This document shows positions 1-52,141 of a DNA stretch of 52,141 nucleotides, in pieces. Where the stretch lies: NCBI GenBank assembly GCA_019750255.1, contig JAIEOU010000006.1:1-52141 (forward strand). The letters are read 5' to 3'. A model generated the notes under the pieces. That model had not been told where the DNA came from. It searched no databases and saw nothing but the letters and a program-made list of their open reading frames with translations. The first letter of the stretch is position 1. The number at the start of each line of letters is the position of its first letter. Both the position numbers and the translations under genes were made by a program. Source of the stretch: Patescibacteria group bacterium. GTDB lineage: Bacteria > Patescibacteriota > Minisyncoccia > Phycocordibacterales > UBA918.

Positions 1-95
1 GACATTAAACTGGGAGACACCAGAAGAATCGTTTGCTAAACTATTTGGTATTAGTGCAGTTGGGGTTTGAGTCTAAGATTTCAAAGGTTGACTGC
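1..95 (+). mobile_element. Right end of an IS30-family insertion sequence (partial)
   Basis: The window opens inside the 3' end of a transposase reading frame (stop at 68-70). The next bases are probably the right terminal inverted repeat of the element. The family is inferred from the last 22 residues of the protein. The outer boundary at about 95 is a guess, because the left end and the target duplication are outside the window. Confidence 0.5.
2..70 (+). CDS. IS30-family transposase, C-terminal 22 residues (5' partial)
   Basis: Reading frame 2 is open from the left edge to a TGA at 68-70. It encodes a tail with the motif LNWETPEESFAKLF. IS30-family integrase-core transposases end in the same way: an R-P-R-K-x-L-x-[WY]-x-T-P-x-E-x-F segment followed by a short hydrophobic tail. 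The catalytic DDE residues lie upstream of the window, so activity cannot be judged. The assignment rests on one short motif, but that motif is characteristic and sits exactly at the C-terminus as expected. It is the only mobile-element trace in the window. Confidence 0.65.
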   Translation, partial: TLNWETPEESFAKLFGISAVGV

Positions 96-116
96 GCAAA
101 TCATTTATTTTATAGT
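88..116 (+). promoter_or_regulatory. Sigma-70-type promoter for the small membrane protein
   Basis: A -35 box TTGACT (88-93) and a -10 box TATAGT (111-116) are separated by exactly 17 bases, each matching the consensus at 5 of 6 positions. Transcription would start near 123 and give a leader of about 47 bases. The -35 box lies only 18 bases after the transposase stop, so it may be part of the insertion-sequence end. Confidence 0.65.
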
Positions 117-169
117 AATAGAGTACATACCCTTCCACTAGAGGCACCACACATTGAAAGGATTGCGCC

Positions 170-430
170 GTGTATGATGTCGAAACCTACTGGCTGGTCT
201 GGCTCGTTATGTTCCTCTGCGGCGCCGTCTATGCCGCTCACAACCACATCACCCGAATGAGGAGAGTGAATAAGTACACCTCGTCCGTGAACTCACTTCG
301 ACCCGATGAACTGGATCGGCTCTTTATGAGCTTAGGCCCGTTTTATTTCGCTCTAATCATTGCTTTTTGCGGCCTTGTTCTCTTATTCTTCTCGACCATC
401 AATATCTTGAATATCTTGATGAACTCCTGA
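170..430 (+). CDS. Small two-helix membrane protein, function unknown
   Basis: This 86-residue protein starts with GTG. A Shine-Dalgarno-like GAAAGGA at 156-162 sits 7 bases upstream and decides this start. Two hydrophobic segments are visible: about residues 8-24 (from WLVWLVMFLCGAVYAA) and about 54-73 (FYFALIIAFCGLVLLFF). They are joined by a polar loop rich in Arg, Asn and Ser, so both ends probably lie on the same side of the membrane. It has its own promoter (88-116) and an intrinsic terminator (452-484), which is good support for a real single-gene unit. It is the only complete gene on the + strand. No family was recognised. Confidence 0.7.
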   Translation: MYDVETYWLVWLVMFLCGAVYAAHNHITRMRRVNKYTSSVNSLRPDELDRLFMSLGPFYFALIIAFCGLVLLFFSTINILNILMNS

Positions 431-451
431 GAGACCTCCCCTTCCCCACTT

Positions 452-484
452 GGGCCATTCGCATCTGCGAGGCCCTTTCTTTAT
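452..484 (+). terminator. Intrinsic terminator after the small membrane protein
   Basis: GGGCC (452-456) pairs with GGCCC (471-475), and inside it TCGCA pairs with TGCGA around a two-base loop. A T-rich tail (TTTCTTT) follows on the + strand. The - strand side has no T-run, so it serves the + strand gene ending at 430. Confidence 0.7.
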
Positions 485-491
485 ATGCGTT

Positions 492-1460
492 TTAACACTC
501 AGCCGTTTCGATCAAGTGTTTGATGAGTTGTTTAAGGTCGCCGCCAACGGCCTTCATGGCTTTTGGAAAAAGCGACTCGGCGGTGAGGCCAGGCAATGTG
601 TTTACTTCGAGAAAATAAGGTCGGCCGTCACGCAGAATAAAATCGCTGCGGGAGTACTGGGAAAGACCGAGCTCGTCGTGTACGAAGCGGGCAATCTCTT
701 CAATCTGCGCCTTCTCGTGGTAGGTGAAGCGGGCGGGGCAGATTTCTTGAGTAGCGCCATTGTACTTAACCTCGGCGTTAAAGAAGCCGGCGGCATCAGG
801 AGGAATGATTTCCACCACCGGTAGCGCATAAATGCGTTCGCCACGGTAACCCTCAAGCACGCCGCAGGTCGCTTCCCGGCCGCGAATAAACTCTTCCACC
901 ATTACCTCTCCAGACTGCTTGAGCGCATCTTCAAGTGCTTGCGGGAGCAGGGCTGCGTCGCGGACGAACATGGTGCCGACGGATGATCCACTAGCGATTG
1001 GCTTGATGATGTACTGTGGGCCAAAATCACTCGCGATAGCACGGGCGGTTTCAATAACATCGGTGACGTCGTTCTGTGAAAGCTGCTGGTGCTTGGCCAT
1101 TTTGATGCCGTGGCTTTCTAGTGCCCGCTTGGTCAGAATTTTATTAAATGCCACAGCTGACGGAAACGAGCGACTGCCGGTAAAAGGAATGCGGTGACGC
1201 TCAAAAATCTTTTGTACTGTACCGTCTTCGCCGTAAGCGCCATGGAGAGCGAGAAAGGCCACGTCGATGCCGTTTATAAGCTGCTCGGGGTTACGGACAA
1301 AGCCCTGGTCGAGCCATTCGCCCTGACGGGTGATAATAATATCTTTGACCATGTAGCCGAGCTCGGAAAGCGCCGCAATTGCAGCCGCACCGGTAATCAT
1401 AGAAACATCATACTCGGCACTGGGGCCGCCACGTAAAACCGCAACGCGTTTATGGCTCAT
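492..1460 (-). CDS. ddl: D-alanine--D-alanine ligase
   Basis: ATP-grasp enzyme that joins two D-alanines into the dipeptide used for peptidoglycan precursors in the cytoplasm. The 322-residue length is normal for the family. The N-terminal glycine-rich loop (RGGPSAEYDVS), the central ATP-binding segment with KPIASGSSVG, and the C-terminal metal/ligand motif EVNTLPGLT are all present. The start codon overlaps the uvrC stop by 4 bases (ATGA), so the two genes are probably translationally coupled and co-transcribed. No other mur or ddl gene is nearby. The assignment is secure. Whether the organism makes its own D-alanine cannot be seen here. Confidence 0.93.
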   Translation of the reverse strand: MSHKRVAVLRGGPSAEYDVSMITGAAAIAALSELGYMVKDIIITRQGEWLDQGFVRNPEQLINGIDVAFLALHGAYGEDGTVQKIFERHRIPFTGSRSFPSAVAFNKILTKRALESHGIKMAKHQQLSQNDVTDVIETARAIASDFGPQYIIKPIASGSSVGTMFVRDAALLPQALEDALKQSGEVMVEEFIRGREATCGVLEGYRGERIYALPVVEIIPPDAAGFFNAEVKYNGATQEICPARFTYHEKAQIEEIARFVHDELGLSQYSRSDFILRDGRPYFLEVNTLPGLTAESLFPKAMKAVGGDLKQLIKHLIETAEC

Positions 1461-2734
1461 GTGGAAAGTATATCACGCGTCTTTTTGGGTGTCGGGGTGA
1501 GCTGTGCGCGACCGCGGATAAGGCGATGGAAGGCAATCGAGAAGCGATGTGCTTCAGCATTGGCATGCAGAATTTCGAGCTTGTGTAGATTAATTAATGT
1601 TTTATTTCCTAAAATATCTTTAGGCTTATGACGTTCGTCTTTTAAAACGGCTACCACCGGAATTGCCAGATTAGTCTCGCTAATAGTCCGCTCAGCACTA
1701 TTCACTTGCGCTGTTCCGCCATCCACCACAATGAGCTGCGGCAGAGGCCACTCTGGGTGTTGGAGTCGGCGAGAAAGAAGTTCGCGCAAAGCAGCGGGAT
1801 CGTTGGCGTCTTGAAGAGACTTAATGGTGAACTTTCGGTAGTCACTTTTCTTGAGTTGACCGTCCTCAATCACTGTCATTACCCCTACCATATTCTTTCC
1901 ACCCATGTGTGCTACATCGTATGCTTCGATTCGGAAGGCTCCACCACCGGCAAAGCGTTCGCTGTCGTATTTAATAAGCGCGACATCTTCGATGTGAGTA
2001 AGCGCGAAGATGCGTCGTTTGCACATGTTAGCTTCCTCAAATCGTTCGATCTTGGCAAGCGCCTTCATCTCGCGTTCGAGTTCTCGTATCAGCTCGGGCT
2101 TCTTGCCCTGAAACAGAAGCTTGATGTGACGGATGGTTCGAACATACTCGGCATGTTCATGGGCTTCCGGGTAAAGGCCAATCTGACGATTGAAGTCGAT
2201 TTTCCCGCGCTCGAGCTTGGTACGCTCCTCCCCTACCGGAATCGGTGTGTCGTAGAAACGGAATATTTTTCGAACGATCTTAAGGGCTTCTCGAAACAGC
2301 TGCCCACTCGGGAAGGGGCCAAAATGGTACTGAATGTCATTCGTTTCAAACCGTTCGTGCAAGTCTTTGCCGCGAATCACAAGCACCCTGGGCCACTGTT
2401 CCTTCGTAATCACGAGGTGGTTGTAGCTCTTGTCGTCTTTACTGCGCGTGTTGCAGCGTGGCTTATGAGTGCGAATGAGGTTTGTTTCTAGAATGAGCGC
2501 CTCGAGCACAGAGTCGGTCGCCGTCCATTCGATACTCACGGCATCGGTCACCATGTTTTCGATCAGCTGACTGCGCTTTTCTTTCAGGTCAGGCGCAAAG
2601 TAGCTGCGTACCCGGTGTTTGAGCGAAGTGGCCTTTCCAATATAGAGCAACTTTTTTTGTGGCCCAAAGAAAAAGTACACCCCAGGGGTGGCGGGCATGT
2701 CTTTATAGGTGGCTTTGTATTCATCAAATGTCAT
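1457..2734 (-). CDS. uvrC: Excinuclease ABC subunit C, lacking the C-terminal HhH region
   Basis: UvrC makes the two incisions flanking a lesion once UvrAB has marked it. Visible in order are a GIY-YIG nuclease domain (GVYFFFG...LYIGKA, residues about 18-40), a UVR interaction segment (about residues 205-240), and the RNase H-like 3D domain with YDVAH, VDGG and AHRFSIAFHR. The protein then stops at 425 residues instead of about 600. The tandem helix-hairpin-helix DNA-binding region is absent. The stop overlaps ddl by ATGA, so this looks like natural shortening, not a frameshift. The ATG at 2734 is preferred over an upstream TTG at 2773, because that TTG forms part of a -35 box. Catalytic residues appear intact. 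Confidence 0.9.
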   Translation of the reverse strand: MTFDEYKATYKDMPATPGVYFFFGPQKKLLYIGKATSLKHRVRSYFAPDLKEKRSQLIENMVTDAVSIEWTATDSVLEALILETNLIRTHKPRCNTRSKDDKSYNHLVITKEQWPRVLVIRGKDLHERFETNDIQYHFGPFPSGQLFREALKIVRKIFRFYDTPIPVGEERTKLERGKIDFNRQIGLYPEAHEHAEYVRTIRHIKLLFQGKKPELIRELEREMKALAKIERFEEANMCKRRIFALTHIEDVALIKYDSERFAGGGAFRIEAYDVAHMGGKNMVGVMTVIEDGQLKKSDYRKFTIKSLQDANDPAALRELLSRRLQHPEWPLPQLIVVDGGTAQVNSAERTISETNLAIPVVAVLKDERHKPKDILGNKTLINLHKLEILHANAEAHRFSIAFHRLIRGRAQLTPTPKKTRDILST

Positions 2735-2744
2735 TTTATACGGC

Positions 2745-2773
2745 AGTATACGTACGGGTTCGATACATCGCAA
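2745..2773 (-). promoter_or_regulatory. Promoter of uvrC-ddl
   Basis: On the - strand, TTGCGA (2773-2768) and TATACT (2750-2745) are 17 bases apart. The -10 box ends only 10 bases before the ATG at 2734, so transcription should start about 3 bases before the ATG, giving a nearly leaderless mRNA. No Shine-Dalgarno sequence is seen. Bases 2774-3007 contain no other recognisable gene, only a short inverted repeat (TGCAGT/ACTGCA, 2990-3007) just after the uvrA stop. Confidence 0.55.
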
Positions 2774-3007
2774 ACGCTTGTGTCAGGCTCGATCTGTATC
2801 ACCTATGTTTATTTTTCGCCGTCTACTGGTGCTGATGCCTCCTGTTTAAAGGCTCGAGATGTACCAATGCTTCTTTTTGTATGGGCGACGTTACGGAATC
2901 AACTACGGTCTATCGCTCAACGTGAAGCTCTTTGGATGATGGTGTGTCGACGTGAGTGTCCCGGTCAGCAGTAGTCGGTAATGTATCACTGCAGTCTCTC
3001 TACTGCA

Positions 3008-5662
3008 CTAGTTTTCTAAAATCTTTGCCAGATAACGTCCTGTATAAGACTTATCAATGCGCGCAACTTCTTCAGGAGTACCTTTGGCCACGATATCCCC
3101 TCCCCCACGGCCACCTTCAGGTCCGATATCAATAATGTAGTCGGCACACTTTACGAGGTCGAGGTTGTGCTCGATAACCATTACAGTGTTGCCTTTATTC
3201 ACCAATTCCTGAAGGATTTCAATCAGTTTCTTTACATCCTCGTAGTGGAGACCAATCGTTGGCTCATCGAGCAAATACATCGTCTTTTGCGTGTGAGGCT
3301 TATAGAGTTCTGAAGCAATTTTTACTCGCTGCGCTTCACCTCCAGAAAGCGTGGTGGCGCTTTGGCCTAACTTCAAATACCCGAGGCCTACGTTAAGTAG
3401 GCTGTGCAAGCGTTCTTGAACCGAAGGTACGTCGATAAAGAATTGATGCGCTTCTTCGAGGGTCATATTCAGTACCTCGTCGATATCTTTCTTCTTGTAG
3501 GTTACTTCAAGCGTTTCCTTGGTAAAGCGCTTTCCGTCACAGACGTCACAGGTAACGTACACCGTCGGAAGGAAGTGCATTTCGACAGCTATCTCGCCAT
3601 TACCCTGGCAGGCCTCACAGCGACCACCCTTCACATTGAAACTAAAGCGGCCAGGTTTCCAACCACGTGCCCGCGCTTCACCCGAGGCAGCAAATAAGTC
3701 CCGTATGTGCGTAAATGCCCCCGTATACGTCGCCGGGTTACTACGCGGAGTGCGGCCGATCGGAGACTGATCAATGAGCACCGAGCGACCAATGTACTCA
3801 GTGCCGGTAAAACTTGCGCAGTTATAGGTGTGAGGGGTACGGTGACGCTTTTCTAAACGAGACTTCAAGTTACGGTCAACAATTTCGTACATGAAGGTTG
3901 ACTTACCTGATCCCGATACTCCTGTTACGCAAATAAGGCGACCAAGCGGAATGTCGACGTTAAGGTTTTTAATATTAAAGGCCTTGCCACCACGGACCTT
4001 GATACTACCGCGCTCAGCTTCGCGCCGATGCGGTACGGGGATACGCTTGGTACCACGCAAATAATCGAGGGTTACCGAACCGGATGGATTTTTTTGGGCG
4101 TCGAGTAGCGGTTGTAGGAATCCCGACACAACAATATTTCCGCCATGCACCCCTGCCCCGGGACCCACATCAATGATGTAGTCGGCAGCATAAATGGTGT
4201 CCTCATCGTGCTCTACCACAATGATGGTGTTGCCTAAGTCGCGCAGGTCCTGAAGCGTTTTAATCAGGCGATCATTATCGCGCTGATGCAGTCCAATCGT
4301 CGGTTCGTCGAGCACATACAGAGCTCCCACAAGACCAGAACCCAGCTGTGAAGCGAGTCGGATGCGCTGCGCTTCTCCACCAGAGAGCGTATTGGCTCGT
4401 CGATCAAGCGTGAGGTATTCAATACCGACATTATTCATAAACTCGAGGCGCTCGATAACTTCACGCAGCGCCGGCCACGCAATATCCTGTTGTTTTTTTG
4501 TGAGTTCTAGACTCGCGATAAAGGCGGTCGCTTCCTTAACCGTCATGGCGGTAAAGCCAACAATGTTCATTCCTAAATTCTTCTTACCATCGCCGCCCAA
4601 GTACACACGGAGCGCCTCCGGCCGCAGACGAGCGCCCTTACACGCCGGACAGGTGTCATTTTGAAAAATACCGACTACCCCAAGACCATTACATTCTGGA
4701 CACGCCCCGTATGGAGAATTGAAAGAGAAAAGACGTGGCTCAACTTCCGGAAAAGACGAGCCGTCAATGGGACAAATAAACTTAGCCGAAAGTGTTCGTT
4801 CAGTACCGTCCGGACTTTGTACCTTTACAAGACCATTAGCTTCCTTGAGTGCCATTTCTACCGCTTCAGATAAACGCTCACGCGAACCCTTAGGGTCATC
4901 AGAGAATTCACTGACGTAAATTTCGTCAACGAGAACATCAATATCATGACGTTGGGTTTTGGTCAGTTCAATCTTTTCCCGTAAGCGCTTAATCTGACCA
5001 TCGATCTTGACTACTTCGTAGCCTTTACCAAGGAGATCATAGAGGAGTTGGTAATACTCACCCTTCCGGCCTACGACAACGGGTGCAAAAATCGAAACTC
5101 GACCCTTAGAAAGTTCGATACCCATGACTTTCTCGGCATTTTTCTTGGCTGCAGACACTTCGCGGTCTTCGATTGATTTGAGCACAATGCCCAAGATCTC
5201 ATCTTGGGATAGCTTCTGAATCGGAACATCAGTATCGAGACAATAGGGCTGACCAACACGCGCATACAAAATGCGCAGGTAATCGTAAATTTCAGTAATC
5301 GTAGCAACGGTTGAGCGTGGGTTTCGCGAGGCGGACTTTTGGTCAATAGAAATTGCCGGAGATAAACCAGAAATTTCGTCTACATCTGGCTTTTGCATCT
5401 TATTCAGAAATTGTCGTGCATACGGGGAAAGGGATTCTACGTATCGACGTTGGCCTTCGGCAAAAATGGTGTCAAAGGCAAGTGACGACTTTCCGGAGCC
5501 TGAGGGGCCAGTTATGGCAATCATTGCCCCGCGTGGCATTTCTACGGTAACGTTTTTGAGATTGTGGGTGCGAGCACCACGCACAATAATCTTGCCGGCG
5601 TTTGCGCGCCCGCCATCTTCCTCCCACGATGTTTTAGTTTTTGGAGTTGGTTTTTTTGCCAC
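3008..5662 (-). CDS. uvrA: Excinuclease ABC subunit A
   Basis: Damage-recognition ATPase of nucleotide excision repair; it loads UvrB onto lesions. The protein has 884 residues, somewhat shorter than the usual 940 or so. The first ABC module has Walker A GPSGSGKS at residues 52-59; the second has GVSGSGKS and an LSGGEAQR signature. The C-terminal zinc finger (CEACQGNGE...CDVCDGKR) is complete. The first zinc site is not: the usual CPxC pair is CPID here (C297, D300), while the partner pair CPEC is kept. The start is GTG, encoded just after a candidate promoter (5696-5724). It lies between uvrC and the histidine kinase gene. Confidence 0.95.
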   Translation of the reverse strand: MAKKPTPKTKTSWEEDGGRANAGKIIVRGARTHNLKNVTVEMPRGAMIAITGPSGSGKSSLAFDTIFAEGQRRYVESLSPYARQFLNKMQKPDVDEISGLSPAISIDQKSASRNPRSTVATITEIYDYLRILYARVGQPYCLDTDVPIQKLSQDEILGIVLKSIEDREVSAAKKNAEKVMGIELSKGRVSIFAPVVVGRKGEYYQLLYDLLGKGYEVVKIDGQIKRLREKIELTKTQRHDIDVLVDEIYVSEFSDDPKGSRERLSEAVEMALKEANGLVKVQSPDGTERTLSAKFICPIDGSSFPEVEPRLFSFNSPYGACPECNGLGVVGIFQNDTCPACKGARLRPEALRVYLGGDGKKNLGMNIVGFTAMTVKEATAFIASLELTKKQQDIAWPALREVIERLEFMNNVGIEYLTLDRRANTLSGGEAQRIRLASQLGSGLVGALYVLDEPTIGLHQRDNDRLIKTLQDLRDLGNTIIVVEHDEDTIYAADYIIDVGPGAGVHGGNIVVSGFLQPLLDAQKNPSGSVTLDYLRGTKRIPVPHRREAERGSIKVRGGKAFNIKNLNVDIPLGRLICVTGVSGSGKSTFMYEIVDRNLKSRLEKRHRTPHTYNCASFTGTEYIGRSVLIDQSPIGRTPRSNPATYTGAFTHIRDLFAASGEARARGWKPGRFSFNVKGGRCEACQGNGEIAVEMHFLPTVYVTCDVCDGKRFTKETLEVTYKKKDIDEVLNMTLEEAHQFFIDVPSVQERLHSLLNVGLGYLKLGQSATTLSGGEAQRVKIASELYKPHTQKTMYLLDEPTIGLHYEDVKKLIEILQELVNKGNTVMVIEHNLDLVKCADYIIDIGPEGGRGGGDIVAKGTPEEVARIDKSYTGRYLAKILEN

Positions 5663-5695
5663 AAGTAGTTCGAACCTATTACCTTAAATTGTTCT

Positions 5696-5724
5696 AGTAT
5701 AGCCTATTTACGGTCTTTTTTGAA
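5696..5724 (-). promoter_or_regulatory. Candidate promoter of uvrA
   Basis: On the - strand, TTCAAA (5724-5719) and TATACT (5701-5696) are 17 bases apart and overlap the 3' end of the kinase gene. Transcription would start near 5689 with a leader of about 27 bases. The -10 box is good; the -35 match is 4 of 6. Confidence 0.45.
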
Positions 5725-7044
5725 GCGCACCACTACGTGGGTCCCTACTCCCTTAATGGACTCAACGCCGATTGTGCCACCAAGTTGTTCGACCATGAGT
5801 TTGGTAATCCACATGCCAAGTCCACTGCCGGTGATGGTACTTGTGGCAGTATTGCCCACCCGAGAGAACGGAGCAAATAGTCGCTTCTGGTCATCGGCTG
5901 ACATGCCGGGACCGGTGTCGCGTATGCGCACCTCAACAGCTTGAGCCTCTTCCGTTACCGAAACGAAGATTGATCCGGCTTCGGTATACTTTATTGCGTT
6001 ACTTAGCAGATTGGTCACAATTTGTGTACATAGTTTTTCGTTGCTACTTAGTGTCATGGCCTCGGGAGCGTCGATGGTAAGCGACAGACGCTTTTCGCTT
6101 GCGCTCGACCTGAGCTCCTCTACTACGTCTCTAATTACCGAAACGATATCAGTAGGTGCAAGCGAGACAGTGCTTGTACCCGAACGGAGCTTCGTTACCT
6201 CGAGGTAGTCGCTTACGAGAGCGATGAGGCGAGCGGCCGAGCGTTTAATCTGATCAGCGTAGGTTCGGTATGACTGCGGTACGTCGGCAGCCTCTTCAAT
6301 CATGCTGGCGTACCCACGCAGCGCAGTGAGAGGCGCTCGCAGCTCGTGCACGATGGAACTCGTAAATAACTCATGCTCGCGCAGTGCCTCTTGGCTATGT
6401 TTCCACCGGGCCTTGTAATCAATTTGCCGTGCGCTCCAGTAGGCGAAGGCTAGCAAAAAGAGCACTACAAAGCAAAGTAGTACATAGGTGCCCCAGAGGT
6501 GGTTAGCGAAGCGAGCGTCGTGTGCGGCGCGGGAGTGCTCAGAATATATGTAATATCTGTTTTCCGTAGTTTCAACTGCTCGATAGACCCGCCAACGTCG
6601 TTCGCCATTGGATTCTACTTCAAAGATAAACGATTCGCCGGGTTTCGTGAGAGATACTCGGTAGAGTTCGTCGCTCTTTACCACCAACCCTCCGGTTGTT
6701 CCATCCGGCGCAGTGTGGAATACCAAACCGTCCACCCCTTCTTTTACAACCGTCAGGGTACGGATGTCGCTGTGCTCTAGCGGTAGAGCGGTGATAATCC
6801 TTGACAGGAGTGCAGTGTTGGTTTCGTCGTTCAATAATACCTCCTCAACGACCGATTGAATGGTGGCGACACGTGACCGTTCCGTTCCAGTAGTGGTAAC
6901 AGTGGCGGTCTTGAGTACGCTCACGGTTGAGGAGAGAATTAAAAGCGGAAGCGCAATTGCCAGTACGGCCACGAACCACAACTCCGAGTGCTGACGCAAG
7001 TGCTGCCAGCCCCGAACAGTAAGTGTTACGGTGCGCCGAATCAT
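5704..7044 (-). CDS. Membrane sensor histidine kinase (no adjacent response regulator)
   Basis: 446 residues. A first membrane helix (about 23-44) and a second (about 187-203) flank an external sensing region of about 140 residues with no recognised domain. The cytoplasmic part has the HisKA phospho-acceptor motif HELRAPLTALRG (His233), then an HATPase domain with N-box NLLSNA (345-350), G1 box DTGPG (376-380) and G2 box GSGLGM (406-411). All residues needed for autophosphorylation appear present. It begins 9 bases after the stop of the 862-residue TSP3/Ig protein, so the two are probably one operon. No response regulator lies in the window, so its partner must be encoded elsewhere. Confidence 0.9.
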   Translation of the reverse strand: MIRRTVTLTVRGWQHLRQHSELWFVAVLAIALPLLILSSTVSVLKTATVTTTGTERSRVATIQSVVEEVLLNDETNTALLSRIITALPLEHSDIRTLTVVKEGVDGLVFHTAPDGTTGGLVVKSDELYRVSLTKPGESFIFEVESNGERRWRVYRAVETTENRYYIYSEHSRAAHDARFANHLWGTYVLLCFVVLFLLAFAYWSARQIDYKARWKHSQEALREHELFTSSIVHELRAPLTALRGYASMIEEAADVPQSYRTYADQIKRSAARLIALVSDYLEVTKLRSGTSTVSLAPTDIVSVIRDVVEELRSSASEKRLSLTIDAPEAMTLSSNEKLCTQIVTNLLSNAIKYTEAGSIFVSVTEEAQAVEVRIRDTGPGMSADDQKRLFAPFSRVGNTATSTITGSGLGMWITKLMVEQLGGTIGVESIKGVGTHVVVRFKKDRK

Positions 7045-7053
7045 AGTTTCGTT

Positions 7054-9639
7054 TTATGCACTGCCAGTGGTTGCTGTCTGTGCTCCAGTAACCACCGAGT
7101 TTCGTCGCATTGCCATCCCAATAATGAGAAGAATGAGACCGAAGGCAAGCACACCCATCGCCAGAACCATGTTGTACAGATCCTTTACTGAAGGGGTAAT
7201 AATTCCTTCAGTGGACGCCACCGTTGTCGCATCTGCATCGGTAACGGTAAAGGCTTCGGCCTGCTTTACAAAACTGAAGGGAGCACTTTTTGCAATAATA
7301 TCGCCAGTATTATCTGTTACCGCTACGAATATTTCATGCGCCCCATCTTCCAGTTCTTTATCAAACTGATAGACAAAACTACCATCAGCAGCTGTTCTCA
7401 GTGTCACCATCACTGGCGTACTATAAATAAATAGTGTCACATAACTATTAGGGAGCGCAACGCCCCTTATCTCGGCCTGAATGTCTGGCTGGCCTCGTGT
7501 CTCATCCGATTCAATTATTGGTGTGACAGTTTCAATCCGCAATACGTCGTCTCGAACAATTCCAAACTCCTTTGGTGAGGTAAAGGCGAGAAGTGCTTCA
7601 GCTACACTATCGAGTGGATTAAATCCACGCATAATCTCAGCGCCGTCAGAAACACCGTCACTGTCAGAGTCGGACCGAAGCGGATCGGTATCATAAAGGG
7701 TCTCCTCATCAAAATCAGATAGCCCATCCTGATCGGTATCGACAGCCGCGCTATTCCCACTACGGTCACGCAGGAGCGACTCAAAAGTTTCAACTCGTTC
7801 CTTGAGTCTGCCAAACTCGTCAGCGATAGTCGCATCAAGTTCTGTGGCCGTTACTGAGGATTCCCCCTCTATGATGGCAGTCTCGACCATTACGCTACGA
7901 GTCCGTTCTAGCTCTTCGTTTATGAGGGCCTGCAGGGCACTGTCCCCCGACTGAAACGCTGAGGCATAACGCATAAGCAGATCGTTCAGAGAGTCCTCCT
8001 GTGATTCGAAGATGCTTTCTATGAGAGGATTCATAACCGCCGTCTCGACAGGTCTGGCGGGTATGATCTCTGCCTGAGCCACACTCGGAACAGTACCGCT
8101 ACTCACTTGGCTACTCCCCGGCACCTCGATGAGCCCTGGTGTTATTGCTGGCGCAAAATACGCCGTGCGTGGCGGTGGTGGAATCGCACTCTCCTTAAGT
8201 TCAGTAATGGTCTCTGCCGTATTGGTTGTCGCCGGTCGCACAGCGGTCGTGGTGGCGACTGGAGGTAGCGACGGGGCACTTACTTCAATGACAACTCCGC
8301 GCGATGTAAACATGCCGGCCGGTGTTTTGACTCGGGCCGTAATGAAATAGTTACCTACTGGCAGACTACTTAATGACAGCCGGTGTATCCATCTCCCCTC
8401 CTCTAGCTTCCGTGCAGAAGCCAAAAAGTAAGGGGCTGTAGCATTGCTGCGTTGTGCAAAAAGCTCAACCGAAAGGGCGTCTGGTGATAGCAGCGACAAC
8501 AAAACCACGCCACTTTCTGGACGAGAGAGGGAGAGTGCAAGCCCTTGCAGGGGGGCGGTTACTACCTGAGGCTCAGCATTTATTGGTGCCATCGTGCTTG
8601 TCGAAGACGCTATAGGAGCACTGGCATCTGTCGTCGTGCGCAGTGATATTGACTCAAGCGCAGGTTCGTTACCGTCTTCAGTCTCAGAAATAGAAATCGT
8701 GCTCGAGAGTGTTGTGCGAGTTGGAATTGTAAAGCGTGGACCAGTAACTAATATTTGACTGCCATCACGAGCGGCTACCGCCTTGGCTCGGACATCATAT
8801 TCGCCTGGATCAAAATTTGTAGGCTGGAGCTCATAGCTATAGTCGGGGCCCACTGGTTCGCCAGAGCGTGCAAGCACTACGGACTTGTTCGTGACACGCG
8901 ACTGGGCAATCACCTCAAGTGAGGAGATGTACTCGGCGCGAACCACTAAACGTTCCGGGGACTCAATTATGGCTGGTGGTTTGGCAATAAAACTAACTGC
9001 CGGGGCTGGAATAGTCAAAATGGTCGGTACTCCGGCTGTATTAATGACTGGTGAATCAGGTGTTCCAATAGCTGGTGTAGTCGGCAACAGTGTACTGTTA
9101 GCGCACTCAACTGCACCACAGAGGAGAGCCGTTTGTACCGTATGCCACGTTGGAAAATAGGTGAAAGTAAATTGAGCCATGCCCAGACCCCCACATAACA
9201 GAAACACGATACCGAGTCTCGTAGCCCCCTTTGCAACGTAATCGGGAAAACGACTACGGTACCACTGTTGCAGGGCAGCAGCCTTGGCTAGTACACGAGC
9301 ACTGGCATTACTAGGGAGCATCACCTCAGTATCGTGTGTAGCCAACGTGACCGTTTCTGCTACGGTTGTGAAGACCTTGGCTCTTGGTTGTGTAGCAGGT
9401 TTCGCCGCGACGCGTACATGCACCGCTTCAGGTAATCCAATTTCATCAAAAATTTTCCGCACCACCCTTTGGGCAACTTCCTGACGCAACTCGTCGTCAC
9501 TCTTCTTTTTTGCTGGAGTAACCTTAGTAGAGCGTGGTTTCCTTTGCACAGAAGGAATAACCTCTTTAGAAGAAGCTTTTTTACCCACGACCCTAGGCGC
9601 CCGTGCCGGAGACGATTTCTTAGCTGGTTTTTCAGCCAT
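7054..9639 (-). CDS. Bitopic envelope protein with Ig-like and TSP3 calcium-binding repeats
   Basis: Predicted 862-residue membrane protein. The N-terminus (about 1-140) is Lys/Arg/Pro-rich and probably cytoplasmic, followed by a membrane helix (LGIVFLLCGGLGMAQF, about 142-160). A long external part rich in Ser, Thr and Pro follows. It contains a segment with FDPGEYDVRAKAV that resembles an Ig fold, thrombospondin type 3-like repeats (DTDQDGLSDFDE and SDSDSDGVSDGAE, about residues 633-675) that would bind calcium, and an Ig-like domain (about 725-800). A last membrane helix ends near the C-terminus. The ATG at 9639 is preferred over a GTG at 9672, because a TATACT box ends 7 bases before it. 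Function unknown; the kinase downstream may respond to it. Confidence 0.8.
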   Translation of the reverse strand: MAEKPAKKSSPARAPRVVGKKASSKEVIPSVQRKPRSTKVTPAKKKSDDELRQEVAQRVVRKIFDEIGLPEAVHVRVAAKPATQPRAKVFTTVAETVTLATHDTEVMLPSNASARVLAKAAALQQWYRSRFPDYVAKGATRLGIVFLLCGGLGMAQFTFTYFPTWHTVQTALLCGAVECANSTLLPTTPAIGTPDSPVINTAGVPTILTIPAPAVSFIAKPPAIIESPERLVVRAEYISSLEVIAQSRVTNKSVVLARSGEPVGPDYSYELQPTNFDPGEYDVRAKAVAARDGSQILVTGPRFTIPTRTTLSSTISISETEDGNEPALESISLRTTTDASAPIASSTSTMAPINAEPQVVTAPLQGLALSLSRPESGVVLLSLLSPDALSVELFAQRSNATAPYFLASARKLEEGRWIHRLSLSSLPVGNYFITARVKTPAGMFTSRGVVIEVSAPSLPPVATTTAVRPATTNTAETITELKESAIPPPPRTAYFAPAITPGLIEVPGSSQVSSGTVPSVAQAEIIPARPVETAVMNPLIESIFESQEDSLNDLLMRYASAFQSGDSALQALINEELERTRSVMVETAIIEGESSVTATELDATIADEFGRLKERVETFESLLRDRSGNSAAVDTDQDGLSDFDEETLYDTDPLRSDSDSDGVSDGAEIMRGFNPLDSVAEALLAFTSPKEFGIVRDDVLRIETVTPIIESDETRGQPDIQAEIRGVALPNSYVTLFIYSTPVMVTLRTAADGSFVYQFDKELEDGAHEIFVAVTDNTGDIIAKSAPFSFVKQAEAFTVTDADATTVASTEGIITPSVKDLYNMVLAMGVLAFGLILLIIGMAMRRNSVVTGAQTATTGSA

Positions 9640-9646
9640 TATAGGT

Positions 9647-9652
9647 AGTATA
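9647..9652 (-). promoter_or_regulatory. -10 box for a predicted leaderless mRNA (TSP3 protein - kinase operon)
   Basis: TATACT on the - strand ends 7 bases before the ATG at 9639, which places the transcription start at or next to the start codon. No convincing -35 box is seen. The uvrB stop is 51 bases upstream, with no clear terminator between. Confidence 0.4.
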
Positions 9653-9702
9653 CGGGAAAAGCGATCGCTCACTTCATGACTGATGGGGAGAAGGTCTGTG
9701 CG

Positions 9703-11766
9703 TTACTGTCGGGGTTTCTTCATGCGCCCCCTTCCTGGGGCCTTTTTTTTACCGAGAGAGGCTTCTAAGATTTTAATTTCATCCCGGATGATTGCCGCTG
9801 TTTCAAAGTCAAGAATTGCAACCGCTTCTTCCATCTGGCGACGTTTCTCTTTCATCGTGCCCTTCGGATCTTTCTTGAAGAGATCCATATCTACCCTGAG
9901 CAAGGTATCAACTGTTTGATCATGCTCAGTACGAAGCTGGTCAGCGATTGATTTAATCTCTTTAGCTATCGTCTGCGGCGTAATCCCATGCTTTTCGTTG
10001 TAAGCTACCTGAATAGCCCGGCGTCGTGTAGTTTCACCAATGGCGTAGGTGAGGGCTGGAGTCATTTCGTCAGCATAGAGCACAACTCGCCCATTAACGT
10101 TACGGGCTGCCCGACCAATCGTTTGGATGAGTGCCGTCGGACTACGGAGAAACCCTTGCTTATCGGCGTCGAGGATGGCCACCAGTTCTACTTCAGGTAA
10201 GTCAAGTCCTTCACGCAAAAGGTTTACTCCAACGAGACAGTCAAAAATTCCTTTACGAAAATCAGTGAGAATTTCAATTCGTTCTAATGTCTCCACATCG
10301 CTATGAATGTACTTAGTTTTAATTTTGCGGTCGGAAAGAAATTCTGAGAGGTCCTCGGCCATCTTCTTTGTTAGTGTGGTCGTGAGCACACGCGCCCCGC
10401 GCTTAATAATTTTTTCCGCTTCTAGGATAAAATCCTTTACCTGCCCGGGGTACGTACCCTTCTCGGTAATAGGCCGCAAATCAATTTCGGGATCTATGAG
10501 TCCGGTCGGGCGAATAATTTGTTCAATCATCGGCACTTTCGTCGCTTCGGCTTTCGCGTACTCGTACTTACCGGGAGTGGCTGACGTGTAGATCCGCTGC
10601 CCCACGCGGGCTTCAAACTCGCTGAAGTTAAGCGGGCGGTTATCAACGGCACTCGGTAGTCGAAACCCGTGTTCGACGAGCGTATCCTTACGTGACCGGT
10701 CACCCGCGTACATGCCGCCAATTTGTGGCAAGGTTACGTGCGACTCATCGATAATGGTTAGGAAGTCAGGCTTCCCTTCCTTGGTATGAGGAAAGTATGA
10801 AAGAAGAGTGTACGGTGCCTCACCCGGTTTTCGACGATCAAAATGGCGAGAATAGTTTTCAATGCCGTTACAAAAACCGACTTCGCGAATGAGTGCAAGG
10901 TCGTGCTCGGTACGTCGCCGGAGTCGCTCAGCTTCAAGTAATTTTCCTTCGACCTTAAATTTCTTAAGCTGGGTATCGAGCTCGAGCTTAATGTCGGCAA
11001 TGGCTACCTTTCGCTCATCCTCGGGCGTCACAAAGTGCTTGGCGGGAAATAAGAAAAATGTTTCTGGCTCCTCAATTATCGCCCGAGTTACCCCGTCAAT
11101 CTTTGTAATGTGACTGACAGTATTTCCGGTGAAGTTGAGTCGAAATATGGAGCGCTCGTTTGTCGGCATGATTTCAATGGTGTTGCCGACTGCTCTAAAG
11201 TGCCCAGGGGTAAGGTCCGCATTTGTCCGCTCAAAATACATAGCAACGAGCACCCTCAACATATCCGTGCGGTTCATCTCGTATCCCCTTTCAATTTTTC
11301 GGTGTACCTTTTCGTACTCATTAGGTGAACCAAGACCGTAAATGCATGATACCGAGGCTACAATAATTACGTCACTACGGGTGAGAAGCGCCTGGGTTGA
11401 GGCGTGTCGAAGACGATCAATTTCTTCATTAATCATCGCCTCCTTTTCAATAAAAGTATCAGACGTCGGCATGTATGCCTCCGGCTGGTAGTAATCGTAA
11501 TATGAAACAAAATAGTGCACTGCATTATGTGGAAAAAAGTCGCGATACTCTTGCGCCAGCTGGGCGGCAAGTGTTTTGTTGTGCGCAATTACCAGGGTCG
11601 GCTTTTGGACGTGCTGAATAATATTTGCAGCCGTAAAGGTTTTTCCTGATCCGGTAACACCAAGGAGCGTCTGGTGTTCGTGACCAGCTTCTATCCCCTT
11701 TGTTAGGAGTTCGATGGCCTTTGGCTGATCGCCTGCTGGCGTTTTTTCAGTAGAGATAGTGAACAT
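9703..11766 (-). CDS. uvrB: Excinuclease ABC subunit B
   Basis: DNA helicase-like core of nucleotide excision repair; it verifies damage, wedges a beta-hairpin into DNA and recruits UvrC. The 687 residues are full length for the family. Walker A GVTGSGKT is at 36-43. The beta-hairpin region VSYYDYYQPEAY, the DEAD-like DESH box, the helicase motif IGRAARN, and a C-terminal UVR coiled-coil (about 635-672) that contacts UvrC are all seen. The tail is Lys/Arg/Gly-rich. The gene starts 6 bases after tgt ends and has its own extended -10 box, so it may be transcribed both with tgt and alone. Confidence 0.96.
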   Translation of the reverse strand: MFTISTEKTPAGDQPKAIELLTKGIEAGHEHQTLLGVTGSGKTFTAANIIQHVQKPTLVIAHNKTLAAQLAQEYRDFFPHNAVHYFVSYYDYYQPEAYMPTSDTFIEKEAMINEEIDRLRHASTQALLTRSDVIIVASVSCIYGLGSPNEYEKVHRKIERGYEMNRTDMLRVLVAMYFERTNADLTPGHFRAVGNTIEIMPTNERSIFRLNFTGNTVSHITKIDGVTRAIIEEPETFFLFPAKHFVTPEDERKVAIADIKLELDTQLKKFKVEGKLLEAERLRRRTEHDLALIREVGFCNGIENYSRHFDRRKPGEAPYTLLSYFPHTKEGKPDFLTIIDESHVTLPQIGGMYAGDRSRKDTLVEHGFRLPSAVDNRPLNFSEFEARVGQRIYTSATPGKYEYAKAEATKVPMIEQIIRPTGLIDPEIDLRPITEKGTYPGQVKDFILEAEKIIKRGARVLTTTLTKKMAEDLSEFLSDRKIKTKYIHSDVETLERIEILTDFRKGIFDCLVGVNLLREGLDLPEVELVAILDADKQGFLRSPTALIQTIGRAARNVNGRVVLYADEMTPALTYAIGETTRRRAIQVAYNEKHGITPQTIAKEIKSIADQLRTEHDQTVDTLLRVDMDLFKKDPKGTMKEKRRQMEEAVAILDFETAAIIRDEIKILEASLGKKKAPGRGRMKKPRQ

Positions 11767-11772
11767 TAGTGC

Positions 11773-12972
11773 TTATGATAGCAGAATTCGCTCGCGTTCT
11801 TGCTTGGTGAAGTTAACGATAAAGTGAAGGTTGTGTATTGAAGCTAGATGAGCCGCCAGCATTTCGTGACTACGGAAGAGGTGTGATAGGTATGCCTTTG
11901 TGTGGATCCGGCTAATTTCACACGTCTGTGATTCGTCGAGCGGTGACAGGTCGTATTTATATTTTTCACTCTTAAGGTTTATTTTCTTTGGGCCACCCGT
12001 GGTGTGTACATAGATTGTACCGGTCCGCGCGAGCCTGGTTGGCGCAACGCAATCAAAGGTGTCGCAGCCAAGACGCACTCCTTCGAGAATATCTTCGGGT
12101 TCACCAATACCGAGAAGGTGGCGTGGCTTATCTTCTGGCAGGACCTCATTTACAACTCGCAACGCTTCACCGAGGTCGGCTTTACTGAAACTCCCACCAA
12201 TGCCGAACCCATCAAAGTCCATGGCCGAAAGCGTTCGTGCACTCTCTGCGCGTAGATCAAGATAGCGACCGCCCTGAACAACGCCGTAAAGACCCTGCTT
12301 TCGTTGCGCTTCGTAATTTTGCTTGTGGGCAAGAATACTTCGTTTTGCCCAGCGATGGGTGCGCTCCATTGCCTCCTTCTGGTACGCGTAATCAGCGGTC
12401 GGGCTCGTACATTCATCAAACGCCACGATTATATCGGCTCCGAGATCGTGCTGGATATCAATCGAGCGTTCGGCCGTAAAGCGATGCATACTACCGTCGA
12501 TGTGTGAGGTGAACGTTACGCCGTCTTCATCAACAATACAGAGCCGTCCATGTTCGCTCGCGAGCGCCTGACTATACACATTAAGACCATGATACTCTCC
12601 CTCTGTACTGACGTCGCCTTTGGCGAACTTAGTGACCCCTTTACCAAAAGCGGCACCGAGGGAAAAGACTTGAAATCCGCCTGAGTCGGTCATTGTGGGG
12701 AACTTCCACCCCGCAAAGGAGTGGATTCCTCCCGAGGCCTTAACTACATCCTGCCCTGGCTGTAGGAAAAGGTGATAGGTGTTAGAGATGATCATCTGCA
12801 GACCCACGTGCCGCTCCAAGTCTTCCGGCTTTAACGACTTGACCGTTCCGCGCGTTCCTACTGCCACAAAGGCCGGTGTTTCGATATCACCATGCGGAGT
12901 ATGAATAACACCAGCCCGGGCTAGTGTCCCGGGCTGTCGCTTTATCACCTCAAATGTGACTGGTTGTTTCAT
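11773..12972 (-). CDS. tgt: tRNA-guanine transglycosylase with a degenerate zinc site
   Basis: Exchanges guanine-34 of GUN-anticodon tRNAs for a queuosine precursor. 399 residues. Active-site motifs are kept: TDSGGFQVFS, FDECTSP, VVQGG, and GCDTFDCVAPTRLARTG with the nucleophilic Asp. Two things are odd. The usual C-x-C-x2-C zinc cluster before AYLSHL reads Q349-T-C351-E-I-S354, so only one Cys is left, plus the downstream His in SIHNLHF. There is also an extra segment of about 35-40 residues between SLGAAFG and VTFTSHIDGS. It is encoded 2 bases after the FKBP gene and just before uvrB. No queuosine-synthesis genes are visible, so it would rely on salvage. Confidence 0.93.
   Translation of the reverse strand: MKQPVTFEVIKRQPGTLARAGVIHTPHGDIETPAFVAVGTRGTVKSLKPEDLERHVGLQMIISNTYHLFLQPGQDVVKASGGIHSFAGWKFPTMTDSGGFQVFSLGAAFGKGVTKFAKGDVSTEGEYHGLNVYSQALASEHGRLCIVDEDGVTFTSHIDGSMHRFTAERSIDIQHDLGADIIVAFDECTSPTADYAYQKEAMERTHRWAKRSILAHKQNYEAQRKQGLYGVVQGGRYLDLRAESARTLSAMDFDGFGIGGSFSKADLGEALRVVNEVLPEDKPRHLLGIGEPEDILEGVRLGCDTFDCVAPTRLARTGTIYVHTTGGPKKINLKSEKYKYDLSPLDESQTCEISRIHTKAYLSHLFRSHEMLAAHLASIHNLHFIVNFTKQERERILLS
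11775..11783 (-). promoter_or_regulatory. Extended -10 box of uvrB
   Basis: TGCTATCAT on the - strand is a TGn-extended -10 element ending 8 bases before the uvrB ATG. It lies inside the last codons of tgt. It predicts an mRNA starting at or next to the start codon. Confidence 0.4.
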
Positions 12973-12974
12973 TT

Positions 12975-13520
12975 CTACTTAATTTCGAGTAGTTCAATCG
13001 AGAACACGAGCGTTGAGTTAGCGGGGATTGGACCAACGGCACGGTTTCCGTACCCTAGCTCTGCTGGAATTACCAAGATGCGCTTCCCGCCAACTTTCAT
13101 TCCCACCAAACCCTGTTCCCAGCCTGCAATCACACGACCTTCGCCAACAGTAAAGGTAAACGGTTCGCCACGCTTTTGTGAATTATCAAACTCTTCACCG
13201 CTTTGAAGTCGTCCGACATAATGTACTGCTACAGTATTACCAACCACGACTTCTTCCCCAGTTCCTACTGTAATGTCTTCAATCACAAGCTTTTCAAGAT
13301 TACCTCGATTATCAGCAGCTTCGTATAATGCTCGCACTCGCGCCTGCTCGTCCTGACCTCCGGTAGCACCGACAACGACAGCGCTCTGTGTCACCGCCGC
13401 TTGGTTATCGGTATGTTCAAGAGCACCGAGAACGGTCGTTTCCACGCGCAACAAATAGAGTGCCACCGCCATAACTGCGACACTGAGCCCCAACCCCACG
13501 GCTTCAAATTTACTTACCAT
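12975..13520 (-). CDS. Membrane-anchored FKBP-type peptidyl-prolyl cis-trans isomerase
   Basis: 181 residues. An N-terminal hydrophobic segment (about 7-25) is followed by a linker and a complete FKBP domain (about 80-181) with VAVHYVGRLQSGEEFDNS, VIAGWEQGLVGMKVGGKR and PAELGYGNRAVGPIPANS. This fits a foldase tethered outside the membrane that speeds proline isomerisation in exported proteins. The ATG at 13520, 10 bases after the CapA-like gene, is preferred over a TTG at 13568 that would run into the preceding gene. It is probably translated from the mRNA that begins at the AI-2E gene or further upstream. Confidence 0.93.
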   Translation of the reverse strand: MVSKFEAVGLGLSVAVMAVALYLLRVETTVLGALEHTDNQAAVTQSAVVVGATGGQDEQARVRALYEAADNRGNLEKLVIEDITVGTGEEVVVGNTVAVHYVGRLQSGEEFDNSQKRGEPFTFTVGEGRVIAGWEQGLVGMKVGGKRILVIPAELGYGNRAVGPIPANSTLVFSIELLEIK

Positions 13521-13530
13521 ATCAAGATTT

Positions 13531-14649
13531 TTATTGCGTAATAATAGCTGATTTCGTAGAAGTTGCAAGGAATGATAAGTCTATCGTTCCTGACCTTATT
13601 TCCGCTTCCAGTGCAGGATCACTTCTCTTGGCGAGCGCCCCCAGCAGTGAAATGGTACTTGTGCTAGTGGTCAAGCGTGGTTGGTTTTGTGACCCAATAC
13701 TAGTTACTGGTTGGAGAGTGAGCGCTAGGCTTGGTTTTATGTCAAACCTAACGGCGAGCCCGGTCTGCACGGCTGCAGAAAAGTATTGATCGAAGATAAA
13801 GTTACCGAGCGAATAAAGCACAAGGGTGTCACCTATACGTTCTACTGGTTGGACTACGTGAGGATGGTGGCCAACGATAATATCTACCCCTAGGGCGGCA
13901 AGCGTATTGGCCAGTTGACGCTGACGTGGACTAGCCTCCTCTATATACTCTTCACCCCAGTGTACAAACACCATTTGTATATCGCTCACGCTCTTGGCTG
14001 CTTCTATCGTTTCACTTAGTTCAGTAGTTGAAGGTTCAGCAAACAGTGTATGAAGGCCAATGAGAGCCACTCTCGTTTTCCCCAGCATAAGATACGAAAC
14101 ACTCGAACTTCCCAACTCTACTGGATGACCAAAGGAATCTATTCCCGTTTCCGTAAAGACTGCTCGCGTAAACGAAAGGTCTTGCGGCCCGCAATCGAGT
14201 GCATGATTGTTAGCCAATGAGACATGGGTTATTCCATTGTCTGCCAGCGCATCGGCTACCGTAGGTTGCACGGGAAAACGGAACGATTCTTCGTAGTTGA
14301 ATATAGTGTTTTTAGAAAAGCAACTCTCGAAGTTAATCAGTACATAACTTCCTATAAATGTATCTCGGACTGCCTTCCAAGGAAAATCAGCCCCGCGAAT
14401 CGCCATCCGCTCCCCTACCTGGCGCGACAACATGACATCACCAACCATCCATAAAGATGATGTGGCAGTGACCGGTAATTCTGTAGTAATGGGCTTTATA
14501 TCTGCTCCAGCCGGTGTCGATACTGCTCGGTGTGGTTCACTCTCTACAATGGGCTCATCATTGTTTTCCATTCCGGCGGCGACAAAGATCGCTACCAGCA
14601 TCAACGTAAAAGCTAGGAGTGAAAGAACAACCTCCTTACCACTTTTCAT
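13531..14649 (-). CDS. CapA-family exported metallophosphatase-like protein
   Basis: 372 residues with an N-terminal membrane anchor (about 8-26). The CapA/PgsA-type fold is recognised by MVGDVMLSRQ, LINFESCF, SLANNHALDCG, VFVHWGEEY, VGHHPHVVQPVE and YSLGNFIFDQ. These are the family's metal-binding and active-site segments. Relatives take part in poly-gamma-glutamate or capsule export, but many are of unknown substrate, so a surface-polymer role is only an inference. It overlaps the preceding small membrane protein by 14 bases and is followed by the FKBP gene. Confidence 0.85.
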   Translation of the reverse strand: MKSGKEVVLSLLAFTLMLVAIFVAAGMENNDEPIVESEPHRAVSTPAGADIKPITTELPVTATSSLWMVGDVMLSRQVGERMAIRGADFPWKAVRDTFIGSYVLINFESCFSKNTIFNYEESFRFPVQPTVADALADNGITHVSLANNHALDCGPQDLSFTRAVFTETGIDSFGHPVELGSSSVSYLMLGKTRVALIGLHTLFAEPSTTELSETIEAAKSVSDIQMVFVHWGEEYIEEASPRQRQLANTLAALGVDIIVGHHPHVVQPVERIGDTLVLYSLGNFIFDQYFSAAVQTGLAVRFDIKPSLALTLQPVTSIGSQNQPRLTTSTSTISLLGALAKRSDPALEAEIRSGTIDLSFLATSTKSAIITQ

Positions 14650-15073
14650 AAAAACTTACGACTGAGGCTGGATGAAAGAAACCATACTCAAGTGCGTACA
14701 TCGATAAACCGAGGCCGAGTATCGCGATGATAATTGCTAGTGACCATATAACAACATGATGACCCAAGGATAGCTCGCGGTCTGATGCTTTTGTTGCCAT
14801 ACTGGTAGAACCGGGAATAATAATGTCGATACCAAGTAGCTTAGATATCTCTTTAGCATTTAAATTACCGTCCGTTCGCAGAAGCTTTTGCATGCTGTCA
14901 GTGTCGCTCGCCGGTACGCCTTGATCACTGGACTGTAATAGTACTAACGCAGCATCAACTTCGACTTCCCGATAATGTGCACTCAATAAAACCGTCCGAA
15001 TTTCATCATTGCTCGCGGTCGGTGATACACCATTAATTTTTAGTACCCGTTCCAGGTGTTTTCGATCAAGCAT
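14636..15073 (-). CDS. Conserved-looking one-helix protein, function unknown
   Basis: 145 residues. The N-terminal half is soluble and helical: residues about 1-50 look like a small helical domain, and 60-85 form another, with KLLRTDGNLNAKEISKLLG resembling a short helix-turn-helix-like stretch. One membrane helix (about 107-128, VVIWSLAIIIAILGLGLSMYA) precedes a short Phe/Tyr-rich tail. It fits between the permease (3-base gap) and the CapA-like gene (14-base overlap), so it is almost certainly translated. No family was recognised. A cytoplasmic N-terminus tethered by the C-terminal helix is the simplest topology. Confidence 0.7.
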   Translation of the reverse strand: MLDRKHLERVLKINGVSPTASNDEIRTVLLSAHYREVEVDAALVLLQSSDQGVPASDTDSMQKLLRTDGNLNAKEISKLLGIDIIIPGSTSMATKASDRELSLGHHVVIWSLAIIIAILGLGLSMYALEYGFFHPASVVSFYEKW

Positions 15074-15076
15074 ATG

Positions 15077-16135
15077 TTAGGAATCAGCGTCGTGCTCACT
15101 CATCGGTTCTTCATTTACGATGTACTGGTGATACAGCTCGAGTAAAACCATGAACAAAGTCATGATAACAGGACCAATGATAAATCCGATAGGACCGAAG
15201 AGTGCAATACCACCGAGTGCTGAAAGGAGCGTCATAAACGGATGTAGTTTATTGCCGCGACTCATGAGGTATGGACCAAGGAAATTATCGATAGTGCCCA
15301 CCACCGTAGCGCCCCAAATCATCAAACCCACAGCACTTGCCGGAGACCCGGTAATGAAAAGGAATGCCACTGCCGGAACCATAATGACCATAGTCCCTAT
15401 CCCGGGAATGAGGGCACCAACTGCCGCCATAGAACCCCACAAAACAGCCTGCGGCACTCCAAAGATGGTAAAACCAATTGCTGCAAGAGTTCCCTGCAGG
15501 AGCGCTATAAGGACGGTTCCCGTAACAACCGAACGTACTGCCTGTGTCAGTCGGGCAAAAATAATGGCGTCTTCGCGTTCGGGAAGCGGACTAGCTTTAA
15601 TTATCAGCTTTAAAAACTCTTTACCGTCGCGGAAAAAATAGAATGATCCAATCAGTGCAATGACGAAAACAAAAAGCGTTGAGAGGGTGCCGGCGAAAAT
15701 TGCTCCTAAGTTACGGGTTAACCAAACAGCACTTTCGCGCAGTTGTTCCGTAACGTTTAGTTCGAATTCAGGTATAAATCGCTGAATTACTTGCTCAGCA
15801 CTCGTAACGTACTGTTCAATCGCGAGCTCCTGGCCTGAACCAAAACTTTGATAGAAAGAAACAGCTTCGCGAACGAGAATTGAAGATATGAGCACGAGTG
15901 GCAAAACCACCACCAACACTACAACCAGCGTCGTACACAACGAAGCTAGCGTACGGTTTTGTCTCGGGACGATACGCAGAATTCGCTCGTAAAGCGGATA
16001 GCAAATGATGACGATGATAACCGCTAACGCCAGGGCAGAGAAAAATGGCGCAACAATAAGCCACACCATATACGCAGCCGTAAGGAGAAGCGCGAAGAAG
16101 AAGGCATATTCGACAACTCGACGAATTGATGGCAT
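15077..16135 (-). CDS. AI-2E family transporter-like membrane protein
   Basis: 352 residues with about eight hydrophobic segments. The family pattern is clear: paired N-terminal helices, a soluble helical middle (about 105-170), then FVFVIALIGSFYFFRDGKEF and the conserved C-terminal block with AVLWGSMAAVGALIPGIGT and LHPFMTLLSALGG. Members are putative permeases, some linked to autoinducer-2 export or sodium/proton exchange; the substrate here is unknown. The ATG at 16135 is chosen because an extended -10 box ends 7 bases before it and a terminator lies just upstream. An alternative ATG at 16201 overlaps the stop of the small upstream peptide (ATGA) but would encode the terminator hairpin. 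Confidence 0.88.
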   Translation of the reverse strand: MPSIRRVVEYAFFFALLLTAAYMVWLIVAPFFSALALAVIIVIICYPLYERILRIVPRQNRTLASLCTTLVVVLVVVLPLVLISSILVREAVSFYQSFGSGQELAIEQYVTSAEQVIQRFIPEFELNVTEQLRESAVWLTRNLGAIFAGTLSTLFVFVIALIGSFYFFRDGKEFLKLIIKASPLPEREDAIIFARLTQAVRSVVTGTVLIALLQGTLAAIGFTIFGVPQAVLWGSMAAVGALIPGIGTMVIMVPAVAFLFITGSPASAVGLMIWGATVVGTIDNFLGPYLMSRGNKLHPFMTLLSALGGIALFGPIGFIIGPVIMTLFMVLLELYHQYIVNEEPMSEHDADS

Positions 16136-16142
16136 TGGTTTT

Positions 16143-16151
16143 ATAGTACCA
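16143..16151 (-). promoter_or_regulatory. Extended -10 box of the AI-2E gene
   Basis: TGGTACTAT on the - strand is a TGn-extended -10 element ending 7 bases before the ATG at 16135. It directly follows the terminator at 16155-16189, so it would begin a new transcription unit. Confidence 0.4.
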
Positions 16152-16154
16152 CAG

Positions 16155-16189
16155 TTTAAAACAACAAAGCCCCGACTGGTGTCGAGGCT
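16155..16189 (-). terminator. Intrinsic terminator after the 51-residue peptide gene
   Basis: On the - strand AGCCTCGAC (16189-16181) pairs with GTCGGGGCT (16176-16168) around a four-base loop, with one T-G wobble. A T-rich tail TTGTTGTTTT follows. It begins 8 bases after the stop codon of the small gene. Confidence 0.7.
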
Positions 16190-16197
16190 GGTGGACT

Positions 16198-16353
16198 TCA
16201 TTTAAGTTCAATCATTTTTTCCCGTGAGATATCAGCCGCTACATCGATGGTTTTTAGGGTCGATGTGGCGGTGTCATCTAATTGAGAAAACGATGATGAA
16301 AAGAAATGTGAAAGAGCGAAGAGCGTTATTATAAGACCAAAGGCTTTGCGCAT
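16198..16353 (-). CDS. Small exported peptide (51 residues), function unknown
   Basis: A 51-codon reading frame from ATG 16353 to TGA 16198. Residues 1-24 look like a signal peptide: MRK, then a hydrophobic core GLIITLFALSHFF, then SSSFSQ. The mature part would be about 27 residues, rich in Asp, Thr and Lys. It is supported by a dedicated terminator 8 bases downstream and by a leader of about 85 bases with a 9-base-pair hairpin and a TATTAT -10-like box. No Shine-Dalgarno sequence is obvious. The family is unknown. It could be missed by gene callers because of its length. Confidence 0.5.
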   Translation of the reverse strand: MRKAFGLIITLFALSHFFSSSFSQLDDTATSTLKTIDVAADISREKMIELK

Positions 16354-16375
16354 GGTGAAGTGGTTGCGAATCGGT

Positions 16376-16398
16376 GCTTATGAAGGATATTCATAAGC
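16376..16398. promoter_or_regulatory. Perfect 9-bp inverted repeat in the leader of the small peptide gene
   Basis: GCTTATGAA (16376-16384) and TTCATAAGC (16390-16398) flank a 5-base loop. It lies 23 bases upstream of the small-peptide ATG and downstream of a possible -10 box (TATTAT, 16450-16445 on the - strand). It could be an operator or an mRNA hairpin. Bases 16399-16510 hold no gene. Confidence 0.5.
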
Positions 16399-16510
16399 CT
16401 AGTAAATCCCGAACCGCAAGCGCCACTACGGCAAAACTCTATAAATAATAAACCACATTACCCACAATCGTGCAATAGCAGTGTCCTCGGGGCCCCTTTA
16501 GCGCCTCTCA

Positions 16511-17065
16511 TTAGTCTCCCCCGCTACTGAGCGCCGCCTCAAAACCACTTCTAACCTCATCGGGGGTAAGATTGCCGCGTTTATGGAGTACGATTTCCCC
16601 GGCCTGGTTATAGAAGATGGTTTCAGGCATGGCGTAACCATCCACCGAACCAAAGAAGAAATCCTGATTATCAAGCACAAAATTGATACGCGCGAGCGAA
16701 GGTAGTGTCGCTATAAAGCGCTGCGCTTGATCTTTCGGTTCGTTGCGATTTATGGCAAGGACCGTCAATCGCTCGTCATTACGTTCAATCACCGCTTCAT
16801 TGAGTAGCGTTAACTCGCCGGCACACTGGGGACACCAACTTGCCCACGAGGTGACAACAACAACATCATCTTCATACGTCTCAAGACTAATCTCTCGACC
16901 TTCCATGTCCTTATACGCAGCCTTAGCCTCCGCACTAAACAAAACATCCGCGGCGACATCACGTTCACGCTGTTTTCGCTCTGTGCTAATTGAATAAGTT
17001 AAAAAACCTAATATGAGGACTGTGAGAAGCAGCGAGCCTCCGGCAACATACGCACTTCGGTTCAT
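16511..17065 (-). CDS. TlpA-like membrane-anchored thioredoxin
   Basis: 184 residues. The N-terminal membrane helix (about 7-26) is followed by a thioredoxin-fold domain with active site WCPQC (redox cysteines 78 and 81), preceded by the strand VVVVTSWAS, and a cis-proline loop YAMPETIFY. TlpA/ResA-type proteins act outside the membrane, reducing or shuffling disulfides. It follows the DsbA-like gene by 4 bases, so both are likely co-expressed. Direction of catalysis (oxidising or reducing) cannot be read from sequence. Its external location beside large Cys-pair-containing surface proteins suggests envelope protein folding. Confidence 0.9.
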   Translation of the reverse strand: MNRSAYVAGGSLLLTVLILGFLTYSISTERKQRERDVAADVLFSAEAKAAYKDMEGREISLETYEDDVVVVTSWASWCPQCAGELTLLNEAVIERNDERLTVLAINRNEPKDQAQRFIATLPSLARINFVLDNQDFFFGSVDGYAMPETIFYNQAGEIVLHKRGNLTPDEVRSGFEAALSSGGD

Positions 17066-17069
17066 GTGC

Positions 17070-17771
17070 TTATTTAATTGTTTCCAAGACTACCTTCCAC
17101 TGTTCATATGGCACAGCTCCCACTACCGGACGTCCAGATTTATCAGCATTGTTAACCACAATAGAAAATGGGGTTCCCTGTTGACCAAACTTAGTCACTG
17201 CCGCCACATCCGCGTCTACAATGGCTTTGGTTGCCGGGTCTGCTATACAGCTATCATAGGCAGCACCCTCTAGACCAAGTTTTATTGCTTCAGACTTCAG
17301 AAATGCTGCATTGGCTTTGCCAATGTTCGAGAGAAGGACATCGGAGTATTTCCAAAAGGCGTCGTTGCTCACGAGCGATGCCACGCACTCACTAGCAATC
17401 GCTGCCGGGAACGCATTCTGGTGCATCGGCAGCGGGAGGTGGCGATATTCCCAGTTAATGGCACCATTTGATTCATCCACAATTCTCTTCAAGGTTGGTG
17501 AGAGTCGAGCACAGAAAGGGCACTCGTAGTCAGAGAATTCAACTATGGTGATGGCAGCTGTTTCACTTCCGTACAGATGACGTGCTTCGGTTCGAAAGGC
17601 ATCTACATTTTCGAGAATATTCGGGAGTCCAGTTGGTGCGGCCGCCGGCCGCTGCGCTGCTGCTGACGGTGTGGGCGCTGGTGTTGCTGAGCCATAGTCT
17701 TTAAAGAATACAGCCGACGCTATGAGTGCGCTACCGAATACAATGGCTAAAGGAATGATGATTGCTTTCAT
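17070..17771 (-). CDS. DsbA-like thiol-disulfide oxidoreductase
   Basis: 233 residues. It has an N-terminal signal/anchor helix, an Ala/Pro-rich linker, and then a DsbA-type thioredoxin domain with active site YECPFC (Cys84 and Cys87 from the ATG at 17771), an inserted helical part, and the cis-Pro loop QQGTPFSIV. A further Cys pair (SECVAS and SCIADP) lies in the helical insert. The role is probably oxidation or isomerisation of disulfides in exported proteins. The ATG at 17771 is taken over one at 17780, because it places MKAIIIP directly before the hydrophobic core. A partner such as DsbB or VKOR is not visible in the window. Confidence 0.9.
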   Translation of the reverse strand: MKAIIIPLAIVFGSALIASAVFFKDYGSATPAPTPSAAAQRPAAAPTGLPNILENVDAFRTEARHLYGSETAAITIVEFSDYECPFCARLSPTLKRIVDESNGAINWEYRHLPLPMHQNAFPAAIASECVASLVSNDAFWKYSDVLLSNIGKANAAFLKSEAIKLGLEGAAYDSCIADPATKAIVDADVAAVTKFGQQGTPFSIVVNNADKSGRPVVGAVPYEQWKVVLETIK

Positions 17772-17786
17772 ACGGAACAACAGATA

Positions 17787-18260
17787 CTAACCTTTTATAA
17801 ATAACTCAAAATCTTCCGGCACCTCGCCTGGCATTGCAGGTATGAGATTTAACTCAACCGGTTGGCCCTGCCAGGTTGCGCTCATGCGAGCATCTTTAGC
17901 TGCGCGAGCGCTTACTTTGAACCTCTGCGCAGTCACCACCTGTACACATGATTCGGCATTGTTTATTACAGAGAAGTCGAAAACCACCTGTTCAGGCATG
18001 GATTCCATTACCCGGGACTCGGTGGTAAGCAGGTCGCAAGGCGTAGGCATGTCAATAACCCCAACGAGGGTGTGGACACCGTCAATGTAGTAGTGTTTAG
18101 CGTCGATTCGGGTGACGTACGGCAGGCTTGAACTCGCTGCATCGACTTGTAGAGACGGTGGTGTCGCTACTTCGGTGCGCTTAAGATAGGCGAAGGTAAA
18201 CATACCTGCCACTATAATCACAAACAATGCTACGAACAGTAATATTGTACGTTTTTCCAT
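17787..18260 (-). CDS. Membrane-anchored small protein next to the thioredoxins, function unknown
   Basis: 157 residues. An N-terminal helix (about 5-26) is followed by an external beta-rich domain with two cysteines (MPTPCDLL and AESCVQVV) about 30 residues apart, which could form a disulfide. It heads the unit with the DsbA-like and TlpA-like genes, with a 15-base gap to the DsbA-like gene. A TATACT box at 18298-18293 on the - strand would start a leader of about 26 bases. No family was recognised; a substrate or partner of the thioredoxins is only an inference. Confidence 0.75.
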   Translation of the reverse strand: MEKRTILLFVALFVIIVAGMFTFAYLKRTEVATPPSLQVDAASSSLPYVTRIDAKHYYIDGVHTLVGVIDMPTPCDLLTTESRVMESMPEQVVFDFSVINNAESCVQVVTAQRFKVSARAAKDARMSATWQGQPVELNLIPAMPGEVPEDFELFIKG

Positions 18261-18292
18261 AGTACTGTGGGCTTACTGTGAGTAATGAGAAT

Positions 18293-18298
18293 AGTATA
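18293..18298 (-). promoter_or_regulatory. -10 box before the thiol-disulfide gene group
   Basis: TATACT on the - strand, 32 bases before the ATG at 18260, lies in the 45-base gap after the LytR_C-domain gene. No convincing -35 box is seen. Confidence 0.35.
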
Positions 18299-18305
18299 CA
18301 CCACT

Positions 18306-20027
18306 CTACTCTCGGACTGCGATATCGGTGCCGATATAAATAGTGACCGGTGCGCCCGAGCGACCGCCATCATTATACGCAGAGAGTAGTGCGTTATTTA
18401 GCTGCTGGCTAAGCGCTAGGGCTATATCACCAGTATCACCCTCATACACAATCACGGTGCGTCCTTGAATGTCGCTGAGGTCGGTTGTTACCTCGCCAAT
18501 AGTATACCCCTGCGTCTCAAGTACTAGCGCAACTGTTGCTGCAGCACCAGCCACACCACTGACGTTTACGATATCAATCTTCACTTCACTCTCCCCTGCC
18601 GAACCTGAGATGGTTGGAGAAACGGGCTGATTGTCGCGCTGAGTTTCAAGGATAATTTCGTCAGAAGACACGGTCTGTCCACCCGTCTCATCTTCATAGA
18701 TTATGTTGTATGAACGCTGGGGAGTTAGTGCACTTCGCACAAACATCACCACGGCAGCTATCAAAACAAGGACAACCGTAGCGGCAAGCAGTGGCTTCCA
18801 ATACGCTTGTAGTTGTGTCCGTATTGGAATCTGTTTACTGTGCGCACAAACGGCCGCAATTAGCCCGTACGTGTAACGAACAAAACGCACTACACGGTCA
18901 CGGGCGATCACAGCGATACTCTCCCGGGGTGTGCTTGGGACTGCCGGCTCATCCCCATCCGCACGTATCGTTTCTCGACTTGTGCGCGTTAGGGCGAGGT
19001 CGCCATTACGTCGGACAGGTTGCACGTAAGGACGTCGAGCGTGGGTAGAAAAACCTGCGCCATTAAGTAATCGCCGGACATACAACCGCACTAACCATAC
19101 GACGAGGCCAATCAACAGTATGAGTGAGGTGAGCGTCACAGCCACGGGGACAAGTGGCACAAACCAAAAATACGTTGTACTGGTGACAAACTGACGAGCG
19201 TCCTGGCCGTACGCTAGGGTAACGATGGCTTTGTGTCGGCCGATATCGGAAAGCGACCACTCTCCTTCCCATGTAAACGAAAACTTACGTATGCTTTCAG
19301 GCAGTACATTGCCAAAATGATTTTGCCGATTGATAGGTATTATTCCACGTTCTTGGCCCCACATATTGCTAATCGTGATATCGCCCTGGGGGCGCAAATG
19401 GACGTTACCAGTATTTTCGAAGCGCAACGCAAAGTCGGCACGGGGAGATCCATAAAATGATTGCACCGTATTAAATTCACGTATCGTTCCGGTTTCCGCT
19501 ACATCACCCGCTACACGTAAGAAAAAAAGCGAAGTTACTACTTGAGCCGTACGCAGCTGAGTCGCCCCAGGCGACTCAGCTGGAGGCCGAGTACTGACAA
19601 GCAATGCAGCAAAGTGACCACCCGGAGCCGCCGCCTCGGGAACGCTCACGGTAAATGGAACAGTTGCCACGCCCTCTTTGGCAATTGTTACCGGGGAAGA
19701 GTCCACTGTGACCCATTCCGCTAACGTAACACCTTCGCTCTCTGACTCGAGCACTGGTAGTAGCGTCCCCTCACCTCCTTCTCCGCGAGGTGAAAAGTTG
19801 ACCACTGACACATACACCGTTAGGTCGTAGGCGTTAGGGTTTACCACCTTTAGCGCACTCGTCCAGGTCTGTCCTGGTTCGGCCGACATTTCAAATAGTG
19901 TCGGTGAGACACTGAGAAGCTGTGCAGTCTGTGCGTGGAGTATCGCCGGGGCGCAGAGTAGTACGAGCGCGGCTACAACTGAAACGACATTACGGCGGAG
20001 TCGTAGATTTGGAAAGTTTAATATCAT
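18306..20027 (-). CDS. DUF916-like Ig membrane protein with C-terminal LytR_C domain
   Basis: 573 residues. A signal peptide (about 1-32, ending AILHAQ) leads into two Ig-like beta domains with PGQTWTSALKVVNPNAYDL and APGGHFAALL, the style of DUF916/WxL-interacting and pilus-type chaperone-like proteins. A membrane helix (about 290-318) is followed by a basic linker and a second helix (about 412-432). The C-terminal 95 residues resemble the LytR_C domain (VKIDIVNVSG, then a DLSDIQGRTVIVYE region), known from cell-wall LytR-type proteins but here without a phosphotransferase domain. The ATG at 20027 overlaps the upstream gene by 38 bases; an ATG at 20039 is also possible. A TTG far upstream was rejected. 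Confidence 0.8.
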   Translation of the reverse strand: MILNFPNLRLRRNVVSVVAALVLLCAPAILHAQTAQLLSVSPTLFEMSAEPGQTWTSALKVVNPNAYDLTVYVSVVNFSPRGEGGEGTLLPVLESESEGVTLAEWVTVDSSPVTIAKEGVATVPFTVSVPEAAAPGGHFAALLVSTRPPAESPGATQLRTAQVVTSLFFLRVAGDVAETGTIREFNTVQSFYGSPRADFALRFENTGNVHLRPQGDITISNMWGQERGIIPINRQNHFGNVLPESIRKFSFTWEGEWSLSDIGRHKAIVTLAYGQDARQFVTSTTYFWFVPLVPVAVTLTSLILLIGLVVWLVRLYVRRLLNGAGFSTHARRPYVQPVRRNGDLALTRTSRETIRADGDEPAVPSTPRESIAVIARDRVVRFVRYTYGLIAAVCAHSKQIPIRTQLQAYWKPLLAATVVLVLIAAVVMFVRSALTPQRSYNIIYEDETGGQTVSSDEIILETQRDNQPVSPTISGSAGESEVKIDIVNVSGVAGAAATVALVLETQGYTIGEVTTDLSDIQGRTVIVYEGDTGDIALALSQQLNNALLSAYNDGGRSGAPVTIYIGTDIAVRE

Positions 20028-21009
20028 GGTCTTGATCATCGCTCTGTATTCCGGAACGTACATAGAATGCCACATGGTCACCCGTTTCTGATTCAGTATA
20101 AGAAACCATCGATCGACGCCACCAGAATACCATAGCAATGGAAAGCACGAACAACAACCCAAACAGCCCAGCTAAATATGACAGGGGTGCGGCATAGAAA
20201 AAGGCAGTATCGTAAACCATGGCCTTTTGACCCACTCCGTACTCAAGGTTTAAAAAAGCCTTGTACTTACCGAAGAGCCCTTGTGGTGTTATAGAGTCCT
20301 TGAATTCAGCCGTTTCACCAGGAGCAATAGTACGATTCTCGGCATTCAGGGTCACGGTACCCACCTCTTCACCCCGCGTATTGTAGAGAATGACCTCACC
20401 AGTTGGCGTAAGCGGAACATCACCAGGATTCGTCACTGCGTAGGACAGAGTGTTATCTCCAAGTCCGGTGATTAGGCGGTCGACGTTAAATCTGGTCAGT
20501 CGCAAGAATTCGGTTCTGGTATCGGCAATGGAAATGCGCACAATGACGCCCGTGGCCGCACCGCTAATGACTTTAGCTTCTGCTTCATCCCGGTTTGTGC
20601 CGCTACCAAAACCAATGAACGCATGGTAAAGACCCGGCTTCGCGTTAGGATTTATTTTGAAGCTTATAGGTAGACTGGTAGAAGCACCAGGAGGTAGCTC
20701 GAGCCGGCCACGGTCGATGGCGATCCAACTCGTTACCGACGTGGTGTTATCACTCATTGATGGTGGCACAAACGACTCGATCGCTCCTCCGGCGTCCAGG
20801 GTGATGGAATTCACTGAGGCGAAGAGGCGTACCGGCAACGCGGTGTCATTGGTGAGGGTGATGGTTTCTGAGAACATGTCGCGAGCCTCCACGGTGCGGT
20901 CAATGATGAGAGGGGACGCCGTCACTGAAGCAAAGAGCAGCGTCGGCGCCAAGATCACACCGCCTATACAGAGGGCCAGAAGTCGATACAACATAGATAC
21001 AGATATCAT
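19990..21009 (-). CDS. DUF916-like secreted Ig protein with C-terminal membrane helix
   Basis: 339 residues. Signal peptide (about 1-27), then two Ig-like domains: the first with SPLIIDRTVEARDMFSETI and PPGASTSLPISF, the second with NPGDVPLTPTGEVILYN. A membrane helix (about 279-298) and a short charged cytoplasmic tail follow. It shares layout and motifs (ETITLTND / GxYHAF / NPGDVPLTP) with the genes at 18306 and 36848, so the three are paralogues. It sits 5 bases after the 2051-residue protein gene and overlaps the LytR_C-fusion gene, so the three are probably one operon. The function is unknown; surface attachment or assembly is an inference. Confidence 0.8.
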   Translation of the reverse strand: MISVSMLYRLLALCIGGVILAPTLLFASVTASPLIIDRTVEARDMFSETITLTNDTALPVRLFASVNSITLDAGGAIESFVPPSMSDNTTSVTSWIAIDRGRLELPPGASTSLPISFKINPNAKPGLYHAFIGFGSGTNRDEAEAKVISGAATGVIVRISIADTRTEFLRLTRFNVDRLITGLGDNTLSYAVTNPGDVPLTPTGEVILYNTRGEEVGTVTLNAENRTIAPGETAEFKDSITPQGLFGKYKAFLNLEYGVGQKAMVYDTAFFYAAPLSYLAGLFGLLFVLSIAMVFWWRRSMVSYTESETGDHVAFYVRSGIQSDDQDHDIKLSKSTTPP

Positions 21010-21014
21010 ACACT

Positions 21015-24000
21015 TTAATAGGTTGGTACAGCGAGATATACCACCTCTGTTTCATAATCACCTGCCGGCTGAAGCTCCCCCACGCGTACCCGGAACACAA
21101 TATCGTGACTATCAGTAGACGGTATCGAGCTATGCATAATTTCTTGTGCTGATAACGATAATCCGGCATAAGAATCATCGGGTGAAAAGCGTGCAGAGCC
21201 GCCCCGCAGCGTAGCATCAGTTGTATGGTAGGCCACACAGCCGGTTGAGGTGCTGACTGGACAGCCGACAGTCCAGGCCACCGGACTTGAGTTCGATGCA
21301 GCAATCGGCGCAATTCTATCGCCGCTGCTATTTAAGAGCTGTTGCCGAGCAAATAGAAGCACCTGATAACCTTCGTCAGCGTTCGTTACTATTGATAAAC
21401 GATGTGCTGCTTCATAGTCAGTGTTCATTATGAGGGAACCAAACCCAATTCCTTCCGGTGTGGTACTGACGTCCGTAACCACCGCCGCTGTGCTTGTTCC
21501 CGCAGGCAAACCCGAAACACCAAATACGAGCGTCGGCCCTTGTGTCACAAGTGAAGGGTACGCTTCACCACTCCCAAGCGGTACGACTTCCCCATTTACT
21601 GTGTCGAAGAGACGGAAGTAGTAGACCGTCCGTGTCCGGGCACCCGACTGCCGGAGTGTAAAAGAATGCTCTTGAGAGGTCAGAGCGGGATGCACATGGC
21701 CTGCTCGGTATGTGGGCGCACTGACGTGCCGACCACAACCGACCCCAACTCCTGCCACACAACTACTGGCATCACTCAGCGTCGTTGAAGAAATAAGCGA
21801 ATGATCAGCTGCTCCACCCGATGTATAGCACCACAGCGACGCCGAGGTGCATGAGGATGTAGCGGAGACTTCTCTTGGTACCGTAAAGTTTATGTCGTCA
21901 GAGAACTGAAGACGAAAACGAATATCCGTACCGGTTGCATTTTTGGTTTCTCCAACCGTGACGCGCAGTGCAAGCACCGAATCGTTCTCGACCTCTATCG
22001 GCGCAGCATTCTCTACCGCGAGCGTCGTTGTAGGGGTTTCGTTTAACACATCGCTGTACCAGCGCCAATTTCTACTCACCGGATTGTATCCCGCTGTACG
22101 AATCTGTGGATATTGCATATAGCCATCTAACGGAGTATCGTCAATTTTTACCATACGGAAGCAGTACGTACTACGGGCTACGGCACCGTTGTGCTCTACA
22201 TGCCAATCGTATTCAACATCCTCACCCTCTAAAACCAGATAAGGATTTGCCGCTGCCGGATTCTGGTGTGTGAGGCGTCCACCGACGTCAGATATGAGTG
22301 GAAACACAAGCTCTCCGTTATTAGGAGGCTCACTACTTACTGCCACTCCATCACTCGTACCGGTGGCGGTAAAGCCTCGCCAAATCGTTGAACTTGTGGC
22401 CGCGCCAACGTCAGTCCACACCCCAACGGCCGGGCAGGTCGTGGAGCGGAGTCCATATTGCAGCTTGAAGGCTCGCAGACCAGCCGGCAGATTGGCATTA
22501 GAAACGCGCACCGTCATACGAATACGAATCTGCTCACCACGAGCTATCGGTTCTCTGCTGACACCTAGTGCCTCATTATCTCCAAGATCGAGAGGGCCAG
22601 CAGGCCAGGCATCAGTAGGCGTTAGTGCATTATTGTGTGTATACAACCGATAATAGTTCTGTCGTAGTCCAATATCGGTAACTGGCCACTCAACAATTTC
22701 TGTTCTGTAGGTGAGCGAACCAGCCGTCCCGCTTCGCCAAATCTGAAAGGATGTAGTACTCGTTATCGATAGACCCGCCTGAGGATGAGGGTAAAGAGTG
22801 TTTGCTCCATCGGCACGACCGTTGCCAAATATCGATGTATTATTCATCGCCGCAATCGGTGTCACAAACGGAACCGAAAGTGACAACGGGGCTGTGCCAC
22901 CGCTGGTGTTTCCATTTTTACGCTGCACCTGCATGGCACTATTTCCTTGCTGCGCGTTTTCTATTATCCACACGACAGATACCTGTGACAATGAAGTTGA
23001 GGCCAGCGCGCCAGGCTCAAGACGCAAGGACAACTCGGTAATGGAAGAGAGCCGTACCTCATGACCATAATTGATAACGTTAGCCTGTGCGCCGGTCCTT
23101 TTTTGTGCATATATAAATGTCTTTGCCAGACTATTCACCGGTATGATTTCCTCGGTTTCAACGCTACTCGATGTGCCATAGGTATGCTCGACGCGTTGAA
23201 TAGACCAGTTGGCGCCAACAAATTCAACTACCGCATAGCTTAATTCGGCTTGGGTGGCAGCGCTTGCGCCACGGGTGAATACGGCTCGATTCGTTGTTGA
23301 TGACCAAGCGGACGTGAATTGTCCCGTGTAGAAGTTTTGCGTCGTCGCGCGGGTCTGAGCCCCTGTCGTAAACACGACGACATCGGTTGCGTCGACCACT
23401 CCACCAACGACCGTACTTGAAGCCACGGTAGACGACGTCAGAAAAGATACGGTGCCTACGTCACGAACGATCATTTCGTTGTCAGTACCCGATTCGCCAA
23501 TATACTCAATAATCTCCCACGATACTCGGGTATTGTTAATGGCCGCGGGTGGCCGCGCAAAGGTAATGCTCGTCAACAAATTTTCTGGATTTTGGATGTA
23601 CGCGGTAACGTCATCGGCGTTTTGCGTAACACCGCCAGTATTACGTCCGGCACCGGTATCAAAAATGTTAGTGATCCGGATAAACGCGCGTGAGCTACTT
23701 GCTGGTGCCGTGTAATTTACACCGGCAACGATTGTCACTCCGGTGCCCGAAACCGTCGTGTCGCCGCGCTGAATCTTATAGTCCCGTTTTGGCGCTGTCG
23801 TTAATTCAGCATACCGATCATACGCTGGTAACGCCACCCCACTTGCCGTAACTCTAAAACAATACGTAGCTTCATAGGCCGTGTTTTCGGTGGCGGTAAT
23901 ACTAAATTCAAGATCAGTATGTTGTGTGTTGGTAAATGTTGTAGTTCCCGTCTGTGAGGTAATATCACGCACTCCGCCATTAGAGACCAAGAATGAACTA

Positions 24001-27000
24001 TTTTCATCAGTTACTCCACCCGAGCTTGTTCCAATATTTGTTGTGTTACTCCCTTCAACTAAGTTCGCAGAATTATTCATATTCCAGTCATCATTACTTG
24101 CGCCAACGTCGGTCCAGACACCAACGTTTGCACAGGTCGTGATTTTAATACCATACTCAAGACGTAACACCGTGGGTGAGGTAGTCGTTGGCCCTTCATT
24201 GCTTATACCCAGACGCAGGCGAATGGACGCTTCCCTGGCGAAGTCCGTAAGTGGAGTGTCTTCCGTCCCATTAGTGGCCGAACTAGCCGTGACCTCGGAG
24301 CCGTTATCAGTACGCCAGTGGTAGTGCGTCTGCGTAAGGATACCCCCACGTACAGTTGTGCTTCCACTCACATCAGCTACGGTCGATGGCCCGACCGATC
24401 CCCCACCACTGACTGTCACATCACTGTTTGGCGAGGCTAGGTATATATTTACCGTCTGGTTGTGTGCTGCAACGGTGCGCACATCGTATTGCACATACAG
24501 ACACAATGCGCTCGTGGTACTAATCGCCACACTATCATTAAAGGTAACCGTTCCGTCATTGGTAGTAAACGCACTAGCTGTTGCTCCAAATGTAGGCTCT
24601 GTTCCAATAAAGGATTCGCTGGCGCAATTATACGGTGCCGATACATCCACATCGTACCGCACACGAATATTAGTTAAGCCGGTCAAGCCATCAACACTGC
24701 CGTTTTCAGAAAATGTCAGTGATGTTACCTGGCGCGCACTGGAGTTTTCGACAACACGAAAAGTACCGCCTAAATACACATTTGCTGCTCCAACATCAGT
24801 ACTCGTCGCCTGAGTTCCGGTCGCTGTAACAGACACATCGGCCGCAACGGTGGCTTGCGGATATTGATTATAGGCACCCAGTGGTGTTCCAGAACGGCTG
24901 ACCCGAAAACAATATGTTTCCCCTTCTACAGCTGTCGATGAGGCAACCAAAGAATATTCCAGTTCTACGAAATTATTTGTGGCGAGCGTTAAAGTGCCAG
25001 AGGTAGCAGTGGTGTCACGCACTCCGGCATTAGGAGTTAAGAATACTAAATTATCATCAGTCACTCCGCCCGCGGTTGTGGTGCCAATATTGGTCGTATT
25101 GTCCCCGTTGGTCAGGCTCACTGAATCAAACATATTCCAGGGCTGATCATTACCGACAGTTGACCAGTTACTTACAGCCCCACAGGTTGGTGCTGCCACG
25201 CCGTACTCGAGTACGAAGGTGGTCGGTAGTGTTGAGGTTGATCCTTCAACACTGATACCAAGTCGCAGGCGACGAGGGCTATTCTTTTGAATGGCAGAGA
25301 GTGGGGTATTTTGAACACCAGCCGTTGCCGATGTTGCACCGGCTTCGCTACCATCATTGTTGCGCCAATGATAATGACCGAGTGTTAGGTTTGGGTCGGC
25401 GATGGTTGTTGCTCCAGTGACCACTACCGGGATGGCGGGAAATGCAATCACATCTGAAATAATCACATCCAGGGAAGGATTGCTTATTTCAACTTGTATA
25501 ACATCGCCATCGTCAGCGTTCGGAAGCACGTCAAGTACCAGGTAGGCACACACGGTTGCTGTTGGGTTAAATGAGAGCGGTGTGTTATTGAACGAGGCTG
25601 TACCATTACTACCGGAAAAGCCGGCAGTTTCTGTACTTCCAAATTGCGTCTCGCTCCCTCCGTACGTTTCGCTGGCGCAATTGTAGGGACTTGATGTATC
25701 GAACTCGTAAAAAAGCTTGATGTTATCAAGTTCGGTATTGGCGTCCACACTACCGTTTTCAGTCACCACAATTGTGCTCACGGTTCGCGTTGCAGTGGTT
25801 TCAATAGAAAACTTTCCTCCCACATAAAAATTGGCCGTATCAGCCCGAACCGGAGTCGCTTGGGAGCTGGTTGCGCTTACGCGCACTTCCGGTCCGATAT
25901 TAACAATGGTCTCCCCGAAAATATCGCGCACTGCGGTGACGTTATCAAACCAACTCGCATAGAGCCGCTCGTATGACATAATGTTCATATCGAGAGCATA
26001 AAATTCTCCTGCGGTTGCAAGCGGACCATTTTCACTTCCCCAGGATGACATGTTATTGGTCGAGCGGTGCCAAAAAACATTTGATGTATTAGCCGTCCCA
26101 AGTGATGTGCGCGCGGTATAGGCGACATACAGGTCACCCGTATTCTGGTCTCGACCAATGGCCACCTGATGAATACCACGAGAGGTATTGGTGACTATGT
26201 CTGCCGTGTTGGTCCATGAGCCGCCACTGTACACCGCTGTGCGGATATCGTGATCGGCTACCGTATACGAATCGGCGTCTGTAACGTACGCTAGGTAGAC
26301 ATCTCCACTGTCGGTATCAATGGTGGCCGACATGTTCACGTCATAGATGCTACCGCGTACGGCCAGTGCGTCGATATTTTGATACGACGACCAGCTGGTA
26401 CCATTCCAAACACTAAAGCGGAGCAGGTTTGTAACACTCCGATTTATCTGCAAAATGTCACCACCAAGCAACGGCAGGAACATGGTCCAACTGTCAGCAT
26501 TTCCTTGCGGTGGGGTTCCTACCGCACTCCAATTTGCGGTAATTGTACAATTTGCAGAACAGCGACGAATCGTTGACCCTGTACCTGAGGCATCATCCGC
26601 TCCTACGTAGATTCTTCCATCAGTTCCTTTGGTAATACTGGCACGGTTGGTATTTGATACATACGTTGCGCTTGTACCGCCAACGACAGCAACGGCGCGA
26701 GCCGTGGTGGAGGCCAGTGTGTCGTTCGTGGTATCGAGGGCATTATAAAAAAGGTCGTCGTCCCCCGTATCCATCGTGACGATGTGAATGAGCGCACCAG
26801 TGTCCCCTGGCGTCCACTGGTCATACCACACGGACACCTGCACACAGTCTGCTTGTGTATCAACGGTAACTGCGGCACCCCAACTCGCTCCTCCATTAGT
26901 GGTTCGTCGGTATTGGCACGTGCCAGCGAGCGAGCGAAAAAATTTATAGCCGATCTGATCATCAACGAAGACTGTCTGAGAGCCAATTGGAGTATGAGAA

Positions 27001-27170
27001 GGGCCATCGATGTTAGGCGAACCCTCTATCACTACCACCGCCGCTTCTGCCCTCTGTACTGAAAATATAAGTGCGGTACCAACGCCACTCAGAACTTCAA
27101 TTACGAGTACCGCAAGCAGCGCACCTGAAAAGGCACGCCGGACACAGTTTTCTAAGCGCAGTACGTTCAT
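21015..27170 (-). CDS. Giant secreted protein (2051 residues) with tandem CPR-type surface modules
   Basis: A signal peptide (about 1-43, ending QRAEAA) is followed by a beta-propeller-like part (about 45-425) with repeated W-containing segments such as GGASWGAAVTV and WHRSTNNMSSWGSE, resembling sialidase/BNR repeats without clear catalytic residues. Two 348-residue tandem repeats follow (about 430-1125). Each carries a YNCASE-type Cys segment, an HYHWR segment and a YCFRV segment. The C-terminal 200 residues form a module ending in a YxAxPxY-like tail shared with the surface protein at 33281. Cysteines recur in pairs, which fits the nearby thiol-disulfide enzymes. A role in cell-surface adhesion is inferred. 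No catalytic domain is seen. Confidence 0.85.
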   Translation of the reverse strand: MNVLRLENCVRRAFSGALLAVLVIEVLSGVGTALIFSVQRAEAAVVVIEGSPNIDGPSHTPIGSQTVFVDDQIGYKFFRSLAGTCQYRRTTNGGASWGAAVTVDTQADCVQVSVWYDQWTPGDTGALIHIVTMDTGDDDLFYNALDTTNDTLASTTARAVAVVGGTSATYVSNTNRASITKGTDGRIYVGADDASGTGSTIRRCSANCTITANWSAVGTPPQGNADSWTMFLPLLGGDILQINRSVTNLLRFSVWNGTSWSSYQNIDALAVRGSIYDVNMSATIDTDSGDVYLAYVTDADSYTVADHDIRTAVYSGGSWTNTADIVTNTSRGIHQVAIGRDQNTGDLYVAYTARTSLGTANTSNVFWHRSTNNMSSWGSENGPLATAGEFYALDMNIMSYERLYASWFDNVTAVRDIFGETIVNIGPEVRVSATSSQATPVRADTANFYVGGKFSIETTATRTVSTIVVTENGSVDANTELDNIKLFYEFDTSSPYNCASETYGGSETQFGSTETAGFSGSNGTASFNNTPLSFNPTATVCAYLVLDVLPNADDGDVIQVEISNPSLDVIISDVIAFPAIPVVVTGATTIADPNLTLGHYHWRNNDGSEAGATSATAGVQNTPLSAIQKNSPRRLRLGISVEGSTSTLPTTFVLEYGVAAPTCGAVSNWSTVGNDQPWNMFDSVSLTNGDNTTNIGTTTAGGVTDDNLVFLTPNAGVRDTTATSGTLTLATNNFVELEYSLVASSTAVEGETYCFRVSRSGTPLGAYNQYPQATVAADVSVTATGTQATSTDVGAANVYLGGTFRVVENSSARQVTSLTFSENGSVDGLTGLTNIRVRYDVDVSAPYNCASESFIGTEPTFGATASAFTTNDGTVTFNDSVAISTTSALCLYVQYDVRTVAAHNQTVNIYLASPNSDVTVSGGGSVGPSTVADVSGSTTVRGGILTQTHYHWRTDNGSEVTASSATNGTEDTPLTDFAREASIRLRLGISNEGPTTTSPTVLRLEYGIKITTCANVGVWTDVGASNDDWNMNNSANLVEGSNTTNIGTSSGGVTDENSSFLVSNGGVRDITSQTGTTTFTNTQHTDLEFSITATENTAYEATYCFRVTASGVALPAYDRYAELTTAPKRDYKIQRGDTTVSGTGVTIVAGVNYTAPASSSRAFIRITNIFDTGAGRNTGGVTQNADDVTAYIQNPENLLTSITFARPPAAINNTRVSWEIIEYIGESGTDNEMIVRDVGTVSFLTSSTVASSTVVGGVVDATDVVVFTTGAQTRATTQNFYTGQFTSAWSSTTNRAVFTRGASAATQAELSYAVVEFVGANWSIQRVEHTYGTSSSVETEEIIPVNSLAKTFIYAQKRTGAQANVINYGHEVRLSSITELSLRLEPGALASTSLSQVSVVWIIENAQQGNSAMQVQRKNGNTSGGTAPLSLSVPFVTPIAAMNNTSIFGNGRADGANTLYPHPQAGLSITSTTSFQIWRSGTAGSLTYRTEIVEWPVTDIGLRQNYYRLYTHNNALTPTDAWPAGPLDLGDNEALGVSREPIARGEQIRIRMTVRVSNANLPAGLRAFKLQYGLRSTTCPAVGVWTDVGAATSSTIWRGFTATGTSDGVAVSSEPPNNGELVFPLISDVGGRLTHQNPAAANPYLVLEGEDVEYDWHVEHNGAVARSTYCFRMVKIDDTPLDGYMQYPQIRTAGYNPVSRNWRWYSDVLNETPTTTLAVENAAPIEVENDSVLALRVTVGETKNATGTDIRFRLQFSDDINFTVPREVSATSSCTSASLWCYTSGGAADHSLISSTTLSDASSCVAGVGVGCGRHVSAPTYRAGHVHPALTSQEHSFTLRQSGARTRTVYYFRLFDTVNGEVVPLGSGEAYPSLVTQGPTLVFGVSGLPAGTSTAAVVTDVSTTPEGIGFGSLIMNTDYEAAHRLSIVTNADEGYQVLLFARQQLLNSSGDRIAPIAASNSSPVAWTVGCPVSTSTGCVAYHTTDATLRGGSARFSPDDSYAGLSLSAQEIMHSSIPSTDSHDIVFRVRVGELQPAGDYETEVVYLAVPTY
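23790..25885 (-). repeat. Two tandem 348-residue protein repeats in the 2051-residue protein
   Basis: Anchors SSQATPVRADTANFYVGG (about 25870) and GTQATSTDVGAANVYLGG (about 24830) are 1044 bases apart. Anchors HYHWRNNDGSE (about 25370) and HYHWRTDNGSE (about 24325) are offset by the same amount. The copies have diverged at the DNA level, so this is an old duplication. Confidence 0.8.
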
Positions 27171-27178
27171 ACTCCGAT

Positions 27179-27191
27179 ACTTCTATTTTAC
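27179..27191. promoter_or_regulatory. 13-base motif shared with 39776-39788, containing a TAAAAT box
   Basis: ACTTCTATTTTAC on + (GTAAAATAGAAGT on -) also occurs exactly upstream of the 617-residue surface protein gene. Here the TAAAAT ends 14 bases before the ATG of the 2051-residue protein, consistent with a -10 box. Confidence 0.4.
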
Positions 27192-27203
27192 ACGACAACC
27201 CAG

Positions 27204-28775
27204 CTATAGTTCTAAAGAATTCTGTGTACTGGTGGCTGGAGCAATGTACAAATCAAAAGGCGTACTGGTGGGAGCCTCGATCAATACCGCTTCCATTGCC
27301 TGTGGGAGGCGCAAATCAATAGTGAGGCTTTCACTTGTGCTGGCAAGACTTGGAACCAATCCCTCGGGTTCAGGTTCGTCACCCGCAAATTCCCCGTCAT
27401 GTTCCTGTGACTTGTTTTGAATGAGAGCACGCGTCTCACCGGTGCTTTCACTATCGGGCAACTCGTCGGGAAGTGAGGCTGGTACAACCCCAAGGGCACT
27501 TATTTTTCCGGTTACCAAATCCATACCGCGCATAACCACGTCACCATTATCGTACACAGCCTCATAGACCATCATCATCCGTGGATTAGACATAGCAGCA
27601 CCTTCAGCATCATCTATGGTACGGAGGGTACCGGTCACGAGGTCATAGGTCTGTAATTGGGGATTACCCATTTCATTACTGGTATGCCACAAAATCAGAT
27701 CACCTCGTATGTGCGGAGCAACGTGATGATTGGCTGCGGTGGTAAGCTGCTCCACCGTCTCCCCATCGCTCACCATGACGTGCCAAAAACCATCAACCCA
27801 ACGTTGCCATACCGTGTACGTGCCCGAACGAGTAGGTTCCATATCGTTGAATTCACCGTCGGTGATTACCGATTCCTTTCCAGATTCAACCTCATAAGAA
27901 ACAATAACGTAACGGTCGTTCAACAGTCTGTGCCACACAATACTCTTAGAGCGGCCGTCGTAAAAAGGAGCTGCGTCATCAACATAATTGTTTGATATTT
28001 GGTGGTATTCCCCATTCTTAACCACAAAAATCTCTAAATCTCCGCCACTGTCAGGTTCGGCAATAATCGCGTCACTGACTGTGCCGGGAGCTTTTTTTGT
28101 TTGACAATAATATGCCCCACCATCAACGAGAACACAATTGTCTTTTGCGAAACGCACCTCCCCATCACCGAAAGACTCATGAACAAGGGGGCCAGCCTCG
28201 ATGAAGGTTGTTGTTGAACTTACATCCGCCAAAACGGTTGAAGTTGCAGTGCTGGTACCAAGCTCTTCATTGCTACCCGCATCTGGAAAAGTATTGTTCT
28301 CGCCGTTACCAAGCGCGGATGGTGGTGAGGTAGTGCCTAGTTCACTGGATGAACTGGAAGAAGTGTCGTCAGGCCGCGGCAAGGCTGGTTCTGTAGGGGC
28401 AAGCGTTTCACCCATTACTAACTCACCCGACTCGTCCGAATCTCGGGCCTTGTCTGGTGTACTTGGTTCCTCTACCGCTTGTTCAGATATATCACCTACC
28501 TCCAGGTCGGTGGGTGCGGGACCGTCTGCCGCAGAGGCGGGAATGTCGATTATAAGCGGCTCAAGTACAGCATCCTCATTACTATCAACTTCAACCGCAT
28601 CATTAGTGGTATTCACTTCAGGGGCTACTTGTGCGTTGGCTCGGTAAAACGGCTGGAGAAAGAACGACGTCATAAGGAGTGCGAGCAGGAGAAAAGACAG
28701 TCGGGTCGTATATACCATTCGATATAAGCGTACCCGATTAGAATATCGTTCTTGAAATAATAGTTTTTTATTCAT
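27204..28775 (-). CDS. Secreted TolB-like beta-propeller protein
   Basis: 523 residues from the ATG at 28775. A basic start and a hydrophobic signal segment (about 25-45, ending RANAQ) lead into an acidic Ser/Thr/Pro-rich stretch (about 50-190). A region of repeated beta-strand units (about 195-430) follows, with motifs such as SIVWHRLLNDRYVIVSY, YTVWQRWVDGFWHVMVSD and DLILWHTSNEMGNPQLQ. Their spacing is typical of TolB/propeller blades. The C-terminus is acidic, with a final APATSTQNSLEL. An ATG at 28718 is an alternative start that gives a cleaner signal peptide. It lies 33 bases upstream of the 2051-residue protein gene. The function is unknown; a surface-exposed binding protein is likely. 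Confidence 0.75.
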   Translation of the reverse strand: MNKKLLFQERYSNRVRLYRMVYTTRLSFLLLALLMTSFFLQPFYRANAQVAPEVNTTNDAVEVDSNEDAVLEPLIIDIPASAADGPAPTDLEVGDISEQAVEEPSTPDKARDSDESGELVMGETLAPTEPALPRPDDTSSSSSSELGTTSPPSALGNGENNTFPDAGSNEELGTSTATSTVLADVSSTTTFIEAGPLVHESFGDGEVRFAKDNCVLVDGGAYYCQTKKAPGTVSDAIIAEPDSGGDLEIFVVKNGEYHQISNNYVDDAAPFYDGRSKSIVWHRLLNDRYVIVSYEVESGKESVITDGEFNDMEPTRSGTYTVWQRWVDGFWHVMVSDGETVEQLTTAANHHVAPHIRGDLILWHTSNEMGNPQLQTYDLVTGTLRTIDDAEGAAMSNPRMMMVYEAVYDNGDVVMRGMDLVTGKISALGVVPASLPDELPDSESTGETRALIQNKSQEHDGEFAGDEPEPEGLVPSLASTSESLTIDLRLPQAMEAVLIEAPTSTPFDLYIAPATSTQNSLEL

Positions 28776-28781
28776 GGTGTC

Positions 28782-28800
28782 TTGGGTAAGGCACACCCAA
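28782..28800. promoter_or_regulatory. Inverted repeat before the TolB-like gene
   Basis: TTGGGT (28782-28787) and ACCCAA (28795-28800) flank a 7-base loop, 7 bases upstream of the ATG at 28775. This could be an operator or a small mRNA hairpin. Confidence 0.3.
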
Positions 28801-28838
28801 TGTACGCATTTAACCCATCACAGGGTCATAATAGCAAT

Positions 28839-28883
28839 CTATCAACAGTTCTACACACAGCTTATCAACAGCACTTATCCCCA
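28839..28883 (+). promoter_or_regulatory. Cluster of four DnaA-box-like 9-mers
   Basis: CTATCAACA (28839), TTCTACACA (28849), TTATCAACA (28862) and TTATCCCCA (28875) lie on the same strand within 45 bases. They match the TTATCCACA consensus at 7, 7, 8 and 8 of 9 positions. They occupy half of the gap between the cohesin-dockerin gene and the TolB-like gene. No dnaA gene or strand switch is near. Confidence 0.4.
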
Positions 28884-28885
28884 CC

Positions 28886-29653
28886 CTAGCGGGATGACGG
28901 TCCAAAAAATGATTCCGATAGAATAATCGCAAAATCTTTAAAAGTCATTCTCCCATCATTATTAAAATCATACACAGCGGTGCGGCCGTGCCAGGCCCCT
29001 AAAAAAGCACTAATATCTTTGAGCGAGACTCTACCATCGCCGTCAATATCAGTCACCAAATGGAGTCGTATATCAGCTGAAATGTTCGCGATGTCACCAC
29101 CCTCATTCCCTTCTTCCATCACTAAAATATTAGCCTTGCTCTGTTCAGGTTTGCCGGTAAGTACCGGAGTTCCCTTACCGTCTCCGGCCAATAAATTAAG
29201 ACTGCCGATTGAAAATTCAGCTTGACCAGCTTGTTTAGCCTTCATGTTTACCGTAGCGATAAGATGCTCTCCTCGAAAGCCGCGCTGGAAAGTACCACCG
29301 CGCAAAGTTATGACACCATTCTTAACGGCCGGCTCTTCGGTCCATAATGTAATTACCGACTCACCTCTATCGATACCAATAATTTCAACCGCGTGGTCTG
29401 AAAAGGAAAGCGAAATATCAACAGCATTCACTGGTTCGTGGGCATTAACGTAAATGCCCACCGAAAAACGTTCACCCGAGGCCAGTGTGGTGGTGGATGG
29501 GGCAATGCGGATGTACGAATACGCGACCGAATTCAGCGCAGAAGCACTCAATACAGCAGCCAAACCAAGTACAAACGGAAACATGTATCGTACCGGCCCA
29601 GGCGTGCTTGGGTGATAGATACTCCTCCAGACTGTGGTTAGCCACTGCGCCAT
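28886..29653 (-). CDS. Cohesin-dockerin hybrid protein with N-terminal membrane anchor
   Basis: 255 residues. A membrane helix (about 22-45) is followed by a cohesin-like beta domain (about 46-180) with FSVGIYVNAHEPVNAVDISL, VITLWTEEP and AGDGKGTPVLT. The C-terminus (about 203-250) is a type I dockerin-like pair of calcium loops: DIDGDGRVSLKD and DFNNDGRMTFKD. Both loops keep the D-x-[DN]-x-D-G...D ligands. Cohesins bind dockerins in extracellular assemblies, so this single protein could bridge a dockerin partner and a cohesin partner, or bind copies of itself. It ends the four-gene unit begun at 33152, 4 bases after the 227-residue helical protein. Confidence 0.85.
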   Translation of the reverse strand: MAQWLTTVWRSIYHPSTPGPVRYMFPFVLGLAAVLSASALNSVAYSYIRIAPSTTTLASGERFSVGIYVNAHEPVNAVDISLSFSDHAVEIIGIDRGESVITLWTEEPAVKNGVITLRGGTFQRGFRGEHLIATVNMKAKQAGQAEFSIGSLNLLAGDGKGTPVLTGKPEQSKANILVMEEGNEGGDIANISADIRLHLVTDIDGDGRVSLKDISAFLGAWHGRTAVYDFNNDGRMTFKDFAIILSESFFGPSSR

Positions 29654-29657
29654 AAAG

Positions 29658-30341
29658 TTACAGAGCGGTCCCGAGCGATGCCCGTAGCTCGTTTATCTTT
29701 GTAGCGTTATATGTTTGCATTTGGACCACCTCACTAACTTCCTTTAATAAAGTAGCAATTTCTGGTGACGACACTGTTTTACCCGCCATGAGTGTATCTA
29801 TGATGTCACCCTGGAGTAGTACTAAACGCTCGAAAAGAGTACTCTGCTCGATCTCATATCCAACCAACTGCTGCCATGTCGCAACGCTAAATTGTGCTAC
29901 ATCGGCCTGTGGCGATACGCGCAATAAACGTTCAGTGAGAAGCTCGTACAGTTCAACTTCTCGCTGTAAACGCGCGGTCATCACGGCTTTTTGTCGAGAG
30001 TAAAAAGGTGCGCAGCGATCGAACAGTCGCGAAAGCTCTGACAGTTCTGTTTGGCTGAGTCCACCTGATAACCTTCCGAGTAAATCGTCAAAGCGATTAC
30101 GTTCATTAGGAACGCAGTCTTTAATAACGCTTTCAGTAATACTATCGACGCCACCGCGAGCCATCACCTCAGAGAGGGTTGAAACAGTAGTGAGCTGGGA
30201 GGCAATATCTAAAGTGGCTTCGGCCGTCATGCCACTGAGTCGTTCCTTAACTATGATGGATGCAGTCAGATATCCCAGAGCAACTGCGAGTACCACTACG
30301 GCTCCTACAAACTGAATAGTGCGTGTCGTTATCATATCCAT
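29658..30341 (-). CDS. Membrane-anchored helical protein, function unknown
   Basis: 227 residues. An N-terminal membrane helix (about 10-31) is followed by an external, almost wholly helical domain. Two cysteines (KDCVPNE and FDRCAPFY), about 33 residues apart, could form a disulfide holding a helical hairpin. It is encoded between the cohesin-dockerin gene (4-base gap) and the 588-residue cohesin gene (7-base gap), so it belongs to the same operon. No family was recognised. The helical character contrasts with the beta-rich neighbours and suggests a spacer or scaffold part of the same complex, which is an inference. Confidence 0.75.
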   Translation of the reverse strand: MDMITTRTIQFVGAVVVLAVALGYLTASIIVKERLSGMTAEATLDIASQLTTVSTLSEVMARGGVDSITESVIKDCVPNERNRFDDLLGRLSGGLSQTELSELSRLFDRCAPFYSRQKAVMTARLQREVELYELLTERLLRVSPQADVAQFSVATWQQLVGYEIEQSTLFERLVLLQGDIIDTLMAGKTVSSPEIATLLKEVSEVVQMQTYNATKINELRASLGTAL

Positions 30342-30348
30342 CCAGTCA

Positions 30349-32115
30349 TTATTTTAAAGTAATATCACTTCCACCACGGACAACCCGATCGACGTCAGCA
30401 ACTTCTTTTTCGACCCTGCGTTCAGCGTCCGTTAGAGCGGTTTTTAGCGAAGCTATCATGTCAGCTTCAGCTTTGGTAAGCTTGGCTCCCTTGCGGGCCG
30501 CTAACAATGCCTCTTCATGTGCAGTTAGGGTTGCGGTGAGTGTTGCAAATTCACGCCGTAACATCACAATCGCCTCCTTTGATTCCACCGTAACTCGTCG
30601 ACGGAACCGACGAAGGTAACCAATGAGGACCCAACTGCCAATAACAGACAGGGCGGTGAGAGCAAGCAACGAAACCACCACTGATAGCACGCTCACTAAG
30701 AAGGAACCAATTCTAACAAACCCAGGCTGTTGGACCGCTATGCGGATTGGGGCTGAGGTCTCGCTTTGGGCTCCACGCTCGTCAGTAGCCAGTGCCGTCA
30801 CTTCGTATACGCCAGTACTAAATGAACCTTCTGGAATAAAGGTAAACACGCCACCGTCATCACTAGTAACGGTGTACTCTTGAGTATCAGCGCCCATCCG
30901 CGTAAGTGAAATCAAAACTGAAGATCGCGGACGCGTGGTTCCTTTTATAACTGGAATAATGCCCTCTCCTAATTCTGGTGGGTAGTCGGTGAACACAGGT
31001 CTATCGAAGGCTGAGGTAGTAAACGAAAACGAACCAATGATTCCGTTACCTCCTTGATCAAAGGCCTCGATAACAACCGCATGATACCCAGGCGAAAGTA
31101 CTGGCAGCGTAATTCTCCCCGTTTCATCCTTATCTATAAACTCATACGCTGGTTCATTATCGATCTTTACTTGATAGCGGATAACCTTAGACGCTGTATC
31201 AGTAGCCATTAGCAAAAGTGTCTGTTGTGGGTTTGAGAGGTCAGCATCAGGCGGAAGCGCTATGCTAAATTCACTTGGCTTCTCGCTATCTACGGCTAGT
31301 CGATAGTGAGCCACTCTTCCCCACCCCTCTTCGTTTCTAAACTGAATATGGAAATAAGAAATCCCTTCCGGCAAGTCATTAAGGGTCAGGGTGCGTATTG
31401 GCTCTTCATACACTCGTGTCGGAATGGTGGCAGGTCGGTCATCAAGCAGCGTGCGAACTGAAGTAATGCCGGCTGGTAACTCCCACGACAACACTGCAGT
31501 TTTTGCAGCATGCCACGCCCGCTCATCGCTATGAGTACTTGAGCGGACAACGGGAGCACTTGGGGTGTTGGCTGGGGCGACATACTCAATAACTTCTGGC
31601 GCTGGTGCAGTAGTAGCCGCACCGATCGTGTAAGAACCACTCGACATACCGGTAAGGACGTTGGTACCTTTACCGTCATTAGCCAGTACTGAACCCTGAG
31701 TAAAGCTCAGTCGCGGCGTGCCCGCTGTAGCAGCCCGCATAGTAATACTCATGACGGTACCCGCACTTCCCGTATACCCGGCTGGTGAGCCACCACTAAA
31801 TGTAATCGTACCTGCACTGTTGGAAAAGGTGGGTTCTGTCACCCATAAACTAAAAATGGAATTCGAGCGATTAACGGAAACCACACTCACCTCTCGAGGA
31901 TTGAAGCTAATAGTTCCTTCAGCGGCATTGATCGGCTTACCAGCACTATCAACCATCACTGTTACCGTAAAACTAGAGCCGGTTGTGTATACCCCCGTGC
32001 CTGGTGTAAGTCGCAGCGTGGCTGCCTCAGCCACAATAGACCACAATGAGAAAAACAGAACCACGGTAGCAAAAGTGACCGTTCGCACCAATTGTCTGTT
32101 ACTTACGTTGATCAT
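30349..32115 (-). CDS. Cohesin-domain membrane protein with Ig domains and a cytoplasmic coiled coil
   Basis: 588 residues. Signal peptide (about 1-31), cohesin-like domain (about 32-165) with FSLWVTEPTFSNSAG and ANDGKGTNVLT, then Ig-like beta domains (about 200-455) with SDDGGVFTFIPEGSFSTG. A membrane helix (about 470-498) is followed by a basic stretch (YLRRFRRRV) and a charged helical tail of about 90 residues likely to form a coiled coil inside the cell. This links a surface cohesin to a cytoplasmic oligomerisation segment. The ATG overlaps the stop of the upstream cohesin gene by 4 bases (ATGA). Ligand unknown; the two dockerin proteins encoded nearby are natural candidates. Confidence 0.85.
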   Translation of the reverse strand: MINVSNRQLVRTVTFATVVLFFSLWSIVAEAATLRLTPGTGVYTTGSSFTVTVMVDSAGKPINAAEGTISFNPREVSVVSVNRSNSIFSLWVTEPTFSNSAGTITFSGGSPAGYTGSAGTVMSITMRAATAGTPRLSFTQGSVLANDGKGTNVLTGMSSGSYTIGAATTAPAPEVIEYVAPANTPSAPVVRSSTHSDERAWHAAKTAVLSWELPAGITSVRTLLDDRPATIPTRVYEEPIRTLTLNDLPEGISYFHIQFRNEEGWGRVAHYRLAVDSEKPSEFSIALPPDADLSNPQQTLLLMATDTASKVIRYQVKIDNEPAYEFIDKDETGRITLPVLSPGYHAVVIEAFDQGGNGIIGSFSFTTSAFDRPVFTDYPPELGEGIIPVIKGTTRPRSSVLISLTRMGADTQEYTVTSDDGGVFTFIPEGSFSTGVYEVTALATDERGAQSETSAPIRIAVQQPGFVRIGSFLVSVLSVVVSLLALTALSVIGSWVLIGYLRRFRRRVTVESKEAIVMLRREFATLTATLTAHEEALLAARKGAKLTKAEADMIASLKTALTDAERRVEKEVADVDRVVRGGSDITLK

Positions 32116-33152
32116 TGTATCGATGTAATTACCGGATCAGTGGACTCAACCTCTCTTTCCGTTTCAACTTTGTGGTGCTTGCGACGACGAATCCAGTACC
32201 AGATCCCACCGATTACCGAAAGAATGAGAATTACAAGTACTGCGAGTCCCGCATAGACTATGCGCTGTTCGTTAGAAAGTGAACGCTGTGACTCCTCCGG
32301 GATGTACGTCGCAATGTACTCATTACCGGCCTTATCGAGGGCGCGTACTCGAATAGTACTGTTTAATGACTGATCTTGTAAGACATACGGACTGCGCGTT
32401 TCTACCCATGGCGCATCAGCTCGACCCCAGGTGAAGCTGCCAAATTCACTAGTCGGCTCTTCCATAACTTCATAGTGGCTAATCCCTGTCTCCTTATCGG
32501 TGGTGCTGAAGACGATAAAATAGTTACCATCGAACGCTAGTGTGTCACGTTCAAGCCCAATACTAAATTCTTGCGGAGGCGTTACATCATTTGCTACCGA
32601 CTCTCTCCATGTATCAGTTACAGTCTGTCCAGGGGTACGCTCAAGGGTAATAACTGACGGGTAGGTCGTGAGCGCTGCCAATGTACCCATTCCATCGTTT
32701 AAAAAAACCTGCGTTTCGGGAGCAAATGAAACCCGAGCGGTGTTAGCATCACTACCGCCACCAATTTGTAGTCCGGGCGACCGAAAAACGACCTTAGCAA
32801 TGATATTCGAGAGGCGCGGATCCCCTTCAATTCGTCCGCAATAACCATTTGGAATACCGCCAGCAAAGGTGATTGTACGGTTCTCCGGATTTATCTTTGG
32901 CGCTTCGACCCAGACACTAAAAATTGAGTCACCGAGCGAAACATCTACGGGCTGAATGCTCGCATCGTAATTAATGACCGCATCTACAGCATTAATACAT
33001 TCGCCGGCAGCCTCATCAGTATCCACTCTAACAGACAGCGTCACCGAATCGCTACGACTCACTGTTGGGAACGGCGGATCAATATACAGCGTTGCAGCTG
33101 AAACAAAACTACTTGGCAGCAGCAAAAAAAGCCCGAGCAGAATCCTTAACAT
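32112..33152 (-). CDS. Cohesin-domain protein anchored by a C-terminal membrane helix
   Basis: 346 residues from the ATG at 33152. Signal peptide (about 1-19, ending FVSAAT), then a cohesin-like domain (about 20-165) with VTLSVRVDTDEAAGECINAV, SIFSVWVEAP and NDGMGT. It has two extra cysteines (GECINA and NGYCGR) not seen in the two paralogues. A second beta domain (about 190-290) precedes a membrane helix (about 300-322) and a short basic tail. It heads the cohesin operon. The TTG at 33212 was rejected as start because an extended -10 box lies between it and the ATG. Confidence 0.85.
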   Translation of the reverse strand: MLRILLGLFLLLPSSFVSAATLYIDPPFPTVSRSDSVTLSVRVDTDEAAGECINAVDAVINYDASIQPVDVSLGDSIFSVWVEAPKINPENRTITFAGGIPNGYCGRIEGDPRLSNIIAKVVFRSPGLQIGGGSDANTARVSFAPETQVFLNDGMGTLAALTTYPSVITLERTPGQTVTDTWRESVANDVTPPQEFSIGLERDTLAFDGNYFIVFSTTDKETGISHYEVMEEPTSEFGSFTWGRADAPWVETRSPYVLQDQSLNSTIRVRALDKAGNEYIATYIPEESQRSLSNEQRIVYAGLAVLVILILSVIGGIWYWIRRRKHHKVETEREVESTDPVITSIQ

Positions 33153-33161
33153 TATGACAAC

Positions 33162-33170
33162 AGTATACCA
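33162..33170 (-). promoter_or_regulatory. Extended -10 box of the cohesin operon
   Basis: TGGTATACT on the - strand is a TGn-extended -10 element ending 9 bases before the ATG at 33152. It predicts a leader of only 2-3 bases for the four-gene cohesin/dockerin unit. Confidence 0.5.
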
Positions 33171-33214
33171 ATAGAGTAAGCAATGGGAGGCCGCCTGTTC
33201 ACAGAACCACAAAC

Positions 33215-33249
33215 AAAAAACCCCCTCGTGGTGGGAGATAGGGTTTTTT
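33215..33249 (-). terminator. Intrinsic terminator after the surface protein at 33281
   Basis: On the - strand AAAAAACCC pairs with GGGTTTTTT around a loop containing a smaller CTC/GAG stem. The T-run TTTTTT ends the transcript. It lies 32 bases past the stop codon. The symmetric A/T flanks make it potentially bidirectional. Confidence 0.75.
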
Positions 33250-33280
33250 GCGTTAACTCCAAGCTTGGAACCAATATTCT

Positions 33281-34429
33281 TTAGAATACCGGGGTTGCTA
33301 CGTATGTCAGCGTAGCGTTGTAATCATCGCCCGCTTCTTGCAAAGCAGAGATTTGAATTTGATATCCCACTTGTGTCTGACCCATATGTGGCTCAGACCC
33401 ATCGGCAGGACCGTTGTGGCGGAACACTTCAACTGGCGTTGTAGATGCAGACACATAACGATTACCGATTCCATTGACCAAATACGGGTCAGAAAGTCCT
33501 GCGGTAATGCTATTGTCATTTGTAGTAATGCCCCAATGGCCATACGTATCTTCATTGCCAATTGATGGCGTAGGGGCTACCCAAGCAGTTGGCGTACTGG
33601 TGTACGCACCGTTACTGAATCCGTCAATGTCTGCTCCGGTTGCTGATACGAGCTGCCCATCAACTTGCACAGTTACCACAAAGCCATTACTAGCATTTGT
33701 TTCAACTGACAGCTGCTGTGCGACGGTCGTAGCCACTCCTGGTACAAGCTTTCCGAACGGAATGGAAGTAGCGGTAGATGAACCGGTGGTAGACGTACCA
33801 TTGATTGACTCATTCTCTCCCAGTCCATCGACTGTAAAAGTAAGCTGAGTTTCAACCGAAGCGGTGACTTCAACCGGACTCAAAATTGCTACTCGCGTAG
33901 CTCCAACATCAAGAGTTCCTACACCGAGACTTATCTCGTATGAGCCTACTCCTGGATTGGTGATACGTTCATCTCCAGTCACTCCCTGGGTCGCATTAGT
34001 ACCGATGGCAATGGTAACCGTAGCACTGCTCGCGATCGTACCGCTACCGCTTGTGAGCGTAATAGCAGTCGCAGTGGTGGTAGCGCCCCAGACTGCCCCT
34101 GAAGGACCAGCTGCAAGAGTTACCGGCGTACCATTAACAGTGAGGTCTATGTCTCCAAAGTCGATTGCGGCAATGCCGGCAAACGTGGCTGCTGGAAACG
34201 TTACGACAATCGTACCTCCTGCTGCAACTCCATTTGGAGTATTAAACGAGAGCGTATGATTTGAAGGTAGTGCTGGTGCTGAATCTGACAAGGTGTCACT
34301 GAACGACGTGACATTTGCTGCCTCCGCAAAGCGGAATGACGTTAATCCGAGTGACCACAAAATGATCGCAATAGCTAACGTCGCGGCAGTTGCTTGGAGT
34401 AACGAGAACGAGGTTCTCGTTATACTCAT
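33281..34429 (-). CDS. Secreted beta-rich surface protein, possible S-layer-like or pilin-like component
   Basis: 382 residues. A signal peptide (about 1-37, ending FAEAAN) is followed by Ala/Thr/Ser/Val/Gly-rich beta-sheet sequence with no catalytic motif. The last 170 residues hold a module with FGKLVPG, LSVETNASNGFVV and a terminal YNATLTYVATPVF, which resembles the end of the 2051-residue protein. It is a single-gene unit with a 34.4-34.8 kb leader region and its own strong terminator. That layout fits a highly expressed structural surface protein, but function and abundance are inferred. A 13-base-pair hairpin begins at the third base of the ATG. Confidence 0.8.
   Translation of the reverse strand: MSITRTSFSLLQATAATLAIAIILWSLGLTSFRFAEAANVTSFSDTLSDSAPALPSNHTLSFNTPNGVAAGGTIVVTFPAATFAGIAAIDFGDIDLTVNGTPVTLAAGPSGAVWGATTTATAITLTSGSGTIASSATVTIAIGTNATQGVTGDERITNPGVGSYEISLGVGTLDVGATRVAILSPVEVTASVETQLTFTVDGLGENESINGTSTTGSSTATSIPFGKLVPGVATTVAQQLSVETNASNGFVVTVQVDGQLVSATGADIDGFSNGAYTSTPTAWVAPTPSIGNEDTYGHWGITTNDNSITAGLSDPYLVNGIGNRYVSASTTPVEVFRHNGPADGSEPHMGQTQVGYQIQISALQEAGDDYNATLTYVATPVF
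34397..34427 (-). promoter_or_regulatory. Strong hairpin overlapping the start codon of the surface protein
   Basis: In the mRNA, AACGAGAAC pairs with GTTCTCGTT around a CTC loop. After a 2-base bulge, GAGT pairs with ACTC, bringing the stem to 13 pairs. It covers the last base of the ATG through about codon 11. It could block or pace initiation, or protect the 5' end. Confidence 0.6.
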
Positions 34430-35039
34430 GTTTCTCTACGTTGTATTAGCTTACAGCCTTTACTGCTTTGTATCGCGACGACAGGCAGTAAAGCATGGAA
34501 AAAATCCGGACAGAGCGTAGTCTCCACACCACAAACCGTCACAAAACTATAAGCGTACACACCACGTAACACTCGGCTGAAGTGTCCACCATCGCGACGA
34601 GGGTGCAGTGATACTAATTGATCACCTCCGTAGCGCGTACTTCTTCATTCTACGCGTTGTAAAAAAAAGTTTATCTAGTTATACACAAAAATGTAACCGG
34701 AATTATTAATTTGATTTATTAAATTTAATTACGTACGGAAAACGCATGAATAATTTAGCAAGCGTACTCGCCGCCTATCTATAAAAATACCTTATGGAGG
34801 TACTGTATCTACTATATTTTTAAAAGCATTTTTCATTCAAACAACTATGGAAGTCACCAGATGTAGCTTTTACAAAAATGCTGCACTAGATATTGCGCAG
34901 GCACTATCCAAATCACACAGTAGACACACATCGGTTGCAGTTGTCTCAGATTAATAATTAGGTCTAAAAAACGCCGCATCCCTTAAGTCTAACCTTGAAG
35001 GATACGGCGCTTAATAACTTCAACAGCAGATCTGAGTCT
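34430..35039. other. 610-base intergenic region: leader/regulatory region of the surface protein
   Basis: The longest gap in the window. From the surface-protein ATG outward it holds a 9-bp inverted repeat CTTTACTGC/GCAGTAAAG (34458-34466 and 34485-34493), two copies of ATCGCGACGA (34472-34481 and 34591-34600), an AT-rich stretch (about 34661-34735) with a perfect DnaA-type box TTATACACA (34679-34687), and the terminator of the next gene. The likely promoter of the surface protein is in the AT-rich part, giving a leader of about 230 bases. Short + strand frames (such as 35 codons at 34847-34954) lack ribosome binding sites and are not called. Confidence 0.5.
34966..35009 (-). terminator. Intrinsic terminator after the 187-residue secreted protein
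   Basis: On the - strand CGCCGTATCC pairs with GGATGCGGCG (one T-G wobble) around an 18-base apical part that itself can fold, followed by TTTTTT. It begins 31 bases after the stop codon at 35040. Confidence 0.85.
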
Positions 35040-35603
35040 CTATTTCTTCTTTGTCGAAAAAGATGTCAAAACGTTATTTTTTATGACAAAATCCAGAGTG
35101 TTGGATTTTTCTATTGACTGCCGATTGGTGTCATCACATGCCCGCGCATCTAGAGGACAGTCACCAAGCACAATCATGGCTCGATACGTACCGTCATAGC
35201 GATTCTTACCTTTACCACTTGGTAGAATAAGGTCAGTGTAAGGTAGGCGAGCAACACTATTGCCAGACACTAACCAATTACCACCATAACTACTCACCTC
35301 AGGTATAGTCGGGGCTTTTCCTAATCGAGTTTTAAGACGCTCCACTACTACGGTTTTATGTGTGAAGGGATTCAGAGTTATATTCGTTGCGACCCAATGA
35401 AATGACAACTTCCCTTTCCGGTCATAATCTGCAGTTACAAGAGTCAGTTCAGGCTTACTGTTGGAAAACAATTCTTGGTAGAAAAATCCTTGATCTCCAT
35501 CAAAACCAGTTACGCCTGATACAGACTGGGCTAGTGCAGGCGTAGAAATTGTTAATGCGATTAGAACATAGGCGAATACAAGTACATTTTTTATGTTTAC
35601 CAT
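35040..35603 (-). CDS. Small secreted protein, function unknown
   Basis: 187 residues. A clear signal peptide (about 1-25, ending TPALAQ) is followed by a soluble beta-rich domain of about 160 residues. It has two cysteines close together (GDCPLDARACDD), likely a disulfide, and a Lys-rich end (SFSTKKK). No family was recognised. It is a separate transcription unit: 134 bases of non-coding sequence separate it from the dockerin gene and a strong terminator follows. A TAAAAT box lies about 75 bases upstream. Its surroundings suggest a minor surface or secreted component. Confidence 0.75.
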   Translation of the reverse strand: MVNIKNVLVFAYVLIALTISTPALAQSVSGVTGFDGDQGFFYQELFSNSKPELTLVTADYDRKGKLSFHWVATNITLNPFTHKTVVVERLKTRLGKAPTIPEVSSYGGNWLVSGNSVARLPYTDLILPSGKGKNRYDGTYRAMIVLGDCPLDARACDDTNRQSIEKSNTLDFVIKNNVLTSFSTKKK

Positions 35604-35737
35604 GGGTCGATATGTGAAATTAATTGATACTACCTGTCTTCAATTACATGATACAACTCTTCAGACAACAATTATTTTACCATTTGTGCATAGAGTTACA
35701 TCCAAGAGAAAGTCACCACAGCTGCATCCGTATACAA

Positions 35738-36841
35738 CTATCCCGTCCAGTTGAATAGTAGAATTGAGAAGTCTTCGATACCAACGCGTGCGTTCCCACT
35801 AATATCAGCCGGTGGATTTGAATCACCGCCATTAGTGCCCCACCAAAAAATAAGTATGGAGAAGTCAGTAAGGTTAACTTTTCCATCACGACTGAGGTCC
35901 GACGGCGTCGTGGCGCGACCGTCGACGCCCAAAAAAAGCTGCAAGGTACTACTCCAACTACTCTGTGTAGAAAGAGGTGCACTACCGGAGACAGAACGGG
36001 CTCTGAGGGCATATTCTGCTGCTCTGAGGCCGCTAGTATTCAGTTCAACCTGCCACGCACCAGTAGCACTCGAGGAGGCAGTGAGAGAGCGTGCGTTATT
36101 CCCAACCTGTACTTCGATACGCGCACTGGGAATTGATTGCCCGCTTACCGTTACGGTATCACCAGGATTTGGATTAGTATTAGAAACTCGAATTGTGGGT
36201 GGCACAATCAGTCCGTTTACGTTGGTGATTGCACCTTGAGTCACGTCAAAGGTGGAGTTCAGGGTAATCGACCTGGCACCACTAGTATCAGTTGTCCAGA
36301 GACCCAATGTTGCGGTTCCTGGGGACGCTTCAGCTGTAAATTCAAAGCGACCCTGTCCATCTGCCTGGACACTTCCTACGGATTCAGTGTCGAGCAAAAT
36401 ATTCACACTACGACCTGGATAACCCCGACCGGTGATACTTATCTGCGTATCACCTTGCTCACGACTTGAACCGCCACCACCTCCCGAACTACCACCAGAA
36501 GCCCCTCCACCACCGGATCCGGCTGGTTCAATTTTACAGGTAGCTGAACAGAAGTCAGAATTATCATTATTGCCGTCATCACACTCTTCGGCAAAGAGTG
36601 TCTGCAAAACACCATCACCACAATACGGACCAAAGAAACAGACAGCAGAACACTGACGTCCAGCAATAGTCGTACTGTAGGCACCGGTCTCACCAGGCAT
36701 GTCGCACTGTTCCCCGTCATCAACAATCATGTTTCCACAAATACTGACCGACAAAGTGGTCGTAGTGGTAGCCACTGTCGCAGCCCAGACACCGACTGGG
36801 GCCGCAATCAACACGAACGCGGTGATCAAAGCGAATCTCAT
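35738..36841 (-). CDS. Secreted DUF4215 - Ig - dockerin protein
   Basis: 367 residues. Signal peptide (about 1-21), then a Cys-rich DUF4215/Myxococcus-type disulfide region (about 34-105) with GNMIVDDGEQCD and CGDGVLQTLFAEECDDGN. A Gly/Ser linker (about 108-125) leads to two Ig-like carbohydrate-regulatory-type domains (about 130-310) with SITGRGYPGRSVNILLDTES and VSGQSIPSARIEVQV. The C-terminus (about 318-367) is dockerin-like: DLSRDGKVNLTD keeps the calcium ligands, while the second loop DISGNARVGIED is degenerate. It could dock on the cohesin proteins encoded at 28886-33152. It is 6 bases downstream of the DUF916-like gene, so the two are co-transcribed. Confidence 0.85.
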   Translation of the reverse strand: MRFALITAFVLIAAPVGVWAATVATTTTTLSVSICGNMIVDDGEQCDMPGETGAYSTTIAGRQCSAVCFFGPYCGDGVLQTLFAEECDDGNNDNSDFCSATCKIEPAGSGGGGASGGSSGGGGGSSREQGDTQISITGRGYPGRSVNILLDTESVGSVQADGQGRFEFTAEASPGTATLGLWTTDTSGARSITLNSTFDVTQGAITNVNGLIVPPTIRVSNTNPNPGDTVTVSGQSIPSARIEVQVGNNARSLTASSSATGAWQVELNTSGLRAAEYALRARSVSGSAPLSTQSSWSSTLQLFLGVDGRATTPSDLSRDGKVNLTDFSILIFWWGTNGGDSNPPADISGNARVGIEDFSILLFNWTG

Positions 36842-36847
36842 AGAGCG

Positions 36848-37801
36848 TTATAGAGCTTTTGCACGCCGCCGTCGAGCGCTGTAGATGGCGTAGAGAATAA
36901 GAATGACAGTCGCAAAGAGTGGAATTAACAACGACAGCTTATGGATGAACGATAGGCCCATAAAGCCAAAACCAGCGAGCTGTAGTGAGCCGTACGGAAC
37001 AATGGTCATATTCAATTCCCCACCGTGTTTAACCTCTTCTCCATTAAGAATACTAAACCGCACGAAGTAGTTTCCGGCCGGTAGACGAGTTGGTAATTCA
37101 GCCATGATCTCTTCAGTGGCGTAGGGGGCTACTTTCGTAATGCGGCCAATGTGTGACGTTTCCTCAAGAAGCAAGTTTCCGTTAAAGTCGTAGATTTTGA
37201 AAGCAACTTCTGACGGAGCTACGTCAACGTTACCGGTATTTTCAAGCAGCATCCCAAACCGGATCTTACCAGGGAAAAATAACCAAGCTACTTTGTGACC
37301 AGCATTAAGATCAGCGAGGGATACCTTACGAATTCTAAAATCTTCAATTTTTCTATCGATAACGCTGAGATTAATTTCTACCTGAGCACCAAGTGAAATA
37401 TTAACAGCACCCGCAGCAACTGCATTATCATCAGGAACTGTTTTTATCCGAATCACACCGTTGTAGTCTTTAAACTCTGCATCACTGGGGACACGAACAC
37501 GAACAGTCATAGATACCTTCTGCTCGCCACGCGGCAGTGCAATTGAGGGTCCTTCGACAATTTCTATCCAGGAAGCAATCTCAGGAGCGTCAACGGTAAC
37601 AAGTGCCTTAAGCGGAACAGATGGATCACCACGAACCAATAAAATTTGTTGCTCATAAGTAGTATTGCGGGTCAGACTTGTATTCCGAACGTAGGGCGGC
37701 GTAATACCAAAGCTAGCCAATGAAACCTCCGGGAGGAGCACAAAGAACAAGAACACACAGCAAAGAAAAACTTGCCTCCACTGTTTAAAAAAAACCCACA
37801 T
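36848..37801 (-). CDS. DUF916-like secreted Ig protein with C-terminal membrane helix
   Basis: 317 residues. A hydrophobic signal (about 8-28) is followed by two Ig-like domains with TPPYVRNTSLTRNTTYEQQI, RVRVPSDAEFKDYNGVIRI and ENTGNVDVAPSEVAFKIYD, then a membrane helix (about 288-308) and a basic tail (SARRRRAKAL). Same architecture as the genes at 19990 and 18306. The ATG at 37801 is preferred; the TTG at 37843 would run through a strong hairpin. It precedes the dockerin gene by 6 bases. That pairing suggests it anchors or escorts the dockerin protein, as DUF916-type proteins do for WxL proteins in Firmicutes (an analogy only). Confidence 0.8.
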   Translation of the reverse strand: MWVFFKQWRQVFLCCVFLFFVLLPEVSLASFGITPPYVRNTSLTRNTTYEQQILLVRGDPSVPLKALVTVDAPEIASWIEIVEGPSIALPRGEQKVSMTVRVRVPSDAEFKDYNGVIRIKTVPDDNAVAAGAVNISLGAQVEINLSVIDRKIEDFRIRKVSLADLNAGHKVAWLFFPGKIRFGMLLENTGNVDVAPSEVAFKIYDFNGNLLLEETSHIGRITKVAPYATEEIMAELPTRLPAGNYFVRFSILNGEEVKHGGELNMTIVPYGSLQLAGFGFMGLSFIHKLSLLIPLFATVILILYAIYSARRRRAKAL

Positions 37802-37815
37802 GTACGTCAGTACAT

Positions 37816-37874
37816 TATGGCAAACGCATGCCATACAACGCAACAGCCACTGCTGGGATAACAGTGGCTGTTGC
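37816..37874. terminator. Two tandem hairpins between the 617-residue protein and the DUF916-like gene
   Basis: GCAACAGCCACTG (37840-37852) and CAGTGGCTGTTGC (37862-37874) form a perfect 13-pair stem with a 9-base loop. Next to it TATGGCA (37816-37822) and TGCCATA (37829-37835) form a 7-pair stem. No T-run follows on either strand. It may be a terminator-like or mRNA-stability element starting 22 bases past the stop of the gene at 37897. Confidence 0.55.
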
Positions 37875-37896
37875 TACGTCTAGTTGTAAAACATTT

Positions 37897-39750
37897 TTAC
37901 CATTCACCCGGTTCAGACACGACTGCCATGAAGGTGTTAAGTCCTGTGTAGGCACCAGCAAGTGTAATCGTACCCGGTACAGAGATACCCCAGAACGTAC
38001 GTCCTTGAGCAAACTGAGATGTCGAAGTACTCTTTCGCACGTTGAGCTCTAGTTGAAATGGAGTCGTCGAAGAGAGGATGAAGCCGCTTGCGTAGGCCAC
38101 ACTCGATGTACCAAATCTTTGATTACTTTCCGCAACAGTAGAAGTAGCTGACGCACGACACTCGTTACCAATACTGAAAGTAGTACACATCGACTCACCT
38201 TCAACATTTTGGTCCAAACCAGCATTACCGACAGCCTGAATCGTAGTTGAAGCCGTTAGGGGTCCGACCGCAGCACCTGGTTCAAGGGCTCCGTAAGGGA
38301 TTTCAGCCGTTAGGAGAGAGAGTGCTGGGAACGTGAGGATTTCGACAAAGTTTGTTCCCACATTCAGCGTCCCGGTAGCATTGTCATCGTCCACTCCTGC
38401 TACCGCTGCTGTCCAAGAAGCAGTATTAAATGGAGAACTGCTGTCGGTCGGATCAGCCAGGAACCATAGTGGAAATGTACATGTCCAATCAACTGATGGG
38501 TCAGTCGGGCCGCCACAGGTGGTAGAGGATGCGGTGCAGGCAATATTCCAGGTGGTTGTAGCCGAACCACTCGTATAACAGTTGTTTGGGTTGTAGGCAC
38601 CGGCTGTCCCGTTACAGGTAGTCGATCCAATATCTGAGCGGAAGACCGATACTACGCTACGCACAACCTCGCTCGTACTTGCTGCGGTGAGACAACTGTT
38701 TGCGTCAGAGGTGGTAAATGCAAGCGGAAAGCCAGTAGTTTGACCGGCTGGATTCGACAACGAGATATTTAATCCACCATTAAGAGTTATTGATCCGCCG
38801 GCAACTGTGGGAGCTACATTGTTCACGATGAATCCAGGCAGTGGACCGTTAGAGCCTTGAGTTCCTCCGATTGCGACATGACCGTGCTGGTCAATAATGT
38901 AGCCGAAACCATTGTAGGCCTGATCTTGAATGACGTTTGGTAGCGTATATAAGGCCGTAGCGTTGTCGTTGACGGTCCCTGTCGTTGATGCAATGGTTCC
39001 CCCGGCTCCACATGAACGAGTTGTGGTACTGAAGTCTTGGGCGTTACACACATGCAGAATAATTGCGTCATCACCACCGACTGAGTCAGGATCAGATGAC
39101 GTTGAGGAGAACGTCACTATTTGGCTCGGATCACGCGGCGAGTTGTTGAAGTAGTTTGTAAATACTGGACGCCGATTTATGTGAAATGGCGAACTGTTAG
39201 TAGCGGAAAGACCCTGCGAAGCCGTGTTGTTACAGCGAGGGTTAACGACGTCATAGTCACATACCCAAGCGAACCACGTGTTAAGTTCACTGTAAGGTGA
39301 GACCTCGGTGGTGGTAGTTGCGGCTCGAGCTTGGGTACCGCTCGTGGTTGAGGCAGAAAGAGCCCAAAGACTTGAGGTGGCATTACAGTACGGTGCAGCG
39401 TTTGAGCGAGCGGTTGGTGTCGCGCTGCTACTGCACACAATCAGGAAGTAGGGCTGGCCGTTTGAGTCAGTGGCCGTACCTCTCCAGGCAATTTCATTAC
39501 CAGAGTTGGTCGGCGTGTTTGTTGATGACTCCGTTTCTTCATACGCCAAAACGGTCCACTGCGGTGGTGTGTTAAGAACGGTGAGAGTTGTAGAAGCCGT
39601 TGAAGTTGCTTCAGCTTTCATAAGTTCGTTCGTTCCGGCGTTAAAAAGAAACGCTAGAATAAACACACCAAGACCTACCACAGCGGTCAGAATGGTGATT
39701 TTTCCTGCAGTGTTTACGAACTTTGGGAGACTGTCTACGTTGTACGCCAT
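37897..39750 (-). CDS. Large secreted surface protein with Cys-rich Ig-like modules
   Basis: 617 residues. A membrane/signal segment (about 15-38) sits after a short polar start, so the protein may stay anchored. A Ser/Thr-rich beta protein follows with many cysteines in short spacings (IVCSSSATP, AWVCDYDVVNPRCNN, TTCGGPTDP). The C-terminal 150 residues contain IPYGALEPG and a final WGISVPG...YTGLNTFMAV. This module recurs at the end of the giant protein at 44194. No catalytic residues are seen. It has its own upstream gap with a shared 13-base motif and DnaA-like boxes. A structural surface role is inferred. Confidence 0.8.
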   Translation of the reverse strand: MAYNVDSLPKFVNTAGKITILTAVVGLGVFILAFLFNAGTNELMKAEATSTASTTLTVLNTPPQWTVLAYEETESSTNTPTNSGNEIAWRGTATDSNGQPYFLIVCSSSATPTARSNAAPYCNATSSLWALSASTTSGTQARAATTTTEVSPYSELNTWFAWVCDYDVVNPRCNNTASQGLSATNSSPFHINRRPVFTNYFNNSPRDPSQIVTFSSTSSDPDSVGGDDAIILHVCNAQDFSTTTRSCGAGGTIASTTGTVNDNATALYTLPNVIQDQAYNGFGYIIDQHGHVAIGGTQGSNGPLPGFIVNNVAPTVAGGSITLNGGLNISLSNPAGQTTGFPLAFTTSDANSCLTAASTSEVVRSVVSVFRSDIGSTTCNGTAGAYNPNNCYTSGSATTTWNIACTASSTTCGGPTDPSVDWTCTFPLWFLADPTDSSSPFNTASWTAAVAGVDDDNATGTLNVGTNFVEILTFPALSLLTAEIPYGALEPGAAVGPLTASTTIQAVGNAGLDQNVEGESMCTTFSIGNECRASATSTVAESNQRFGTSSVAYASGFILSSTTPFQLELNVRKSTSTSQFAQGRTFWGISVPGTITLAGAYTGLNTFMAVVSEPGEW

Positions 39751-39775
39751 ACTAATATATTTTTGCTAATTACCA

Positions 39776-39788
39776 ACTTCTATTTTAC
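39776..39788. promoter_or_regulatory. 13-base motif shared with 27179-27191, containing a TAAAAT box
   Basis: An exact second copy of ACTTCTATTTTAC. On the - strand the TAAAAT ends 31 bases before the ATG of the 617-residue protein gene. Both copies precede genes for large surface proteins. Confidence 0.4.
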
Positions 39789-39792
39789 GTGA

Positions 39793-39824
39793 CTCTACAC
39801 AGGTTTATACACCAGTTATACACA
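39793..39824 (+). promoter_or_regulatory. Three DnaA-box-like 9-mers
   Basis: CTCTACACA (39793), TTATACACC (39805) and TTATACACA (39816) lie in tandem; the last is a perfect TTATNCACA box and ends right at the permease stop codon. They lie between the permease gene and the 617-residue surface protein gene. Confidence 0.4.
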
Positions 39825-41033
39825 CTACTCGTAGCGGATCGCGTCAAGAGGATTCAAAGTTGACGCACGTCTCGCCGGAAATATTCCCGTGAGGTATCCC
39901 ACCGCCGCCGAGAAGAGCGCAATGAAAAGAAGAAACGTCGGCGGGAATGAGAACAGTCCAACCGCCTGTCCTCCAAACTGACCGGCCAGAATGTTTAAGA
40001 ACAAGTTCACGGCAAGCCCTAAGGTAACCCCCATAGCAATCCCCGTTACCCCACCCATAAAGCCCACTACCACCGATTCGGAAACGAAAAGGTACTTCAC
40101 ATCATTCGGTGATGCTCCAAGCGTACGCATAATACCAATCTCCTTTGTACGCTCGAGGAGCGTAACCGTCATGGTATTAAACATGCCAATTGCAGACACA
40201 AGGAGGGCAATTCCACCAAAGGTTGCAAGCACGACCTGCACCCCCTGGAAAATCTTTGACGCCTGCTCCACTGTTTTCGACAAGGCCGAAACGCGGTACC
40301 CCAGACCAATGAGACGTTCTTCCACTATTGGCAAATTTTGATTACTGTCGACACGGACCTGCACTCGTTCAAATTCCTCAATCCCGACGTAGTTGCGAAG
40401 CTCGGGGAGCATCATCATAGCGTTAAGTACTCCCTCCTCCTTTGTAATACCGCGAACGGTATACTCCTTATCAATAACCACCTCATTAATGATTCCCGTA
40501 CCGTCGTCGGCCGGCACAAGTAGTCGAAGGGAGACTTTTTCACCGATAAAGGACTCTACTTCCTCGATACCGAACAGTTTAAGTACCGCCGGAGAAAGCA
40601 TGAGAGAATTGGTGTCCGCAGCATCTTCGTCGGTAAAGACCGCTCCCTCACTTGCGGTAATACCCGCATAACGCAGATATGGAGGCTCAACACCCTGAAT
40701 AAAGACGTTACCTGTCAGCCCTTTGTACGTAATGAGTGCTGGGAAACGGGCGAGTGGCGCAGCGTCGAGCACCTCAGGCATATCTTCAAAGTCAGACACC
40801 GTATCAACCGTAAGCAAGAGACCCTGCGCTCCTGTGGCCGACACACCAAGCGAAAGGAGCGTTTCTCCAAACACAATTTGCTCCAGGATAATTTTTTGCA
40901 GACCGAAGCCAAGACCCACCAACACCACCACAGCACCAGTCCCCACCCCCATACCCAAAATCGTCAACCACGTACGTAGTGGATTGGTTTTGAACATTCG
41001 AGTCGACAGTTGTGCCAAATCTTGTACTCTCAC
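39825..41033 (-). CDS. MacB/FtsX-type ABC transporter permease
   Basis: 402 residues starting at GTG. The MacB_PCD/FtsX plan is clear: a first membrane helix (about 20-43) after NPLRTWLTILGMGVG, an external domain of about 220 residues, and three C-terminal helices (about 280-300, 325-355, 370-390) with NTMTVTLLERTKEIGIMRTLGAS and the end PARRASTLNPLDAIRYE. These proteins transmit ATP hydrolysis to the external domain rather than moving a substrate through a pore. The partner ATPase is encoded 141 bases upstream on the same strand. No periplasmic adaptor gene is nearby, as expected without an outer membrane. Confidence 0.92.
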   Translation of the reverse strand: MRVQDLAQLSTRMFKTNPLRTWLTILGMGVGTGAVVVLVGLGFGLQKIILEQIVFGETLLSLGVSATGAQGLLLTVDTVSDFEDMPEVLDAAPLARFPALITYKGLTGNVFIQGVEPPYLRYAGITASEGAVFTDEDAADTNSLMLSPAVLKLFGIEEVESFIGEKVSLRLLVPADDGTGIINEVVIDKEYTVRGITKEEGVLNAMMMLPELRNYVGIEEFERVQVRVDSNQNLPIVEERLIGLGYRVSALSKTVEQASKIFQGVQVVLATFGGIALLVSAIGMFNTMTVTLLERTKEIGIMRTLGASPNDVKYLFVSESVVVGFMGGVTGIAMGVTLGLAVNLFLNILAGQFGGQAVGLFSFPPTFLLFIALFSAAVGYLTGIFPARRASTLNPLDAIRYE

Positions 41034-41174
41034 AGATAATAAAGGACCAGTAATGCCGTCATTGCGCCTTTATTGCAGGAAAAAAGGTCGCGCCACACAC
41101 CATTACGTTCTTACCTGCACATAGTAACACTATACCCGCAGGGCTCAGCTCAATTTATTCACCCAAGAGACTCG

Positions 41175-42497
41175 TTAGTTCTTGTAGCTAACATCTACTC
41201 CTTGCGCAATAATTTTTTCAAAATAGCGGGTCACGTCATCAGCCTCTTTTTCCGTAAGACCCAAGCCGCGATTTTTGACACTAAGCAATAACCGCTCGTT
41301 AAATTGTTCATCTTCAATTACCCCCGTCACGCGGTCAGCAATCATTTCTACCAAATGAGCATCCTGTTCCTTATTAAGCTTTAGATTGTACATATTGAGC
41401 ACGTGATCACGTAAGCGTTCAGCCAATTTGTGTTGACTAAAAAATACACCCGCATTATCTTTCTTTGCTCGAAAGCGGCGAATATCATCGGCCTGATGAA
41501 TCATACGATCAGCAATTTGCGACATCTTCTTGGCTTGTTTTTCGGGAATCTCGACCCCACCGCGCTCAAACGGCAACACTAAGGAGTCAACGAACGCCTC
41601 GCGGTCAATTTTGCCCTTGATAAAAAGCTCTGTAGAATGCTCTAAGCGAGAAAGCTGATCGAACGTTATGTCTTGAGTTAAGAAATTAACGATACTTTTA
41701 ACCCGAAGAGTATCAATAGAATCGTACGGGAAGAGACGGGCGAGCTGCTCCAGTTCGGTAACAATCGTCTCCCCTTCGCGTACGGGCTTTATCTGTTTAC
41801 GCTGAGGGTTAACTACTTCACGCACAATAACGCCATCTTTTAGGTAATACACCCGGTGTGCATACGAAAGGTGTGCTGCGTTATGGGACACCATAATAAT
41901 AGTCCGACGGTCAAAAGTATTAATCTCATCAATTTTGTCCATCACCTGCTGGGTCGATACTGAGTCGAGGTTACCGGTTGGCTCGTCGGCTAGAAGAATT
42001 TTGGGATCATTAACCATCGAACGAGCAACCGATACGCGTTGTTGCTGCCCGCCGGAAAGCATGGCCGGGATTTTGTGTGACACGTGCCCGACTCCAAACC
42101 GATCAAGGAGTGACTGCGCCCGACGGTCGCGAGTAATCTTATCCGCATTACAAAAAATCATGGGTAACGCCACATTATCGAGAACAGACAGAGACCCAAT
42201 CAGGTTGAATGATTGAAATATAATACCCATCACATATCGCTGAAAGTAGACGCGCTCTGAAGGTGGATACGAATAAATATCATCACCGCGAATCAGGAGC
42301 GTTCCCTCTCCAGGCGGGAGGGAGCCCTGAATCGAATACATGAGCGTCGATTTCCCGCATCCTGATGGACCGAAAAGAATAATATACTCTCCCTCGTAAA
42401 TATCCGTATTCACCCCTGAGAGGGCCTTAAATTCGTTTGATTTTCCTTTGTTGTAAATGATCGAAAGATCACGACAAACAATCAGTGGCTTGGCCAT
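41175..42497 (-). CDS. MacB/LolD-type ABC ATPase with a 200-residue C-terminal helical extension
   Basis: 440 residues. The N-terminal 230 residues are a complete ABC ATPase: Walker A GPSGCGKS (43-50), Q-loop IIFQSFN, signature LSGGQQQR (147-154), Walker B ILLADE (167-172), H-loop VSHN. Relatives end near residue 230-250. Here about 200 more residues follow, almost all helical and charged, with LTEKEADDVTRYFEKI near the end; this part has no recognised domain. It should pair with the permease at 39825. The start codon touches a 16-base palindrome (42496-42511). The 182 bases upstream (42498-42679) hold no gene. Confidence 0.9.
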   Translation of the reverse strand: MAKPLIVCRDLSIIYNKGKSNEFKALSGVNTDIYEGEYIILFGPSGCGKSTLMYSIQGSLPPGEGTLLIRGDDIYSYPPSERVYFQRYVMGIIFQSFNLIGSLSVLDNVALPMIFCNADKITRDRRAQSLLDRFGVGHVSHKIPAMLSGGQQQRVSVARSMVNDPKILLADEPTGNLDSVSTQQVMDKIDEINTFDRRTIIMVSHNAAHLSYAHRVYYLKDGVIVREVVNPQRKQIKPVREGETIVTELEQLARLFPYDSIDTLRVKSIVNFLTQDITFDQLSRLEHSTELFIKGKIDREAFVDSLVLPFERGGVEIPEKQAKKMSQIADRMIHQADDIRRFRAKKDNAGVFFSQHKLAERLRDHVLNMYNLKLNKEQDAHLVEMIADRVTGVIEDEQFNERLLLSVKNRGLGLTEKEADDVTRYFEKIIAQGVDVSYKN

Positions 42498-42511
42498 GGT
42501 AGTACTACCAT
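42496..42511. promoter_or_regulatory. Perfect 16-base palindrome at the ATPase start codon
   Basis: ATGGTAGTACTACCAT reads the same on both strands and overlaps the first bases of the start codon. A CATAAT box on the - strand lies just upstream, so the palindrome would sit over the transcription start, a typical repressor position. Confidence 0.5.
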
Positions 42512-42679
42512 TATGCCTTGATGTTGGGCGCCATCACTTCCCTGTCCCCACCTACGCAATCATTTGTAATTGATTCTTTAGCAAGTCGCTACCACTACTT
42601 TTTTCGTTGGGAACTCAAAAGTAATGAAGCGATTGCATAAGGAAAATATGGTCGGAACTTAGTGCCTCCCTATTTCTCC

Positions 42680-44185
42680 TTATACGCCAATATTTTTAAC
42701 CCAACCGAAGGTACTCTGGAAGTTTTCGAGAATCAAGTCGATAATATTTTTTTCTTGTATAGGAGTAAACAAAACAAAATTCTCTGATTTAATTGTGTTC
42801 TCTGCCTCATCTGCACAATCAAGCCAAAACTGATACACGGTTGCCGGGGCAAAATCAATGATTACTTCTACGTGGTCGGTACTGTACTGCTTGGTTTCTT
42901 TTTCCAACACCGTCGGATCAGTACCACCAGCAACGCCTTCTTGGAACGTCATCGTGCAAGAGGCCGGCTCATCAGTACTCCATTCAACGATAGTTTGAAT
43001 GCGTGACTCACCCCCCGGGAAAATAGTAGATTCATTGGTTACGTTCGAGATAAACGGAGGCGCAATATCGCGTACGGTAATGAACTGAATTGGCTGGCTA
43101 CGCACGCGGTCACCACCCGAATTTTCAGCAATAACGAACGCGACGTAGCGTGTACCAAGAGTAAGGTCGGCCAGCCGCATTTGGTGAGACGTTGCGAGCG
43201 TCGGACGACCCACAGAGTTTTGTGCACCTGTGGTTAAGTCCTGAAATTCAATGAGGGCCTTAGAGGGTACAGTAGTGTCCCAGGCGAGTGTCGCTGCGTT
43301 TTCTTCCACTTTTAACACACGAAGATTACGAATATTTGGCAATGAGGCCTTCGTAAGGAAGGTAAACGTTCTACTTTCTCCAGTAATACTGTACTCGTCA
43401 GTAGACCTCACTTTAAAACTATATTCCGTAAACGGTTCAAGTCCTATAAGCCTTACCTCATGATCAGTAGTATCACCCTGGGTGGACGATTGAGAAAACT
43501 GAAAATTACTACCATCAAATCCCCGCGTTGGCGAAAAGCGTACTTCTGAAGTAGCCGGGCGATCTGTAACCCACTTCACCGTCGCTGTCGTCGTTTCCGG
43601 GATTACGGTTGGCGGACCAACTATAGTAAGGTCTTCGGTAATGCCCTGCACCGCTTTTACTACTTCGTTAACAATTTTTTTAATTTCTTGCGGGTCGGTA
43701 ATTTCCTTAATCTGTTCGACTATTTCATCAGTTGTCGGCGGTGGACTCGATGAGGGAATGGCAGTTGGGTCTCCCGCTAAACCTTCACCGTCACCCTCAC
43801 GCTCGCCGCTTGTAGGCGCTGCATCAGTCTGAATCTTGTAATCTGCCGAAATGCCCTGGTTACCATTTTCGTCCGCAGAGATTACTCGAAAATAGTAGGT
43901 GCGTCCGCCTTCAAGGTTGTTCAGAGTCACACTGTGCGCGGTCCGATCAGGTACCGGGACACGCACCATGCCGTAGTCAGGTGAGAGACCATAATTAACG
44001 GCCGAGTCAGCGTCTTCGTCGGTCTCCCAGTTAATGGTAACCGACGTTCCTGTTGCGTTTAGAATTTGAACGCCCGATATTTCGGGGGCCTCAGTATCGT
44101 TCGATTGTGCCCGCACCATACCTAAAAGCGGTACACTTAAGAGAACAAAGAATAGCAGGAACCGAGCCATCATAGTACACATCAT
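42680..44185 (-). CDS. Secreted protein with four fibronectin type III-like domains
   Basis: About 501 residues. A signal peptide (ending GMVRAQ) is followed by a first Fn3-like domain with SVTINWETDEDADSAVNYG and TYYFRVISADENGN. An acidic/helical spacer (about residues 130-185, with IVEQIKEITDPQEIKKIV) comes next, then three more Fn3-like domains, with TATVKWVTDRPATSEVRFS, AATLAWDTTVPSKALIEF and QTIVEWSTDEPASCTMTF. This is the purple-acid-phosphatase-N-like variant common in bacterial surface proteins. The start is uncertain: GTG 44194, ATG 44185 and ATG 44173 are all possible. It follows the giant protein directly (stop and start touch), so they are co-transcribed. A surface binding or spacer role is likely. 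Confidence 0.85.
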   Translation of the reverse strand: MMCTMMARFLLFFVLLSVPLLGMVRAQSNDTEAPEISGVQILNATGTSVTINWETDEDADSAVNYGLSPDYGMVRVPVPDRTAHSVTLNNLEGGRTYYFRVISADENGNQGISADYKIQTDAAPTSGEREGDGEGLAGDPTAIPSSSPPPTTDEIVEQIKEITDPQEIKKIVNEVVKAVQGITEDLTIVGPPTVIPETTTATVKWVTDRPATSEVRFSPTRGFDGSNFQFSQSSTQGDTTDHEVRLIGLEPFTEYSFKVRSTDEYSITGESRTFTFLTKASLPNIRNLRVLKVEENAATLAWDTTVPSKALIEFQDLTTGAQNSVGRPTLATSHQMRLADLTLGTRYVAFVIAENSGGDRVRSQPIQFITVRDIAPPFISNVTNESTIFPGGESRIQTIVEWSTDEPASCTMTFQEGVAGGTDPTVLEKETKQYSTDHVEVIIDFAPATVYQFWLDCADEAENTIKSENFVLFTPIQEKNIIDLILENFQSTFGWVKNIGV

Positions 44186-44193
44186 ACCACCCA

Positions 44194-47100
44194 CTATGGA
44201 TCAACCGGAGTAAAGAGGTTGGTTCCACTGTGGGGAGCGCTGTTAATACCAAACGGAACGGCAATGCCCCAGTAGACGTCAGCCACTACCGGTGGAGTGA
44301 CATTGGCTGGCTTGGTCAGATTAAGACCAGCCTCCACCGCAGTTGAAGACGAAAGCTGTCCACAGGACACACAACCACTATAACTAAAGCTACTCGTAGA
44401 GAACTTTTGCTGATTGGCAGGAATGATTGAACTAAGACCGTCAGTGAGATCAGTACCCTCAACCTCCACATCCAGCGCTACGTTCCCAAGGTTGGTGACG
44501 GTGGTCGTTGGATTGGTTGACCCGGTATTGGTGGTAGGTTCAAGTGCTCCGTAATTAATGAGCGAGTTCACCGAAATGGCCCGCATTGTTCCCACTTCTA
44601 CTCCCGGCGAAGAGGTGAAGCCGTATCCAGCACTGAGATCTTCCGCTTCCAAGAACGCAAACCATTCTTGTCCATCGAACGCACCAAAATCAGTTGGATC
44701 GGTATGGAAGAAGAAATGAGCTGTACACTGAAGCACACAACTACTACCCGAACAGCTCGTGAAGCTACAGCCACCACTTTCGGTACTCACTCGGTAACAG
44801 CTATTATTATCCGCCGTACAGGAAGCGCCGACTGAAGTTCGATAAAACGTGGCTGTTGCGTGCGCCAAATCAGTCGCGCCGTTGAAATCAAATACTGTCG
44901 ACGTAGCAACGACCGCCGTTGTGGTGCCTGGAGTGAGCGCGATATCCTGCCCAGCGTTTAAGGTGCCGCCACCGAGGGTCGGATTAAACTGGAGTCCGAG
45001 CTCTGCAATTTTGTTGTAGAAGTCAAGTTCGACACCGGCGTTTGTTACGCGGAAACAGTAGGCATCGGATGCATTGAGCGTTGGGGTCACCACATATTCA
45101 AGTTCTGTGTAATTATCTTGATTAATATCAAGAGCAGCTGCCTGATTGGAAGGATTTTCAATCACCTTACCCGACACAAACGCACCATTAGTACCAAAGA
45201 GCAAGTCCGTGGTTGCATCGCCGTCACCGACAAAGGTCGAGGTCGCCATACAGACCGGTGAACTTCCACAACTAGACTGTGGTGGAACGGCAACAAAGTT
45301 GGAAGGGATGACTGATTCACAGGTAGGTGCCGCACCCTTAGCAGCATACTGCAGACGGAATTGTTGGTTAGTAATGTTAAGTCCCGAGTTCTCAATCGCT
45401 ACCCGAAGGCGTGCAACATCACCGGGCTCATACCCATTACCAGCACCGTCAAGCACGCCTGCCCACGTCGCTCCGCCATCGGTCTGCTCTGCGCCAAAGT
45501 ATACCGTTGGTCGACCGGCGCCTCGGGTACGGGTGGTAAAGCTATCCCACGCCCCTTTATTGATCCAATAGCCAAAACCAAACCCACCAGACGTATAACT
45601 CGCGTCGGTGGCGGAAGTTGAGGCGACGACCGTTCCTGACTCAGTATACAGCGTCGCCGCTATGGTGTTGTTTGCCTGCCAATCGACTTCAACTTCATAC
45701 CAGCCGGTAGCAAAGGTTACTGTCGTCGAGGACAGGACGACGCCCGACGTATCATTATCAGTGATGTTTTCACCAATAAGCATGCGGTCTACCCCGAAGC
45801 GTTGCAGACACACAGCATAGTTTTGATTGCTGCTTCCAGGCGACTGTACACCGAAGAAAGTACACGCATCATCTTCTGGAGCGGTCACATTCACGTATTG
45901 CATCCAACGTATCACCTGACCACGAGTGATGGTTTGATCGGTGCGACTGATACCGTCAGCAAGCGTACGACCCAGAGTATTTGAGGGCTCAAGTGCGTAG
46001 GTACCGCCGTAGACCGGAGCGGTGTCGGTTTGGAACAGTGCCGTATCGCCACTGTATTCAGAGATACTGTTATCTTCAAAATCATCAAACACAGCGAAGG
46101 TCGATGTTCCGGAACTCGCACTCGTAGAGCTGCCATTACCGTAATACATGAACACAGTGGTCGTATCAAGTGCTGCCACATTCGGAACCTCGACCCACAC
46201 CACAGCATTTGTTGATGGGGTGAACTTCTCAACCCAATGTGAAAGGAGGGTAGTACCATCGTCATCGGTAAAGCGCAGGTCATCAAAATCAGACTGCATA
46301 TCGCTGTCGTAGGCAACCGTCATCTTCAGTGCAGTTGAAGACGTAGCAGCAGAACTGCTCTCGTTTACAAAGCGTACCCGTTTACGGAAATTCCAATTAC
46401 CGTTGTACCACTCACTATTCTGTACACCTTCCCCACCATCATCGTTACGCCACCGGATATGTGTCTGTTCAGTCAAGAGACAAGAACTGTCATCAAAACG
46501 GATTGATCCACAAGCATCGATACCGTCAATATCAAAGGCTTCCCCGTCAATATTCCCGTAACTATTAGTAAAGCGCCACGCGTTACTGGTTTCTCCAATC
46601 AGCTCGACATTAAAGCCCGAGAGCGAACCTGATGCAGTGAAGCCAATGGCGTCATACACCTTTGATGGGTTGGCATTGAGAGTCGTCGAAGAGAGCGTAA
46701 TGAGTGATGCTGAATTCACCGTAACGTCGAACAGTCCATTACTCAGGTCAGTAACTGTAGGTGTACCCGACAGCTGGAGACCGTCAATGTCCAGATCTGA
46801 AAACGAGTAGTAGTTTGCGTTAAAGGTACCGCCCGACACAAAGAAGGCGTACGTGCTACTACTTTGCTGACTTTCGACACTGGTTGTATTACCGCTTGCA
46901 CCTAGTAACTGGAGGGTGCCGCTCTGCAGAGTCGTCGTGGCATTACTTGCGAGGAAGACACTAACCTTTCGTTCGACACCGGTAAGCGCAGTACCATCAA
47001 AGTCAGTGGCGTAATTCCAGTATTCGGTGGTAGTTGCGAGTACCAAATCTCCATAAATATAAAGGTGGCCATTTACATTGTTGTTATCCTGTGAGTAGAG

Positions 47101-50100
47101 CGAACCAGACGCAGCCACGGTAGTTGTCGCAGCGCTGCTGTACCAAGACCGAATATCAGTATTCGCTCCCACCTGAAGAGTGCCGTATGTATCACCAGCG
47201 TTACTTCTCGTATTAATACTATAGCTCGTACCACTCGTGAGCACGAGCATAGAACCTGTCCACGTCGTAGCCGCACCGCCGACACTGTTTGTAAACACAC
47301 CGCCAACCCGTACTGCAGCGCCAGGACTGACGGTGAGTCCCGTTACGCTACTGATGGTGAAGTTATTGGTAGTAGTCGCACTACTCATGGTATAGCTACC
47401 GCTCGGAGCGCCTATGTGCAGGTTATAGAACGAACTCACACCGGGCGCAATGGTTCTACCACCGCCTGGTGCATTCATGAGCACTGTACCAGTCGCATTA
47501 GCAAACGTACCACCGGTCGCCGTAAACGATCCACCGACCGCCGTAGTACCGGTTCCCAGAGTGACCGCACCAGCATTAACTGCAAAGTCATCGAGGAAGG
47601 TACTATTGGCGTCGGCAATAGTGAACGGTCCAGTGCCCGTAAAGCGAATCGCATGGAGGTCAGACGAACTTGCGCGCACGATAGCTGTCGAAGTACTCGT
47701 CATGATCAAGTCAGAGGTATTGTTAATAACTGTTCCGCCACGGTTTTCAAAACTACCACCGATCGCAAAGTTACCACTAGGGAGAGACAGCGATCCGGCC
47801 GTTTTTATTACCGACGCAGTTGCGGTGGCATTAGTATCAGTCATGTTCCAGCCGCCACCCACTCCACTAAAGGTGAGAGACCGAACCACCGACTCATCAA
47901 ACCGCACGGTGTTCCCGGTCGACGTACTGATAAATGAGAGTGGACTGCCATTTATGACGAACGCACCACCGGTGGCATTAAATGACGCTCCCACTGTAGT
48001 TGTGCCGGTTGGGAACGTAATGGTTCCCGCCGACTGAGTATAGCTACCCCCAAGAGTAAGTAACGGATCCGTTACGGTCCAACTGCCACTGCCTGTGAAG
48101 CTGGCATTAAAGAATGAGCCAGCATTCACGTCGACCGTTCGCCCACTGCCAGTTGTGGTAAAGGTGACCGTAGACTGAGCGGCGGTAAAGACAGCACTCG
48201 TTCCAAATATCATACTGCCCGCAATGCTGTGGTTCTCGGTACCCGCTGCTCGGAAAGTGGCACTTGCTTGCGCTTCAAGCGTTCCATCAACCGCATCGCC
48301 ACTACCACCTCCTACCAAGGTCACATTTCCGCCTGACGCAAAAGTCTTTCCTGTCCACAGCAGTAATTTTCTATCAGCCGGAAGCGACAGAGTGTCTGGA
48401 GTACCACTGATAGCCGTAAATGGTATGTCACCGTCTTCACTACTGTCATAAACAGCAATATCATCAATAGTAAGAGGGTCGGTACCTTCATGTCGCAGAA
48501 TAACGCGTCGTTCAATCAAGTTGAAGTTTGCAATCGAGGAAATAGGATCAGCCGACACTGTCACCGCCTTAGAAGTTGTGCCGTTCAAAAAGACCGTGAG
48601 GGTGTCGTTAGCACTGTACGCAACGTTCGGAATACTATAGGCACCGGTACCTGCAGCACAACTGGTATCGTACGTCGTGAGACCAGCTACCACCAATCGA
48701 ATTACATTTGAGGAACCATTACAGACGATTGAGACAGTTGACCCTTCATCACTGAAGACGTTTCCGGCAACGGTAATGAGCGCAGCCGAATCATCCCACA
48801 CAAGATACCCCGGGTCCCCGTTCGGATCGACATCAAACGCCTCACCATCACGGTTACCTGTATGGTTTGTGAAGCGCCACGCTGCAATCGCTGATCCTGT
48901 GGCTGTGACATTGACTGCTCCCGTTACTCCCGTATCTGCTTCAAAGAAATTGTTTGTGAAGTTTTTAGACGGATTTTGGTTAATGACTGTGCCGCCTACA
49001 GTGAGTGCACTTGCATTGTTTATTTTAATCAAGTGATCAGTCCGCGAGAAATCAGTGACTGTTGGAGTACCGGACAGGATAATTCCGCTACTATTTACAT
49101 CGCGAACAACGACACGATCAAAGCGCGTGGTGACGGTGCCACTGAGGTGGAGGCCGTAGGTACCGACACCCTGGTTTTGTAATGTCGTCGAGGCACTACT
49201 CGTACCAATGACTGAAAGACTACCGCCACTATAGAATGCACCTGAACTCGATGCGAAGTACACCCGAACTTGTCGGCCGGTACTGGTAGCAAGAGGCGAG
49301 CCGTCAAAGTCCGTACTAAAGCTCCAGTGGTCACTTCCGGTCGTACGGACCATGGTCCCGTAGACATAGAGATCACCATTTACTCCCGCATGGTCTTGAG
49401 AATACAGCGATCCCGTGCTGTTTATCGCATACACTGTTGATGACGAATTCCACATACGGATATGTGACCCTGCACCGACGGCTAGTGTTGAATACACATC
49501 ACTAGTGGTAGATGCATTAATCTCAAAAGTACCGGTACCATAAAGCGAAAGCGTAGACCCCGTCCAGGTAGTAGAGGCTCCTCCAATGGTGTTAGTAAAT
49601 TGACCACCAACAGCGAGTGAGCGTCCAGAGGCAACCGCAAAGGCAGCATGATTGGTGAGAGTGAAGGCATTGGTTGCCGTAGCATTTTGTGTCACCGTAA
49701 AGGAACCAGTACCGTTAATCAGTACCGAACTAAAGCTTGAAGCGCCGGCAGCAATGGCGGTTGTACTCGAACCGGTAAACCGAACAATTCCACCACTCCC
49801 TACAAACGTGCCGTTGTTTGTCCAGTTCCCGAGCACCGTAAGGGTGTTATTGTCACTCGCCACCACAGTGCCGTTTGAATGAATGATGACGTTTCCACGC
49901 ACTTCATAGAGCGGATCATTGGTGTTCAGGTTCAGTGTCGTTGACGCAGCACCGCCCACGGTAAGGTCGTTCAAAATAATGCTGCCACTACCAAGTGCCG
50001 TGTAGGTTGAACTACCGACACCAGCAGTAAGCATAAGGTTGAAGTAGTTCGTTGCCGTAACGTTTGCACCTGCCCCACTGTACCTAAATGTACTAGTGTC

Positions 50101-52141
50101 TTCGAGCAATGTTCCGGTCTCAACGAGTACAGTACTACTACCCGAGAGGTCCCAGCGAGAATCGTTGGCGTCGAGGAAGTGAGCGTTACTAATCGTGAGC
50201 GTGCGCACAACGGTAGTGGTTGCTATACCGCCAGGAGTAGTCGTACCAACTACCGAACCGTTACCAAGAGTGAGGCTGTGGAAGGTCCATGGAGTTATTC
50301 CCCCAAGGGTCGTTGAGCGAGCAATAGACACAGTGCCACCACCGAGAGACAAGGTTCCGTTACCGGTAAGAGAGCCGTTTGGCAAAGTAATACTTCCGGT
50401 TCCGGTGACCGTGCCGGTGGCCACCTGCATATTACCAAGCACAGTGAGGTTGGCACCTATATTCCACGTTCCGCCAACACCATTAAACTGCACATCGTTA
50501 AATGAGACCGTGCTGCTTGAGGTTATGCTCTTACCAGATGTGGTGGCATTAAAGACAACAGTTGAAGACGCTGGAGTAAAGACACCACCACTACGGAGTA
50601 CCAAACGCCCAGCTAAGGTGTGAGTTTCAGTTCCTTGTGCGGTAAAGGTTGCATTAGCTCCAATCTGCAGCGTTCCTTCAAAACCAGTTGAGCTGGCATT
50701 ACCCAGCAATGTCACATTTCCGAGAGGAGCAAACGAGGTAGATGCAAAGACAAACAATTCGGTACCAGGGAGAACCACGAGAGAAGTACTGGCCGCACTA
50801 AAGCGAATGTCAGAGTCATTATCAACATCAAACAGAATCATGTCAGAAGCGGTGAGAGGCGTCACATCTTGGTGACGGGTAATCACGCGATTAGCGTAGA
50901 TGTGCATATTTGAAATGTTTGCGGTTGGAGTTTTTGTCACCACACTTCCTTGCACACCACCATTAGTGTCGAGGTAGACAATCACCTTTGGATCACCAAT
51001 ATAGTTAACTGCCGGGAATGAGTAGGCCCCAGTACCCGCAGCACAAGAGGTTGAGGAACTGTAGGTTCCGCCATCGACTACAATCCGAACATTAAGCGAC
51101 GTACCGTTACACGTTGGTGCCCCAAGCGCGGTAACCCCATCATCACTGTAGACGATACCTGAAACCACAATTGAGTTGGAACTATCATCAAAGCGTATAG
51201 ACCCTGGGTTTCCATCACCCGCATCAAATGCTTCGCCGTAGAGATTGCCCGATCCAGTACGGAACCAGACAAACTGTGAAGTGGTGCCAACGAGCGTCAC
51301 ATTACTACCGGCACCAGGAGTGGTGCTAGCAAACCCAATGCGGAAAAATTGAGCGGACGGGTTCTGCTCCACGGTAGTGCTGCTGATCGTGATACCAGTT
51401 CGGCCTGGAACAACCGTAAAGAAGCCGTCACGGAAAGTACTGAGGGTAGTTGAAGCACGAAGGGCCATACCCGTAGTATCAAGACCCGCAAAAGTAAAGT
51501 GTTCAGCAGTGAGGGTTGAGCTCGTAGCGCTAAAGGCGTAACTGCCGGACACGGCAGCCACCGTCGTAGAAGCTGTTGTCGTACCAGTGAGATTAAGTGT
51601 TGCATTTACGAGTCCCACACTTGAGCTGCTTGCCACCCGGACGTCGACCTGACGACTGGTACTGCCGGTGAGTACAACTCCATCGAAGTCTGTGGCAAAA
51701 CTCCAGTGCTCTGTACCGCTTGTGCGGACGTAATTTCCATAAATGTTTAGGTCACCATCTACTCCCGCATGATCCTGGGAGTAAATCGCCCCGGTTGCTC
51801 CAGCCGTTTCGTACGTAGTTGCACTCGAATTCCACATCCGTACGAGCGTGCTACTAGCGGCCCGGAGCGTACCGTATACATCTCCGCCATGAGTCTTTAC
51901 GTTAAGTGTGCTAGAGCTGCCGTTGCCTAAAGACAAAACCGATCCAGTCCAGGTTGTACTACTACCAGTCGCGGTATTCGTGAATGTGCCAAGCGCGGAA
52001 AGGACACGCCCGCTCTGCAGCGTAAATTGAGTGGCTTGCGTCAAGTTAACAGCAACAGTGGCTGTGGCATTTTCAGTTATGGTGAAATTACCCGTTACGC
52101 TATTAAATTCAAGCGTGGCAAAGTTTGAAGTTGTCCCTACC
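44194..52141 (-). CDS. Giant DUF2341 surface protein with three 770-790-residue repeats (5' partial)
   Basis: At least 2648 residues. The frame stays open to the right edge, so the N-terminus is missing; a TTG at 52044 is not the start. Most of it is Ser/Thr/Gly/Val-rich beta sequence like adhesin stalks. Three long repeats carry the anchors NATAT, TTWTGS, YSQD and GEAFD. After them come a DUF2341 domain (about 46430-46100, WYNGNWNFRKRVRF and FMYYGNGSS), a LamG/concanavalin-like region (about 46090-45530), a Cys-containing YCFRV module also found in the 2051-residue protein, and a C-terminal YGALEP module shared with the protein at 37897. No catalytic site is seen. An adhesive or fibrous surface role is inferred. 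Confidence 0.85.
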   Translation of the reverse strand, partial: VGTTSNFATLEFNSVTGNFTITENATATVAVNLTQATQFTLQSGRVLSALGTFTNTATGSSTTWTGSVLSLGNGSSSTLNVKTHGGDVYGTLRAASSTLVRMWNSSATTYETAGATGAIYSQDHAGVDGDLNIYGNYVRTSGTEHWSFATDFDGVVLTGSTSRQVDVRVASSSSVGLVNATLNLTGTTTASTTVAAVSGSYAFSATSSTLTAEHFTFAGLDTTGMALRASTTLSTFRDGFFTVVPGRTGITISSTTVEQNPSAQFFRIGFASTTPGAGSNVTLVGTTSQFVWFRTGSGNLYGEAFDAGDGNPGSIRFDDSSNSIVVSGIVYSDDGVTALGAPTCNGTSLNVRIVVDGGTYSSSTSCAAGTGAYSFPAVNYIGDPKVIVYLDTNGGVQGSVVTKTPTANISNMHIYANRVITRHQDVTPLTASDMILFDVDNDSDIRFSAASTSLVVLPGTELFVFASTSFAPLGNVTLLGNASSTGFEGTLQIGANATFTAQGTETHTLAGRLVLRSGGVFTPASSTVVFNATTSGKSITSSSTVSFNDVQFNGVGGTWNIGANLTVLGNMQVATGTVTGTGSITLPNGSLTGNGTLSLGGGTVSIARSTTLGGITPWTFHSLTLGNGSVVGTTTPGGIATTTVVRTLTISNAHFLDANDSRWDLSGSSTVLVETGTLLEDTSTFRYSGAGANVTATNYFNLMLTAGVGSSTYTALGSGSIILNDLTVGGAASTTLNLNTNDPLYEVRGNVIIHSNGTVVASDNNTLTVLGNWTNNGTFVGSGGIVRFTGSSTTAIAAGASSFSSVLINGTGSFTVTQNATATNAFTLTNHAAFAVASGRSLAVGGQFTNTIGGASTTWTGSTLSLYGTGTFEINASTTSDVYSTLAVGAGSHIRMWNSSSTVYAINSTGSLYSQDHAGVNGDLYVYGTMVRTTGSDHWSFSTDFDGSPLATSTGRQVRVYFASSSGAFYSGGSLSVIGTSSASTTLQNQGVGTYGLHLSGTVTTRFDRVVVRDVNSSGIILSGTPTVTDFSRTDHLIKINNASALTVGGTVINQNPSKNFTNNFFEADTGVTGAVNVTATGSAIAAWRFTNHTGNRDGEAFDVDPNGDPGYLVWDDSAALITVAGNVFSDEGSTVSIVCNGSSNVIRLVVAGLTTYDTSCAAGTGAYSIPNVAYSANDTLTVFLNGTTSKAVTVSADPISSIANFNLIERRVILRHEGTDPLTIDDIAVYDSSEDGDIPFTAISGTPDTLSLPADRKLLLWTGKTFASGGNVTLVGGGSGDAVDGTLEAQASATFRAAGTENHSIAGSMIFGTSAVFTAAQSTVTFTTTGSGRTVDVNAGSFFNASFTGSGSWTVTDPLLTLGGSYTQSAGTITFPTGTTTVGASFNATGGAFVINGSPLSFISTSTGNTVRFDESVVRSLTFSGVGGGWNMTDTNATATASVIKTAGSLSLPSGNFAIGGSFENRGGTVINNTSDLIMTSTSTAIVRASSSDLHAIRFTGTGPFTIADANSTFLDDFAVNAGAVTLGTGTTAVGGSFTATGGTFANATGTVLMNAPGGGRTIAPGVSSFYNLHIGAPSGSYTMSSATTTNNFTISSVTGLTVSPGAAVRVGGVFTNSVGGAATTWTGSMLVLTSGTSYSINTRSNAGDTYGTLQVGANTDIRSWYSSAATTTVAASGSLYSQDNNNVNGHLYIYGDLVLATTTEYWNYATDFDGTALTGVERKVSVFLASNATTTLQSGTLQLLGASGNTTSVESQQSSSTYAFFVSGGTFNANYYSFSDLDIDGLQLSGTPTVTDLSNGLFDVTVNSASLITLSSTTLNANPSKVYDAIGFTASGSLSGFNVELIGETSNAWRFTNSYGNIDGEAFDIDGIDACGSIRFDDSSCLLTEQTHIRWRNDDGGEGVQNSEWYNGNWNFRKRVRFVNESSSAATSSTALKMTVAYDSDMQSDFDDLRFTDDDGTTLLSHWVEKFTPSTNAVVWVEVPNVAALDTTTVFMYYGNGSSTSASSGTSTFAVFDDFEDNSISEYSGDTALFQTDTAPVYGGTYALEPSNTLGRTLADGISRTDQTITRGQVIRWMQYVNVTAPEDDACTFFGVQSPGSSNQNYAVCLQRFGVDRMLIGENITDNDTSGVVLSSTTVTFATGWYEVEVDWQANNTIAATLYTESGTVVASTSATDASYTSGGFGFGYWINKGAWDSFTTRTRGAGRPTVYFGAEQTDGGATWAGVLDGAGNGYEPGDVARLRVAIENSGLNITNQQFRLQYAAKGAAPTCESVIPSNFVAVPPQSSCGSSPVCMATSTFVGDGDATTDLLFGTNGAFVSGKVIENPSNQAAALDINQDNYTELEYVVTPTLNASDAYCFRVTNAGVELDFYNKIAELGLQFNPTLGGGTLNAGQDIALTPGTTTAVVATSTVFDFNGATDLAHATATFYRTSVGASCTADNNSCYRVSTESGGCSFTSCSGSSCVLQCTAHFFFHTDPTDFGAFDGQEWFAFLEAEDLSAGYGFTSSPGVEVGTMRAISVNSLINYGALEPTTNTGSTNPTTTVTNLGNVALDVEVEGTDLTDGLSSIIPANQQKFSTSSFSYSGCVSCGQLSSSTAVEAGLNLTKPANVTPPVVADVYWGIAVPFGINSAPHSGTNLFTPVDP
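46440..52095 (-). repeat. Three long internal repeats of the giant protein
   Basis: Anchor N-[AT]-T-A-T after a G-x-[FY]-T segment occurs near 52075, 49700 and 47395. Anchor YSQD occurs near 51775, 49398 and 47093. Spacings are about 2377 and 2307 bases. The third copy is cut short by the DUF2341 domain. DNA identity is limited to short patches (such as around the YSQD codons). Confidence 0.75.

Follow-up and report, generated by a model that had tools for sequence, protein, structure and literature searches.

A conserved, enzyme-free cohesin–dockerin operon in Patescibacteria with a putative role in surface anchoring

Gene content of the locus

We analyzed a 52,141-nt stretch of a Patescibacteria genome (assembly GCA_019750255.1, contig JAIEOU010000006.1; hereafter the window, with its genes denoted by w and a number), in which three cohesin genes and two dockerins, with one protein carrying both, lie among other genes for surface proteins on the minus strand (Table 1). 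All seven genes named in an earlier sequence-only reading, which placed the cluster at 28886–37801, are present, but the conserved cluster extends beyond these coordinates on both sides. Order and content are conserved in at least 14 genomes of the genus, arguing against a chance arrangement.

Table 1. Features of the cohesin–dockerin cluster and its surroundings (window coordinates)
Feature	Coordinates	Strand	Description
w618 and w339	18306..21009	-	Two further DUF916/WxLIP-like membrane proteins
w2051	21015..27170	-	2051-aa surface protein with Pam-pilin-like C-terminal domain
w530	27204..28796	-	Conserved downstream secreted protein, weak beta-propeller similarity
w255	28886..29653	-	N-terminal hydrophobic segment, cohesin (about 45-180), C-terminal dockerin (about 201-250); Coh-Doc adaptor
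w227	29658..30341	-	N-terminal membrane helix plus apparently helical domain; unknown family; conserved in the genus between w588 and w255
w588	30349..32115	-	Long membrane cohesin: signal peptide, cohesin, Ig-like domains, membrane helix, about 90-residue predicted cytoplasmic tail that starts K/R-rich
w366	32112..33212	-	Short membrane cohesin: signal peptide, cohesin, C-terminal membrane helix; 4-bp overlap with w588
w382	33281..34429	-	Secreted protein with a Pam-pilin-like C-terminal domain (ends ATLTYVATPVF)
w367	35738..36841	-	Secreted protein, the free dockerin client: DUF4215 Cys-rich domain, two Ig-like (Big_6) domains, C-terminal dockerin ending WTG
w331	36848..37843	-	DUF916/WxLIP-like protein: signal peptide, two beta-sandwich domains in the model (first PapD-like), C-terminal membrane helix
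w617	37897..39750	-	Large surface protein, conserved next gene in the cassette

Among the cohesins, w588 exceeds the Pfam PF00963 cut-off (27.1 bits vs 24.1), whereas w255 (18.6) and w366 (15.2) fall below it but are clear homologues of w588 by BLASTP (E 8e-19 and 8e-15, respectively). The AlphaFold2 model of w255 has a predicted cohesin fold: cohesins occupied the first 47 rows of a Foldseek search (E 1.6e-8; VIA-align Z 16.0 over 131 residues, 2.0 A). The dockerin module of w367 alone exceeds the PF00404 cut-off (32.6 bits vs 22.9). That of w255 is marginal (19.6, or 24.1 with neighbours in frame), but PF00404 matches 17 of 17 orthologues at E<0.1. A profile of the free dockerins retrieved cellulosomal dockerins from the PDB (E 6.8e-8), and the ligands of the two duplicated 12-residue calcium loops, with their F-hand helices, could be read in 71 free and 17 Coh-Doc dockerins; the second loop of w367 has Asn at position 5.

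The helical nature of w227 was judged by eye only. w331 has no direct Pfam DUF916 hit, although its homologues have sub-threshold ones (PF06030 E 3e-4 for w618 and 3.8e-5 for an alignment member), and its model matches Enterococcus faecium WxLIP (9i1y; Z 13.1 over 216 residues) and FimC-type chaperones. The rmsd to 9i1y is 14 A across both domains, probably because their angle differs. The C-terminus of w382 is a distant relative of the pilin of the CPR "Pam" system defined by NCBI (hhalign E 1.3e-11), but scores below the NF058581 cut-off (22 vs 55 bits), as does the best match in this genome (29.4 bits), and no significant sequence relative of the Pam-like domain was found in the PDB. Small 170-aa secreted proteins upstream of many cassettes looked WxL- or pilin-like to the eye, but profile comparison gave no support (probability under 2%) and they had no PDB hit. 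No catalytic domain was found in any cassette protein.

Conservation and covariation across Patescibacteria

Related loci across Patescibacteria share the operon order Doc → Coh-TM → Coh-Ig-TM-coil. Of 64 loci with at least 3 kb upstream of the long cohesin gene, 62 have a second cohesin gene within two genes and 58 have a dockerin within three, all on the same strand, with median gaps of 13 bp and -20 bp. Of 77 free dockerin ORFs in the retrieved DNA, 76 lie within 3 kb of a cohesin gene, although these loci were themselves retrieved by their cohesins. In 333 sampled Patescibacteria genomes, dockerins were present in 111 and cohesins in 128, i.e. about a third carry these modules: 93 genomes had both, 35 cohesin only, 18 dockerin only, and 187 neither (Fisher p 2e-34). 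All 80 long and 76 of 81 short cohesin proteins have a C-terminal membrane helix, whereas 68 of 71 free dockerin proteins have none, suggesting that the latter probably rely on the cohesin to stay on the cell.

Interestingly, the two sides covary at the known specificity contact. Dockerin position 10 is Ser in both repeats in 8 trios, each of which has Asn at the cohesin position that aligns with CipA Asn37, compared to none of 75 Leu-type trios (Fisher p 2.5e-11); in 1OHZ, Asn37/Asp39 contact the Ser/Thr motif (PMC5772552). The Ser-type cohesin domains form one clade (96 SH-aLRT), whereas the rest of the same proteins is scattered (7 changes, at least 3 on supported branches), as if matched modules had moved together. 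The single clade speaks against many independent origins of the Ser/Asn change, and the covariation may reflect one origin of the Ser-type pair. On a joint alignment the short cohesin also shifts with the dockerin class (Val in 5 of 7), so which cohesin is the partner is not settled. Distance correlation was weakly informative: it is high between the dockerin and the long cohesin (0.81), but nearly as high for the Ig part of the dockerin protein (0.78).

A putative non-covalent surface anchor

We consider it more likely than not that the locus encodes a calcium-dependent, non-covalent cell-surface anchoring device. w588 and w366 are exported, hold one cohesin each and are fixed in the membrane by a C-terminal helix, whereas w367 is secreted, has no membrane anchor of its own and ends in a two-loop dockerin. 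w255 carries a cohesin plus a dockerin of a different sequence class, so it can serve as an adaptor or chain link. We infer, from homology, adjacency and covariation rather than from a predicted or measured complex, that the w367 dockerin docks onto a membrane cohesin, most likely that of w588, in the canonical cohesin–dockerin geometry, tying the secreted Ig protein to the cell. This tie may anchor or organise a pilus-like or sheet-like surface structure made of the Pam-pilin-like and giant neighbours, with w331 as its chaperone or anchor. In this view, Doc plus membrane Coh does the job that the single membrane Ig protein PamR does in Pam pilus loci. In two other genomes, Pam pilin genes above the cut-off lie next to Doc/Coh/DUF916-like genes. 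PamR had no match in the window's genome, but the absence of strong PamR from genomes with the strong operon is not significant alone (no overlap between 14 and 52 of 333 genomes). More tentatively, Patescibacteria may have a phylum-wide, enzyme-free cohesin–dockerin machine in which membrane cohesins that reach into the cytoplasm replace PamR as the base of a Pam-like pilus or surface fibre used in episymbiotic contact, with matched modules exchanged as a unit between otherwise different proteins, giving orthogonal locks.

These results support the core claim of the sequence-only reading, namely an enzyme-free, structural cohesin/dockerin surface system in which mutual binding was only inferred. 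Its suggestions of host attachment and surface-layer building remain hypotheses; attachment to a host cell is plausible for a Patescibacterium but not shown, and the best lead for a function is instead the relationship to a CPR pilus system. A surface-layer locus, in which giant proteins form the layer and the cohesin/dockerin proteins fix it to the membrane, is possible but less likely. Giant surface proteins sit beside the cassette, one giant (open frame of 5198 aa) itself ends in a dockerin next to two cohesin genes, and there are weak NCBIfam hits to a "putative S-layer protein" model. However, no established S-layer family is among the matches and the shared neighbours point to a pilus system, although the two readings overlap in the anchoring step.

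It is unlikely that the two domains act independently, with the dockerin being just a calcium-binding EF-hand tail or glycan-binding adhesin and the cohesins generic Ig-like domains. EF-hand models score the w255 dockerin as well as PF00404 does, and Wang et al. (2023) suggest that an essential dockerin protein of a Saccharibacterium targets host glycans (PMC10633639), but fixed gene order, co-occurrence and contact-site covariation are hard to explain without interaction, and the cohesin fold match is specific. A minimal cellulosome is very unlikely, despite the shared module families and reports of dockerin-bearing hydrolases with a multi-cohesin scaffoldin in Cloacimonadota (PMC8542988). 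The five cohesins found in this genome occur one per protein, no scaffoldin or carbohydrate-binding module was seen, and the only four dockerin places are on two Coh-Doc proteins and two Ig proteins, with no catalytic domain found by Pfam. Even a genome with many dockerin proteins shows no catalytic Pfam domain on those scanned.

Comparison with known systems

We found no description of this operon in the literature searched, which lacked preprints and most subscription journals. The anchoring hypothesis would make the unexplained, experimentally essential dockerin gene of the cultivated Saccharibacterium (PMC10633639) testable in these terms, show cohesin–dockerin used for building a cell surface rather than gathering enzymes, and offer a new set of naturally orthogonal calcium-dependent locks.

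Type I cellulosomal pairs (C. thermocellum CipA/Xyn10B, 1OHZ) share the two calcium loops, the two-fold repeated recognition motif and the contact position Asn37 versus Ser motif, but here the recognition residues are mostly Leu-Val/Ile instead of Ser-Thr, single cohesins sit on membrane anchors, and there are no scaffoldins or hydrolases. WxL/WxLIP clusters of Gram-positive bacteria (PMC10599100) share a DUF916-like protein with two beta-sandwich domains and a C-terminal membrane helix (fold match to 9i1y and 9i25), although a WxL domain itself was not demonstrated here, and are described as WxL plus WxLIP genes without cohesin or dockerin. The CPR Pam system (NF058578 PamR, NF058579 PamT, NF058581 pilin) shares the homologous pilin C-terminal domain, a DUF916-like membrane protein (HMM E 7e-41 for w618) and a nearby giant surface gene, whereas the present loci have the Doc/Coh/Coh-TM trio instead of PamR. 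Non-cellulosomal cohesins and dockerins, such as the C. perfringens GH-linked cohesin 2vo8 and the A. fulgidus cohesin 2xdh, share the cohesin fold (Z 15.9 and 15.8, respectively) and the lack of a cellulosome; the Patescibacteria loci differ in forming a conserved, enzyme-free operon with membrane cohesins, a free dockerin protein and WxLIP/pilin-like partners.

Gene content and conservation of the cassette

The cassette lies on contig 14 of a 0.95-Mb genome assembled in 16 contigs and rated 99.9% complete. Only w588 passes the Pfam cohesin cut-off, but all cohesins of the locus are mutually homologous. An AF2 model of the cohesin-plus-dockerin protein w255 (mean pLDDT 68.7; cohesin part mostly 75–89, dockerin part about 60) yielded a fold whose first 47 Foldseek matches are cohesins or cohesin complexes, with a VIA-align Z of 16.0 over 131 residues at 2.0 A. 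A dockerin profile retrieved cellulosomal dockerins from the PDB at E 6.8e-8. No catalytic domain was found in any of these proteins.

Locations of the cassette and associated features
Feature	Location	Strand	Content
Cohesin/dockerin cassette	window 28886-37843	minus	w255 (cohesin plus dockerin); w227 (N-terminal membrane helix, apparently helical); w588 and w366 (cohesin with C-terminal membrane helix); w382; w187; w367 (DUF4215, two Ig-like domains, dockerin); w331 (DUF916-like)
w187	window 35040-35603	minus	secreted protein with a weak PEBP-like match
w618	window 18306-20162		DUF916-like ectodomain joined to a C-terminal LytR_C domain
Permease and ATPase pair	window 39825-42497		MacB-like permease and ABC ATPase
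Second set, same genome	contig 14, about 65.3-69.7 kb (L010:13304-17707)		Coh-Ig-TM-coil protein, small heat-shock (Hsp20-like) gene, 669-aa dockerin protein
Two-cohesin protein, genome G376	L218:8055-9731		559-aa protein with two cohesins and a dockerin, next to two 920-950-aa dockerin proteins

The same genome carries a second set and, on contig 11, a lone Coh-Doc gene. In the second set, the Hsp20-like gene lies between the dockerin gene and the long cohesin gene, a position kept in several related genomes. Among 59 genomes (this one plus relatives), 32 have cohesins, 34 have dockerins, and 30 have both. Gene maps show the whole cassette, w617 - w331 - w367 - w382 - w366 - w588 - w227 - w255 - w530, usually followed by a giant protein, in the same order in at least 14 genomes, where the contigs allow. 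In contrast, w187 was not found in the related cassettes searched. The MacB-like permease and ABC ATPase pair is conserved directly upstream of the cassette across the genus, possibly reflecting export or envelope quality control.

We next scanned named genomes with 17 long cohesin proteins and recovered 313 relatives, of which the best 80, where named to a lineage, are all Patescibacteria groups (Kaiser-, Niyogi-, Colwell-, Falkow-, Magasanik-, Uhr-, Doudna-, Nomurabacteria, one Microgenomatus, and others). The core order is Doc, short Coh-TM, long Coh-Ig-TM-coil. Of 64 loci with at least 3 kb upstream, 62 have the second cohesin and 58 the dockerin within three genes, all on the same strand; gaps are near zero. 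A DUF916-like gene is a close neighbour in 41 loci, directly upstream of the dockerin gene in 35 cases, and in a Lloydbacteria record a 798-aa ORF fuses DUF916-like, Ig, and dockerin domains in one reading frame, linking the two protein types. Across 333 genomes of the phylum, cohesin and dockerin co-occur far beyond chance (93 both, 35 cohesin only, 18 dockerin only, 187 neither; p 2e-34), although relatedness and fused Coh-Doc genes inflate this figure.

Variants of the arrangement were also observed. In a distant family, four genomes (loci L220-L223) keep a compact version comprising a small secreted protein, a short DUF916-like membrane protein, a 180-200-aa dockerin protein, and a cohesin protein with N-terminal membrane helices and a four-cysteine motif. 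At loci L090 (genome G052, contig 10) and L137, giant or large proteins (open frame of 5198 aa; 1792 aa) end in a dockerin directly beside two membrane cohesin genes. Interestingly, one genome that also has the Doc/Coh/Coh-TM operon (G128, contig 7; locus L216) encodes six dockerin proteins of 431-732 aa in about 12 kb with no other Pfam domain, a many-client arrangement without recognised enzymes.

Topology and covariation of cohesins and dockerins

All 80 long cohesin proteins have a C-terminal membrane helix (by hydropathy) followed by a tail of median 86 residues that starts K/R-rich, and 76 of 81 short ones have a membrane helix near the C-terminus. In contrast, 68 of 71 free dockerin proteins have none, and 62 end in WTG directly after the dockerin. 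All 71 free dockerins have both loops, with Ser at position 14 of each and mostly Leu-Val/Ile at positions 10-11, where C. thermocellum has Ser-Thr. Coh-Doc dockerins are a separate sequence class.

Eight distinct trios have Ser at position 10 in both dockerin repeats. All eight have Asn in the long cohesin at the position following the conserved Ile-Asn, whereas of 75 Leu-type trios 73 have Ala there, one Thr, one Gly, and none Asn (p 2.5e-11). By alignment this position probably corresponds to CipA Asn37, a residue that contacts the Ser/Thr motif in 1OHZ (PMC5772552); the correspondence rests on our own alignment of IANCDFVFRYDP with INAAEGTISFNP and is consistent with the register that HMMER gives other cohesins.

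On a tree of the rest of the protein (Ig, membrane helix, coil) the Ser class is scattered (7 changes, at least 3 forced by supported branches), while the cohesin domain alone, with that column removed, puts it in one clade. Both trees are quick searches with many open forks. The simplest reading is one Ser-type pair whose cohesin and dockerin modules later moved together into different backgrounds. The short cohesin also shifts at the same position (Val in 5 of 7 against 1 of 65), so both membrane cohesins may bind.

Partner genes and comparison with known systems

The w331 model (pLDDT 85) matches E. faecium WxLIP (Z 13.1 over 216 residues; the high rmsd of 14 A probably reflects a different angle between domains), and its first domain matches FimC-type chaperones (Z about 12 over 110 residues, 2.5 A). 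PapD-like domains are widespread, including in cilia proteins on the same list of matches, so this shows a fold, not a chaperone activity. The C-terminal domain of w382, also found in the surface protein w2051, matches NCBIfam NF058581, “Pam pilus system pilin subunit”, over its whole length but below cut-off; profile comparison with canonical Pam pilins gave E 1.3e-11, probability 97%. In two genomes, a gene above that cut-off sits beside DUF916-like, dockerin, and cohesin genes.

The identity of the cohesins and dockerins is very likely. Their physical pairing inside the operon is likely, and so, with somewhat less assurance, is the anchoring of secreted proteins to the membrane. That the system forms the base of a pilus-like structure, rather than an S-layer or another surface assembly, is open. 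It is not a cellulosome. The modules are known and the neighbours partly known, but we found no description of this combination and distribution in the papers that could be searched.

Canonical Pam loci carry PamT (placed by position and size), pilins, a DUF916-like protein homologous to that of the present loci, the membrane Ig protein PamR, and a giant protein. PamR was not found in the cohesin/dockerin loci beyond weak Ig-type hits, nor in this genome. Hence, we infer that dockerin plus membrane cohesin may take the place of PamR.
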